A program made the position numbers and the translations under genes. Under the pieces are notes generated by a model. The model made no database searches and was not told the origin of the DNA. It worked only from the letters and a program-made list of their open reading frames with translations. A stretch of 64,000 nucleotides of DNA from Arenicola marina (taxonomy: Eukaryota > Annelida > Polychaeta > Arenicolidae). The DNA lies in NCBI GenBank assembly GCA_964019135.1, contig OZ025248.1, positions 31,489,670 to 31,553,669 on the forward strand, in the 5' to 3' direction. Position 1 is the stretch's first letter; every line of letters begins with the position of its first letter. Below are positions 1-64,000 of this stretch, one piece after another.

Positions 1-720
1 ACACTTCACAACTTTGTCAAATGTAAATATATTTTATGCCTGATAATAAGATAAAGGCTGTGATTATATTATCGTTTTATGATGCATAAATGAGCGACAA
101 CAAGCGTTTTTGACCCCTACGGCAAGGCCGAGGGGGGTCCTGACGTTACAGTTTGACAGTCTGATGCTTACTTAGCCTGAAAGTTCAGACCTTACAGTCC
201 TGACACTTGTTCTTGTGATGGTACAGTCACAAGAACAAGTGTCAGGACTGTAACGTCTGAACTTTCAGGCTAATGCTTACTGTAACAGTCACAAGAACAA
301 GTGTCAAGACTGTACCGTCATTCACTCATTCAGGTCTGTGTTAACTTTTCATAAACACCGTGTCAAGTCCCGAAAACGCCCTTAAACTGTTTATAACTGG
401 ATAAATCTATACGGCATGAAGAAGCATACATCACGTACCTCTTTTTCCTATTAACTACGTATCAGTCGGTGAAGAAACGCTTGCGTAACACAAGAAAACA
501 TGCATCGAACCTCCTGCCCGGTGAAATAAAAAAGGTAAACAAGCAATGGCGGACGCCGCTTCCGCCCGCGTCTTCTGTCCGCTGGAGGGCGCCACCTCCC
601 AACATTCCAACATTTCAGTTGTGCTATTGGTCTAGAATGTTGGAAATGTTGGAAATACGGCCCTGTGATTGGTCGGCTAATCCAACATTTAGACGGACTT
701 TCCGTCGCGCGGTAACGTTG
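1..720. repeat. Long direct repeat, copy 1
   Basis: This segment recurs at 5667-6386 with a constant offset of 5666 and no difference that I could see. It may extend beyond the left edge of the window. It contains a long hairpin (173-272), a CpG-rich stretch around 545-600 and a CCAAT-box-bearing unit at 588-720. The two copies flank about 4.9 kb of minisatellite and AT-rich satellite. Near-identity implies a recent duplication, ongoing homogenisation or an assembly duplication. No protein-coding gene is convincing in it. Confidence 0.9.
173..272. repeat. Inverted repeat (46-nt arms, 8-nt loop)
   Basis: Positions 173-218 and 227-272 are reverse complements with a single mismatch, separated by the loop TGGTACAG. 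A third partial copy of one arm (TCACAAGAACAAGTGTCA) follows at about 287-304. The same structure recurs at 5839-5938 in the second direct repeat. It resembles the core of a small foldback or MITE, but no clear target duplication was found. Confidence 0.85.
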
Positions 721-745
721 AAGCTGGGGGCCAATCGTCTGTGTT

Positions 746-850
746 AGGGGGGGAAGAAGGAAAAGAAGGAGGGGAAGAAAAAAAAAAGGAGAAAAAGGAA
801 GAAGGGAGAGAGAAAAAAGGGGAAAAGGGAGGGGGGAGAGGGAGAGAGGG
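746..850. other. 105-bp uninterrupted polypurine tract
   Basis: Every base from 746 to 850 is A or G. Such tracts can form triplex (H-DNA) structures. It lies just outside the right end of the 720-bp repeat and has no coding content. Confidence 0.85.
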
Positions 851-938
851 TCAAACGCAGCCAGATGCAATGGCAAGAACCTCTTTAGTGACAGAATTTC
901 GTTAATTTGTTAAAGAAATACGGTATTTGTCGAATTTT

Positions 939-985
939 GCCTTCTAACCCGAAGGTTGGTGGTTCGAGCCTAACTCGGGCCGATT
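939..985 (+). other. tRNA-derived 3' half (SINE-like)
   Basis: The segment contains a B-box-like GGTTCGAGCC preceded by an anticodon-arm-like CCTTC...GAAGG. No acceptor-stem pairing or A box was found, so this is a tRNA-derived relic and not a functional tRNA gene. Confidence 0.35.
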
Positions 986-1138
986 TTTGTTCTGTTTTTT
1001 TGTATTTTTTGACGTTTATAAGTAATAAAAGACGAAGGAAATTTACTAGTGTGCTGGTTAGGCGATGATTTAATTTTGGTTTTATGCGGGAGACAGATAC
1101 ACGAAAAGCAAATAACACATATGACACACATGACGTCT

Positions 1139-1990
1139 ACTTGACAGCGTGACAACATGACAGACAGCGTGACAGCATGACAGATAGCGTAACAGCATGA
1201 CAGATAGCGTGACAGCATGACAGACAGCGTGACAACAGCAGGGACGTCAGCAGCGGCAACGCCACCAGCACGGACGCCATATCGGTCAGTTGACAGACAG
1301 CATGACAGCATGACAGACAACGTGACAGCATGACAACAGCAGGGACGTCATCAGCGGCAACGCCACCAGCACGGACGCCATATCGGTCACTTGACAGACA
1401 GCGTGACAGCATGACAACATTAAAGACAGCGTGACAGCATGACCGACAACGTGACAACAGCAGGGACGTCAGCAGCGGCAACGCCACCAGCACGGACGCC
1501 ATATCGGTCACTTGACAGACAGCATGACAGCGTGACAGCATGACCACATTAAAGACAGACAACGTGACAACAGCCGGGACGTCAGCAGCGGCATCGCCAC
1601 CAGCACGGACGGCATATCGGTTACTTGACAGACAGCGTGACAGCATGACAGACAGCGTGACAACATTAAAGACAGCATGACAACAGCAGGGATCAGCAGC
1701 GGCAACGCCACCAGCACGGACGCCATATCGGTCAGTTGACAGACAGCGTGACAGCATGACAGACAACGTGACAACAGCAGGGACGTCAGCAGCGGCAATG
1801 CCACCAGCACGGACGGCATATCGGTTACTTGACAGACAGCGTGACAGCATGACAGACATCCTGACAACATTAAAGACAGCATGACAGATAGCGTGACAAC
1901 AGCAGGGACGGTAAACCGATCACTTGACCGACAGCGTGACAGGATGACAGCAGACAGCGTGACAACATGACAGACGGCGTGATAAAATGA
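1139..1990. repeat. Minisatellite with 10-20 bp subunits and about 93-121 bp higher-order units
   Basis: Short motifs such as GACAGCGTGACAGCATGACA alternate with a longer block containing GCCACCAGCACGGACG. That block starts at about 1261, 1362, 1483, 1596, 1707 and 1800. Open frames on the minus strand follow the repeat and carry no recognisable domain. Confidence 0.9.
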
Positions 1991-2450
1991 CAGAGAGCGT
2001 GACAGCAGCAGGGACGCCAGCAGCAGAGACACGGACGCCAGCCGCAGGGACGCCAGCAGCAGGGACGCCAGCAGCAGGGACGCTAGCAGCGGGAACGCCA
2101 CCAGCAGGGACGCCAGCAGCAGAGACACGGACGCCAGCAGCAGGGACGCCAGCGGCAGGGACGCCAGCAGCAGGGACGCCACCAGCAAGGACGCCAGCGG
2201 CAGGGACGCCAGCAGCATAGACACGAACGCCAGCAGCAGGGACGCTAGCAGCGGAGACACGGACGCCAGCAGCAGGGACACCAGCAGCAGAGACACGGAC
2301 GCCAGCAGCAGGGACGCCAGCGGCAGGGACGCCAGCAGCATAGACACGAACGCCAGCAGCGGGGACGCCAGCAGCAGGGACGCTAGCAGCGGGAACGCCA
2401 CCAGCAGGGACGTCAGCAGCAGAGACACGAACGCCAGCAGCAGAGACGTG
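1991..2450. repeat. 15-bp minisatellite (CAGCAGGGACGCCAG type)
   Basis: This is a nearly continuous run of 15-bp units with occasional GAGACACGGACGCCAG variants. Because 15 is a multiple of 3, one frame reads G-T-P-A-A over and over. That is a consequence of the repeat, not evidence of a gene. Confidence 0.9.
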
Positions 2451-2990
2451 CGGCCTTGGTCAGCCAGGGACGCTGGAGACACGTGACGCCGACGCGACGC
2501 AGGACGCGGTGCGTAACATACGGCCTTGGTGAGCTGGAGAAACGGGTGACGCCAACGTGTGCAGGAACGTGACGCAGGACGCGGTGCATAACATGCGGCC
2601 TTGGTCAGTGGGAGAGACGGGTGACGCCGACGTGTGCAGGGCCGTGACGCAGGACGCAGTGCGTAACGTACGGCCTTGGTGAGCTGGAGAGACGGGTGAC
2701 GCCGACGTGTGCAGGGCCGTGACGCAGGACGCAGTGCGTAACGTACGGCCTTGGTGAGCTGGAGAGACGGGTGACGCCGACGTGTGCAGGGCCGTGACGC
2801 AGGACGCAGTGCGTAACATGCGGCCTTGGTCAGTGGGAGAGACGGGTGACGCCGACGTGTGCAGGGCCGTGACGCAGGACGCAGTGCGTAACATGCGGCC
2901 TTGGTCAGTGGGAGAGACGGGTGACGCCGACGTGTGCAGGGACTTGACGCAGGACGCACTGCGTAATATACGGCCTTGGTGAGCTGGGGA
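2451..2990. repeat. 75-bp satellite, about 7 copies
   Basis: The anchor CGGCCTTGGT occurs at 2451, 2521, 2596, 2671, 2746, 2821, 2896 and 2971, so the period is 75 bp apart from the first, shorter interval. The unit equals 25 codons, which explains long open frames on both strands. No family resemblance was seen. Confidence 0.93.
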
Positions 2991-3099
2991 CTCTGGAGAG
3001 ACGACTCGCAGCAAATATATTACAGGCAGTCAATAACTATATATTACTGAGCTATCATTGATTGAATTTAAACAATAATCACAGCATTCTGCTATTTAT

Positions 3100-3165
3100 A
3101 AACCCAGGTGGGATTTGAACCCACAATCGATCCGAAGATCAACCAACCGAATGCAAAGGGTTTGC
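3100..3165 (-). other. tRNA-Arg(TCG)-like relic
   Basis: The reverse strand carries a T-arm-like GTGGGTTCAAATCCCACC and an anticodon-loop-like CTTCGGATC, as in animal tRNA-Arg(TCG). The 5' half is not recognisable, so this is a pseudogene or SINE head. The identity is from memory of tRNA sequences. Confidence 0.45.
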
Positions 3166-3169
3166 AAGA

Positions 3170-4475
3170 GCAGTATTATTGAAACACACCTCGGCTTACC
3201 TTCTTTGTAGTCCAGTTTTAGGATCGACCTGTAGATACACCTTAGCTAGGCCATGGTGTCTTCCAACCGGTTCAAGACGTCTTGACCTTAGACTACCGTG
3301 TAGGTCGGGACGACTATACTTGACCGGGGGGCTTGGGGCCATGGTGGCGTCGCTGCCGAGGGTGGCGCTGGGCGCCCAGGTGCTACTGGAGGCCCAGGCT
3401 GGTGCTGGGGGCCCTCGTGGCGTGGCTGCTGAAGGTGGCGCTGGTAGCGAGCGTCTCGCTGGCTGACCTAACCGGCTGACAAAAGCAACTCATTTAGCAT
3501 TGATATTGGCAGTTTAATAGGTCATCAAATCATACAATGTTAATAACAACGGCTTGAATAAATATATTTCGTTATCCAACTACCTGAAACTATGTGTTTC
3601 TACACTACTTTTCAATGTTACCTTAATTTTCCCTTTCAGGATACCAGTTGAGGTCTAAAAAGTGTATATCTTAGCACCAACTTTGAAAATAATCATGATG
3701 ACATATCAATATGATATTCCACATACATAGAGCATGGTAAATTGCTGCTTACCTTCTTAATAAAAGTCGATAAATGTGAGGCAAATAATTAAATGTCTAC
3801 TTGTTTATGTGACATCAAAATGGTTAAAATGCGAAGAGAAACTGGAGGGTTACATCACATACAAATAATGTACCGAAGGTGCGACTTATACACCGATGCA
3901 ACTTATATTTAACATTTTTAACATTGATACCTACAGTGAACAAGACTGAACTTTGGCAAGGCTTTGTGTTGCTTTGACATGATTCTAGGAGAATGAATAG
4001 AAGCTTTGTATAAGTTGAACACTGACAAGTTTAATCCAGTATGGTTATTCAGTTATGCATATAAACATGATGAATCTGAGTTCATTTTTTTACCAGAAAG
4101 ATGTCATGATATGTGACAGCTACCTAGATATGTAGACTTTATACTATTCTAAGCGCTCTACTCAATATTTTTGCCCTACCACTATTTTACTGTAGTTAAA
4201 CCACTACACACAGGTTTCGAGATCTGTTGACAGAGCACCAGAAGTAACTGTGGGGTGTGACTTATTCACTGCTGCGACTTATCAACCCAGTCCAAGCCTG
4301 TCTCTCAGGACCCCCACCCTCCATGCTGAACCATGTCGAGCCAATCAACAAATCATGTGCGACATATATATGGCTCAAGTTTGAATATTTCTCATAATTG
4401 GCAGATACAAGTTATACACCAGTGCGACTTATACCCCAGAAAATCTGGTAATCAACCTAACATATATTACATTAA
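3170..4475. other. Intergenic; degenerate DNA-transposon-like relic
   Basis: No gene was seen. The motif GTGCGACTTATACACC and variants occur near 3869, 4255 and 4405, a pattern I associate with the ends of degenerate pogo-type non-autonomous elements. Boundaries and target duplications are not visible. Confidence 0.3.
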
Positions 4476-4479
4476 TGAT

Positions 4480-5640
4480 ATATATTACATAGTTACACTA
4501 TAAATATATTTTTATGTGCTTCGCAACAGTAATACATTCACTTAAAAATTAACGTTCCATATCTACGCTATCAATATATTTGTATGTGCCTCGCAACGAT
4601 AAATATTCACTTACAAAGTAACTTTCCAAATATATGCTATAAATATATTTGTATATGCCTCACAACAGTAAAATATTCATTTAAAATTAACTTGCCATAC
4701 ACATGTACACAATAAATATATTTATATATGCCTCGCAACAGTAAAATAATCACTTAATAATTAACCTTTCATACGTATGATATATATATATATATATGTC
4801 TATGCCTCGTAACAGTAAAATAATCACTTAAAATTAACTTGCCATATATATGTACGCTATAAATATATTTGTATATGCTTCGCAATAGTAAAATAGTCAC
4901 TTAAAAAGTAACTTTCTATACATACGCCATAAATATATTTGTATATGACTCGTAACAACAAAAAATCCCTTCAATTTAACTTGCTAAACATAGGCATGCT
5001 ATAAATATAGTTATATATGCCTCGCAACAGTAAAATAGTCATTTAAAAATTCACTTTCTATATATACGCCTACAAATACATTTGCATATGCATGGCAACA
5101 GTGAAATATTCACTTAAAAATTAACTTTCCATACTTACGCTATAAATATATTTATATATGCCTCGAGAACTTACAACGTAACTTTCCATATGTACACTAT
5201 GAATATATTTGTATATGACTCGAAACAATATGACATTCACTTCACATTAACTTGCCAAACATATGTATGCTATAAATATATTTATATATACCTCGCAACA
5301 GTAAAATACTCACTTAAAAATTAACTTTCCATACTTACATTATAAATATATTTATATATGCCTCGAGAACTTACAAAGTAACTTTCAATACTTACGCTAT
5401 AAATATATTTATATATGCCTCGAGAACTTACAAAGTAACTTTCCATATGTACGCAATGAATATATTTGTATATGACCCGAAACAATATGATATTCATTTC
5501 ACATTAACTTTCCAAACATATGTATGCTATAAATATACTTATATATACCTCGCAACAGTGAAATAGTCAGTTAAAAATCAAATTTCCATACTTACGCTAG
5601 AAATATATTTGCATAGCCATATATATGCTTTGCAACAACC
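4480..5640. repeat. AT-rich tandem satellite, unit about 65-75 bp
   Basis: Units of the form CTATAAATATATTTGTATATG, then CCTCGCAACAGTAAAAT, then CACTTAAAAATTAACTTTCC repeat roughly 15 times with divergence. Successive TCGCAACA anchors lie about 65-75 bp apart. No coding content. Confidence 0.85.
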
Positions 5641-5666
5641 TTACTTAACTTATATTCAGTCTATTC

Positions 5667-6386
5667 ACACTTCACAACTTTGTCAAATGTAAATATATTT
5701 TATGCCTGATAATAAGATAAAGGCTGTGATTATATTATCGTTTTATGATGCATAAATGAGCGACAACAAGCGTTTTTGACCCCTACGGCAAGGCCGAGGG
5801 GGGTCCTGACGTTACAGTTTGACAGTCTGATGCTTACTTAGCCTGAAAGTTCAGACCTTACAGTCCTGACACTTGTTCTTGTGATGGTACAGTCACAAGA
5901 ACAAGTGTCAGGACTGTAACGTCTGAACTTTCAGGCTAATGCTTACTGTAACAGTCACAAGAACAAGTGTCAAGACTGTACCGTCATTCACTCATTCAGG
6001 TCTGTGTTAACTTTTCATAAACACCGTGTCAAGTCCCGAAAACGCCCTTAAACTGTTTATAACTGGATAAATCTATACGGCATGAAGAAGCATACATCAC
6101 GTACCTCTTTTTCCTATTAACTACGTATCAGTCGGTGAAGAAACGCTTGCGTAACACAAGAAAACATGCATCGAACCTCCTGCCCGGTGAAATAAAAAAG
6201 GTAAACAAGCAATGGCGGACGCCGCTTCCGCCCGCGTCTTCTGTCCGCTGGAGGGCGCCACCTCCCAACATTCCAACATTTCAGTTGTGCTATTGGTCTA
6301 GAATGTTGGAAATGTTGGAAATACGGCCCTGTGATTGGTCGGCTAATCCAACATTTAGACGGACTTTCCGTCGCGCGGTAACGTTG
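5667..6386. repeat. Long direct repeat, copy 2
   Basis: This is the second copy of the 1-720 segment at offset 5666, with no indels detected. It is followed directly by an extra tandem copy of its last 133 bp (6387-6519), which copy 1 lacks. Confidence 0.9.
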
Positions 6387-6519
6387 GGCGCCACCTTCCA
6401 ACATTCCAACATTTCAGTTGTGCTATTGGTCTAGAATGTTGGAAATGTTGGAAATACGGCCCTGTGATTGGTCGGCTAATCCAACATTTAGACAGACTTT
6501 CCGTCGCGCGGTAACGTTG
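6254..6519. repeat. 133-bp tandem duplication with CCAAT boxes
   Basis: Two units (6254-6386 and 6387-6519) differ at about two positions, and a third copy is 588-720. Each unit holds an inverted pair CCAACATTCCAACATT / AATGTTGGAAATGTTGG and two inverted CCAAT boxes (CTATTGGTC and GATTGGTCGG). The start GCAATGGCGGACGCC lies just upstream at about 6210. The layout is promoter-like, but no gene is attached that I can recognise. Confidence 0.8.
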
Positions 6520-6589
6520 GTTAACTGCAACGCGTAAAAGCCTTTACACCTGTCGTATTTCTGGTCTCAGGCCCGAATGGACGCCGAAA

Positions 6590-6670
6590 GTTCTACCCGC
6601 AGAGGCGGGTTTCGAACCGGCGACCTTCCGCATCCCGAGCGAACACCTTACACGTTAGGCCAAAGGGAAC
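6590..6670 (-). mobile_element. tRNA-derived SINE head
   Basis: The reverse strand contains an A-box-like GGCCTAACGTGTAAGGTG and a B-box GCCGGTTCGAAACCCGCC at tRNA-like spacing, with an anticodon-arm-like CTCGGGATGCGG between them. The overall form resembles a tRNA-Pro-like head. A SINE tail could not be delimited. Confidence 0.45.
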
Positions 6671-7022
6671 TTCCCATTTGGCCCGAGGCGCTTGGTATCT
6701 TTCATCCACCGGGCCTGGGCCGAAATATCACACACCTACAAGTTAATCAATCTGCTCTGGACCCAAATAAAACGCCAGTAAAATGCAAATTTGACTTAAT
6801 TACGGTAATGTATATTCACTATGAAAGCGCTATATCTGGAGAATACGTCAGAACACTCCAAGTCTAAGGTTAAATTAAGGGGAGAAACACTGCCTGACGC
6901 CATGGCCCGGGCCATGCTAACCGCGCGCTACTAACAAGGATGGTTACGGCTCTCAAGCAGTTATAATATGCATGATATATACATAACTACATAACATTTA
7001 GCAAATTTATTGATTTTGTTAC

Positions 7023-7230
7023 CTGGGGATGCCTTTTCCGATCTCCGCGATTGGCACCCCGGCAGGAATTCTTGAAGATTCGCGATTATCTATAGCTGTT
7101 GGCAATGTTGGGGGATATTTATCCGTACAACGCGAATACGCTCTCTGGCAGAAAAGACCCAATATAATGTTACACAAGACGCGGTTTTCTGTGGAACGGC
7201 GGTCTGCAGCATTCTTGGAATCGGATAGCG
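7023..7230. repeat. Dispersed repeat related to 56650-56790
   Basis: The blocks CCTTTTCCGA, GATTGGCA and GATTCGCGATTA occur in the same order as at 56660-56720. The two segments are alignable but clearly diverged. The family is unknown. The copy at 56.7 kb lies directly beside the foldback-like element. Confidence 0.6.
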
Positions 7231-7673
7231 TACAGGACACTAATATCTGTCCGACAACAAGCGATGCGCAACATATCTATTTATTTATTGGGCCCCCCAC
7301 CCATCTACCCCTCCCATTTTTCAGAGCGAGAATGTTATTTTTTCAATGGTAGTTTGGTAGGCCATGTACTGGATCCCCCCCCCCCCTCCGCCATGTACTG
7401 GATCTCCCCCCCCCCCCCAATATTATTCGGTGGGCCTACTCTTCTGGTTCGAACTCAAAGTGTGTACCCCCCACTTTTTCAAATTCTTAAATCCCTGCCA
7501 GTATTCCTGTTACCTAAATGCAGCACATCAGTGGCCCTCCAAATGTGACATATAAGAAATAAATGTCCCTCTAAAGGCGACCTACAACACAACAATGTGC
7601 CCCAAAGATAACGTACAGGACAATAATATTTGTTCGACAACAAGCGATGCGCAACATGTCTATTTATTTATTT
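7228..7673. repeat. Pair of about 60-bp direct repeats, offset 383
   Basis: GCGTACAGGACA at 7229 and again at 7612 starts a stretch of about 60 bp that continues through CGACAACAAGCGATGCGCAA in both places. The DNA between is C-rich and includes two copies of CCATGTACTGGAT beside poly-C. It looks like a local duplication. Confidence 0.75.
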
Positions 7674-8309
7674 TAAACAAGCTTCTGATACAGATAAAAA
7701 ACAGAGGTCATAATAATAACGAAAACTATGTAAATAGACCTTTACTGTGAAGAATTCGAATCATCCGATTGCCGTATGTATATAATTTCAACTAATATTT
7801 AACTATGCCTGACAGGTGTTTATATTTTAACTTGTCGCAATCTCTCTTTGGCTTTCATTTATTTCTAAATGATAAAATGACTTTGGCGAATTTCAAGAAC
7901 GCAGTTTAGTCGACTACCGGGCTTAGTCGGTTAAAGTCACCATGTATAATACATGGGCGATATTAGTCGAATATAAGCCCCGGTAAAGCCGGCTAAACTT
8001 TATAGCTATGTATGTACGTGAAATAGGCCACAGGTCTTGCATTTCCGGGTTTCAAAAAAGGGCCGAAAGCGCCAAGAATCATGTAAACATCAAATGATCA
8101 CCATAAGCTTTGCTGTAATTGATGTGTTGTCTTCTTGCTTTTTGGTCGACCCGTAACTCTTATACGGACAGCGATACATATATATGTGCCACGTAACAGC
8201 CGAAACGTACCTATCGCGTTTGGAACGCTCGATGCGTTTTAATGCTCTCGGTGATTAGATTTTACTCAACATGTGGCCAATTGTGGTTGGTTAGTCGTGT
8301 GATACCTAC
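7674..8309. other. Intergenic region upstream of SSR4
   Basis: No gene, repeat array or transposon end is evident. The region is moderately AT-rich and presumably includes distal SSR4 promoter sequence. Confidence 0.5.
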
Positions 8310-8340
8310 ACACGTAGCTCTTCCGGTTTAAAAACTCATC
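8310..8340 (+). promoter_or_regulatory. SSR4 5' leader / core promoter candidate
   Basis: A perfect ETS-type motif (CTTCCGG, 8320-8326) lies 15 bp before the SSR4 start codon, as is common in TATA-less housekeeping promoters. The transcription start is not visible from sequence. Confidence 0.3.
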
Positions 8341-11300
8341 ATGGCTTCATCTGGTCACCTAGTTGTCTTGGCATTTTTGGCTGTTTTACCCATCTTTGGG
8401 GCAGGTGAGATAAACAACTCGTGTGTAATTATATTGCGACACGTTTCTCTTCATTTTCTTCTAGTCTTAACGGGATAAATGGTTTAATTAAAGCGTTAAA
8501 ATGTGTTGTTATTGAAGTGTGTGCGGCTACATACGTGGCACTCTGGCCTGAGTCTGAGACTGAGCATTGCTGTCTGCTGTACTGACCGCATGTCACGGTA
8601 TGAACGTGGTTATATGCGAACACGTGGTACAAACTGTTAGTCACATTTGTGTTAATACCAGATGCATTAGCTAGGATGCTGCCACAGTACAATAAAAGTT
8701 ATAGGATTATCTTCCCTTTTTCATAATCACCAAGTATTTACGCATATTTACCACATGCCTTTGAGTTTGAGTTTGAATTTTAACCACTTCAATAAACCGT
8801 TTGATGCATCAACATAGCGTTGACCGTGTACAATACAAGTACTCTAACGCCTGTAAGAAGAAATTGTTTTGATGGTGGTATAATTATAATATGTAACATG
8901 GAAAGAGAATTTTTTTTTTATTTACTTATACACTTTAACCACTTTGAATGGAATTTCATTCAAAAGGATTAAGCTCTTTCATCTTGAAATATATCCTGCC
9001 TCATTCAAGCGATGTTGGTCAGTAATTTTTATTATTAAATAGCCTTATTGAGTATGCATAGTAATTGGTTGCAATAGAATGGCTATATACTAAAAGGCAC
9101 AAGAGCTGCAGAATACCTAGGAAAACATAGCATAAGGTAAAAAAGAGTTTCTGTTTCTGAAGGCCATGGCATATACATACTTATAATCAATACAATCTGA
9201 AAGACTTATTGGATTGATAGCTGTAAATAAAAATCCAACATATTTAATGTCTATTTGACTGAGGTATATGGACTTCTGTCGAGGGCTATTATTTAAATGA
9301 CCTATTGGCAGTATGGCGAAAATCTCCTTTGCACCCATAAAATGTTATGCCTTTGGCTACAAGATGTTGGTGTAAGGTGGAAAGTGGGGTGGAGGATAAC
9401 TAGCCACACTGATATGGCTGGATAGTGAAGCCTCGGCAAGAGTTTGATAGAGCGGTGCAGATGACGCAAGGCAGCTAATGTGTGAAAAATGCACTCCATG
9501 GGCTAATTGCTATCTAGACTGACTGAGCTTGTATGCATTTGATATAACTAGGGCTGTCTAAGTATTTGAGTCCATATATGTATACAGTGGCTGGAGAACG
9601 CAATTAAAATATCTTATGGAGACGTATGTTGATGCTATTCAACGGCACAGAGCTGGAGAAACCATAGTCAGCCAGCTTTGTTTGACTGAATGCTGATGCT
9701 ACTATGGATAAGTGTGGAAGAGTAGCCAGAGCTACATCAAAGACTCTAAAGCTGTATTCTAGTGCATGATGATGCTTGAGCGAAAATTTCCTCTATATTA
9801 AACAACTCCCTCTGTTATACAGTCTTTTCTGGCTGGCAGAACAGAAGTTGAATAACACAGGGACCACTGTATAATTTTATATTTTGAACATTTTTAAAAT
9901 ATCATGATCTATTGGCCTAATTGCAATTTAACACTGGTGTATATATCCAAAAACCCATGTCTTTAAATATCATGGCATAATGTCAGCTGATATTTCATAT
10001 GTTCACATTAGTGTTTTTATATGAATATTTTGATACCTTTTTATAATATACATTGTAAGGATAAATGGATAGCCTACAACATAAAACCAGGTATCCAAAT
10101 ATTGTAATGCCATAATATTTTTCTCAGAAAGTAGATCTCCGACTAATGTTATACTGTATATGTGACTTCAAAAAGACCACAATATTTTTATTTTCAGGAG
10201 ACACATGTCTCTCACCTCAAGTTGATTCTAAGGTTTATACAACAACAGAAACCACAGCTTCTGCAGAGACAGTTGTCATCGTGGAATTTTCTGTTGCATG
10301 CAAAAATGGAATCAAGGTAAAGTCACTGTAAGAACAAAAAATGGAAATTACAAATAAAGTTTATTCCCTTTGAGCATGTGGGGAGTTAAAGTCTTGGTGT
10401 AGGGTCTAATGAAATACTGGTACTATTTATTTATAAAATAATGTCCCACATACAGTCGGCATATAAACTGTGTGTGTTATTTCAAATGCAAAAAATTTGT
10501 TGTGATTAAGGTTTACCAAAGGTTTCAATTATACATGACTTGTGGTAAAGATTAAATGTACCCGCATATAAGTCCTGCCGCTCTATATATTGTGTTACAT
10601 CTTTTCTAGGACATGAATCTTTATGCTGAATTCAATGGAAAAGCCATTCCGGCAAGCAAAGTTGGAAATAACAAGTACCAGGTACTGTATTTATAAATGT
10701 TTTTTGCATCATGTATCAGTTTCCTTAATCTTTAACATTAAGTTAAGTTACTTATTTTATTTTTCGTAGGGTAACCACACATGTACAAGTACATGTACAA
10801 GAGATTTAAAGTAATGTAACATCCAGAAGTACAAGGTGACAATAGAAAAAAAACAGATCTGCAAACTTTTTCACATCATGGTTACTTCGCCACCTGTGAT
10901 TTGGTATTGTTTAACATGTCAATAATTTTCACTCTCCGATGAGGTTCCTTGGCACGACGTCGTCTGTATGTGGGTTACCTACAAACATTGATATCTTCAC
11001 TACCCGGTACTCCTGAAGGTCTATGTTTGAAAGCAAGTTGCATCTTGTTCTGTAAACCAATATATATTTGTTTAGTTATTTTATATATATTCGCATGCTG
11101 TTGACAGTATCTTTTTCCTTAAAGGTTAGCTTCAGTGACGAGCACAAAAAGATTCCCTCTGGAAACTACGAGGTCAGACTGTTTGACGATGAAGGATATT
11201 CCATCTTGAGAAAGGTAGGTTACGCTCTTTAATGAAAATCAATGTGATTAAATGACTGACAACCTTTCCAAATAATGAGGGAAACTTGCGAATTACAATC

Positions 11301-12119
11301 GTATTGGAGTAGATCAGGATCAGGCATAGCTTTTTATATTTTTACTGATTATAGCGATATTCTTCTACCAACGACACACAAGCGTAAGTTCGTCAATTAT
11401 GGAACTATGTATTTACCATACCATAGAATTAAAGCTGATTATCAAAACCGATCTCCCTGTTTCCAGGCTCAGCGTGGCGGGGAGGACACCGTGGCTGTCA
11501 AGTCGTTTTTCTCCGTGCCCGTCTACCACGCGGTAAGTCCACAGTCTGTCACCCTGTGTGGTCGGCTGGTTAACCCCAATCCTAAGTGAGATCAGGCAGG
11601 GTGAGGGGGGGGGGCGGGGGGGTGTACCCCCAGGGACATATGTGGCTCGGTCCGGTCCGCATTCTATACTGCAGACCACAGCCCCTGGTGTAATGATATG
11701 AATGGATGAAAATGACACTGGTTCAAAACCCACCAGTGTCTGGGTCCATTTCATATTATTCTATCTCTATGGCCCGGTTTAGTGTAACTGTCCACCCACA
11801 AAACTGGCATGAAACAACTATCCAGATTCATATAACGTACACAAGTAGCATCATTTTATTAATCTTCTTTATGATTTATTAATATTATTTATGATTTGTT
11901 AATGATTTTATTAATATTATGAGTGATTTTAATAATATGATTTATGATTTGTTGTTTGTGATTTTATCCCTATTATTTATGATTTGTTCTATGTTTTTTG
12001 TCTGACAGGGAGCCTCCAAGGGGCCCTGGGTGCAGAGCGAGTTCGTGGCCGCAATGGTGGGCATTATCGTGTGGTACTCCGCGTACCACGCCCGCAGCAA
12101 GCTACAGACGACCAACTGA
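8341..12119 (+). CDS. SSR4: Translocon-associated protein subunit delta (TRAP-delta)
   Basis: This is a subunit of the TRAP complex, which sits beside the Sec61 channel in the ER membrane and helps secretory proteins enter. Six coding exons join in phase with GT-AG introns: 8341-8404, 10198-10316, 10610-10681, 11125-11214, 11467-11532 and 12009-12119. The product is 173 residues, the same length as the human protein. Residues 1-22 form a hydrophobic signal peptide ending near FGAG. C25 and C56 match the conserved lumenal cysteine pair. Residues 149-163 (FVAAMVGIIVWYSAY) form the single C-terminal membrane segment, followed by a short cytosolic tail HARSKLQTTN. All exons are intact. It is convergent with DALRD3. 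Family assignment is from memory of the TRAP-delta sequence; the only uncertainty is possible alternative exons. Confidence 0.97.
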
Positions 12120-12809
12120 GCTCCTCACCCTCCCACACATCGCTCTCCCTCCATTCCCAACTCATCCACTCCGCTCCCGTGTCCTTCGCGACACATCTGA
12201 CGTCATCGTGGTCACGTGGCCGATTGTCTTCAGTGATGTCACATTGTCGGCCTTGTGCCGCGCCATAGAAGAGAATTGTGGAATCTTGAAACTGTGGGGC
12301 CCGATAGTTGTCGATTTCAAAGAGATCTTCTGGTTATTAAAGTGACTAGAGCAGAAGGGATTCTGTGGCGAAAATATGATTAGAAATGAAAGGTAAATCG
12401 TTTGTTAAGTAACTTATACGTAAGTGACAGTCTATGTTAGTTCGAAGTGTGAACGCATTCTAAATGGTGTGATGGTCAGTACGATCGTTGTGCTGAGACT
12501 TCGTTCGTAAGGCGATAGTTTAAAGACTAGTTCATTTTCCTTCTCTTGTCCTATCAGTTTTGTAAACGTGTCTCTGTAATGTTTGATGATCAACATAAGT
12601 TAGGACTAGTGTGTGTATCACTATTTGTTCTGTCGATTACCGTTCGTCGGTAATGGTACTTCTTGACAAATATCAAAAATAAGCAACTTAAAATTTCTTT
12701 CGAGAAATATCACCGGCCGTCGACTTCAGGTTTTCCTCGAAGATTTAAGACCAATAGCAAATCTCATCTTTGCTCAAAACTCATATATGTTATCATATGA
12801 CATTGACAT

Positions 12810-12815
12810 AATAAA
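12810..12815 (+). terminator. Candidate SSR4 poly(A) signal
   Basis: An AATAAA hexamer lies 691 bp after the SSR4 stop codon. An earlier ATTAAA at 12336-12341 could serve a short 3' UTR. Confidence 0.45.
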
Positions 12816-13364
12816 TGAAGAAAATATCTTACCATGAGATTTTTGTTTTATTATTTTTAGGCAACCTTTGACGAGTTGAGTGACATTAACATCCAATTAC
12901 ATGCTCCACGCACTGCTCGTTATAACTACCGGACACCCTCTCGGCAGTCTTACATGGTAGCTTTAACACAGACCGGCAGATCAAAGATCCTTTGAAACAT
13001 GAAAATGCGGATCGCGAGAATTTAACTACTCTTAATAGTAAAGCCATGCGCGAGGTGATTTTCATTTCGCCCGGACCTATAAATAAATACGCAATATACA
13101 GGCTGTGGTGTCGTACGCTTGGGTCCGGTAATAAAATCTCAAGGGCAGAGTTCCGGAGCACGACCGACCGCCGTGTATAATTTGTTGCGGGCATATTCAC
13201 CAAATTATTTTACTATATTTTGGAAATAGTAGCACACTCTAAATAATGTAAAATATTGATAACAAAAGGATAATTATTATGCATCGATATTTACGGGTTA
13301 TCCCCACGTATTTCGAAAGAATCGTCTTCCAGATTTACATATTATGATGCGGGATTGCTGAAGC
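12816..13364. other. Intergenic between convergent SSR4 and DALRD3
   Basis: No convincing gene, RNA or repeat was seen. Short open frames on both strands have no family resemblance. Confidence 0.5.
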
Positions 13365-13505
13365 GATTGATTGTGCTCCGGTACGCAACCCTGGTGAGAC
13401 AATCGCTCTGGCTCTCCCAACACGGTGACTCCCGCTACCATGCAGGCATACGTTCCACTCTCTTTGTCGTATATAGGTGCCAAGAACAGAACTCTCAGCT
13501 GCCCG
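13365..13505 (-). other. Possible orphan Ig-domain exon remnant
   Basis: The minus strand reads LRVLFLAPIYDKESGTYACM, which fits the E-F strands of an immunoglobulin domain (D-x-x-S-G-T-Y-x-C). Only half a domain is present, no clean splice acceptor or donor flanks it, and its 5' side runs into the 34-bp minisatellite. It lies downstream of the DALRD3 stop and may be part of that gene's 3' UTR. Chance resemblance is quite possible. Confidence 0.22.
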
Positions 13506-13735
13506 TGGTGGGTGCTTTGGCCTCCGCTACAGATGCTAGTGCTGGATGCATGGGCCTCCGCTACAGATGCCCGTGGTGGGTGCATTGGCCTCCGCTACAG
13601 AAGCCCGTGGTGGGTGCTTTGGCCTCCGCTACAGATGCCCGTGGTGGGTGCATTGGCCCCCGCTACAGATGCCCGTGGTGGGTGCTTTGGCCTCCGCTAC
13701 AGATGCCCGTGGTGGGTGCATTGGCCTCCGCTACA
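13497..13735. repeat. 34-bp minisatellite at the DALRD3 stop codon
   Basis: About seven units containing GATGCCCGTGGTGGGTGC, then TTTGGCCTCCGCTACA, recur with 34-bp spacing (for example CTACAG at 13561 and 13595). The highest-coordinate unit contains the DALRD3 stop codon (13731-13733), so the array begins inside the last coding exon and fills the start of the 3' UTR. Confidence 0.9.
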
Positions 13736-16700
13736 GCTGGGCGACAGGCGGGATGTTCAGGGTGGCCAGGCCATTGGTGAGGACGGTCCTCACCCCCTTC
13801 ATGAGCCACAGCCTCGCGTACATTACCGGCAACAGGTGCGCTCGTGGCTCCTATGGACAGGAGACAAATATGGCCAGTTAGCCAGGCACAATGTCGAACG
13901 CTACGAAATCAACAGTTGGAATAGTCTTAACTGATACAGACGAGTAACATTTCAACCCATTCACTTCAAATTAACTTCTTTTCAATGTTCTTACCCCAAG
14001 TATGTGGACACGGCTGTAGTATGAACTCAGGTCACGGCAAAGATCTTGGAGGAACTGACACACCTGTAATTGTAACATTTCTTCATACCCAAATCCATTG
14101 TCCGTATATTACTACCCAATGTGTCAAGTTGCCATGTGCTCATTATTGCCGTAATCACGTCTACTAATGTCCCCGGGTTCTTCTAGTGATACGTTTTACA
14201 GATCATTCTCGCACAAGCCATATCATTTATCATTATAAACATAGTTTATAATATAATAAATCCCATGATCTCCCTGGGTTCTGGGAGTAGTCATCTCTTT
14301 TCACATTATACACTTGTCGAAGAGAGGTACGGGATGCCACAAATATTGAGAGCCAAACCCGTCTCTGGGTCTAAACCGGTCTGGGTCTGGGTCTAAACCG
14401 CCATTACGGGACCAACACAATCTTTATTAGGGATACCTGCCTTGGGCTTAATCTATTCAATAAAACATAGTACAACGATTGTCTTTTAAAAGCATTCTCT
14501 TTCAGTTCGCAGTTCTATCATATCGTAAGAACCCTATGGACACAATCACAAAATATTCCATTTTGCTTTCGTCTGTCAAGTTCCCGGCCTACGAAAACAG
14601 GCAATGACTACAGAGTGTGTTTGAGCGTGTACCTTGTAGGTGTGGAGGGAGGGCTTTCTTCTGTCCTTATCAAGGCCTACGAGAAAAGGCAACGACTACA
14701 GAGGGTGTTTGAGCGTGTACCTTGTGGGTGTGCAGGGAGGGTTTCAGCGTCTCCCCGCGGATGTCTCCCATGGCCTCGGACAGTACAGACGGGTACACGA
14801 GCACGAAGTTAAACAGCAACGACCACTCCTCCTGGGGAGAAGGTTAAGTCACGGTCAAACAGCGAACATCGGGTGTGGATCTAATATGGTCAAAATGAGC
14901 GCATACAAAACATTCGGGGATGCAGATCTTCACTTTGGTCGTCCAGTGCAGACGTCAAACTGTTAACCGAGATGACTTGCTTGTAAAATGCTGAAAATGT
15001 ACTAGAAAATGCTCGTGTATGATGGATTTTACTGGACTCAACCAGCCAGAAGCCAGACTCATCGCCCTTATGGAAAGCGGCTAGTTATACAGTAGACGTA
15101 ACGGTCATAGCAGTCTATATCAGCTTGATCAGTAGCCCAACTATATTGGATTCTGTGAAGGCACGGCGCTGGTGTCTCACCTCTTCTCGTAGTAGGCTGA
15201 AGTCAATTGTACTGACATCTGGTAGGGCTGGGAATACTCCTGAACGAAGGGAACATCGTGCAACGCGTAAGAGCTACAGGATAACAACTGGGATTTAAGT
15301 TTATCCTACTTAATACCAGACTATCTTTCCGAATCTGATAACACAGAGGTCCGAATGGAGTAAATGAAAGTACGTAGTTACTTAAATTGCCCAAAGGAAC
15401 ATCTACGACCGGATAATTCCATCGGCCTTCTGTCCTATTGCGGTGTATATCTTCGACAATTAGTCGCGATGTTATAGCGAAGAGCACCATCCAGGCGCCC
15501 GAGCCGCCATGCGTTACTGGGTTACGTTACTGCGTTACTGGGTATTATATACCTTCTGAAACTGCCGTCTCGAAGTTACGGAAGAGATTTGCGAGGCGAG
15601 CACAGTTGTAGAGTACGAACACTCCGCCCTTGGTGTCTGTAGATGCTCCCGTAGAGGTCTCCTCAAGCACGCCCAGCTTCACCTAAGGTTGTAGAAGTAA
15701 CACGTGGTAGAAAATCATGAACAATTCTTTAAATATTCGTTTTATTTTCATTAATCCATTAAAAACCGATGGCCGTTGATGAAACATTATTGTTCATACG
15801 GACTTTTACTTTGTGTTGTCGCAGTAGCAGTGTAATTATACAGACACTCCGGGCTAGTAAATAACATGACCCAAGATCTGACTGACAAATTACACGACGT
15901 GAAATAAAAAATTACAAGTGTCACTAAAATGTCACACGCGTCACTTGATGAGATATGAAAGTAAGGTATAATAAAGGTTAACTATTTAAAATTACAATCT
16001 AAATTATAGCATTAAAATTGGCGCATAGTATCGACAAGTCGGTGTTTGTCTTACTGGTTGTTTGAAGCCGGTGGAAAGGAGTTCGAATTTAATTTCCGCT
16101 GACGTCAGAGCTCTTATGGTGTCATACCAGTCCGCACCTTGACAACAAACACACACCTTTCGTACAAACAGACAAAATTTTGAGACTGACTGACATAAAT
16201 GATCAAAGAGAAATAACATAAAAGTTTACATTTTTAAGAATACACAAGTTAAAAAAGCAGATAATTTTGTGATGATGCACCATCGTAACCCCATTGATTA
16301 TTACTTCGACCCATATCTACGGCGGGAGTTTACCTTCAACTGAGTCTCCATATTTCAGAACTGCAGCCTTTTTCATCTGTTTTGTCCTCAACCTTTATCA
16401 GACAATTCACGCGTTATATTCTAACACACTATATCTAAGTGATAAGACAGAAAAACAGATAAAGGACGCTTCACAGACACGAAAACTGTTTTGTATTGTT
16501 TCTATTAACTGTAGAGTAAACTAACATTGCTATCATCGTTACAGAAACTTAAAAACAATATATAATTTTATGCAAAGATCTAACCAACATCACTCAGGAA
16601 TCGTTTAAATGGAAAGGGTATACCTAATAACTAACTTCAGACAAGTTTATGCCACTTTATCTACATAACAATAGCATCTATTTTATCCCATTTTACTCTT

Positions 16701-19700
16701 TCAGGTGAAAAATGATATAATATATAGAATTGTGACATTTCTGACATTGTTAATCACAGTATCTCACAAAAAGTTAAACAATTTAGTTTGAAAGTTATAA
16801 CATAGGCGAATAAAATCAAAGGTTGTACACTTTGCTTTAGCTTAGACCTGTCATACTGTCTTACCTGATGAAGTCGTTAAGGTTTGACACTTCCCGCTGA
16901 CCACCACGTGACGTCACAGGGCCATGGGGCACGTGACACTACAACACACGTGACAAATCACAAGTATGTAAAAGAGGTAACCATTTGCGCTGATGTTTAT
17001 TTTGACCACAAGGTATCTATATTGTAAAATATTGGGATATTGTAAACGACAATACAATGGACACAACGTAGACAACACAACTTCCCGTGTTTCATCGCCT
17101 GCCGTAACGATAAAACACATTGACGTCACGATATAAACACTAACGTCAGGGTAAACACGGACGTCGCGATGAACACACTGACGTCACGATAAACGTCATC
17201 TTTAAAACACTGACGTCACGATAAACGTCATCTTTAAAACACTGACGTCACGATAAAAAACAAACATACGTCACAATAAAACACATTGATTATACACCCA
17301 ACTTTCTGAGAACTCAACATGTGTGCATTACAGTACGTTGTTGGGCGCCTTATATTTACGATACAAGAAAGAATACGACAAGTGTACCTGTCTGATGTGT
17401 CGACGATCGCTAGCCATTACCACTTGCCAACTAAGATCAAGGAGCTGCTGTTGAAACTCTCTATGCCTCGAGGTTACGTGGAGAGCGAACACCGGAACCT
17501 CGAACAAAAAGAAAGGGAAGTTGTTGCCACTCTATCTAGGTTACATGACAACTCTCCGTGGCATGGCAAAGTTGCTTGACAATCAGCTGCTTACAAACAG
17601 ACCTGCTATCACATCTAAGATTACTTGACCCCATATTGATATGCGTCATTTTCTACCCCATATTGATATGCGTCATTTTCTACCCCATATTGATATGCGT
17701 CATTGCGTCCTGCGTTTGATGCCCACAAGGCATTCAAATTAGATTAACCTCAATAGAACAGAACACAAATAGATACGCGTCGGAAAGATCAGGAATAAGC
17801 TATAGACTTAGACGTGTTGGCGCTTCTATACTCCTGTCTGTTAATCCCAGAAGTGTCATATCAAAACCAGACAAATAATACCGTCATTTACGTACGTGTT
17901 GGCAACCAGGCAACACGAACCGTGCATTCTGAATCAGACAACACGAACCGTGCGTTCTGAATCAGAGAGATGAGCTGGGAGAAAAACATGCATCTGTTGG
18001 CGCCTCTTTGACCCATGGGCCAATCTTAACATGTGTTTATGTTCTAACGAGATCAGTTTTAACTTGGCAACACACAAACCGTTGGTTCCAAGGTCTTTCT
18101 TCGTTCTTCCAATGAGGAAAGACTGCGAAATAGATCCGAATGATGAGACACTGAAAGTCAAACATAGAGCGAAACTTCATCTATGGACTTCACAAATGCA
18201 CAGCAAAAGTACCATATGAAATAATATATAAATAGAACATACACACAAACATATTGTATAACTGGTAGCTTTATAACTCAATATACAAATATTTGGTAAC
18301 TCTCCCCAACCAAAACTCAATTTATAAATATTTGGTAACTCTCCCCACCCAAACTCAATGTTACAAACAGAAATGTAAAGCATGTCGTAAAATACAGTAG
18401 TTATTATCCCATTTCTGTACCCATAGCATTTATGTACCATATGCCCTTAATCCCATGCAGTTTTATCAACCAGAATTACAACATATAGGCCATACAAATT
18501 ACTTACAAGCATGTCTAAGACTGCTAATTTACAATTAAAGTCAAAAGAAAACATGGTAAAATTGTATGAATTACCTGAACATAAATTAACATTGGGATCA
18601 TAGTCATGAAGGCTTTTATGCTGAATAAACTGTCGCAGGTCCAGCAAAATAGGTTCCTTTCTATCACCACACGACTTGGCTTCGCTGCTAGGCAGACACT
18701 GCGATGTAGTGTCCAGGATGGTGCAAAATGGGGACAGTTGCAACCGCTCGTAGAGAGACTGGGGCTCTTCATCAACATGAGATGTTTCAGAACCACATGT
18801 TGAGAATGGTCGCAGGCCAAGTTGTGACCCAAGCTCTTGCCAAGTCTCACTCATCGCATATTCCACTGGTTGTACCTCGAACCTGCAGTACATAATAGCA
18901 CCATGAGAATACGACATTTTTCAACATAAATTGTCACTTTTTATTTCAGGGACAATATCACAATTACCTAGTACCAGTTTTAATTTTTATGCTGGGAAGA
19001 TACAATGGAATAAAATGCATAAATAATTACCATGAAGAATGCATATAATCTATCGCTATGACACAGACAATGACTTTCAGTTTCGGTGCAATGGAAATGT
19101 TAATCACATGAATGAACTCACCCCTGAGATTCTAACAAAGCAGAGATGTGCTCGCTGAGTAGCCTTGATCTTGCATGGTCTAGAGTCATTGCGTCTGGAC
19201 TTCCATGTTCTGAGTGGAGACCTGTGTTCATCATCACTACCCCCTCCACAACGTCGTCATCTGAGACCATAGAACAACCGTAACGACTTCCCATTGAGTT
19301 CACAAGAGAAAGGGATGCTTGAAAAACGTCTCTTCTTGATAGTCGCAAAGCCAGTTCTCCAGGCTTGACATAATCGAAATATAGTTCACTTGGTGTGTCC
19401 ATGTGGAAACAATTAAAGTCTAGTTTTATCTGAAAAATAACAAGATGTGCAGTTTCACAATTAGCATACCTATTTTTTTTTTAAGTATAATACGAGGTAC
19501 GTTGTAGTGATATTAATCAAAAGTGTCAAAATAGTTGTCATATATTTTGCAGCTATCCAAACACAACTAAAACAACTTACAAGTAGTACTGTACGAAAAT
19601 AAAAAGAATATAATATAATAAAAAAATCCTTTACAATCAATTAATTAACGCTAGACTGGTCACTGAGTACTGTACAGTGGCCCCTTATTATACATCATAT

Positions 19701-22700
19701 ACGTCATGTTCTGCCAGCCTGAAAATCCTGACAGAGGGGGTCATATAATAAAGGGACCCCCCCAGCTGTATTAGCACAATCATCACAACATGCCACAGGC
19801 ACAGTAAATCAGTGGAGGGGGGAGGCCAGGGGGGGGGGGGGGGGGTAGGGGGCCCCACAACGCATACTAAAGACTTTAGTATGCGTTGTGGGGCCCCCTA
19901 CCCCCCCACCCCCGGCCTCCTCCCTCCACTGATTTACTGTGCCTGTGCAACATGCTCAACAAAATGCACCATAATACAATGTTTTCCTCAGCTCCAACGT
20001 CTTCAATGCAGCCCTAGCTCCTTTAATTGTCAGCATTCTGACACATTGTTTTAATCTGTGTTTACAATAGTTTGCAGTCCTCACACAGCTTAATAAAGTC
20101 TCTAAGACCAACAAAGCTGTGCTCCAATTATTGGTATCAATATTTCACCATCTGCAATGTAGCAGGTGCGGGTGGCGCATGGCAAATTTTTTTAGACCTA
20201 AATTCAAATTCAAAAAAGGCCCAGAATTTTATTTTGAGTAAAGTAACATATTTATTTTTTTACATATATGTTGATAAAATACCTGTTCATTGCTATAACA
20301 CTCTATTTTCAGGGCAATAAGATGTATCTAAAGTGAATTAAAGCCTATTTCCCCCTGTTTATATGATTTTGTATTGATCCGGCAACTGTGACACTGCGCA
20401 AAATCTTGCTGTGGTGTGACCTCTCTCTACAAGTGTCATGGCGGAGATAATGTATTAACAGGTCAAGGCGCATACTCAAATTGAAGTAATATATATACTT
20501 CAAATTAAGTAAAACTTGTATTGTTACCATATTCTCAGTAATCTGACATTTTTACCTCAATCCAGGTAACTTTCTCAAGTGTTACCTAAATTAAAGTAAC
20601 TAGTGTTTAGATAGGAGTCCAGACCTCATAGGGTGATTTTATTATGCAAATATCCATATAGTGTTCTGATTGGCTATGATTTTTTAGGTCAGCACACTTC
20701 CATATATGTATATCTTCAAAGTACAAACTCAACATGGCGGGCCAACATGTTTGCTACCTAACAAGATACTGTCTTGTAGACCCATTTATGTGGAAAATTG
20801 GTTTTGTAAGGGTATAAAATGTTGCACGAAAGTTATAGAAGGTGCCGAAATGTTTTTACAATTGGGATTACTAGTTTAAACCACATGAAATTAATTGCAT
20901 GTTCCGGAATTTGACTTTTATGTGCGGATAGGTCTCACTTTCATTCAGCAGACCCCAACCCTGTGGACAAGTCAATTTCCAAACATTTGTTTCTGTGCGA
21001 TCTTTTTCATGTTAAATAGTATTTGCTAATGTAAGCTTTGTATTTCTATACTAGAAATAAGATAAATCATTTTAGATAATTGCATGTGAAGTAGCAATTG
21101 TTTACTTCACTCATCTAGACTCTAGAATCAGCCTGTGTGACTCATGACACAGATGGGTTGTGCGCCCTCTAGCGGTTTCAGTTATTACTTCAATTACAGT
21201 AACTTCAACAAAGTCCCGCATGAATTTACTCAAACTGAAGTAACATTGCCATAAATACTAGAACTAAAGGATAAATAATAAAAGATACCTCAGTTAAAGG
21301 AAAATGCTGATTACTTCAATTTGAGTATGCGTCTCAACCTGATTAATGTCATTGTCATTGTATACCTACAAGCCATCTAATGGGGCAGGGCCATGGGAAG
21401 TGTGGCCTGCCTCCCTCTGATAGTGGAGGTGGCAGCAGGGTAAGATCTTAGCCTCTGTTTGAGCTGATCTACCGTGTAGCCCAGAACCCTAGGCTGTGTG
21501 GGTTGAAACACAGCCTAGTCGCATTCCATAGTAAAATTCTGGTCTGGAACAACCCCATTTCAGGGTTGTTTGACCTTGACCAAGTATAGCTCTGGGCGTA
21601 TTTGATTATGCGTGCGGAGTACCTCGATCACGACGTCTTGTAAATCAAACAGTGAAAATCGTGCCCCGAGCGTTGCGTCACGTGATCAATTTCACTGCGC
21701 CGCATGCTCTCGGTTTCGAGCAGGGGCACAAGGATTTCCAACATGGCGTCAAAGGAACAGCCCAAGTGGATCGTTTCACTTGCAGTTACGAGCTCGCAAC
21801 CGTATCTTGTACATGCTAGTTTAACGAGAGATCGTAAGTTTACAGGCAACGAAAGTAAGCATCATACTAATATTATTAATAACACTAATTTTTTACCCCA
21901 ATATTATTGGGGCCGTTATTATTGCGGCCAACTTCGTGCAATTTAATTTCTAGCAATATTATTAAAAAACATGTTTGTAATACATTTATGATAAACATTT
22001 TTCATTTCTCTTCGGGCAGGCAATTCATTTTTTTATTTTACTAACAAAAGTTCGAAATCTTAGTGAAATGACATCCACATAACTCCTTCGTCGGCCATGT
22101 TGCTGTCGGACAACGCGGATTTCACGTTTGAATATCCGACACACGGGACTTTAAAGGCGCATGCGCAAAAAAATCGCGCCGGGCAGGCGAAGTGCATAAT
22201 CAAATACGCCCTCTGATTCTCCTTAGCTGTGGAAAAAGTTTTATACCAGAAACAAACCTTAATCCTTTTCTTGTTACTTCCTGACAAGTAATGACTAATC
22301 ACATAAGTAACCTTTCTTGAAAGGCAAAAATAGTCCAGTCTGTCACCAGAAATTCATATGAAAACATGCTTATAATATCATGTGATGACCTTGTACATGT
22401 GCAGTGATCAACTTCCTGTACAAAAAATGGTGGCATGTGGTTATCCATTTTTATGCCTGTAGGCAATTATGGCTCCTTTTGAAGACTTTCACAACTTTGG
22501 AAGAGATCCATCAGAAATTATATATAGAAAAGTACTTTTACATTGTTGAAACTAATTATGAAAGCTATACTTAAACCATTCAATTTGTCATGTGAAGTTA
22601 ATTCTTTACTATAGAATGCTACATGGCTATAGTTCAACCATAGCCATGGATTCATGGCTAGTACCCATATCACTTTCCGAAGTGAGCCCAAGAAGAAAAT

Positions 22701-23622
22701 TCGCTCTATCAGAATCAACATTGACATGCTGTTTCTTCAATATTGAGGGAAACATTACAGTAAAATCTCCCTTGTACTGATTGAAGTGACTGAAGTAATT
22801 ACTGATTACTTCAATTTGAGTATGCGTCTCGACCTGACTAATGGCATTGTCAATTGTCTAGATATGCAGAATGGTGTATACCTACAAGCCCAATGGCAAA
22901 TCTAGGGGGGAGAGGGGGTTAGGGGGGTTGCAACCCCCCCCCATGGGAACCAGAACATACAACATACATGTTAACATACATGTTAATGTCTAAAGTCTTC
23001 AGAGAGCAACCCCCCCCCCCCCCCTGGTCTCTAAGCACAAGCCTCCCCCCCTCTGGCCGCAAGTGTTCAGAGAAAAACATCCCCCTGGGGAAGTTGAACA
23101 TACACTGTTAAATTCGGCTTTTCTGAGCATGCCCTCCCCCCCCCCACCCCCCCGACCCCGGTTGCAAGTTTTTCAGAGAGCATACCCCTCAGTCAGAAGT
23201 TTTCAGAGAGCAACCCCCCTCTTGGCAAATTCCTAAATCCGCCCCTGAAGCCATCTAATGGGGCAGGGCCATGGGAAGTGTGGCGCCCCACCCATCTCCC
23301 TCTAAGAGTGGAAGTAGCAGCCGGGCTAAGATCTCAGCCTCTGTTTGAGCTGACCTACCTTGTCATTACCCATGTCATTTTCCGAAGTGAGCCCAAGAGG
23401 AAAATTCTCTCTATCAGAATCGACATCAACATGCCGTTTCTTCAACATTGAGGGAAACATTACAGTAAAATCTCCCTTGTCAAGTCGTCTGCTTCTCTTA
23501 ACCAGTTTGATGTCTGTTTTCTCCAGACTTGGGTGAACTCTTTGGATTCCACAGACGATTTCTTCACACAGAAATGAAATTAAATCTGAATTTGTTGGCG
23601 AAACCGTGTCGGCAGCAGCCAT
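13731..23622 (-). CDS. DALRD3: DALR anticodon-binding domain-containing protein 3
   Basis: In vertebrates DALRD3 partners a METTL2-type methyltransferase for m3C modification of arginine tRNAs. It resembles arginyl-tRNA synthetase and carries a C-terminal DALR anticodon-binding domain. Thirteen exons, in transcription order: 23359-23622, 19122-19429, 18575-18882, 18080-18150, 17388-17498, 16865-16938, 16334-16392, 16055-16137, 15553-15682, 15181-15239, 14721-14831, 13995-14063 and 13731-13850. They total 1767 nt (588 residues; human about 543). Landmarks matching the human protein as I recall it are EFQQQLLDLSWQ in exon 5, HGPV in exon 6, AEIKFELLSTG in exon 8, YNCARLANLF (residues 451-460), SSYYSRVHILG in exon 12 and EPRAHLLPVMYARL in exon 13. 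The start ATGGCTGCTGCC is at 23622-23620. The least certain junction is the exon 4 donor (ACG|GTTTGT, after 18080). Intron 1 (about 3.9 kb) is packed with transposons. Confidence 0.93.
14594..14790. repeat. Duplicated splice-donor region of DALRD3 exon 11
   Basis: The donor-spanning sequence TTGAGCGTGTACCTTGT of exon 11 (around 14709-14725) recurs at about 14621-14637 with its flanks, offset 88 bp, inside intron 11. The extra copy retains the GT donor context, so it is a potential decoy or alternative donor. Only the exon's 3' end is duplicated. Confidence 0.75.
17121..17250. promoter_or_regulatory. Cluster of four perfect CRE palindromes in a 32-bp repeat
   Basis: TGACGTCA, the consensus CREB/ATF site, occurs at 17121, 17179, 17211 and 17243. 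The last three lie in a 32-bp tandem unit (ACACTGACGTCACGATAAAC, then GTCATCTTTAAA). Degenerate CGTCA sites flank it. The cluster is in DALRD3 intron 5. Function is inferred only from the motif. Confidence 0.6.
17641..17706. repeat. Short tandem repeat, three units
   Basis: CCCATATTGATATGCGTCAT recurs three times with intervening TTTCTA. It lies in DALRD3 intron 4 and has no coding content. Confidence 0.9.
19791..19955. repeat. Near-perfect 165-bp palindrome
   Basis: Arms of about 82 bp (19791-19872 and 19874-19955) mirror each other around position 19873. Outer ends are CACAGGCACAGTAAATCAGT and its complement; the centre is CTAAAGACTTTAG. Each arm includes a long G or C run and GGGGCCCC. 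It is likely a foldback MITE in DALRD3 intron 1. Confidence 0.9.
20459..21341. mobile_element. Non-autonomous DNA transposon, 883 bp, TSD ATTAA
   Basis: Termini CAGGTCAAGGCGCATACTC and, reversed from the other end, CAGGTTGAGACGCATACTC extend into a shared AAATTGAAGTAAT, giving inverted repeats of about 32 bp with few mismatches. The element is flanked by ATTAA at 20454-20458 and 21342-21346. Subterminal TTACTT/AAGTAA motifs recur inside. No transposase frame was seen, so the superfamily is not assigned. It sits in DALRD3 intron 1. Confidence 0.85.
21342..21475. repeat. Duplicate of the intron flank of DALRD3 exon 1
   Basis: From about CTACAAGCCATCTAATGGGG to AGCCTCTGTTTGAGCTGA this matches 23246-23357, the intron sequence next to the exon 1 donor. 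Together with the exon fragment at 22662-22775 it forms a second, interrupted copy of the exon 1 region. Confidence 0.8.
21594..22211. mobile_element. PIF/Harbinger-like non-autonomous element, 618 bp
   Basis: The termini GGGCGTATTTGATTATGC (18 bp) are perfect inverted repeats, flanked by TCT at 21591-21593 and 22212-22214. A 3-bp target duplication with G-rich termini suggests PIF/Harbinger, by inference. Inside, an ATG at 21743 opens a 91-nt exon-like frame (MASKEQPKWIVSL...) ending at a perfect GTAAGT donor at 21834. On the other strand MADEGVMWMSFH begins at about 22100. These may be the two divergent first exons of a parent element. Confidence 0.75.
22662..22775 (-). pseudogene. Duplicated fragment of DALRD3 exon 1
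   Basis: The minus strand encodes KGDFTVMFPSILKKQHVNVD and continues to a version of TSENDMG, closely matching exon 1 residues 49-86 (KGDFTVMFPSMLKKRHVDVD). The frame is open, but the start codon, the 5' part of the exon and the AAG|GTAGGT donor are lost. It lies in intron 1 of the intact gene and is best read as a broken tandem-duplicated exon. Confidence 0.85.
22778..22890. mobile_element. Truncated second copy of the 20459-21341 element plus flank
   Basis: GATTACTTCAATTTGAGTAT, then GCGTCTCGACCTG (ending about 22837), is the right terminus of the 883-bp element. It is followed by ACTAATGGCATTGTCA, which matches the flank after 21341. The shared junction shows it was carried by the tandem duplication and not inserted independently. 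Confidence 0.8.
22891..23247. mobile_element. 357-bp MITE-like insertion, TSD AAGCC
   Basis: The segment is rich in poly-C/poly-G and ends in CCTAAATCCGCCCCTG. It is flanked by AAGCC (22886-22890 and 23248-23252). The paralogous flank at 21368-21385 reads CTACAAGCCATCTAATG without it, so that site is a genuine empty site. The right terminus resembles other copies at 45445-45583 and near 60029. Confidence 0.8.
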
Positions 23623-23857
23623 GTTTAACGTGTCACACAACTAACGCCACCTTGTGAAGTATACGCCGAAAAGTGCCGAAATACGCCGATGAAATACCGA
23701 CGCCGAGTGGAATGTCAGATTGCGTACAGAAGACGAGCAGAAAAATATCTATCCTGACAGATCCTGACGTTCCGGGCGTAATACGGTGGATTAAGCGCAA
23801 GAAAAAAAATATAAACAGGCAATTTATCAGTAAAATTACTAGTAAACTCGGGAGTAA

Positions 23858-24345
23858 ATAATTTAAACCGAGAATAATTATTTAAACCGAGAATAAATTA
23901 TTTAAACCGAGGATAAATTAATTAAATTTGGAGTTAAATATTCAAATGGATGTTAAATATGAAAACCTGAATTTAAGTAACTGTTTTAAACCGGGAATCA
24001 AATTTAATACCGGGAGTAGATTATTCATGCAGGGAATAAAATAATTTCATCCCCTTTAAAAATTAACACCAAAAGTAAATTATGTAAACAGGTATTAACT
24101 ATTAAAACGGGACATAAATAATTCAAACCGGAAATTTAATATTAAAACCGGCAGTAAATGAGACAAACGCGGACTAACTTATCTAAACCGGGGAGTGCAT
24201 TATTATAACAGGGAACTAAATAATAAAGCTAAGTAAATTAAGGCACATATCATGTAACTAATTCAAACCAGGAATGTTATATTCAAATCAGGGGTAAATG
24301 AGTTCGGAATAAAATATTCGAACCGGAAGTAAATTATACAAGGCA
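23858..24345. repeat. Degenerate AT-rich repeat
   Basis: Loose units such as TTTAAACCGAGAATAAATTA and AAACCGGGAATAAA recur about 20 times with strong divergence. It lies upstream of the DALRD3 start. No coding content. Confidence 0.6.
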
Positions 24346-26852
24346 GAAGTAGTCTAGCTCGTGGGCAATTGTCTCGAGCCAGAAGTCTTCGTCTCAGCGT
24401 CTCATCTTGCAAACCATTTCTTCTAGCTAGGGCCAAGGGTTTCATCTGTTGTGGGTCGTCGAGGCCCATTTCAGGGACATGAGTCGATGCCACAAGCCTT
24501 CATACCTCATTTGCAAACATCTTTAAACCTGAACATTGGTCGCCTATTTGATTATTTGCTTATTTCCCATACAGATATCCTTTTAAAAATTGGGATTAAA
24601 CATGCGATGGGCGCTTATATTCTACCTGTCTGTGTATGAGGAGTCAATGCCACCACGCTTGGTAGACCTTTAATTGTGCTCTCGCGCAAGAAACTAACGG
24701 AGGTAATAAACATACTAGAGCAGCCAGTAAGGGTAAAACAATGCTGTAATGTGGGAATTGTGATGACGTAGTATGACGTTTTTCCACAAGTAAGCCACAC
24801 TTTCCCACGCCAGCTGCACCAACTTGACTAAGATAAGTGGCTTAAAGGGTTGGTTGGTTGGTCGGTTATTCAGGACGCTTTAACCACTTTTGGTCATATC
24901 GCGTCAATGGGAGAAGGAAGGGGGAGTGGAGCCATGTCTCCGGGGGTAATTTTTACCCCCTACTCTTTACGAAGGAAGACATGGGACCTTTATCCTGCAA
25001 CTACACAGACATGGCCACAGCAGGGCTCGAAACATCGATCCATGCACGCGCCGTTAGGCAGTGGCTTAACGGGAAAGCCAAGACCAGCGATGAATGATTT
25101 GAAGTGAAAATATGAAACCAAAGTTCATTCACTGAAGGAGATATTTTTATGAATCTGATAAAGGGGTAATCATCGATTAAACGCTAGCCAATGTCTCAGT
25201 CATACATGTAACACATTGCAGCTGATGATGACGGCAGGGTAGCGGTCCGATATTTCAAACCTCGCCCCGCCCGCTGTTGTAGCTCGTCGCCAGGCCTCAA
25301 GTATTGGAGTTTTTTTAAAACTCACGAGCCGTCAATCGTACTAGCTGCCAGGGCTTTAAGATATATATGGTTTATGTTAATTAAAGCGTGTTAGCTGGAT
25401 CGTGTAACGTGAGAACAAAGGTCTTCGTTCATTTACCTATAGGCCTACATATGTCACAAGTAACCCCCCCCCCCCCCCATACACACACATTTACAAAACC
25501 ATATATGCTCGTTCCGCAAGTGAATTCATCATAGAACTAGAAACCTCTTCATATCTGCTGGCCTGTATTTACGCCATCCCCCGCTGCCGTGACGTAGTGA
25601 ACCGTGTAGTGTCTTTCGTCCTGATTGGTTTATAGGAGGCCAGGGGGGTTTAAATGTCTGCGCCCACCGAAAGTACAGTTATGTGGTTCTTCAAGCCTTT
25701 TTTCTCTGCGAATTCGTAACTATATATATTTTTTCGTTTATGAAACTTATCTTTAGACACTACGGCCAGAATTGCCATTCCCTTTAACAACATGATTTGG
25801 TTATATATTGCATACGATATATGTGTACTTGTTTCAGTTTCTCAAGGAAAATATTGCTGTATGAACAACTTTAAAGCCGCGGTGGTTGTCATGATGTTAA
25901 GATTTTATTGTCGTCACAACAAATATTTACAGGATAATAATTTTATGATCCCACATCTCGAAAGTGTCCGTTTTGAGATGATCTATTATTTAACACCCCA
26001 AATTTCCTAGTTTATGTCGCTGTACAAATAAAGAGCGCCATGTTACTTGGTTTGTCACCCCCTTGGCTGGAAACCAAAAGCTGTCTGGGCTCACCACGAC
26101 ATAGTGACATGGGCGTTTTTTTCCTCCCCCCAGGGAATAATCGCCCCTGCGGTGGCCCGTTATGCCTTGTATAAATCTAAAAATAGGTCAAATGACATGC
26201 CATTAGGGGTGCCGAGAGCGACTGCCGCATCGATTCGCTTGCCATGGCCTGTCACTGGGTGAAGAGGAGATCGCGACTTCTGCGTCAACACTTGAGTGGG
26301 CCCTACGACCGCTCGAAGGGGGCTTTTAAGATAAGATTAATGACTCCGGTGGGCGTAAATTAGAGGTTACTTACCACTAAAGGTAGCGCTTCGGTGGGGA
26401 TTTTATTACAGGCCAAGGCGCACGAGGCAAGCGCGAATATCAGGATGTTTTTGGTGTCTTTTCTTTGGTTTGGTTTGGATCCTACAGAGAGGAACGGGCA
26501 TGCATGGCTAATGTAAATATAATGTGGTTAAATGTCCATGGTTCAACATATGTGTAACGTGCGTTGCATTAATTGCCATGACACAAAATGTGGAGCAGAG
26601 AAGCACACATAATTGTATTAAAATTGTGGGATTCAAATGAAAATGTGTGTGTGAAGATCAATAATCAAAGCAATGTTGCATGATATCTGATAGGACGATG
26701 TTTAACAGGTTGCACACAATGATGTTGGCTTTATCTCCGTGCTGGTAAAACACTTGTCGGAGGGACGTTTTCCGCTTTTCTCTATAACAGTTTTTCATTT
26801 CTTCTGAAGCAGTGCAAACCAATCGCCATTTTGATATGCCTATGGTTCCCGT
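24346..26852. other. Intergenic, no convincing gene
   Basis: A weak tRNA-like B box lies on the minus strand near 24998-25080 (TGTTTCGAGCCC). A CCAAT-type box (GATTGGTTTATAGG) lies near 25623-25637. Poly-C is at about 25467. Short open frames have no recognisable family. Confidence 0.4.
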
Positions 26853-26860
26853 GTTCCAAG

Positions 26861-28089
26861 CAGGCATGGGGCGATTACATTGTAAATGTAATCGATTACG
26901 ATTACTTGAAAATTTCATGATTACGATTACGATTACAGGAAATATGAAAGTAATCGATTACGATTACATGGAAAGTAATCATGATTACAATCATGATTAC
27001 TTTTTATGATGTTTTAGATAAATGAATTAACCCTGGACTAGACATTTAAGTAGCTATTTCAACACCGTAAACATTGGAGGAGCGCAGTCACACACATGAA
27101 GACTGGGCAACTTGGTTGGAAGAGCGGCGGATTTCTGATCGTAGAGTTGTGCGTTCAATTCCCAACAGTCAATTTTTTGGAGAGCATTTACTGATGGTTA
27201 CAACCCACTGTAGTCACTTTCTGGAGAACAATCCTCGATCGTAATCAGTCATTCTACGACTAATTAAAAAACTAGTATAAAATATGCATATAATGTATTA
27301 TATTATAGGACTATATTAGATATATTAAATAGTAATTTTAATATAAAAAATACGATATAAATTTTTGCTACAAACCTGCTGCAATTATTCTTATCTTCCT
27401 TAGAAGGAGGTGTGGTGGGTAACCAAACTTATGGTCTCTATGTTAAGTGGTGGGTAAAAAAATTAAGCCACCAACCTATTGGACACGAGGGGATATCCGT
27501 ACCATACGTTGCCGCGCCCCACTACTGAAACCAGTCGAGTTCGTTTTATAACAACACTTCTTCCAATCCATCTATGCAGAGAACAATAACTATGCAGAGA
27601 ATCCCATCTCATCACAGCCCCCACCCACCCTCTCCCAACAATACAGGTGGCACTGGGCCATTCCTAGTTATCCAATGCAAACAAGATAATTATGGGATTA
27701 GAAGATAGTCCACTTTTGAGTACCCAGCCGGCTTAATTTGTTATATCTGGTTATGTCTCGGGGTGGGGCACAAAGGACCGGAAGGGTAGGGTGGTTGGGG
27801 AAAGGGGGGGGGGGGTGTGCATCTCTACAGAAGGACTCCAGTGGCCAGTTTCCACTGATCATACTGGCGACATGGAAAGCGTGACGCTCAGTTTCTAGAC
27901 TAAGACAGCCTGATTGAACATAGTCAAGTAATCATCAAAAGTAATCATGATTACGATTACTTTGTCAATGTATTCGATTACGATTAGGATTACATTGCTT
28001 TAAAAACCAATGTAATCGATTACGATTACGATTACTTGAAAAATGTAATCGATTACAATCGATTACTGATTATGATTACCCCATGTCTG
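26861..28089. mobile_element. Non-autonomous hAT element, 1229 bp, TSD GTTCCAAG
   Basis: The ends CAGGCATGGGG and, reversed, CAGACATGGGG are flanked by perfect 8-bp copies of GTTCCAAG at 26853-26860 and 28090-28097, the duplication length typical of hAT. Both subterminal regions are dense in GATTAC / GTAATCGATTAC motifs in inverted arrangement. No transposase frame remains. A tRNA-like relic (27105-27168, A box TGGTTGGAAGAGCGG, B box GCGTTCAATTCCC) lies inside. Confidence 0.9.
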
Positions 28090-28097
28090 GTTCCAAG

Positions 28098-29145
28098 CGC
28101 GCTCCATGTTTTAAGATCCCGTGTTGAAATACTATTTCCGAAGTTGCATCGAAACGGGTTCACATGGGTATAACGAAGGTCAAGGACGCATAAGAACAAA
28201 GGTACCAAAAGGAGCTCCTTGTATCGTCATTGATCTAGGGTATTTGATTAAATCAAGCAGTACGCTTAGCATAGGTATTTTTTTTTATTTTTCCTCCTAT
28301 ATATTCCTTTCTATTCTTTTTTCTCTCTCTCACCTCCATCTTTTAAAAGAGCAGCGGCTACGTCGTCAGATGTCTCTATAACATTGACTATGCTTTGACT
28401 TACATGAATACTACCACAAAGGCATCACCATTCACGGTCACAGAAGGTTGGTCGATTTGATAGAAATAAAAATAAAAATATACTTGTCTATCGGTGTGCA
28501 AGAAAACAAAACCTACTTTGGAAAAAAAACTTTCCTTCCGCTGGCTGCGCGATGAGCGAACGGCGCTTTTCATGCAGCATTGCAACGGAACCAGCCAATG
28601 ACAGCTGAGACTGATTTGAGTGCGTCAAAGGCAAGCTCCCCGCACGGTGGCGCTGCGCAAGCTCCGTTTTTACCGCTGCTGCAAGCTGGGGTCAAATTTC
28701 AAGATTTCAAGTGAAAAACGTCAAATCAGCTGTAATTTGTTGCATTCGTTAAAATTTTCAAGAGAAAAACATAGAAATGACGAGCTCTGTGTATTTAATA
28801 CAGAAAAAACATCTCGCACCCGTTCGAAAAAGTCTGGAGGATACTTATTGGAACACTTTCGATATTAAGTAGAACTAGGATTAGATTATATAGTCAACTG
28901 CAATTTGGAAGAAAAAAGTTGTTCTCAGATAGGCATATCGAGAGAAATTGTTGATTTCTGCTTCGGAAATTGAGAGAAAGAAGGGGTATATACCTAACTA
29001 TATGAAGTGCCCCCGGGGGGTAGGGGGCCTTAACCCCCCCCCCCCCCTTGAAACAAAAGGGGTGACTTTATCGCAGACTCCCGGGCCAGTCTCCCACGCC
29101 AGATTCCCGGGCCAGACTCCCGGACCAGTCTACAACTCCCTAGGT
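28098..29145. other. Intergenic, no convincing gene
   Basis: Contains T-rich runs (28277-28345), a poly-C run at about 29034-29048 and several copies of ACTCCCGGGCCAG near 29078-29130. Nothing coding can be supported. Confidence 0.5.
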
Positions 29146-29149
29146 CCAC

Positions 29150-30668
29150 GATATTGCCCAATGTTTATGATATGGCCTAGGTACATGATATTGCCCAAGG
29201 TTCATGATATTGCCCAAGGTTCATGATATTGCCCAAGGTTCATATTTCCCAAAGTGAATGATATTGCCCAAAGTTCTTGATATTGCCCAAAGCTCTTGAT
29301 ATTGCCCAAGGTTCCTGATATTGCCCAAAGTTCATGATATTGCCCAAGGTTCATGATATTGCCCAAGGTTCATGATATTGCCCAAGTTTCATGATATGGC
29401 CCAAGGTTCATGATATTGCCCAAGGTTCATGATATTGCCCAAAGTTCATGATATTTCCCAAAGTTAATGATATTGCCCAAAGTTTTTGATATTGCCCAAG
29501 GTTCATGATATTGCCCAAGTTTCAAGATATTGCCCAAATGTTCATGATATTGCCCAAGGTTCATGATATTGCCCAAGGTACATGATATTGCCCAAGGTTC
29601 ATGATATTGCCCAAGGTACATGATATTGCCCAAGGTTCAGGATATTTCCCAAAGTTCATGATATTGCCCAAAGTTCTTGATATTGCCCAAGGTTCATGAT
29701 ATTGCCTAAGGTTCATGATATTGCCCAACGTTCATGATATTGCCCTAGGTTTATGATATTGCCCAAGGTTCCTGATATTGCCCAAAGTTCATGATTTTGC
29801 CCAAGGTTCTTGATATTGCCCAAGGTTCATGATATTGCCCAAGGTTCACGATATTGCCCAAGGTTCATGATATTGCCCAAGGTTCATGATATTGCCCAAG
29901 GTTTACGATATTGCCCTAGGTTTATGATATTGCCCAAGGTTCATGATATTTCCCAAAGTTAATGATATTGCCCAAAGTTTTTGATATTGCCCAAGGTTCA
30001 TGATATTGCCCAAGTTTCAAGATATTGCCCAAATGTTCATGATATTGCCCAAAGTTAATGATATTGCCCAAAGTTCTCAATATTGCCCAAGGTTCATGAT
30101 ATTGCCCAAGGTACATGATATTGCCCAAGGTTCACGATATTTCCCAAAGTTCATGATATTGCCCAAAGTTCTTGATATTGCCCAAGGTTCATGATATTGC
30201 CCAAGGTTCACGATATTGCCCAAGGTTCATGATATTGCCCAAGGTTCACGATATTTCCCAAGGTTCACGATATTGCCCTTGGTTTATGATATTGCCCAGG
30301 TTCACGATATTGCCCAGGTTCACGATATTGCCCAAGGTTCATGATATCGCCCAAGGTTCATGATATTGCCCAAAGTTCTTGATATTGCCCAAGGTTCATG
30401 ATATTGCCCAAGTTTCAAGATATTGCCCAAATGTTCATGATATTGCCCAAGGTTCATGATACTGCCCAAAGTTCTCGATATTGCCCAAGGTTCATGATAT
30501 TGCCCAAGGTACATGATATTGCCCAAGGTTCATGATATTGCCCAAGGTTTACAATATTGCCCAAGGTTCACGATATTGTCCAAGGTTCATGATATTGCCC
30601 AAGGTTCATGATATTGCCCAAGTTTCATGATATTGCCCAGGTTCATGATATTGCCCAAGGTTCATGAG
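29150..30668. repeat. 19-bp minisatellite, about 80 units
   Basis: The unit GGTTCATGATATTGCCCAA recurs head to tail with variants (AAAGTTCTTGATATTGCCC, TTTCAAGATATTG). As 19 is not a multiple of 3, each frame cycles through all phases and stays open, giving 19-residue protein periods on both strands that are not genes. A higher-order pattern is visible: the block with TTTCAAGATATTGCCCAAAT recurs near 29519, 30014 and 30411. Confidence 0.95.
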
Positions 30669-31094
30669 TGTTAAATCCCCTTGTAAGAAACATCCGAAGT
30701 GAATTCGTTCACAAAGGGGTGTGGGATAGGGTGGGGGCAATGGAAGGACGAAACCACCTATAAGCCAAAACGGTATTCAATGATTCCATGCATTCATCAC
30801 GAAACACGTGATGCGCTTGTAGTCAAGAGAGGCAATAACAACTGTACAAATATATATATTATTAATTTGATTTCGATATGTCTTTTCAAGTAATAAAATG
30901 GGATTTTTTTTAAATTGGCGCAACACAGCTGAGCATCAGGAGAAGTATGGACAAATTGAAAAGCCTATAACGAGTTGGAACGATTGAGCAATGAATGGGC
31001 TTCAGCAGGCAGGCGCGTAGGTGGGGTGGGGGGCAGGGGGGGGGGGCAAAAAAGACATCATCGCTCAAAAAAGTGAGGCGCAGACGTCAAGAAA

Positions 31095-31128
<34 letters not shown>

Positions 31129-33984
31129 GACGTTTATCATATCTACTTGATGTCTCGTTTGCATTGTTAAATTTTATATTATGAACGTGATCGCATATAT
31201 CTCAAAATATACATAAAACATTTATCTTTATATAGATGCAGCGATATAATCGGAATGTTTCTCGTTAGTCAGGTTTTGGGGCAACAGTTATGACATTGAT
31301 CCATAATATAACGACACGAACATTTTCAATAAAATACAGTGTTATATATATCCAACGTTTGCCCAATTAGGCGAATTGAAAAAGTATATATTTGGAGCAG
31401 CAAACGAGATATCTAGAGATCCTTGTGTGACGTAGTTTCACTGAGATTGAGATTGAGATTGCCACTGAATTTGCTGCGCCCATGTGATTCTCCTGAGCGT
31501 CGTGATTCTCGTGGGCGTCGCGATTCTCGTGCGATACTTACCTTTTACGCATCACGCGGGATCCCCGTGGTTCCCGCGCCCCGAGAGTGAGAGAGAAGTT
31601 CGATTTTGTCCTCATCGGGTTTTTCATTTGGGTTTATAAAAAGGTTCATAGAATGCTTGAAATAGATCAGAATGTAGAAAAAACGTCTAAACAAAACTTC
31701 CCAAAGTACTTTGGGCAAGTCTGAAGTCACCGGGCGCGAGAATCTCGGCAATATGCGAGGGCAACACTGACTAAGCATTTCGATTCTTTGGAGAAAGAGA
31801 AAAATGTTTGGTTTAAGGCCAATCAACAGAAAAATCTAGGGAAAGAGCGAAGGGAAAAACCCCCAAAGGTTCCTTTTTGGCGGTGTACATATGTATGTAT
31901 CTAGCTATATGTAGTGCCTCTCCCCCCCCCCCCCACCTCCCCCCCTTCTTGGGGTTTCAGATGGCGCAACGGACGTCCATCGTACCACTGGCTATATATA
32001 CATAATATTATAATAAGCCTCTGCATTTATTTCTCTTCACTGTTTGAGGACGGTGGCGGGTAACTTGTGTGGTCTCATTCTACCCTTCGCCCGGCCTGCC
32101 ATCTGGTCCCTGGCGATAATTGCGCCCCGGGGAGCCACGTGCGTTCTGGCCTTGATGTAGTGATGTGTCCTCACGGCCGCCATATTGAATCCATACAATG
32201 GGCGGAGGATGCCGTGGGCGCCGGTTTCCGACGAGCCTTTGGGGATTACTTGTCGCCAGTATTTCGCGCAGACGAGTGAAGCGTTTTGTCCAAAAGATCC
32301 ACGCGAGAAGGCAAACCGTCGTGCCCGCTAAAAGCGAATATAAATACACCGATCTAGCTTCCCGAAAAGTTATTCACTTGTGTTTCTTTTAAGGTTTAAA
32401 CTGTTTATGACGTCAAATCTCCGATTTTACGGCATCTATCACTTCGTTCGTTTGTCTGTCTGTGTGTGTGTGTGTGTGTGCGCGCTCTGTAGGTCGTAAA
32501 ACGCAACATTTTGTTCTGCAACTTTACCCATCGATAGGTATTCGACATATCTCGTTTTTTTTTCACCCCAAAAAGAACCCTATCCGAACGGATACTTTCA
32601 TCATGTCAGTGTAATATATACAACATCGTTAACAAGCCATTTTTTTCCTCTACCTCCCACTACCGCCCACCCTACAGCGAGAGAGCGTGCTTGTAGGATG
32701 GGCCGAGGTAGAGGAAAACTATAGCTTGTTAACGGCGGGAGGGGAGGCGAGGGGAGGGGAGGGGGGTACCCGGAGGGGAGGGGGGCACCCTCTCCTATGG
32801 CGCGCCTTAGCATACTTCACGTTACGACCACGCCGGAAGTGAAATCTCTCCCGGATAACGAGCTGAGTAAAAACCGTGGTGGTGGCGGTGGACAACGGCG
32901 CCGATGTGGTGGCGGTGGACAACGGCGCCGATGTGGTGGCGTCGAGACATGGCGTCTGATCATTGATGTTATACCACAGCCATCGACCACGAAAACTCAC
33001 CATGAGATCCTCCCCCACGCGTCGGCTTTTCATGTCATCCGGCTTATTGCAGCAACGAGGCGTCGTTGCGGGCCTAACATAAAATATAACGTTCAAAGTT
33101 AATGTCTTCTCGGCGGCAACGTATCGTCGCTACACTGCTTTCTTGTCATCACCAACCGTCTACTTCATCTTTGAGAATCACTTAATGGCTCGTCGTTTTA
33201 TGTAATCCCTTTCTTTATAACCCACTTTCTAATTGAATTCATTCGGATTCCCGTTTTTGTAGAGAAATGACCAACATGAGTTGCACCGTATTTTAGGAAG
33301 AATTTGAGTACCACTCTGGCAATGTAATGGCCCGTTTATATTCTGCGCTCGTTTCAATTGTCTCCCAAAACCAAGGGCAAAAATATCCATATCAGTTACC
33401 TCACATCACGCACGAAGTAGCCAGTTTATTGTTCTGCAGATCTGACACAGTGACTATATGAATTATAACTGCCATCCAAGTTGTTGGCTCAGGATATCAT
33501 CGCCGTACAGAACAATGCGGTCGTCTACTGCGGTCGTACATGTTTGTCATATGTAGATAAGTGTTTGCCATATGTGGGGATTAAGAAGACAACATTTTCA
33601 AAATGTCAACTTCCCACATGCGCCCCCACCCTCCCCATTGGGGCTTCACATTGACTTCAGTGGTGCATAATTGATTTAAATATTAAATATCATATTAAAG
33701 CAAACCGTTGTTTTCCTAATGCTCATTCACGCATTAGTCGTGGCGCAAGTGCCCCCAGGCAAGCCCGCTTTCTAGGGGCACAACGGTGTCCATGCAAAGT
33801 TCTTTAGACGCCAGTCGGGAATCGACTGTAGCCTTTATAATGTGTGCGCGTACAAAAAACAAATATGGCGGACAGTTGGTCGGGAAAAGTCGTGAGCTCC
33901 AACATTTCCTTGCGAAAATATAACCGAAACAACCTAGTGTTGACACACTAAAACAAGGTATATAGAATACGTAAGCACTATGAT
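30669..33984. other. Intergenic with simple repeats and a hairpin
   Basis: Holds (TA)n at about 31098-31128, (TG)n at about 32461-32480, a poly-C block near 31921-31945 and the hairpin at 32628-32733. A two-unit 27-bp GC-rich repeat lies near 32878-32940. A segment at 33590-33660 (TTTTCAAAATGTCAACTTCC with GGGGCTTCAC) is related to 40480-40560. No gene is supported. Confidence 0.5.
32628..32733. mobile_element. 106-bp hairpin MITE
   Basis: GTTAACAAGC begins a left arm to 32676 that pairs with 32692-32733 ending GCTTGTTAAC. Both arms share TTTTCCTCTACCTC and CCTACA. The loop is about 15 nt. No clear target duplication. Confidence 0.7.
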
Positions 33985-35440
33985 TGTACGCGTTCGTGTA
34001 TTCCGTTCATTTCGACAAATCTACATTAAAAACTATACCAAGTAGTGTAAACTGGGTTGCCCATGTTATTGAGATATCCGGACATAATATCTCGCTTTGT
34101 TTATCCGTCTTACCTATCCACACCCCCACCGTCTTACTTATATTAATCTTTAACCCTGAACATTTCCCAAAATTATCGAGTATTTCCATCGATTTCCTTG
34201 AAGATGCTTCACTCCCGTCCAACAATAAGAACGCATCGTCCGCATATTGACCCAGCTTGTAAGCTTAGCTAAGCTTGTACTGCTTACCCATCTTAATACC
34301 CTGATTACGCTTATTAGCTCTTATTTCCGATGCGAGTGGCTCAATTGCAAGAATAAAGATGTAAGGAGACAGTGGGTCGCCTTGTCTGCAACCCCTTCCC
34401 ATCTCAAAGTAACGTGAGCAGTGTCCGTTATTCAACACACAACTGGAGCAGTTAGAATAGAGAAATTTACACCATTGTTGAAAGGAGTTCTCGAACCCAT
34501 AGGCCGTTAACGTCTTAAATATGTGATCCCAACTGAGCGAATCAAAAGCCTTTTCAAAGTCTATTGACATTAATAAACCTTCTCCCTTCTTTTCCTTTAG
34601 TAGTAGTAGTGCATCACATCATATAGCAATCTGCTATTTTCCCCGATAAATCTTCCTTGTAAGAAGTCATTTTGGTCGTGGTTAATTATTTCTTTTAAAA
34701 CATTTCTTAATCTCCGCGCCAAAACTCCAGATAAAATCTTATAATCGACATTAAGCAGGGTAATAGGCCTCCAGTTCTTTAAAAGCTGCCTCGGTTTATC
34801 ATCCTTTGGTAAGCCAGTTATTATTCCCTGTGTTTGTGTAATGGATAGTTTTCCAGTTTCATATGCGAAATTTATACTCTTCATGAGATGGTATCCAATT
34901 TGCTTCCAAAACAACTTGTAAAACTCCACGGGAAAACCATCGTTGCCTGGCGTCTTGTCATTTTTCATGCTTTTGATCACCTCTTTTATCTCCTCCTCTG
35001 TAATAACTCCTTCACACGCCTCTCTCTCTGTATCGTTTAACCTCTATGTTTCTATCATTTAAGAATTTTAATTGGACCATGCGTGCCGCTCCGCGTAAAG
35101 TGTCTTATAAAAGGTCATCTGTGCCTGTAAGATTTCACTTGGCTTACTGATAACACAATTATCCACCTCCAGTCTATTTATAACTTTGTTAATGTAATTT
35201 CTCTTTTCCAAACCACAGAAAAAACGGGTTGGTTTCTCGCCTTCCTCATAGTATTGAGCTTATGCTCTTATAAGGGAGCCTTTCGCTTTGGACAATCTCA
35301 GCGCTTCTAACTGCGTCATTAGCTCATCTATCTCGTTATTCACCTGTTCCTGCTTTGTAAGACTCGTACACTCTGTTTGTTCAAGTATCTATATCTTTCA
35401 CTAGGTCTTTTTTTTCGGGTCATTCATCCTTTTCTTGTGC
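33985..35440 (-). mobile_element. LINE reverse transcriptase fragment, L1/Tx1-like
   Basis: On the minus strand the reverse transcriptase order is clear. NDKTPGNDGFPVEFYKLFW and WRPITLLNVDYKILSG lie within 34597-34980. FEKAFDSLSWDHIF and GCRQGDPLSPYIF lie within 34265-34570. The catalytic box YADD is at 34235-34246 in a different frame, followed by SGLKINISKT. Upstream, 35000-35420 encodes the linker (EKPTRFFCGLEKRNYI) with stops. The motif style suggests the L1 superfamily, perhaps Tx1. The copy lacks the endonuclease, has at least two frame changes plus stops, and has no visible tail or target duplication, so it is dead. Confidence 0.92.
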
Positions 35441-35734
35441 GAGCAATAACTAATAACTAGTTGCACCCCTGATGAGAGAAGGTTGGTTCCAGTGCCCTAA
35501 CGTGCACCGGATGCGAACAGGGTGTGTGCATTTCATTGGAATAGGCTAATCCCCATCGGCTAAAATCGGAAATTCCCTGTCACGTGTTGCGGGCCCCGGG
35601 CGGGATACCGAACCTGGCCCAAAGAAATGCGCCCTCTGTTTATCCAGCTCCACCACACCGATTTCACCACCTCCTCCCCCTACCGAGGTCTAGTTTCTCT
35701 CCATTTTATCCGATGCTCTATCGTAACAGTACTG

Positions 35735-36808
35735 TTGATAGGCAGGGGTATGTTCAACTAGGCCAGCATCTATGTAAATACAAACAGGGGCAGTGTTTAC
35801 TGTTGAGGGGCAAGGGTATGTTCAACTAGGCCAGCATCTATGTAAATACAAACAGGGGCAGTGTTTACTGTTGAGGGGCGGGGGTACCTTAAGCAGCTAA
35901 GAACAGAGGCAGCGGTAATTCCTGGAGGCTGTACTTCGCTCCTCCAGGCTCCAGACGTCTCATGGAATAAGCCGTTTAAGAGCTTCTACCGAGAGATGTA
36001 TGAAGAGTGGATGGCCCAGGGGGACCTTCCCACGACAAAGGGCGGAAACCTGAGACCCCCGACCCGTGTACAGCTGGCTACGTGGGTCAAGGCAGCCTGG
36101 GACAAAGTGCCCACCGAGCTCATCAAGAAATCGTTCGTTGTCTGCGGCGTTTCGAACGCCCTTGACAACTCACAAGATGAGGATATCAACGTCCTGAAGC
36201 CGGGAGGTATTCTTCACGAGTCAAGGGATGAAATACTACGTGAGCTGCAGAAAGCCGCAACTGCCAAGGGGGACAACTTGTTAGGTGCCTTGCCTGTGGA
36301 GGAAGACATTGAAGCCGCTGCAGAGAACGAGCTAGCCGTGGATGAGGACGAGGATGAAGATGACGATAACATTCCTCTTGCCGAGTTTCGCCTCCGATGA
36401 TGTCATGTTACATAGTCAATAAACGCATTCACAAAAAAAAAAAATTCTTGTCAAAATCGTCACAAAAAATTATTAAGCGCCCGGGTTCGAATAAGCGCCC
36501 GTTTGAATAAGCGCCCGGGGAATTGTATGCTCGAAAAAAATAACCGCCCGGGCGTTTACTCGAGCAACTACGGTATGTTCAACTGGGCCAGCATCTCTGT
36601 AACTACAAACAGGAGCAGTGCGTACTGTTCAGGGGCAGGGGTATGTACAACTGGGCCATCATCTCTGTAAATACAAACAAGAGCAGTGTGTACTGTTGAG
36701 GGGCAGGGGTCTGTTCAACGGGGCCAGCATCTTTGTAAATACAAACAGGGGCAGTGCATACTGTTGAGGGGCAGGGGTCTGTTCAACTGGGCCAGCATAT
36801 CTGTAAAG
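35735..36808. repeat. 68-bp tandem repeat interrupted by a transposon
   Basis: Units containing TGTTCAACTGGGCCAGCATC start at 35751 and 35819, then at 36576, 36644, 36712 and 36780, each 68 bp apart. The missing middle is occupied by the pogo-type fragment at 35887-36573. Confidence 0.92.
35887..36573 (+). mobile_element. Pogo/Tigger-type transposase fragment (C-terminal)
   Basis: An open frame ending at TGA 36398-36400 reads VIPGGCTSLLQAPDVSWNKP, FYREMYEEWM and FVVCGVSNALD, the C-terminal part of the DDE_1 transposase of pogo/Tigger elements (family known), then an acidic tail DEDEDEDDDN. AATAAA is at 36418. The right end has repeated AAGCGCCCGGG motifs and stops at GAGCAACTACGG. The N-terminal DNA-binding part and the left terminus are missing. 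TA dinucleotides flank the piece (35885-35886, 36574-36575), the target expected of this family. Confidence 0.9.
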
Positions 36809-37429
36809 TGGGGGGAAAGTAGGGAAAATAGTATTGTACGCGATAATTTCTCATATATATTTATCCGACTGATCTATCCTTGCAACAGGATCCAACAAAA
36901 ACAAGTACCATAAAGTCCATCTCTTGGATTTTTTCAGGACAAAATCCCACACAAATTATCATTAAAAGTTAATTATGCATGTAATTGTGAATGACCGTTA
37001 TCAAGATTAATTCTATATAGATATCTGTAGAATTTCACGTGATTTTATTCGATCTTGATTCAGGATAGTTTCTTAGGCCTACATTTGACCTAGTAAATCT
37101 GGACAATTTGAAAAAAAACAAGGACAAAATAGGGATAAATAAAAAATGTGCCAAACAAATTAGGAAAGTAGAGAGAACATGAAAAATGTAGGAGAGTTGG
37201 CATCAATCACAGGTTGAGAGGGGACCAGTCCATTAACCTCGCATTACCCAGAGACAATAGCATTGTCGTACATACTAACCACACACAATGGCGAGCCCTT
37301 TGCCTGGTTCAGCCCAACAACACAGCGGCCGCTCAACACATCAAGTCATCATTAATTCACACTGATATAGGCCACTTCCCGTCCCATAACTTGTGCTCAT
37401 TGCACACATCCACTGCAGTTAATGACTAA
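36809..37429. other. Intergenic; possible 3' UTR of the 37430 exon
   Basis: AT-rich. TTTATT at 37044-37049 is an AATAAA signal on the minus strand and could end a transcript using the exon at 37430-37615. No other feature was seen. Confidence 0.35.
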
Positions 37430-37615
37430 TCAAGGGGGTGACCTCCATTCTGGTCTTCGTGACCCAATCTGATTTTCATAATCCTCCTCCTCCTGCCGCT
37501 CGCGAATATCAAGGACGATTCGCTTCATTAGTTCCTTCTCCATCCTTTCCATCACTTCGCGTGCCTTGTACTTGGAGGCGAACCCCTCGGACGACGGGAT
37601 GTTGAGGGTGGCCAG
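37430..37615 (-). CDS. Candidate terminal exon of an unknown gene
   Basis: A strong acceptor (CCTTCTGTCGTCCTCAG) precedes an in-phase 62-codon frame ending in TGA. The peptide starts LATLNIPSSEGFASKYKARE, continues as a charged helix (VMERMEKELMKRIVLDIRER) and ends GSRRPEWRSPP. Composition and splice context look genuine, but I do not recognise the family. Upstream exons were not securely found; the candidate at 40975-41154 ends in the compatible phase 0. It could also be a chance frame. Confidence 0.45.
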   Translation of the reverse strand: MATLNIPSSEGFASKYKAREVMERMEKELMKRIVLDIRERQEEEDYENQIGSRRPEWRSPP

Positions 37616-37849
37616 CTGAGGACGACAGAAGGGCAAGACATCATTACCAGAAATATTAGGTGTTTTAGGCCATTTTTGTGGGGGTTTTATAAATCTATGT
37701 ATGCGGTTCGATTTCACCAATGTAGGTCACACTGCGACAAATGAAAGGGTCAAGGAAGAGACGAGCCACTTGGAGAGTAGCCCCGCCCCTACTTCCATTT
37801 GTTGCGAGGAAAGACATGATATTGTTAATCCCGTACAAGCATAGACATT

Positions 37850-38045
37850 GGATTGGGTTGGATTCAAACCCCGACCAGCCACTTGGGCTGGCCCAGCAGG
37901 GCACCACACCACCCCTAGGATAATGAAATGGGGTTGGATGAAGCATGCCATAAGTATGTGAAATAGATGCAGATGCCAAGGTTTGTACCCGCGACATGTT
38001 GACCTGCAGCATCTTCCGCTCACCGACTGATCTACAGAGGCTCCC
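37850..38045 (-). mobile_element. tRNA-derived SINE-like segment
   Basis: On the minus strand, 38045-37976 carries an A-box-like TGTAGATCAGTCGGTGAGCGG and a B-box-like GCGGGTACAAACC at tRNA spacing. A second B-box-like GGGGTTTGAATCC lies near 37860-37877. Two tRNA-derived modules in the same orientation suggest a composite SINE. Confidence 0.45.
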
Positions 38046-38222
38046 CTCACAACGCATGATGAATTTATCATTGTTGGATCATAAACATCCCTGCACCTAA
38101 CACATGGAGCCTTGACAGCCATTAGATCTAATAAACAATTTATACTTTTTATTATTTCTTCTTGTTATTTCTATTTCCATCTTCCACGCAAGCCAACGAT
38201 AATATCATTAACACAGTTGTAT

Positions 38223-40110
38223 TGCGGAGTCTGACCAGGCATCCCTCTATTGCGAGGTATGACCAGGCATCCCTCTATTGCGAGGTATGACCAGACATCC
38301 CTCTATTGCGGAGTCTAACCAGACATCCCTCTATTGCGGAGTCTAACCAGACATCCCTCTATTGCGGAGTCTGACCAGACATTTATGTAGTGCGGAGTCT
38401 GACCTGACATCCCTCTATTGCGGAGTCTGACCAGGCATCCCTCTATTGCGGAGTCTGACCAGGCATCCCTCTATTGCGAGGTATGACCAGACATCCCTCT
38501 ATTGCGGAGTCTAACCAGACATCCCTCTATTGCGGAGTCTGACCAGGCATCCCTCTATTGCGGAGTCTGACCAGACAGCCCTCTATTGCAGTCTGACCAG
38601 GCATCCCTTTATTGCGGAGTCTGACATGACATCCCTCTATTGCGGAGTCTGACTAGACATCCCTCTATTGCGGAGTCTGACCTGACATCCCTCTATTGCG
38701 GAATCTGACTAGACATCCCTCTATTGCGGAGTCTAACATGACATCCCTCTATTGCGGAGTCTAACCAGACATCCCTCTATTGCGGACTCTGACCAGGCAT
38801 CCCTCTATTGCGGAGTCTGACCAGACAGCCCTCTATTGCAGAGTCTGACCAGGCATCCCTGTATTGCGGAGTCTGACATGACATCCCTCTATTGCGGAGT
38901 CTGACTAGACATCCCTCTATTGCGGAGTCTGACCTGACATCCCTCTATTGCGGAATCTGACTAGACATCCCTCTATTGCGGAGTCTAACATGACATCCCT
39001 CTATTGCGGAGTCTGACCTGACATCCCTCTCTTGCGGAGTCTGACCAGACATCCCCATATTGCGGAGTCTGACCTGACATCCCTCTATTGCGGAGTCTGA
39101 CTAGACATCCCTCTATTGCGGAGTCTAACCAGACATCCCCCTATTGCGGAGTCTGACCAGACATCCCCCTATTGCGGAGTCTGACCAGACATCCCCCTAG
39201 TGCGGAGTCTGACCAGACATCCCCCTATTGCGGAGTCTGACCAGACATCCCCCTATTGCGGAGTCTGACCAGACATCTCTCTATTGCGCAGTCTGACCAG
39301 ACATTTATGTAGTGCGGAGTCTGACCTGACATCCCTCTATTGTGGAGTCTGACCTGACAGCCCTCTATTGTGGAGTCTGATCTGACATCCCTCTATTGCG
39401 GAGTTTGGCCGGACATCCCCCTATTGCGGAGTCTGACCAGACATCCCTCTATTGCGGAGTCTAACCAGACATGCCTCTATGGCGGAGTCTAACCAGACAT
39501 GCCTCTATTGCGAAGTCTAACCAGACATGCCTCTATTGCGGAGTCTAACCAGACTTGCCTCTATTGCGAAGTCTAACCAGACATGCCTCTATTGCGGAGT
39601 CTAACCAGACATGCCTCTATTGCGGAGTCTAACCTGACTTGCCTCTATTGCGAAGTCTAACCAGACATGCCTCTATTGCGGAGTCTAACCAGACATCCCC
39701 ATATTGCGGAGTCTGACCAGACATACCTCTATTGCGGAGTCTAACCAGATATGCCTCTATTGCGGAGTCTAACCAGACATGCCTCTATTGCGGAGTCTAA
39801 CCACACATGCCTCTATTGCGGAGTCTAACCAGACTTGCCTCTATTGCAAAGTCTAACCAGACATGCCTCTATTGCGGAGTCTAACCAGACATGCCTCTAT
39901 TGCGGAGTCTAACCAGACATCCCTCTATTGCGGAGTCTAACCAGACATGCCTCTATTGCGGAGTCTAACCAGACTTGCCTCTATTGCGGAGTCTGACCAG
40001 ACATGCCTCTATTGCGGAGTCTGGCCAGACATGCCTCTATTGCGGAGTCTAACCAGACATGCCTCTATTACGAAGTCTGACCCGACGTCCCTCTATTGCG
40101 GAATGTGACT
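38223..40110. repeat. 28-bp minisatellite, about 66 units
   Basis: The unit ATCCCTCTATTGCGGAGTCT plus GACCAGAC repeats at 28 bp. Variants partition the array: ATCCCTC units dominate the left and ATGCCTC units the right (from about 39470), so the two halves amplified separately. No coding content. Confidence 0.95.
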
Positions 40111-40974
40111 ACTAGAAATTTGCATGTCAGAACGTGCAAATTTCACGACAAACAATGGAATGCATACGTTAATGTTCCAGGGGGGGGGGGTATTGGAGGG
40201 GGGGGGTAGAGCAGAAAGCTCAAAATATATAGAAATTCGAAAGTTATCGATTGCATATATTTCTCGTGCCGCCTATGAACGGAGGACCATTTCTACTGAA
40301 GGTGTCACATCTGTGTTAAATGATGCAGGATGAATTCTGTTACAAAAGACATGACATATATGGATGATCTATTTTTAAGTAGAAGCGTTAAATCCTTAAT
40401 ATCGCTCTTCAGGGGGAGTTGTTTTCAGGGAAGTTGAACGGGATGACTTGACCCTTGTGTGAGGATTTAGACAACAACGCTTTCAAAAGGTCGACTTTCC
40501 CTACGCCCCTCCCCCCACCCACCGCCACCCCCACCACCCTCTCCCTGGGGCTTCACGCGAGGTTATAGGATGTGACCCGGCATCAGTAGACCGGATCGGG
40601 ACGACGCTTTAGTGACCACTTTTAACCGTGCGACGAAAAGATAACGTATGCGGCAAGCAGTTGAAATGGGGAGTTTGGTATTAGTTTCACCCTAGGCTTG
40701 ATTACTCCGCTTACATAAGAATATAGATCATATATTTCCTGATAGCGGGCAGGAAGAGCTACAATTTCTTGAAGTGTGGTAAACGTCTACGGTAGTCCAT
40801 ACGGTGTGGATAACGCAACATGAACATTCACTCAATTTACATGTGTTTTGGGTAGCAATGAGGCGGCTGCGCTCGTGGGCCGGGGCTCCCCGCTGGTCAC
40901 CATGAACGTGAGTGCGCATGGAGCCCAGAGTCACTGAGCGGGAGCCGAGGCCAACTACCATGCAAATACCCTAC
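40111..40974. other. Intergenic, no convincing gene
   Basis: Contains poly-G runs near 40180-40206 and a dispersed repeat (40480-40560) related to 33590-33660. Short open frames are unrecognised. Confidence 0.45.
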
Positions 40975-41154
40975 CTCGTAGAAGTTTTGATCTAAACTCA
41001 GGATAAATTCTGTTAAATACAGCAAATGCAGGGATGATCGGATGCAACGTTTGATACAAAGGCCAAGGTTTGCAGATCTTGCAATAAGTTTCAGGTGGTT
41101 GATTTTTTTTGTTATCTTTTCTAATGCGTTATAAAGTTCTTTGCAAGATATCAA
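40975..41154 (-). CDS. Possible internal exon, unknown gene
   Basis: A minus-strand frame reads NALEKITKKINHLKLIARSA and later LHLLYLTEFILSLDQNFYE, then meets a good donor (TACGAG|GTAGGG, exon edge 40975). It ends in phase 0, compatible with the acceptor at 37615. The 5' boundary is unclear: candidate AG sites have weak pyrimidine tracts. The peptide is not one I recognise, and chance remains a fair explanation. Confidence 0.25.
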
Positions 41155-41559
41155 CCTTTGAACTGTATGTGCAACTAGATGGCCGGTTTACCACGCAATT
41201 GTAAGTTTCCTACTAAAGTTTCGATCAATTTTACGATGTGCGGGATAGTCAACCAATCAGCTTCGAGCATTTTGACCAATCATCGTTGAGATGATCACCT
41301 GGTATTATCTGCACATCTAAAGTCGATGCTACACAAGGCTACGGCTGTTGACGTTAAATCCTCTGATGATGCTGACATCGTGGCCATGTTGACAAACGCA
41401 TTGAGCAAGTGGCTTTCTTGCTAATGACCCACCCGTTTGTAAGTCCGTTGGTACGCGGCTTGAACGTGTGAACAATTGACCGACCGATACGTTGACAACT
41501 TTTACTACTGTTGAGGGAATGACTGTACCGTGTAAACCAGGCATTATTGCTCCGGCGTA

Positions 41560-42045
41560 ACACAGCGCAATCCACGCGGCGTTCCAAATCACACGGCGTC
41601 CCAATCCACGTGGAGCCCCAATCCACGCGGAGCCCCAATCCACACGGCGTCCCAATCCACACGGCGTCCCAATCCACACGGCGTCCCAAACCACACGGCG
41701 TCCTAATCCACACGGCGTCCCAATCCACGCGGCGTCCCAAACCACACGGCGTCCCAATCTACATGGCGCCAAAATCCACACGGCGTCCCAAACCACACGG
41801 CGTCCCAAACCACAAGGCGTCCCAAACCACACGGCAATCTACACGGCGTCCAAAAAACCACAAGGCGTCCCAATCCACACGGCGCCAAAATCCACACGGC
41901 AATCTACACGGCCTCCAAAATAACACACGGCGTCCCAATCCACACGGCGTCCCAAACCACATGGCGTCCCAAACCACAAGGCGTCCCAAACCACACGGCA
42001 ATCTACACGGCCACCAAAAAACCATACGGCGTATCAAACCACGTA
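41560..42045. repeat. 17-bp minisatellite
   Basis: AATCCACACGGCGTCCC repeats about 27 times with CAAACCACAAGGCG and ATCTACACGGC variants. Open frames on both strands follow the repeat and are not genes. Confidence 0.92.
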
Positions 42046-43558
42046 ACGTCCCAATTCAACTTGATTTGCAGTGGGGACCCACTCTATGACCTGTAACGCG
42101 CACTATAAAAAAAAGGTCTGCTTAATTATCGTTGACACGGACGCCGAACAACCTGCCGTATCACAAACACAAAGTTTTACCTTGTTATGTTTTATTCTAA
42201 AACAATGTTCACATGGAACAGCAAGTTATATGCCTGCTTGACCTAGCTGTCTTCAGCACAGCGAACAACCCGCCATTCTCATTACATGTAACTGCCTGGA
42301 TGAATATTGGTAACGGAGCTAATAACTGATACCCCTGGGTGATACCTCTGCTAGATTCGACCACTTTTAAGGTTCCCGAAATATGCCCCGCCTTCATTAG
42401 AGGAAATTTAGAGTGGGGGAATGGAGTGCCACCACCTAGCGAGCGAAGGAACAAGCTCAATCTATGAAGAACACGGACAAAGGACATAACGAGTTTTCCC
42501 CGAAATTGTTAATATCGATTTCGAAAAAAATGCTTCGTTTTGCAGCAATCTCGAATTTAACAGTGTGATCCCCCCCCCCCCCCAACCCCCCCACACCAAC
42601 CAACTCAACTAAATTGTCGTTTCATAGCGAAAGTATATAGCCTTTCTTTGTTGTACCTTTTGTCGACCATACGTCACTTTGCCCTTTGCACTCAGTCGAC
42701 AACTGCTTTCCAACCATGCGATTCACCACTTGAACTATTTATGTACCTCTATCAGATAATGGCCTTGATCTGGACTGTACACCGAGAAAGACCGCCTACG
42801 ATATCAGTGTTACCTAATACAGCTCGGAAGACAGCACAGTGAACAGATCTACCCTGGCTGGGTGTTTATTGATGTAGATGGTCTCGCGACAAAGGCCGGG
42901 CAGTGGTTGACATCCGTTATAACGACGATGGAAGGTGCTCCGTGGTTGGTGGTGGCGAGTGAGTGTGGGCGCTATTATAGTTTACGGCACCGGCGCTGTT
43001 TTCGGTCGATGAAATGTACATCGAGGGGGGTCTGGTGGACAGAGATAAGCAGGTAGTCGCCGCCTCGTTGGGTTCCCGAGGGACTTTATTAAGATGCGTT
43101 CATCATCCGCCGTTGTCTCAGCGGTTCAACTGTGAGACTCCGGTCACTAGACGTTCGTCAGCCCAATGTTGCCTACTTCAGTGAACGCGACTTGCCACAT
43201 GGTGGCGTGTCGAGAGAAAGGCTCCTGTTACCAGGATATGTATACCTTTTACGACCACCCTGCGTACCCTCTCCCCCGCCCTCCTCCTCCTCCTCCCGCT
43301 TCCTCACCCATCCTCCTCCCGCCTCCTCATCCATCCTCCCCCCGCCTCCTCATCCACCCCACTCCCTCGCCCCTTTAACTCATACAGCAAACAGGGGAGG
43401 AAGGAGGTGGGGGGTGGGGGGGGTGGACCCCATCTCCCGAGGGGACCGGATCACCAAAGCGGAGCGAATTTGTCGAAGGCCGCTTTTTATGTCTCATGAT
43501 TGAAAAAAGAGAGCGCGCTGGGTGGCTTCTCCCAAAGGCCCGCTTCAGCGGTAGTAGA
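42046..43558. other. Intergenic, no convincing gene
   Basis: Poly-C near 42570-42592; a C/T-rich run with repeated CCTCCTCATCCATCC near 43260-43370; several unrecognised short open frames on both strands. Confidence 0.4.
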
Positions 43559-43900
43559 TCATAAACGGCTGACTAGCTGGCTGACTGGCTGCAGCCCGCG
43601 ACCCCCGGCTCTCTCCCTCGCCATCATCAGTAGTCCTTGTGGTTGGTTCGTTGACAGATACTGCGGCGCTACCAACCCCCCGTCGAGGCGGCAGACGACA
43701 TTCGTCAAGCGCCTTCCCGTTTCGCGCGCGCCGCGACTTTCATAAAGAGCCGATGACGGCCAACGATCGGATTGGCTCCAGATAACTGGGACTACAGCAA
43801 AATCTTCAGAGGTGCACGAGGACAGGACTATCACACTCAGGTAATATATAAAGACGATAAATGACAGGAATACTATACTAGCAGTCGGTTTGTCTGCCAT
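43559..43900 (-). CDS. Hypothetical short protein or first exon with N-terminal membrane segment
   Basis: A 113-codon minus-strand frame starts MADKPTASIVFLSFIVFIYY with a hydrophobic stretch to about residue 28 that could be a signal peptide or anchor, then SEDFAVVPVIWSQSDRW. The 43550-43750 part is CpG-rich. The VPVIWSQSDR stretch faintly recalls the mature N-terminus of the V-ATPase accessory subunit Ac45, but no matching downstream exons were found. The C-terminal half is low in resemblance to anything. Could be a first exon read through its intron. Confidence 0.28.
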   Translation of the reverse strand: MADKPTASIVFLSFIVFIYYLSVIVLSSCTSEDFAVVPVIWSQSDRWPSSALYESRGARETGRRLTNVVCRLDGGLVAPQYLSTNQPQGLLMMARERAGGRGLQPVSQLVSRL

Positions 43901-45436
43901 GGGAAGGCAGTCGCGCAGTGCGCAACAATATCAAGGTAAGATTAATGTTACGATAACATAATAAACATATACAATTGCATGCTATGCGATAGCAAAGCTT
44001 GCGGTATAATCATATTATAAACCGTCTTTGATTATATAACATGACTGATAATTGTAACAACTAACAACCTTTCGCCATTCGCCCAGAACGAGTTGCCTTT
44101 TGCTTCAACTGAGAAATATCATGCGCTGCGTGGATCAGTTAACATTAACATCCGGAATCGAATGTCCCATGTAATCTAATTATATTTGTAACCAATTACT
44201 TACAAATCAGCATCAGCGCCGGTATGTGTGTGGCTCGGGAGGGGGGGGGGGGGCGGTGCTATAACCGTTTAGGCCGTAAGTTTAATTATTGCCTTTACTT
44301 ATCGCCGAAGCAAATAGGCAAAAATTAGATATTTTGCAAGCTGAGCGTTTTTACTTTGTAATTCAATATTTGACCTGTGTAGTTGCCATTTTTTTCTTAT
44401 ATAGAATGAAATATCAAGGAATATTAACTGTATTTAAAACAAATAGTTATTGATTTTAGGTAAATGAATGTTATATTGACCGGCTTGGTATTAATAATTA
44501 AAATTAAAATTTTGAATTATTTAGGTTTCTCTTTTATGATATTTATTAAATGATATCTTTTAGGCCATGATGCCTCCAAATGCACGCTCTTTATGTCTTT
44601 AACGGGTGACGTGAATTGAACGAGCAATGAAACGCCTCTTTTCTTAAAGACATAAAACTTTTCCGAATCAGTTTCCATGGTTGAGTTTCCAACATTATTA
44701 TTCAACCGTGCATACTCGACCCAACCTCTTAGCCTCATTGACAAACCAGGATCTTGCCTACGTCGTGTCCCTTAACGACATATCTGTCAAATGTTTTGTG
44801 TGTTTCGCGGATCATGATTAGTCAGCTAGAGGCATATTTATAAAACTCCTTAACTTACCAGGGCGAATCCCCGGGGTGGGGTAGGGGCAAGACGCCCTCC
44901 AATAAAACTGCTCATGGTAATGTTAACCCCCCTTATGGTAACCAGACTGCTTTTAAAAAAATAAATGGGCCCCCTTCCCCCGAACCCAACTCCTGATTCC
45001 CCCCCCCTCCCCCCCCCCCCAACCCCACCCCACCCCCGAGATTCTAACCTCTTTCATGGTGTGCCGAAGTCAGGGGGCGCAAATACAAATTAGGAAACGA
45101 TAGCAGTTACGCCGTTGCCATGGTGTATGTCGGCGTATGTAGGCTTTATCCTATTAATACGGCAGCAGTTGAAGCTTGGGGGTCTGTGCCCGGGTTTCTG
45201 TACACAACGGCTGTGTCACACGGAACCTTATCCCGACTACCCCAGATCCGCAACGATAGTGTGTAAGCAGTCAACACCGCGGTAAATGCACCGTGCTAGT
45301 GTAACAAAGAAATGTGTTTGTTCCATATCGCGGAACAGTACAGTTTATTGTTTCTTTTCCGTTGGGTCGCTTGCGGCCGATATTCGATTCCCGCCTCTGT
45401 AACCATATCCCTCTTCAGCTTTCTCTCCACAAATAT
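43901..45436. other. Intergenic, no convincing gene
   Basis: AT-rich, with poly-G near 44239-44254 and long poly-C tracts near 45000-45045. Nothing coding can be supported. Confidence 0.5.
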
Positions 45437-45444
45437 CCGTCATT

Positions 45445-45583
45445 CAGGAGCGGATCTAGGAATTTGCAAGGGTGGGGGGGTTGCTCTCTGAAAACTTGCG
45501 ACCGGGAGGGGGATGCTCGGAGAAGCCGACTTTAACAGTGGAACCCCCGTAACCCCCCCCCCCCCCCTCTAGATCCGCCTCTG
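45445..45583. mobile_element. 139-bp MITE abutting the 14-bp array
   Basis: Ends CAGGAGCGGATCTAG and, reversed, CAGAGGCGGATCTAG are inverted repeats, flanked by GTCATT (45439-45444) and GTCATC (45584-45589), a 6-bp target duplication with one mismatch. The inside is poly-G/poly-C. It belongs to the same loose family as 22891-23247. The minisatellite starts directly after the right target copy. Confidence 0.75.
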
Positions 45584-45587
45584 GTCA

Positions 45588-48290
45588 TCGGCCATCCCTC
45601 GTCTGCCATCCCTCCTCCGCCATCCCTCGTCCGCCATCCCTCCTCGGCCATCCCTCGTCTGCCATCCCTCCTCCGCCATCCCTCGTCCGCCATCCCTCCT
45701 CGGCCATCCCTCGTCCGCCATCCCTCCTCGGCCATCCCTCGTCCGCCATCCCTCCTCGGCCATCCTTCCTCGGCCATCCTTCCTCGGCCATCCCTCCTCA
45801 GCCATCCTTCATCGACCATCCCTCGTCTGCCATCCCACGTCCGCCATCCCTCCTCGGCCATCCCTCCTCGGCCATCCCTCCTTGGCCATCCCTCCTCGGC
45901 CATCCCCGTCCGACATCCCTCGCCCGCCACTCCTTCTCGGCCATCCCTCGTCTGCCATCCATTCTCGGCCATCCCTCCTCGGCCACCCCTCGTCCGCCAT
46001 TCCTCCTTGGCCATCCATCGGCCGCCATCCCTCGTCCGCCAGCCCTCCTAGGCCATACCTCTTCGGCCATTTCTCCTCGGCCATCCCTCGCCAGCAATCC
46101 CTCCTTGGCCATCCCTCGCCCGCCATCCCTTCTCGGCCATCCCTAGTCCGCCATCCCTCCTTGGCCATCCCTCCTCGGCCATCCCTCGTCTGCCATCCAT
46201 TCTCGGCCATCCCTCCTCGGCCATCCATTCTCGGCCATGCCTCCTTGACCATCCAGCCTCGGCCATCCCTCCTCGGCCATCCCTCCTCGGCCATCCCTCC
46301 TCGGCCATCCCTCTTCCGCCGTCCCTCCTCGACCATCCCTCCTCGGCCATCCCTCCTCGACCATCCCTCCTTGGCCATCCCTCCTCGACCATCCCTCCTT
46401 GGCCATCCCTCCTCGGCCATCCCTCTTCCGCCATCCTTCCTCGGCCATCATTCCTCGGCCATCCCTCCTTGGCCATCCCTCCTCGGCCATCCCTCGTCTG
46501 CCATCCCTCCTCGGCCATCCATTCTCGGCCATCCCTCCGCGGTCATCTCTCCTCGGCCATCTCTCCTCGGCCATCCCTCCTCTGCCATCCCTCCTCGGCC
46601 ATCCATTCTCGGCCATCCCTCCTCGGCCATCCCTCCTTGGCCATCCCTCCTCGGCCATCCATTCTCGGCCATCCCTCCTCGGCCATCCCTCCTTGGCCAT
46701 CCCTCCTCGGCAATCCCTCGTCCGCCATCCATTCTCGGCCATCCCTCCTCGGCCATCCCTCCTCGGTCATCCCTCCTTGGCCATCCCTCCTCGGCCATCC
46801 CTCCTCGGCCATCCCTCGTCCGCCATCCCTCCTTGGCCATCCCTCCTCGGCCATCCCTCCTCGGTCATCCCTCCTTGGCCATCCCTCCTCGGCCATCCCT
46901 CCTCGGCAATCCCTCGTCCGCCATCCATTCTCGGCCATCCCTCCTCGGCCATCCCTCCTCGGTCATCCCTCCTTGGCCATCCCTCCTCGGCCATCCCTCC
47001 TCGGCAATCCCTCGTCCGCCATCCATTCTCGGCCATCCCTCCTCGGCCATCCCTCCTCGGTCATCCCTCCTTGGCCATCCCTCCTCGGCCATCCCTCCTC
47101 GGCAATCCCTCGTCCGCCATCCATTCTCGGCCATCCCTCCTCGGCCATCCCTCCGCGGTCATCCCTCCTCTGCCATCCCTCCTCGGCCATCCATTCTCGG
47201 CCATCCCTCCTCTGCCATCCCTCCTCGGCCATCCATTCTCGGCCATCCCTCCTCGGCCATCCCTCCTTGGCCATCCCTCCTCGGCCATCCATTCTCGGCC
47301 ATCCCTCCTCGGCCATCTCTCCTCGGCCATCCCTCCTCTGCCATCCCTCCTCGGCCATCCATTCTCGGCCATCCCTCCTCGGCCATCCCTCCTCGGCCAT
47401 CCCTCGTCCGCCATCCCTCCTTGGCCATCTTTCCTCGGCCATTCCTCGCCCGCCACCCCTCGGCCGCCATCCCTCGGCCGCGATCCCTCCTCGGCAATAC
47501 CTCATCGGCCATCCCTCGTCTGCTATCCCTCCTCGGCCATCTCTCGTCCGCCATCCCTCCTTGGCCATCCCTCCTCGGCCGTCACTCCTCGACCATCCCT
47601 CCTTGGCCATCCCTCCTCGATCATCCCTCCTTGGCCATCCCTCCTCGGCCATCCCTCGTCCGCCATCCCTCGCCTACCATCCATCCTCGGCCATCCCTCG
47701 TCTGCCATCCATTCTCGGCCATCCCCCCTCGGCCATGCATTTTCGTCCATCCCTCCTCGGCCTTCCGTCCTTGGCCATCCCTCCTCGGCCATCCCTCGGC
47801 CGCCATCCCTACTTGACTATCCCTCGTCCGCCATCCGTCGTCTGCTATTCATTCTCGGCCATCCCTTGTCAGCCATTCCTCAACCGCTATCCGTCCTTGG
47901 CCAGCCTTCCTCGGCCATCCCTCCTCGGCCATCCCTCGCCCGCCATTCCTCCTCGGCCATCCCTCCTCGGCCATCCTTCGTCTGCCATCCATTCTCGGCC
48001 ATCCGTCCTCGGCCATCCGTCCTCGGCCATCCATTCTCGGCCATACCTCCTCGGCCATCTCTCCTCGGCCATCCCTTCTCCGCCATCCCTCTTCGGCCAT
48101 CCCTCGTCCGCCATCCCTCCTCAGCCATCCCTCGTCCGCCATTCCTCCTCGGCCATCCCTTGACCATCCCTCATCCGCCATCCACTACCGGCCATCTCTA
48201 CTCGGTCATCCTCCTTCGGCCGTCCCTTGTCGGCCATACCACTCCCGCCATCCCTCGTCGGCCATCCATGATCGGCCTTTCGTCTTAAAA
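45588..48290. repeat. 14-bp minisatellite with 98-bp higher-order repeats, 2.7 kb
   Basis: The unit CCATCCCTCCTCGG repeats about 190 times. Between about 46680 and 47140 a seven-unit block (98 bp) is repeated with little change; identical blocks begin every 98 bp (for example GCAATCCCTCGTCCGCCATC at 46710, 46908, 47006 and 47104). Frames of over 600 codons (AIPPRPSLLGHPSS) and the opposite-strand MAEEGWPRRDGRGG arise because 14-bp units lack stops in several frames. No start context, splice pattern or composition supports a gene. Confidence 0.95.
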
Positions 48291-48294
48291 CATC

Positions 48295-48575
48295 CTTCTT
48301 TATATTGTTCTATTCAGCCATCGCTCTTCAGATTGCTCTATTCAGCCAACCCTCTTTGGTTGCTCTATTCAGCCATTCCTCTTCGGATTGTTTTATTCAG
48401 CCGTATCTCTTTGGTTGCTCTATTCAGCCATCCCACTTTGGTTGCTCTATTCTGCCACCCCTCTTGGGATTGCTCTATTCAGCCAATCCTCTTTGGTTAC
48501 TCTATTCAGCCATCCCACTCTGGTTGCTCTATTCTGCCATCCCTCTTGGGATTGCTCTATTCAGCCAACCCACTT
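48295..48575. repeat. 27-28-bp minisatellite
   Basis: About ten units of GCTCTATTCAGCCATCCC followed by TCTTTGGTT follow directly on the 14-bp array. TCTATTCAG anchors at 48309, 48337 and 48364 show the spacing. The CAGCCATCCC part resembles the neighbouring 14-bp unit, so one array may have seeded the other. Confidence 0.88.
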
Positions 48576-50315
48576 GACACTCCTCGTTCATCCGTCCCTG
48601 CCTCTCCAAGCCTACCGTACAAGCCCGATAGTGATGTTAATATGCAATAGATAAAGAATGAGTTGCAGGCGTAGCCAAGAAGTTGTGAGAGCCCAGTTAA
48701 GATCCGCAACTCACCCTTATCTGGCTTCATGTCTATTTTTATTGTTTCACCCAATGAGTAGGTGATGGAATTGATTATGTGATCGAGGGGTCATTGTTGT
48801 CCCGCCCTTGCTCTCTTGCTGGTCCAGTTACTGAAATGATTGCGACTTTCAGGGTGTTTTTGCAATGCATTCCTTGATGGACAATGAGTCGACGGTGAAT
48901 TAATCTGCCGTTTTGTCTGGATGTGTATGTAAAATTCATGGTTGCAGTCGTTACACCCGAGGGAGAAGCCAATGTCCCCAAATCGCACGGGCTATTTAGC
49001 TTTTCTCTGTCTCAAGTGAAGGAAATGACACAAAATGTCTCAAGGCTTGGATTTTGTAGAATATTAGGATCGTTCACTCGCCGGGCAAATTGCTGATGAT
49101 ATTGAACAGGATTATATAACATCGGAGTAAGACAAGGATTCCTATACCGTCCAACGTGGTTAGTGATACATTTTGTGTGCTTATTGAGGAATCTTTACGG
49201 GGAACGGAGGGGGGCCCCCCTGCTGCAATGATTAGAATACTAGACGCCAATCAAAAGGTCCTGGATTCAAATCCGAGCATGTTTCACCTATCCATCCTTC
49301 AATATCTTTGGGGGTTCCTTGGCCAAGTTTCATATTGAAATATGCACAGGTGGGATTCGCACCACGCACCGCGCGACGCACCGCTGGCCTAGCAGAACAC
49401 ACTTGACAATGGCTAAAGCGCTACATACCGGGGCATGGGTTGACCCTTAAAGACAACTGTGATGTAGGCAGCTAAATTCGTGAAGACGTTTTTCAGGAAC
49501 AAATTGTTCGTTAGAAACAAGCGTGAATTATAGAATTGCAAGAGCCTCGGGTCCCACAAGACAATGTGGCGCATGGCACAGGCGCAGACGCCACGTCAAA
49601 TGCCAAAGAGACTATAAAACCCATAAAACCTGACCCGGCTCCAGCAAACGGAAAACCAAACGTGATAATGGTGCATTCTTTGTAATAAGCATTCACGGGA
49701 TAGACCAGTATGCTTCGATGCAAATAATATCGCATAATAGGCCTGTAGATTACAAAGTACAGTGACACGCAAGCACCTGGTTATTCTCTGGGTGGATCAT
49801 TATTGTGACGGAACTATAATGACTCGCTCTGGGAAAATAATTGCCTCCTATTCATGGTCCACAGGTCCTCTCCGGCAAAACACGACTCCGAGGAAAAAAA
49901 TAGAAGTATGCCTTAAATTGTGTTAAAGTTTTGCTTTGTGACTTATTCTGCTTGCCAATGCATATTCAATTATTTACATGCGAAATGTAGCAAGCTTGAT
50001 ATGTCGACTGACGCTCAGCGCGTTACCCACTCGGCCACGGGGTGCGGCGCTCTTCCCGGCGGCCAAGTCTCCTCCACGATATAATACTGATTCACTAGTA
50101 CGACCTGATCTTGATATGTATTAATGGCCGAGGCACATAGACACTTTACTCTGTTTGCTCCTGTTAATTGAACCTCCAAAATAGAAACGATAAGAAAAGA
50201 TAGGACTCAACCCTACTCGTTGAGATTCGTTGGTTCTTTCATCGACATCACCCTCGCATAACGTCTTTAACGTCTATTGAAATTGGATATACAGTAAATC
50301 GGAAGGAGGTAAAGA
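48576..50315. other. Intergenic with two tRNA-derived relics
   Basis: 49212-49282 (+) has a tRNA-like A region (GCAATGATTAGAATACTAGA) and the B box GGATTCAAATCC. 49998-50045 (-) has the A box TGGCCGAGTGGGTAACGCGC, as in tRNA-Ser/Leu 5' halves, without a 3' half. A further B-box-like GGTGCGAATCCCACC lies on the minus strand near 49350. No protein gene is supported. Confidence 0.45.
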
Positions 50316-50319
50316 CTAG

Positions 50320-52432
50320 CTAGGTGCAGATGGAGACCAGGTAGAGACCAGGTAGGTGCATATGGAGACAAGGTAGGTGTACATAGAGACCAGGTGGGTG
50401 CAGATGGAGACCAGGCATGTGCAGATGGAGACCATGTGGGTGCAGATGGAGACCAGGTAGGTGCAGATGGAGACCAGGTAGGTGTACATAGAGACCAGAT
50501 AGGTGGAGGTACAGACCAGGTGGGTGCAGATGGAGACCAGGTAAGTGCATGTAGCTACCAGGTAGGGGCAGGTAGAGACCAGGCAGGTACAGGTAGAGAC
50601 CGAATACAGACTATGTAGAGCTCATGTAAATTGACCGAGACCAGGTAGATGCAGGCAGAGACCAGAGGTGCAGGTAGAGACCAGGTATTTGCAGATCGAG
50701 ACCAGGTAGGTGCAGGTAGAGACCAGGTAGGTGCAGATGGGACACGGTAGGTGCAGGTAGAGACCAGGTAGTTGCAGATGAGACCAGGTAGGTAAGGTAG
50801 AGACCGGATAGGTGCAGGTAGAGACCAGATAGAGACTATGTAGAGCTCATGTAAACGGACCGAGACCAGGTAGGTGCAGATGGAGACCCGGTAGATGCAG
50901 GTAGAGACCAGGTAAGTGTAGATGGAGACTAGGTAGGTGCAGGTAGAGACCAGGTAAGTGTAGATGGAGACTAGGTAGGTGCAGGTAGAGACCAGGTAAG
51001 TGTAGATGGAGACTAAGTTGGTGCAGGTAGAGACCAGGTAAGTGTAGATGGAGACTAGGTAGGTGCAGGTAGAGACCAGGTAAGTGTAGATGGAGACTAG
51101 GTAGGTGCTGGTAGAGACCAGGTAAGTGTAGATGGAGACTAGGTAGATGTAGGCAGAGACCAGGTAAGTGTAGATGGAGACCCGGTAGATGCAGGTAGAG
51201 ACCAGGTAGTTGCAGATGAGACCAGGTAGGTAAGGTAGAGACCGGATAGGTGCAGGTAGAGACCAGATAGAGACTATGTAGAGCTCATGTAAACGGACCG
51301 AGACCAGGTAGGTGCAGGCAGAGACCAGCTAGGTGCAGATGGAGACCCGGTAGATGTACATAGAGACCAGGTAGATGCAGATGGAGACCAGCTAGGTGCA
51401 GGTAGAGACCAGGTAAGTGTAGATGGAGACTAGGTAGGTGCAGGTAGAGACCAGGTAAGTGTAGATGGAGACTAGGTAGGTGCTGGTAGAACCCAGGTAA
51501 GTGTAGATGGAGACTAGGTAGATGTAGGCAGAGACCAGGTAAGTGTAGATGGAGACCCGGGAGATGCAGGTAGAGACCAGGTAATTGTAGATGGAGACTA
51601 GGTAGGTGCAGGTAGAGACCAGGTAAGTGCAGATCGAGACCAGGTAGGTGCAGGTAGAGATCAGGTTGGTGTATATATAGAACAGGTAGGTAAGGTAGAG
51701 ACCAGTTAATTGCAGATCGAGACACGATAGGTGCAGATGAAACAAGGTAGGTGCAGGCAGAGACCAGCTAGGTGCAGATGGAGACCCGGTAGATGCAGGT
51801 AGAGACCAGGTAATTGTAGATGGAGACTAGGTAGGTGCAGGTAGAGACCAGGTAAGTGCAGATCGAGACCAGGTAGGTGCAGGTAGAGATCAGGTTGGTG
51901 TATATATAGAACAGGTAGGTAAGGTAGAGACCAGTTAAGTGCAGATCGAGACACGATAGGTGCAGATGAAACAAGGTAGGTGCAGGCAGAGACCAGGTAG
52001 GTGCAGATGGAGACCAGGTAGGTGCAGATGGAGACTAGGTAGGTGCAAGTAGAGACCAGGTAGGTGCAAGTAGAGGCCAGGTAGATTACATAGAGACCAG
52101 GTAGGTGCAAGTAGAGACCAGGTAGGTGCAAGTAGAGGCCAGGTAGATTACATAGAGACCAGGTAGGTGCAAGTAGAGACCAGGTAGGTGCAAGTAGAGG
52201 CCAGGTAGATTACATAGAGACCAGGTAGGTGCAAGTAGAGACCAGGTAGATTACATAGAGACCAGGTAGGTGGAGGTACAGACCAGGTGGGTGCAGATGA
52301 GACAAGGTAGGTGCAGGCAGAGACCATGTAGGTACAGGTAGAGACCAGGTAGGTACAGATAGAGACCAGGTAGGTACAGGTAGAGACCAGGCATGTACAT
52401 GTAGAGACCAGGTAGGTACAGGTACAGACCAG
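50320..52432. repeat. 21-bp minisatellite with a 229-bp internal duplication
   Basis: The unit GTAGAGACCAGGTAGGTGCA plus one base repeats about 100 times. As 21 is seven codons, the minus strand reads heptads such as LPGLYLH without being a gene. A block from GGTAATTGTAGATGG (51580) recurs at 51809, offset 229. The right part (52030-52260) has a different repeating form with AGGTAGATTACATAGAGACC. Confidence 0.93.
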
Positions 52433-52539
52433 GGCCCGTAAGTTCAGAACGGCCGGAGCAAAATATTTCGCCCTGGAATAGGACATTAACATGGAGCGGG
52501 GCGAAATATTTGGCCCCGGCCGTTTCGAACTTACGACCC
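52433..52539. mobile_element. 107-bp hairpin MITE inside the 21-bp array
   Basis: Left arm 52433-52473 and right arm 52498-52539 are inverted copies containing CGTAAGTTC, ACGGCCGG and AAATATTTCGCCC, separated by 24 nt. Array sequence lies on both sides, so it inserted into an existing array. The target duplication is not clear. Confidence 0.8.
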
Positions 52540-55500
52540 TTGATAGGTGCAGGTAGAGACCGTATAGAGACTATCTAGAGCTCATGTAACCGGACGTGGA
52601 GACGTAGGCAGTTTAGGCGAGTATACGACAGACATAGCGCATTGTCGATGGTTTCGCACCACGCCAGGGTACCCGAGGAAATTAAACCACGCCTCCCCCA
52701 TCCCCATCCCCAGCCCCCACCCCAGCGCCCGACCCAACCCTCCGTTACCCCCGATACCCCCAGCCTGGCTAACTGACGCGGATGAAAGCAGGACCAATCA
52801 AAGACACAATCCCGGTAATAAAAGAAACTTGCCAAGGTCATGCTAACGACAGGGAGATAATGAGGTACCATCCCTGCAGGGGTGCCCACCACCCCTACCC
52901 CCCTACCCTTACATCTTACCCACAACGCCACTACCATGTGGCCATTTGCACGCCAATCCCGTAATGTGTATTGCGTAGGCTAGGTGGGGGGGGGGGGTGA
53001 AGCAAGCCTTGGCTAAGCTGGTTGTTAGTCATTGGCCGTCATCATTGCGGAGAAAAGCCGGTCGCACAGCGGCTTTTCAGTGGAGACTGGCAGCAGCGTC
53101 TATTTTTGCGGCGTGGGTGTATAAACGGGTAAGAGAACCTAATATTTTTTCTTGGGTGAGGGGGGTTGGAGGGGAGGTGAGGTAGGGGATAATAAGGATG
53201 AATACACTGCTGATGAGGGTGGCGCTGATGGTTGGGGGAGAGAGGGGGGTGGGGTGGGGGAGGGGTGTGGTGCGATTCCTGTAAATGAGGGATGGAGGGA
53301 CACTGCGGAATATTCAATTGGCCAAGGACTTGCCCTAGGGGTGGGGTATGGGGGGGGGAGGGGGTGGTAGGTGGAGGGAGCTCAGTGGAGGTGGTCTGGG
53401 TAGCGCAAATTACGGGTATTGGTAGCCGGGGAGTAATCTGAGTGACACGTGTGATGCGGATAACCCGATCACATTGCCCGGAGCAAGCGATGTTACAGGC
53501 CATTGAAGGGGACCAGATGGGAAGGCGTCGGTGGTCGGTGGTCAGGCAAACAAAAAGGTGACCCAAGGACTTTGATTGTTTCGAGGTAGACATTTATATG
53601 CATTAACCACAAAATAGCATTGGTTATGCATAGGCGGTTACCCTCCTAGGTGTGCTTTCCTAATATATTCATAATTTCTCCCCCCCCCCGTTACATTTAA
53701 GTTAATATTAATATTGCAATTTATATCCCATATGGCATGTGCATGCGAGCAGTTAGGCAGTTATCATGTAAGCCACCATAAAGCGTAATCGCGTACCCCA
53801 TAATTTCAGATTATAATTACACGGAAGTTTATTACCTTATAGTTAAATTCATAAACTTTCTTTTTGACTATGTCTACTACGCCAGTGCGTCTAAGTTTTT
53901 AATTTCAATGATTTGTCCATATTTGTAAATCGGCAAACCGTTTACTTGCCGTATTGTGTGTGTCCCTTATAGTGAATAACGTGAAGAAGGTCGTATCGTT
54001 ACCTCTATGTATCTGTACAACTGAGTTAACCCATGACAATGTATATTCTGTGTAATATAGTTCACTCTCATGCACGGTAATTGACAGCAAACGATTTTTT
54101 GGTAGTGCGTTGCCTCCCGGGTTTATTAACGGAAGCCAAGAGAAACGTTTTACTCACGGCAATCCAATTGCACCGTAATTCCTCTCCACATCCATCATTG
54201 AAATGTTGCCTTCTTTTGGACCAACACTACCGTCTAGCTCCTCCTGAGCCCCATACCAACTGTTTTATCTAAATTTTAGCATAGATTTAGCAAGATTACA
54301 GAATTTTTTGTAAAGGCAATAAGCACACATTTTTGGGCTGTCCAAGAAAAGCGTTTCGCCATCTGCATATTGGGGAGTTTTATTTTCATCGGCGATTGCT
54401 TAAAACTCGCGAAATGACCTACAATCTTGTTTCTAAGTCCCCCTTGTGCTTATTCCCAGTATTGCTACCAAATGGATGAACAAGAAAGCGGATACAAGGC
54501 ATCCTTGTCGAAGTCACCTTTGCATTACAAACGGATAGAGAGCCGTTGTTCTGTTAGGCCTATTACCATCGATAATTTATATATAAAACTACCCAAACGC
54601 CTTTTTCTCAGCAGAATCACGTCCGTATCTAAATGTCTAACCTTGATTAGTGGAAGAATAATATATTACTGTCAAATAAAAAAACATTGCCTGGTGACGT
54701 CTTATGGTCCCTGAAGCCCCGTCATTAGCCTGTCGACTGCACGCAAATCCGTTCTGTAGCGTCAGCCTCCAATTTTCTACCGGTTGTAAGCCAAAATTAA
54801 GTTTTAGGTCATATTGTTCACGACATTTGCATAATGTGTCCCCCATATTACAGATCTGTGAAATCAGAATCGTTTACTTCAGTAGAGTGTTGAGGATTGT
54901 AAAAGTAGCAGGAATTATCTGGGAGGAAGTAAGCAAAAGATGGAGGTACTTTTGGAATAGACGGATCCAGGCTGTCAATCATTCACTGACGTCACTGTTG
55001 CTTTTATCCAATCATGTGGCGAAAAAAGGTCTTCCATGTGCGTTGTGTCGGACAAACAAGTCAGACAAAGCTGCATGTCACTTTCTTGTCAGTTTTGGAG
55101 ATGATACTGCTTACTTTCATAGGCTGCCATTGTCAATTGCCTCCTACTCACGATTAAGGTAAAATAAGCCAAGCGCGGGCGGGGCTGAGCTCAGTGTATG
55201 GATCCGTCTAGGTCTTGTAATGCCACCCAGGGCTGCGGGATTGGACTGCATTTGCCTCGTGAGGCCTAAGCTTAAGAAGCTTTGCTTTCTACCAGACTTG
55301 GCTTTGGGGGAACTAATGTCAAGCGATTACATCCTGCCAATTCCTCTGGCTGCAGGCCTATGTATCACCAGTGGGAACATTATGGCTGACGAAAACGGAA
55401 TGACTCTTGTGAATCAATATAATTGCTGTCACTGCGGGCTTGATGATAGGTGATGATAGGGCCACTCCTGGTATAGGCAAACAATAGAAAACATCTTGAT

Positions 55501-56649
55501 ATGAGACATCCCAGGGTGCGATAACAGGGTGAATTTTTGAAAACATCCCTGACGTTGAACGCGGGTTATTTTTGATAAACGTTTACATGTTATTAATCTT
55601 GTTCTTTCTCCCGCCTGCCATCTCTACAGCTGTCTGATGCTTGCACTCACCGTGCAATATCCAAACCACATTAAGCTACGATCTAAAATACGTATCGTAC
55701 AGTGTCGGAAACTTTAACAGAGACGCTTAAATCATAATAGATCTGAAGTCATCGTAACTGTCTCAAAATAACGAAATCGCTAAACTTCCATACTTACCTT
55801 TGGCGCCAATCTGGATGTATTACGTGATCAATTTCACTATATAGTATGACCCATATTTTATCATCTTGAGCATTAACCTATATCCTCACAGCGTAGTTAC
55901 CTGGGCGATTGTTGTCACAAAATAACCTGAAGTGTAAGGGTGTGTGGAATCATCCCTCCGGGGTGGTTGGTACTTAATACATTGCTGTGGGCGGGGGAGG
56001 GTCCTTTTTTTCACCGCCAAACCCGCTCGGTCTGGGCGTTTTAGGGCCAAAACCCGCTCGGTCTGGGCGTTTTAGGGCCAAAACCCCCTCGGTATGGGCG
56101 TTTTACGGCCAAAACCCGCTCGGTCGGGGCCAAAATCCGCTCGGGGTATTTCAGGGCGGCAACCCGCTCTATGAACACACTTTTTCATCATAAATGTCCG
56201 CACTATAGGGGTCCCTTTTTCATCAAAAATGTCCGCTTCTTCAGGCATCGAGGAGCACCGGCGGACCCCCCGCCCCCCACCACCTGATTTCTATAACAGT
56301 GCCCCCCCCCCCCCCACCGGGAATCCTCCGAGCCACAAGGTTGGATGTAAGCTTAATTGTCGCCTCTTGAGATATTTCCATGTCATCTTGTCGGCTACTC
56401 ATATCCCATGCATCGGTGTGAGTTTGGGGGAGGGTGGAATCTTATTTGCGCACCCCCACCCCCCCACCCCCCCCACACCTCGATTTGAACAACTTTTTTT
56501 TGTCAACAACGAGGTCGCGGTTCAACCGGCTTTGCCTAAATATTTAATTCAATTGGCTTCAGCATTATGGACCATTGTCATTCAGGCTCTAGATGGGTGC
56601 TTGTCCGACTGGCGCATGACCAGACTTTGTCCTACTATGTATATAGCGG
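52540..56649. other. Intergenic, no convincing gene
   Basis: Poly-G/T-rich segments (52985-53400) give long proline-rich frames on the minus strand with no domain. At 56010-56160 the motif GCTCGGTCTGGGCGTTTTAG recurs three to four times. A 152-codon plus-strand frame at 54704-55162 has no recognisable family. Poly-C lies near 56298-56315. Confidence 0.4.
54957..55215. promoter_or_regulatory. CRE plus CCAAT promoter-like block between short inverted repeats
   Basis: AGACGGATCCA (54959) and TGGATCCGTCT (55199) are an inverted pair. Between them lie TGACGTCA (54987), a CCAATCA box (55010) and GTGGCG, a spacing typical of TATA-less promoters. No gene can be attached, so this may be a MITE that carries promoter-like motifs. 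Confidence 0.3.
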
Positions 56650-56793
56650 GGGGGAACCTTTTCCGACTTTCGAGATTGGCATCCAGGAATATTTGGAGAT
56701 TCGCGATTAGCTTTTGGGTATCGTTAGCCGTGTAAATCCTGGTTCAACGCGAAGACCCTTTCCCTATTTACCGCTCAGTCTTGAGCAGTCCTC
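56650..56793. repeat. Dispersed repeat related to 7023-7230
   Basis: Shares CCTTTTCCGA, GATTGGCATCCAGG and GATTCGCGATTA blocks with the 7-kb copy in the same order. It ends at the GTCCTC target duplication of the next element. Confidence 0.55.
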
Positions 56794-58137
56794 TATCGCA
56801 AGCCGTTTTAATAAAAAATCACCTATTATACATATCTTTAATGCAATGCCACATATCTATATTACAATTTTAGATATCTTTAATTCAATTTTAGATATCT
56901 TTAATTCAATTTTAGATATCTTTAATTCAATTTTAGATATTTTTAATTCAATTTTAGATATCTGTAATTCAATTTTAGATATCTTTAGTTCAATTCTAGA
57001 TATCTTTAATTCAATTCTCGATATCTTTAATTCAATTTTAGATATCTTTAAATAGTTACCACATCTCTATATTTCGTTTATATTTAGATATCTGAAATAG
57101 TATTCAAGATATCTAAAATTGAATTAAAGATATCTGAAAAGCTGACACTATTTTGCTTATCTTGAAATGAAATTAAGATATCTTGATTACAATTTTAGAT
57201 ATCTTGAATACAATTTTAGATATCTTAAATACAATTCTAGATATCTAAATAGAGGGCGCCAACATGTGTTTCTGTAATTACCGGAAAGAAGAATCCGCCC
57301 TTCACCTTCACTCTTATCATGGCTGCGCGAAGTACGGAGTCTGGAACTGGGGGTGTTTATGATAGTGTTGCGGTCGCTGCAGGAGGCGGAGCGCATTTTA
57401 ATACATGGAGACACGCAAAGGGCCCAAGAAGCAGAGCCAGTCGACCAGCGTCACCGCACAGCAGACCTCGTGCCGCAGACATCTTGCCGGAAGTCAATAT
57501 AAATGTTTTCGGCATTTAGCAACTTTATTTGACATCAGTGGCGCCTTCTATTTGGATATCTAAAATTGAATTTTAGATATCTAGAATTGTATTTAAGATA
57601 TCAATAATTCCTTTTAAGATATCAATAATTCCTTTTAAGATATCAATAATTCCTTTTAAGATATCTTTAAAGGTGGCATTTATAGATATCTTTAAAAGAA
57701 TTGAAGATATCTGAATTGTTAATTTGGCTATGTAGAAATCCCACCTATTTAAGTTGAGAAAAAATAGATGCGTCACATATCCATAATTGCACATGAGATA
57801 TCCATAATTGAATTTGACATATCCATAACTGAATTTGACATATCCATAATTGAATTTGACATATCCATAATTGAATTTGACATATCCATAATTACACTTG
57901 ACATATCCATAATTGCTTTTAAGATATCTTAAATTCAATTTTGGATATGTGACTCATGTATTTTTTCTCAACATAAATTGATGAGTAATCTACATATCCA
58001 CATTAACAATTCAGATATCTTACATTCATTTAAAGATATCTTTAATTATTTAAAGATATCTTTAATTATTTAAAGATATCTTTAATTATTTAAAGATATC
58101 TTAAATTGGTGATTTTTTATTAAAACGGCTTGCGATA
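56794..58137. mobile_element. Foldback-like element, 1344 bp, perfect 30-bp termini, TSD GTCCTC
   Basis: The ends are exact inverted repeats of 30 bp beginning TATCGCAAGCCGTTTTAATA (56794-56823 and 58108-58137). They are flanked by identical GTCCTC at 56788-56793 and 58138-58143. The arms (to about 57260 and from about 57545) are built of tandem GATATC-centred units such as TTTAATTCAATTTTAGATAT on the left and AAGATATCAATAATTCCTTT or TGACATATCCATAATTGAAT on the right. The inner arm ends also mirror each other (TAGAGGGCGCCA and its reversed TAGAAGGCGCCA). The core 57262-57540 is unique, GC-richer and contains a short open frame. Long terminal arms made of short tandem repeats are the hallmark of foldback elements. 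The superfamily is not assigned. Confidence 0.9.
57319..57519 (+). other. 66-codon open frame in the core of the foldback-like element
   Basis: It starts MAARSTESGTGGVYDSVAVA and ends ADILPEVNINVFGI. Two GGAA ETS-type motifs (TACCGGAAAG near 57280, TGCCGGAAGT near 57487) flank or overlap it. It resembles a captured host first exon more than a transposase, but no donor site or homology is visible. Confidence 0.2.
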
Positions 58138-58143
58138 GTCCTC

Positions 58144-60345
58144 ATCTTGGTGATTCGATATTACTCTCCCTAATTCAGATGGCGCGAATGCAAATTAAGT
58201 AACTTCCTTCGCCGTTGAATTGTCCCTAATCTAGTAATATTCAATTCGGGAATTAATGGTCCTCGTATGGGATCGAGCCACCAGATTGTCTGAGGGTCAA
58301 GTCTTCATGGACGCCTAAAGTATCCGCCAGTGAAGGGCCGGCGGAATAACATCCGGTAATGATGCAGCAGATGACAATAAACCGCCTTGTTATGTAGGTT
58401 TATATTGACTTGCATTTGACAGCGCTTTCAGTCCGTAAGGCGATATCGTGCCATTGTGATTTAAGAAGCATTAATTTACAGTTTCTGCGAACCTCAAATA
58501 TACAGTTATGTCACACGGTGTGATGCAGCGTCACTTCTAATGAGCATGGCGCCAGATATGTAAAGAAAATTATTCCGAGTAAATGGAAATAAAAACTGAC
58601 GAAATAAATAATTGGATTACGATAGCGCCATGGCAGCGGTGGATCTACAGGAAGTTGAAAAGGGCGGGGGGGCGAGGGTTACTGAAAACTGGCGACCGGG
58701 GGGAGGTGAAAATGACCGGAGGGTCCACCAATGTTTTAACGACTAATTATTTACCTGGGGGCGGTTTCACACCTCAGAACGCTTGATTTGTCATGGAAAA
58801 ACGGCAATTCTTCCTCAATAAGGATAATGGAAGAAAAATGGGGGGAGGGCGGGTGATTCCGTCTCAGTTCACGAAGAACTGAATTGTATGAGAATTGCAA
58901 CACCCACTGTTTAACAATCACGCCTATCGGTAAGGAAACAATTGTAGTTTGAACTTCTCAGTTCACATAGACATCAAGTCATGAGCACATGTGTCTCCGG
59001 ACTTCCAATGCCCAATCTATACATATGTAGGATAACCCGCAGCGTAATTTTGAAGAGTCTCAAAAAATGTATACCGAATATATCTTATGTATCCATATTA
59101 ATAAGGCCGAAATAGAAACAACCTGTGGCATATTGTTGGTCATAATATAAGTCTGAACGGGTGTGACGTTGGATCAGGACCGCCATGTTATGGATATACT
59201 AATTACCACTTCTACTACTGCTACCACTTCTACCGCGTTTCCTGGGAGCCTTCTTGGCTCAGATTAGTTCCGGCGCGTTTAGTTTATTGATATCGTATTC
59301 GATGTGATCATTCACATGTGTATTCGCTGTTGAAAAACCTCGCAACATAAACAAAGTTTATGCAATATTTTTTCAAAAAAATTAAAGTCCAAAAAAAAAA
59401 AATATCAACTGTTGACGTTTCTCCACACATTGTTTAATGGTCGCTTACTCGTTGTGGGTTTCCTGACGTCATGCAATAAGCTTCATGGCAAGTGGTGACA
59501 GGTTGCCTGGCATCAGATCTGCTAGTCACGTGTGCCGTCCCGTACGTGGGTGCCGATAAATACCCTGATCACTGTGTGAAACAAAATGGCGGCGCTATAT
59601 GCTTATCTCGTACTATGAGCCGCCGTCCCGTACAGTATGAAAGGGATTATCGTTATTAATCCAGTAATTAGTGGTTATGTATTGGGGACACCAGGTGCTG
59701 TCAACAAGTACAAAATCGAGCTCTTCCAGCTGGTTGACATATCATGTATCCGCCTCTTCCATTGCATACGGGGACTTCTCCTTTTAATTCATCGTGACCT
59801 GGGTATAAAGAATTGTATTGTTCGTCACTAAGCTTCACTTGGGAACACGGTCCCCCCTTGCCCTTCCCCTTTACAGGTGTAAGCCCATACAATTGTAGTC
59901 ATGGTACTAAAGAGTCATTTTTCGTAAAAAGTTTCGTAATATAATTTTAGTTTACACAATCTATGGGACAAAGATTCTATGTGTGGCTATATAATACATG
60001 AATTAAATCAATGAAATATTCTATTAAGTGGCGGATCCAGGAGGGGCGCCCCGCCCCCGTTCAGGAACGAGCCAAGCACTGTTAAATTCGGAGTTTTGAG
60101 GAAATATTTGGTTTGGAGGAAAATATTCTCGCACGGGGTCTGGCGCCCCTGGCCGATAATCACCAAGCATCGTGCCGGTGATCTGATCTGGAACGTCTAC
60201 CCGCGATAAAATAGTCCGCGCAGTTTAATTTTGCAGAATCAACGAGATATAAAACATATGCATCATAAATTTTGAGATAATTTTAGTATTGATTGGCGCA
60301 TGTACATAGGCTGCTTTAGCATCCACAACATGTTTTTTGTTCTGT
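58144..60345. other. Intergenic upstream of the secreted-protein gene
   Basis: No gene is supported. Segments near 58632-58740 (GCGGTGGATCTACAGG) and 60029-60160 (GGCGGATCCAGGAGGGGCGC) belong to the loose family of G-rich MITE-like repeats seen at 22891 and 45445. AT-rich DNA fills the rest. A splice-acceptor-like TTTTTTGTTCTGTAG ends at 60347, so a 5' non-coding exon may lie in this region. Confidence 0.4.
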
Positions 60346-60364
60346 AGGCGGACGTGACAGAACA

Positions 60365-63106
60365 ATGGCGGCTCATCTCTGCAGGTTCCTCGTTCTGTCT
60401 TTGATGCTTCTAAATCTCTGGGGGCAAACCGAAGGAAAGTCCGTGAAGGTCAGGGACAGGAGGGACTCGTTCCGGGTATCGTCCCTGGATCGCCCGTCAC
60501 ACACCAGCGACACGGAAGAATCAGGCTACGAGGGGGATCAAACGGGGCCTCAAAGAGCGCGTTGGCATGACAATATTAACAATCCGGGATCCGTTGATGT
60601 GTGGCAAAATCCCGATCTAGATGGAAAACCTCCCACGCGGAGTCCCGTTAAAGGTACGACGACGCGTTCAGCGGCGGTAGATAATGAAACACCGGCCAAC
60701 AGCGCTGAATCCCAGGCTCCACTCGCGGTTATGTCCAAGCTGGAACGGTTGAAGGTTTTGGTGTTTCGACTGCAGCAGCGTCTGATGCGACTGGCTGGAC
60801 GCTCCGAAGAGCCGATGGCCACAAAAGAACCCGCGCATGCGCAGTCGCTACCAACGGAACTGGCGCAAACCAAGAAAGGTCTGCGCAGGACGCTGAAGCA
60901 GCTCCGCGTTCGCCTAGATAGGACAAAGGACAGGCTGGGCCGGGGCGGGTCGAGAAATCTCCACCGGCCGACCAAAGTTACGAAACTAAAGACAAAGAAC
61001 AATGACAAATCAGGGCAAAAAGGGAAAGCAGTGTCGACGTTAGTCCGGAATGAGTACAAAAACATTGGTTGTCGATTAGTTAAGGAGACCCGGCGTCGTA
61101 CAAAGCGAGGCACTATTGAGACAGTCATATCGGAGGGATCCTTCGGGCCATTCCAAGCACTCGGAGGAAGCGAAGAGGACGCCGGGAATGCCGCAAGTCC
61201 TTGGGGATCGTTCCGCAATTTCCAAGATGAAGATGAAGTATTGAGAGACCCGGATGGGGTGTTCGGGGGTTTCCCGGTGGAGGATGCAACGCCGGTAAGA
61301 CCTCCCGGCTTCGGTGACGTCACATCCGCTTCATGGGCAGGCTTCGGCTCCAACTCCGCCGGGGACAGTTCCCGCGGCACTTTGCGATCCCGCGGGTTCC
61401 ACGCACCGGACAGGAAGCCGGGCGGGGAGTTCGTGAGATCCGGGTTCGATCAACCTGGGAGACCCTATCAACTATCTCACGTGGGGCGCATGACGGCGAC
61501 ACACGCTGACACTGAGAGGAAAGGGTGGCGGCAACCTAGAGGTTCATTTGAAGATGAGGAAGCGACGGTAGGTTAAAACGAAAATGCTCGTTAAAATGCG
61601 AATGTTCGAGCACTTGTTGCTGTCAAGACTGACTCGGTCCACATATATATAATGAGAACGTATCTGCCACTCCCCTCCCCCTCCGCGTCGCTGGCGTTTT
61701 ATCTCCCTACCCCCCACCAACCCTGAGCATTAATCCTGGAAATATTTCTCTTGTAGCAAGATCAGGATTACTTTAATAATTTTCTATTTCATTTAATATA
61801 TATATGTTTTGTTGGTCAATGTTGCATTGTGTCATTATGCAACGCTTTAATAATCAAACGTAGACCTAATTGAAATGTATTCCTTCTTTCATATGTACAG
61901 GAGCATCAAGGGGAGGACTGGACTTCTGAGGGGGACACATGGCGTAAGCACAATTTCTAGAGTCTAAGATAAATTGAAGTATCTCATTCTGTCTATATCA
62001 TTGCTTTACGATATAAACAAATGATAACTACCATTACTGATTTTTTTCTCATCAAGCTACACAACTTTGCACCCGTTCCCTTGGAATGAGTTATGTGCCT
62101 GTGTCAGAGAGCAGGAATACATCGACAGTGAATTTATTTGAGCGTGCTCTTCAAATATAGGTCATAATAGTGTAAATAGCAAAATATTAAATCTAATCGA
62201 TTCCTACAGCAAATCGACATAATATTGTGGTAATATGTCACCTATGTAGGACCGGACGATCGAACAAGGGATACGAGAATGCGTAAAACACATCAGACTA
62301 TACATATACAGTAATGTTTAATACTTGCCATGCCTAGGATTACCAAATAGAAGCTTGTAATGCATGGTAATTAACTGTAATGCATAAGATTACACAATGG
62401 TAATTGTAATGCATAATAATACAAAATAGTAATTGTAATGCATAATATTACACAGTGGTAATTGTAATGCATAATATTACACAATGATAATTGTAATGCA
62501 TAATATTACACAGCGGTAATTGTAATGCATAATATTACACAATGGTAAATGGTAATGCCTTGGATTACAAAATTGCTCATTATGACGCGTATAGTATTGC
62601 CAAATTGCAAGTGGTCATCGCTAATAGCGCAAAACTGTAATGCAAAGTTCTAAAAACTTATAAATTGTAATGCCTGGTAAACTTGTAATGACTATTATTA
62701 TATTTCTGCAGACGAGGGACCAATAAGCGAAGAGAATCTCGGAGCGAAGCCCCTGCCTGGAGGCTTCCTTCCGGAAGACAACTGGTCCCAGGGAGGATTC
62801 GAAGACATTTCTCATGGGAGTTGGTCCGGAGGTGATCCATGGGGTGGATTCCAGGCATCCAGAGAGATACAAGAGGAGATACAAGAAGAGGCGGAAGACG
62901 ACATGGCATGGGCGATCAACAGGCACGGAGCCTCCTCCCCCGCCCAGGCCTGGCAAAGTAACAACCTCCACCACCAGATGGCGACACCGGACAGCGTAGA
63001 TGAGGATCAACCGGAAGCCGATAAGGATCGTGCCAACGCGGCTGTTAGGCAGGAAAATGCCGGGGAACTCGATACGATTTATCGCCTAGAATGTCCGCAA
63101 GAATGA
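60365..63106 (+). CDS. Predicted secreted 546-residue protein with furin site and W/F-G-x-F repeats, family unknown
   Basis: Three exons join in phase with GT-AG introns: 60365-61567, 61901-61943 and 62712-63106. Residues 1-24 form a signal peptide (FLVLSLMLLNLWG core). Residues 123-149 and 162-191 are basic, leucine-spaced helices (L166/L173/L180 and L177/L184/L191), likely coiled coil. R245-T-K-R248 before G249 is a furin-type site. After it the protein turns acidic and repeats aromatic-glycine motifs: SFGPF (259-263), PWGSF (279-283), VFGGF (299-303), SWAGF (323-327), NWSQGGF (439-445) and PWGGF (458-462). The mature part has only two cysteines, C236 and C543, so a disulfide could link the two halves after cleavage. 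An acceptor-like site at 60347 suggests an upstream 5' UTR exon. It could be a proprotein or an extracellular matrix component; I recognise no homolog. Confidence 0.8.
62340..62565. repeat. 29-bp minisatellite in intron 2 of the secreted-protein gene
   Basis: Units of GGTAATTGTAATGCATAATA then TTACACAAT recur at 29 bp (AATTGTAAT at 62402, 62431 and 62460). ATGCAT and TAATATTA palindromes lie in each unit. It ends about 150 bp before exon 3. Confidence 0.9.
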
Positions 63107-64000
63107 GCCTTGAATACTGGGCGACAAACGCTTGTACGAATTCGAAGAAAACGATTGGAGCTCATATGGAGTCCGCCTTGTGTCTTCAATGCTTCGCGAG
63201 ATTGGTTACATTATATAATTAGCTTACTTGTGTAATGCCCTCTGAAAATGCATGGATGTTTTTGATCTTATTATAGTTTATAGTGGTATGGGCGTGAAAT
63301 CTCGCCTGATTAGGAATCATTAAAAGGCGATCCGGACTGAGTATTAGAGGCTCATTCATCGCCCAATGGTAAATAATACAACAAACACGTGCTCTTAGAG
63401 AAAAGAATTCGGGGCATTCTGCTCAACAGTAATCATGTCTCCGAGAAGAACGCATTAACTGCAGCTAGGTGAAATCGTAGGAGATGCGTATGGCATTAAC
63501 TCTGGTGCGAGTGCAGAAAGAGCTCATAGACTTCATGAAGGCGAAATGCGAGAACTGTACAGAAATTAATCCAATCTCACCCACAAATAATACATGAATA
63601 TTTAGATTGTTTTTATTTTCACGAGGACGTGCATGCACGTTGGAAAGAAACATTGTGTTAGTGACTTTTTGGTACACGTCTGTGTCGTGAATAATCGTTT
63701 CAAAGGTAAAGTAAGAACGTAAGTGAAAAGGGGTTATTGTAAAGATCATCGTTTGCACCAATGGTAACAAGCTGAATGGCGCTGGCCGTTCATTCTGAAT
63801 AAAAAATTAACGCTTACGTGTCAACAAGATTAGATGGAGTATAGATTCCAAATAGCGAAAAGTATTTTCTATGTCTAGCCTATTGATTGTTAATTTATTA
63901 TGTGTGAACTATGTATAGCGTGTTGCTTGCTCATTGCGACAAAAGTTTTTCCAAGCCCAGCACGACATGCGATACCTTCAGAATAACGACTCGTGCACTT
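63107..64000. other. 3' UTR and downstream of the secreted-protein gene
   Basis: AT-rich, without a further gene. Short open frames on both strands are not supported. Confidence 0.45.
63798..63803 (+). terminator. Candidate poly(A) signal of the secreted-protein gene
   Basis: AATAAA lies 692 bp after the stop codon. An ATTAAA at about 63319 is an alternative for a shorter 3' UTR. Confidence 0.4.

Follow-up and report, generated by a model that had tools for sequence, protein, structure and literature searches.

Foldback architecture among transposons is assigned mainly to the Mutator superfamily, with exceptions that include Galileo of the P superfamily (PMC4079207). Tetris, a foldback element of Drosophila virilis, resembles the element described here in being apparently non-autonomous and modular, with inverted termini that contain internal tandem repeats, but it generates duplications of 8-10 bp and its authors place it in Mutator (PMC4079207). 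Galileo shares long, internally repetitive termini, in which the repeats contain binding sites for a domain of the transposase (PMC3688188), and it differs by its 7-bp duplications, its termini of more than 1 kb and its P-type transposase (PMC3688188, PMC3573991). Tm1 of root-knot nematodes has composite inverted termini with short repeats of about 14 bp, whereas its target site duplications (TSDs) comprise 8-10 bp, most commonly 9 bp, and the element is of the Mutator type (PMC3169594). Rehavkus, which is hosted by insects and annelids, also carries a minisatellite within the element; this minisatellite, however, precedes the 3' terminal inverted repeat (TIR), and the TSD is 9 bp long (PMC6446971). 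For IS3EU, the termini are described as 'always' TA..TA and the TSDs as 'usually 6 bp', with GingerRoot being similar (PMC10045372), while fungal IS3EU members are described with a 6-bp TSD, TAYGG..CCRTA ends and a TIR of more than 30 bp (PMC12730594).

The locus considered here lies on contig OZ025248.1 of the annelid Arenicola marina, within a stretch of 64,000 nucleotides that was analysed as a whole (the window) and to which all positions refer. The segment 56794-58137 (1344 bp) is almost certainly a transposed element, and its anatomy supports the view that it is very probably a foldback-like, non-autonomous DNA transposon. We lean, with modest confidence, towards a cut-and-paste mobility that would be supplied in trans by an IS3EU-type transposase, i.e. 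one of the integrase-related IS3EU/GingerRoot group. The repeat units of TIR-220 in Tetris are much longer than those of this element.

Ends and insertion site of the element

An earlier note on this DNA had described a foldback-like element whose 30-bp inverted ends are perfect and whose flanks carry an exact duplication of 6 bp, with arms built of GATATC-centred units, mirrored inner arm ends, and a GC-richer core containing a 66-codon frame and two ETS-type motifs. The foldback-like anatomy was borne out, and inverted ends, repeat-built arms and middle domain were all located:

56788-56793, no strand: left TSD GTCCTC, identical to 58138-58143
56794-56823, plus strand: left 30-bp TIR, TATCGCAAGCCG..., perfect, with two matches in the window where none is expected
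56824-57246, plus strand: left arm, built of GATATC-centred 21-bp units and interrupted at spacings of 46 and 48 bp
57247-57261, plus strand: left inner arm end AAATAGAGGGCGCCA, an inverted match to 57539-57553 at 14 of 15 positions
57262-57538, no strand: middle domain (core), 277 bp, 50% GC, CpG observed/expected 0.98, best second match in the window at E 0.2
57319-57519, plus strand: 66-codon ATG frame in the core, putative gene
57539-57553, minus strand: right inner arm end (TGGCGCCTTCTATTT), mirroring the left inner end
57554-57654, minus strand: inner array of the right arm, AAGATATCAATAATTCCTTTT-type units
57655-57802, plus strand: first arm of a smaller internal foldback within the right arm, an inverted match to 57923-58065 in 121 of 148 columns
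57775-57915, plus strand: array of 6.7 copies of ACATATCCATAATTGAATTTG at the centre of the internal foldback, overlapping the first arm of that foldback
57923-58065, minus strand: second arm of the smaller internal foldback within the right arm, an inverted match to 57655-57802
58013-58107, minus strand: outer array of the right arm, mainly 20-bp units
58108-58137, minus strand: right 30-bp TIR, a perfect inverted copy of the left TIR
58138-58143, no strand: right TSD GTCCTC, identical to the left TSD

When the terminal 30-mer was searched for with up to 3 mismatches, exactly two matches were found in the window, both of them perfect, versus a mean of 0 in 100 shuffles. GTCCTC is present on both sides, an agreement with a chance of about 2.5e-4 at a fixed boundary. 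The exact inverted match extends to 31 bp if the C/G just outside the ends, which is part of the flanking duplication, is included. A 7-bp reading of the duplication, AGTCCTC, fits equally if the final A of the right end is assigned to the duplication, and it leaves the ends uneven by one base. The window was also scanned for exact inverted-repeat pairs of at least 11 bp with starts 60-6000 bp apart (n=394), and 40 of these pairs are flanked by a direct repeat of at least 4 bp after trimming of up to 3 end bases. The pair of the element is the longest of the 40 (31 bp, followed by 27 and 26 bp), and the 27-bp runner-up (227-5884) is a by-product of a 720-bp duplication. The 26-bp pair delimits a MITE-like element of 154 bp at 19794-19947, with perfect ends CACAGGCACAG... 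and an exact 8-bp duplication, CAACATGC, which is the usual hAT length.

No further 30-bp ends were found elsewhere in the window, and comparison of the complete element with the rest of the window returned only nine short, chance-level matches (best E 0.07). Three TIR and array patterns had no match in IMG/VR, and one TIR pattern had none in GTDB contigs, these collections being viral and prokaryotic DNA with little bearing on a eukaryote. Of 12 published papers that print one or more of six sequence words, none concerns a transposon as judged by title, and six further words, drawn from the window's other repeats, had no match in published papers.

When the joined flanks were compared with the remainder of the window, none of the 13 matches with E values of up to 5 spans the junction as expected for an empty-site relative; two of them have E values below 0.01 (7032-7091 and 45452-45512). 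The flank segments 56657-56712, 58641-58706 and 58169-58203 match sequences elsewhere in the window, at 7032-7091 (E 1e-7), at 45452-45512 (E 2e-4) and weakly at 45064-45098 (E 0.38), and the element may therefore have inserted within repeat-rich DNA. Close to the right end, TTGGTGATT is found at 58106-58122 inside the element and again at 58147-58163 outside it, which may be due to chance.

Tandem arrays abound in the window, among them four long minisatellites, at 29138-30667 (19-bp unit), 38220-40109 (28 bp), 45588-48267 (14 bp) and 50338-52433 (21 bp). A 720-bp sequence is present in direct orientation at 1-720 and 5667-6386, about 5.7 kb apart and 100% identical, and its last 134 bp have a further copy of 98.5% identity at 6386-6519; the pair is a recent duplication, an LTR-like pair or an assembly artefact. 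On the minus strand, 34265-35043 matches reverse transcriptase (RVT_1) in two frames and is probably a decayed retrotransposon. A plus-strand frame at 35846-36400 matches the end of the DDE_1 profile and lies beside a 68-bp tandem repeat whose copies occupy 35730-35886 and 36572-36807. Downstream of the element, 60365-61575 and 62714-63106 on the plus strand are possible exons of one unknown protein without a Pfam match, whose first residues, judged by eye, resemble a signal peptide.

Arms and middle domain

The element contains 30 GATATC sites versus 15 in the remaining 62,656 bp of the window, and 200 base shuffles of the element gave a mean of 0.4 and a maximum of 4 sites. Of 38 distances between one ATATC and the next, 28 measure exactly 21 bp, or about two turns of B-DNA, and three measure 20 bp. 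The GATATC series is interrupted by phase breaks with gaps of 46, 48, 25 and twice 70 bp, and by 315 bp across the core. The vector strength at 21 bp is only 0.28 for the whole element (0.46 for the left and 0.21 for the right arm), which gives no support to one continuous array kept strictly in 21-bp phase. Because the spacers shift the phase, the values for the whole element are higher at 21.5 bp (0.68) and at 22 bp (0.70), and the 21-bp phasing is local to stretches of the arms.

The inner arm ends, AAATAGAGGGCGCCA and AAATAGAAGGCGCCA, mirror each other at 14 of 15 positions, and outside the arrays the mirroring between the arms is confined to these 15-bp ends and the outer 30 bp. The whole-arm alignment (304 of 425 columns) rests on the arrays and was discounted as a sign of a simple long inverted repeat. 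For the left spacer and the right inner spacer, the alignment score was attained in 60% of 400 shuffles; for comparisons with the right outer spacer, scores were attained by 85% and 92% of shuffles, and for the second left spacer by 12%. Long inverted termini of short tandem repeats that flank a middle domain place the element in the foldback structural class, with the limit that the spacers of its left and right arms lack homology. In addition to the anatomy described earlier, a smaller foldback with 82% identity over 148 columns lies complete within the right arm, and the non-array spacer of this internal foldback reached a score of 73 versus at most 25 in 400 shuffles. The calculated single-strand fold energy of the element is -265.1 versus -106.5 +/- 6.7 for 12 dinucleotide shuffles (z about -24), and a strong capacity to fold back is predicted. 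A likeness of the inner ends to CTCF sites was considered and rejected, because both have 3 mismatches in 14 positions to the CTCF consensus, a match too loose to be informative. Throughout the window there are 110 such CTCF-like sites versus 84 expected, a number reached by 0 of 100 shuffles, and many of them are located in tandem arrays.

Between the inner arm ends lies the core, in which the earlier note had seen a possible captured exon, the family being one that would take up promoter or first-exon DNA of the host. Such a Pack-type carrier of gene fragments would be compatible with any superfamily. Capture is favoured by the step from 21% and 24% GC in the arms to 50% in the core, by the CpG observed/expected ratio of 0.98, by the presence of CCGGAA twice in the core, by an ATG preceded by A at -3 and followed by G at +4, and by a codon score that is matched by 6% of 3000 plain shuffles. 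The core is indeed richer in GC than the arms, but the flanks have 48% and 43% GC and the right flank, with 43% GC and a CpG ratio of 1.03, is close to the core in both values; as the composition of the core is so near that of the flanks, the arms are the compositional outlier and the core resembles the surrounding DNA. The 66-codon frame is present within the core, but 141 of 3000 shuffled cores yield a frame of at least 66 codons. Its codon score is attained by 42% of 600 open-frame shuffles and, among 1191 overlapping open frames of 66 codons and similar GC from other parts of the window, by 17%, so that the low share among plain shuffles is mostly due to the open frame itself. A neighbouring reading frame scores almost equally in codon usage (-7.8 versus -7.5 for the core frame). 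The codon table derives mostly from the long frame at 60365, itself without a Pfam match, and five of six pieces of that frame scored positive.

The 66-codon frame has no match in PDB or Pfam, no other core frame of at least 50 aa reached the Pfam cut-off, and none of 33 stretches in IMG/VR that match its peptide pattern was confirmed, viral DNA having little bearing on a eukaryote. Comparison of the core with the rest of the window gave four short matches at chance level (best E 0.2). As for the ETS-type motifs, CCGGAA does occur twice, a somewhat uncommon outcome (at least as many in 65 of 5000 shuffles), but the fuller pattern RCCGGAARY is not enriched, with five occurrences in the window versus 3.2 expected (24 of 100 shuffles reach five) and one in the core. 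The core is moreover placed exactly between the mirrored inner ends, like a standard middle domain. With a codon usage like that of shuffled open frames, a frame length that arises in shuffled cores and no Pfam or PDB match, the idea that host promoter or first-exon DNA was captured is unsupported; we consider it improbable, and the frame is not convincing as a gene.

A second account of the core would make it, together with its 15-bp inverted ends (57247-57553), a small transposon nested in the GATATC array. Such a transposon would have inverted ends of its own, matching at 14 of 15 positions, and GATATCT flanks it on both sides; GATATCT, however, occurs 26 times in the element and therefore does not point to a duplication. 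The core is bordered by arrays of opposite orientation, as expected around a foldback loop or middle domain, and nesting is in our view very improbable. The core is best taken as the element's own middle domain.

Superfamily assignment

Among 15 stop-to-stop frames of at least 40 aa that overlap the element, the 10 of at least 50 aa within or overlapping it were compared with Pfam; no transposase family was listed and no curated cut-off was reached, the best sub-threshold matches (E 0.014 and 0.031) being frames from the arrays. Since these frames have no transposase match, the element is most likely non-autonomous and moved in trans, and TSD length and terminal bases serve as guides to its classification.

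The element ends in TATCG..CGATA, in agreement with the TA..TA termini of IS3EU, and GTCCTC has the usual IS3EU length of 6 bp, with the uneven-ended 7-bp reading as a possible alternative. Compared with the fungal members, for which alone the narrower description is given, TAY is present but CG replaces GG, and the TIR measures 30 bp. The earlier statement that a 6-bp duplication with these termini fits no superfamily is thus not supported, because the descriptions of IS3EU match both the ends and the TSD (PMC10045372, PMC12730594). These two hallmarks, terminal bases and TSD length, make an IS3EU assignment somewhat probable. The element resembles IS3EU and GingerRoot in its TA..TA termini and its 6-bp target duplication (PMC10045372) but differs by having no transposase and by its repeat-built foldback arms. 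No description of foldback arms or minisatellites in IS3EU was found in the open literature, with Repbase, preprints and most subscription papers outside the search, and the family of the element may already be catalogued. An oyster satellite survey gives the label IS3EU to two of its 52 satellites and has foldback only in its reference list (PMC8268682).

Mobilisation by the Mutator or P superfamily would make the element a foldback like Tm1, Tetris or Galileo, with a duplication that is unusually short or misread. Mutator seems to account for most foldbacks, albeit with exceptions (PMC4079207), MuDR with its prokaryotic kin IS256 is assigned TSDs of 4-10 bp (PMC10045372), and the possible 7-bp reading AGTCCTC would equal the 7-bp duplications of Galileo copies (PMC3573991), but this reading leaves the ends uneven by one base. 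The TSDs of the Mutator-type foldbacks, with 8-10 bp in Tm1 (mostly 9) and Tetris and 9 bp in Rehavkus, are longer than the 6 bp, or at most 7 bp, seen here, and this mismatch excludes a likeness to Tm1, Tetris and Rehavkus while leaving Mutator overall, with the 4-10 bp range of MuDR/IS256, within the comparison. We regard a Mutator or P origin as unlikely. The transposase that moves this type of element could also be a hAT enzyme from the hAT6 group. The hAT end consensus is YARNG, with which TATCG agrees at four of five positions but which is violated by the T at the third. Families of hAT6 with 6-bp TSDs exist, but the usual hAT TSD is 8 bp (PMC12730594). A hAT6 origin is rather less credible and would come as a surprise.

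Polintons are large, gene-bearing elements expected to have AG..CT ends, which are not seen here, and Dada elements make a 6-7 bp duplication in multicopy RNA genes; no RNA gene was found in the window by Rfam at gathering score. The length of the duplication agrees with the Polinton TSD, which is 6 bp (PMC10045372). An IS3EU-type transposase remains the preferred candidate.

Proposed mechanism and significance

A transposase encoded elsewhere would bind both 30-bp termini, and it may find additional binding sites in the GATATC units, which are spaced at about two helical turns. Joining of the ends across a 6-bp stagger in the target would then produce the GTCCTC duplication. The arms may have lengthened as the unit slipped or was exchanged unequally and as sequence was duplicated in inverted orientation, and inverted duplication could also have created the smaller foldback within the right arm. 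The long repetitive termini of Galileo contain sites for the THAP domain of its transposase, and the same source calls such a binding-site role untested for Foldback and Phantom elements (PMC3688188). By analogy, a role of the 20-21 bp units in transposase binding is putative.

It is most improbable that an IS3EU-type lineage has independently evolved the entire combination of a foldback form, arrays of 21-bp transposase sites and a swappable middle domain that here holds a promoter and first exon captured from the host. If the element belongs to IS3EU, the main puzzle of this locus, its 6-bp duplication, would be removed, and an integrase-related lineage would join the foldback-bearing groups. 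Such an assignment would also agree with the view that arms built of repeats evolve where additional binding sites benefit the transposase.
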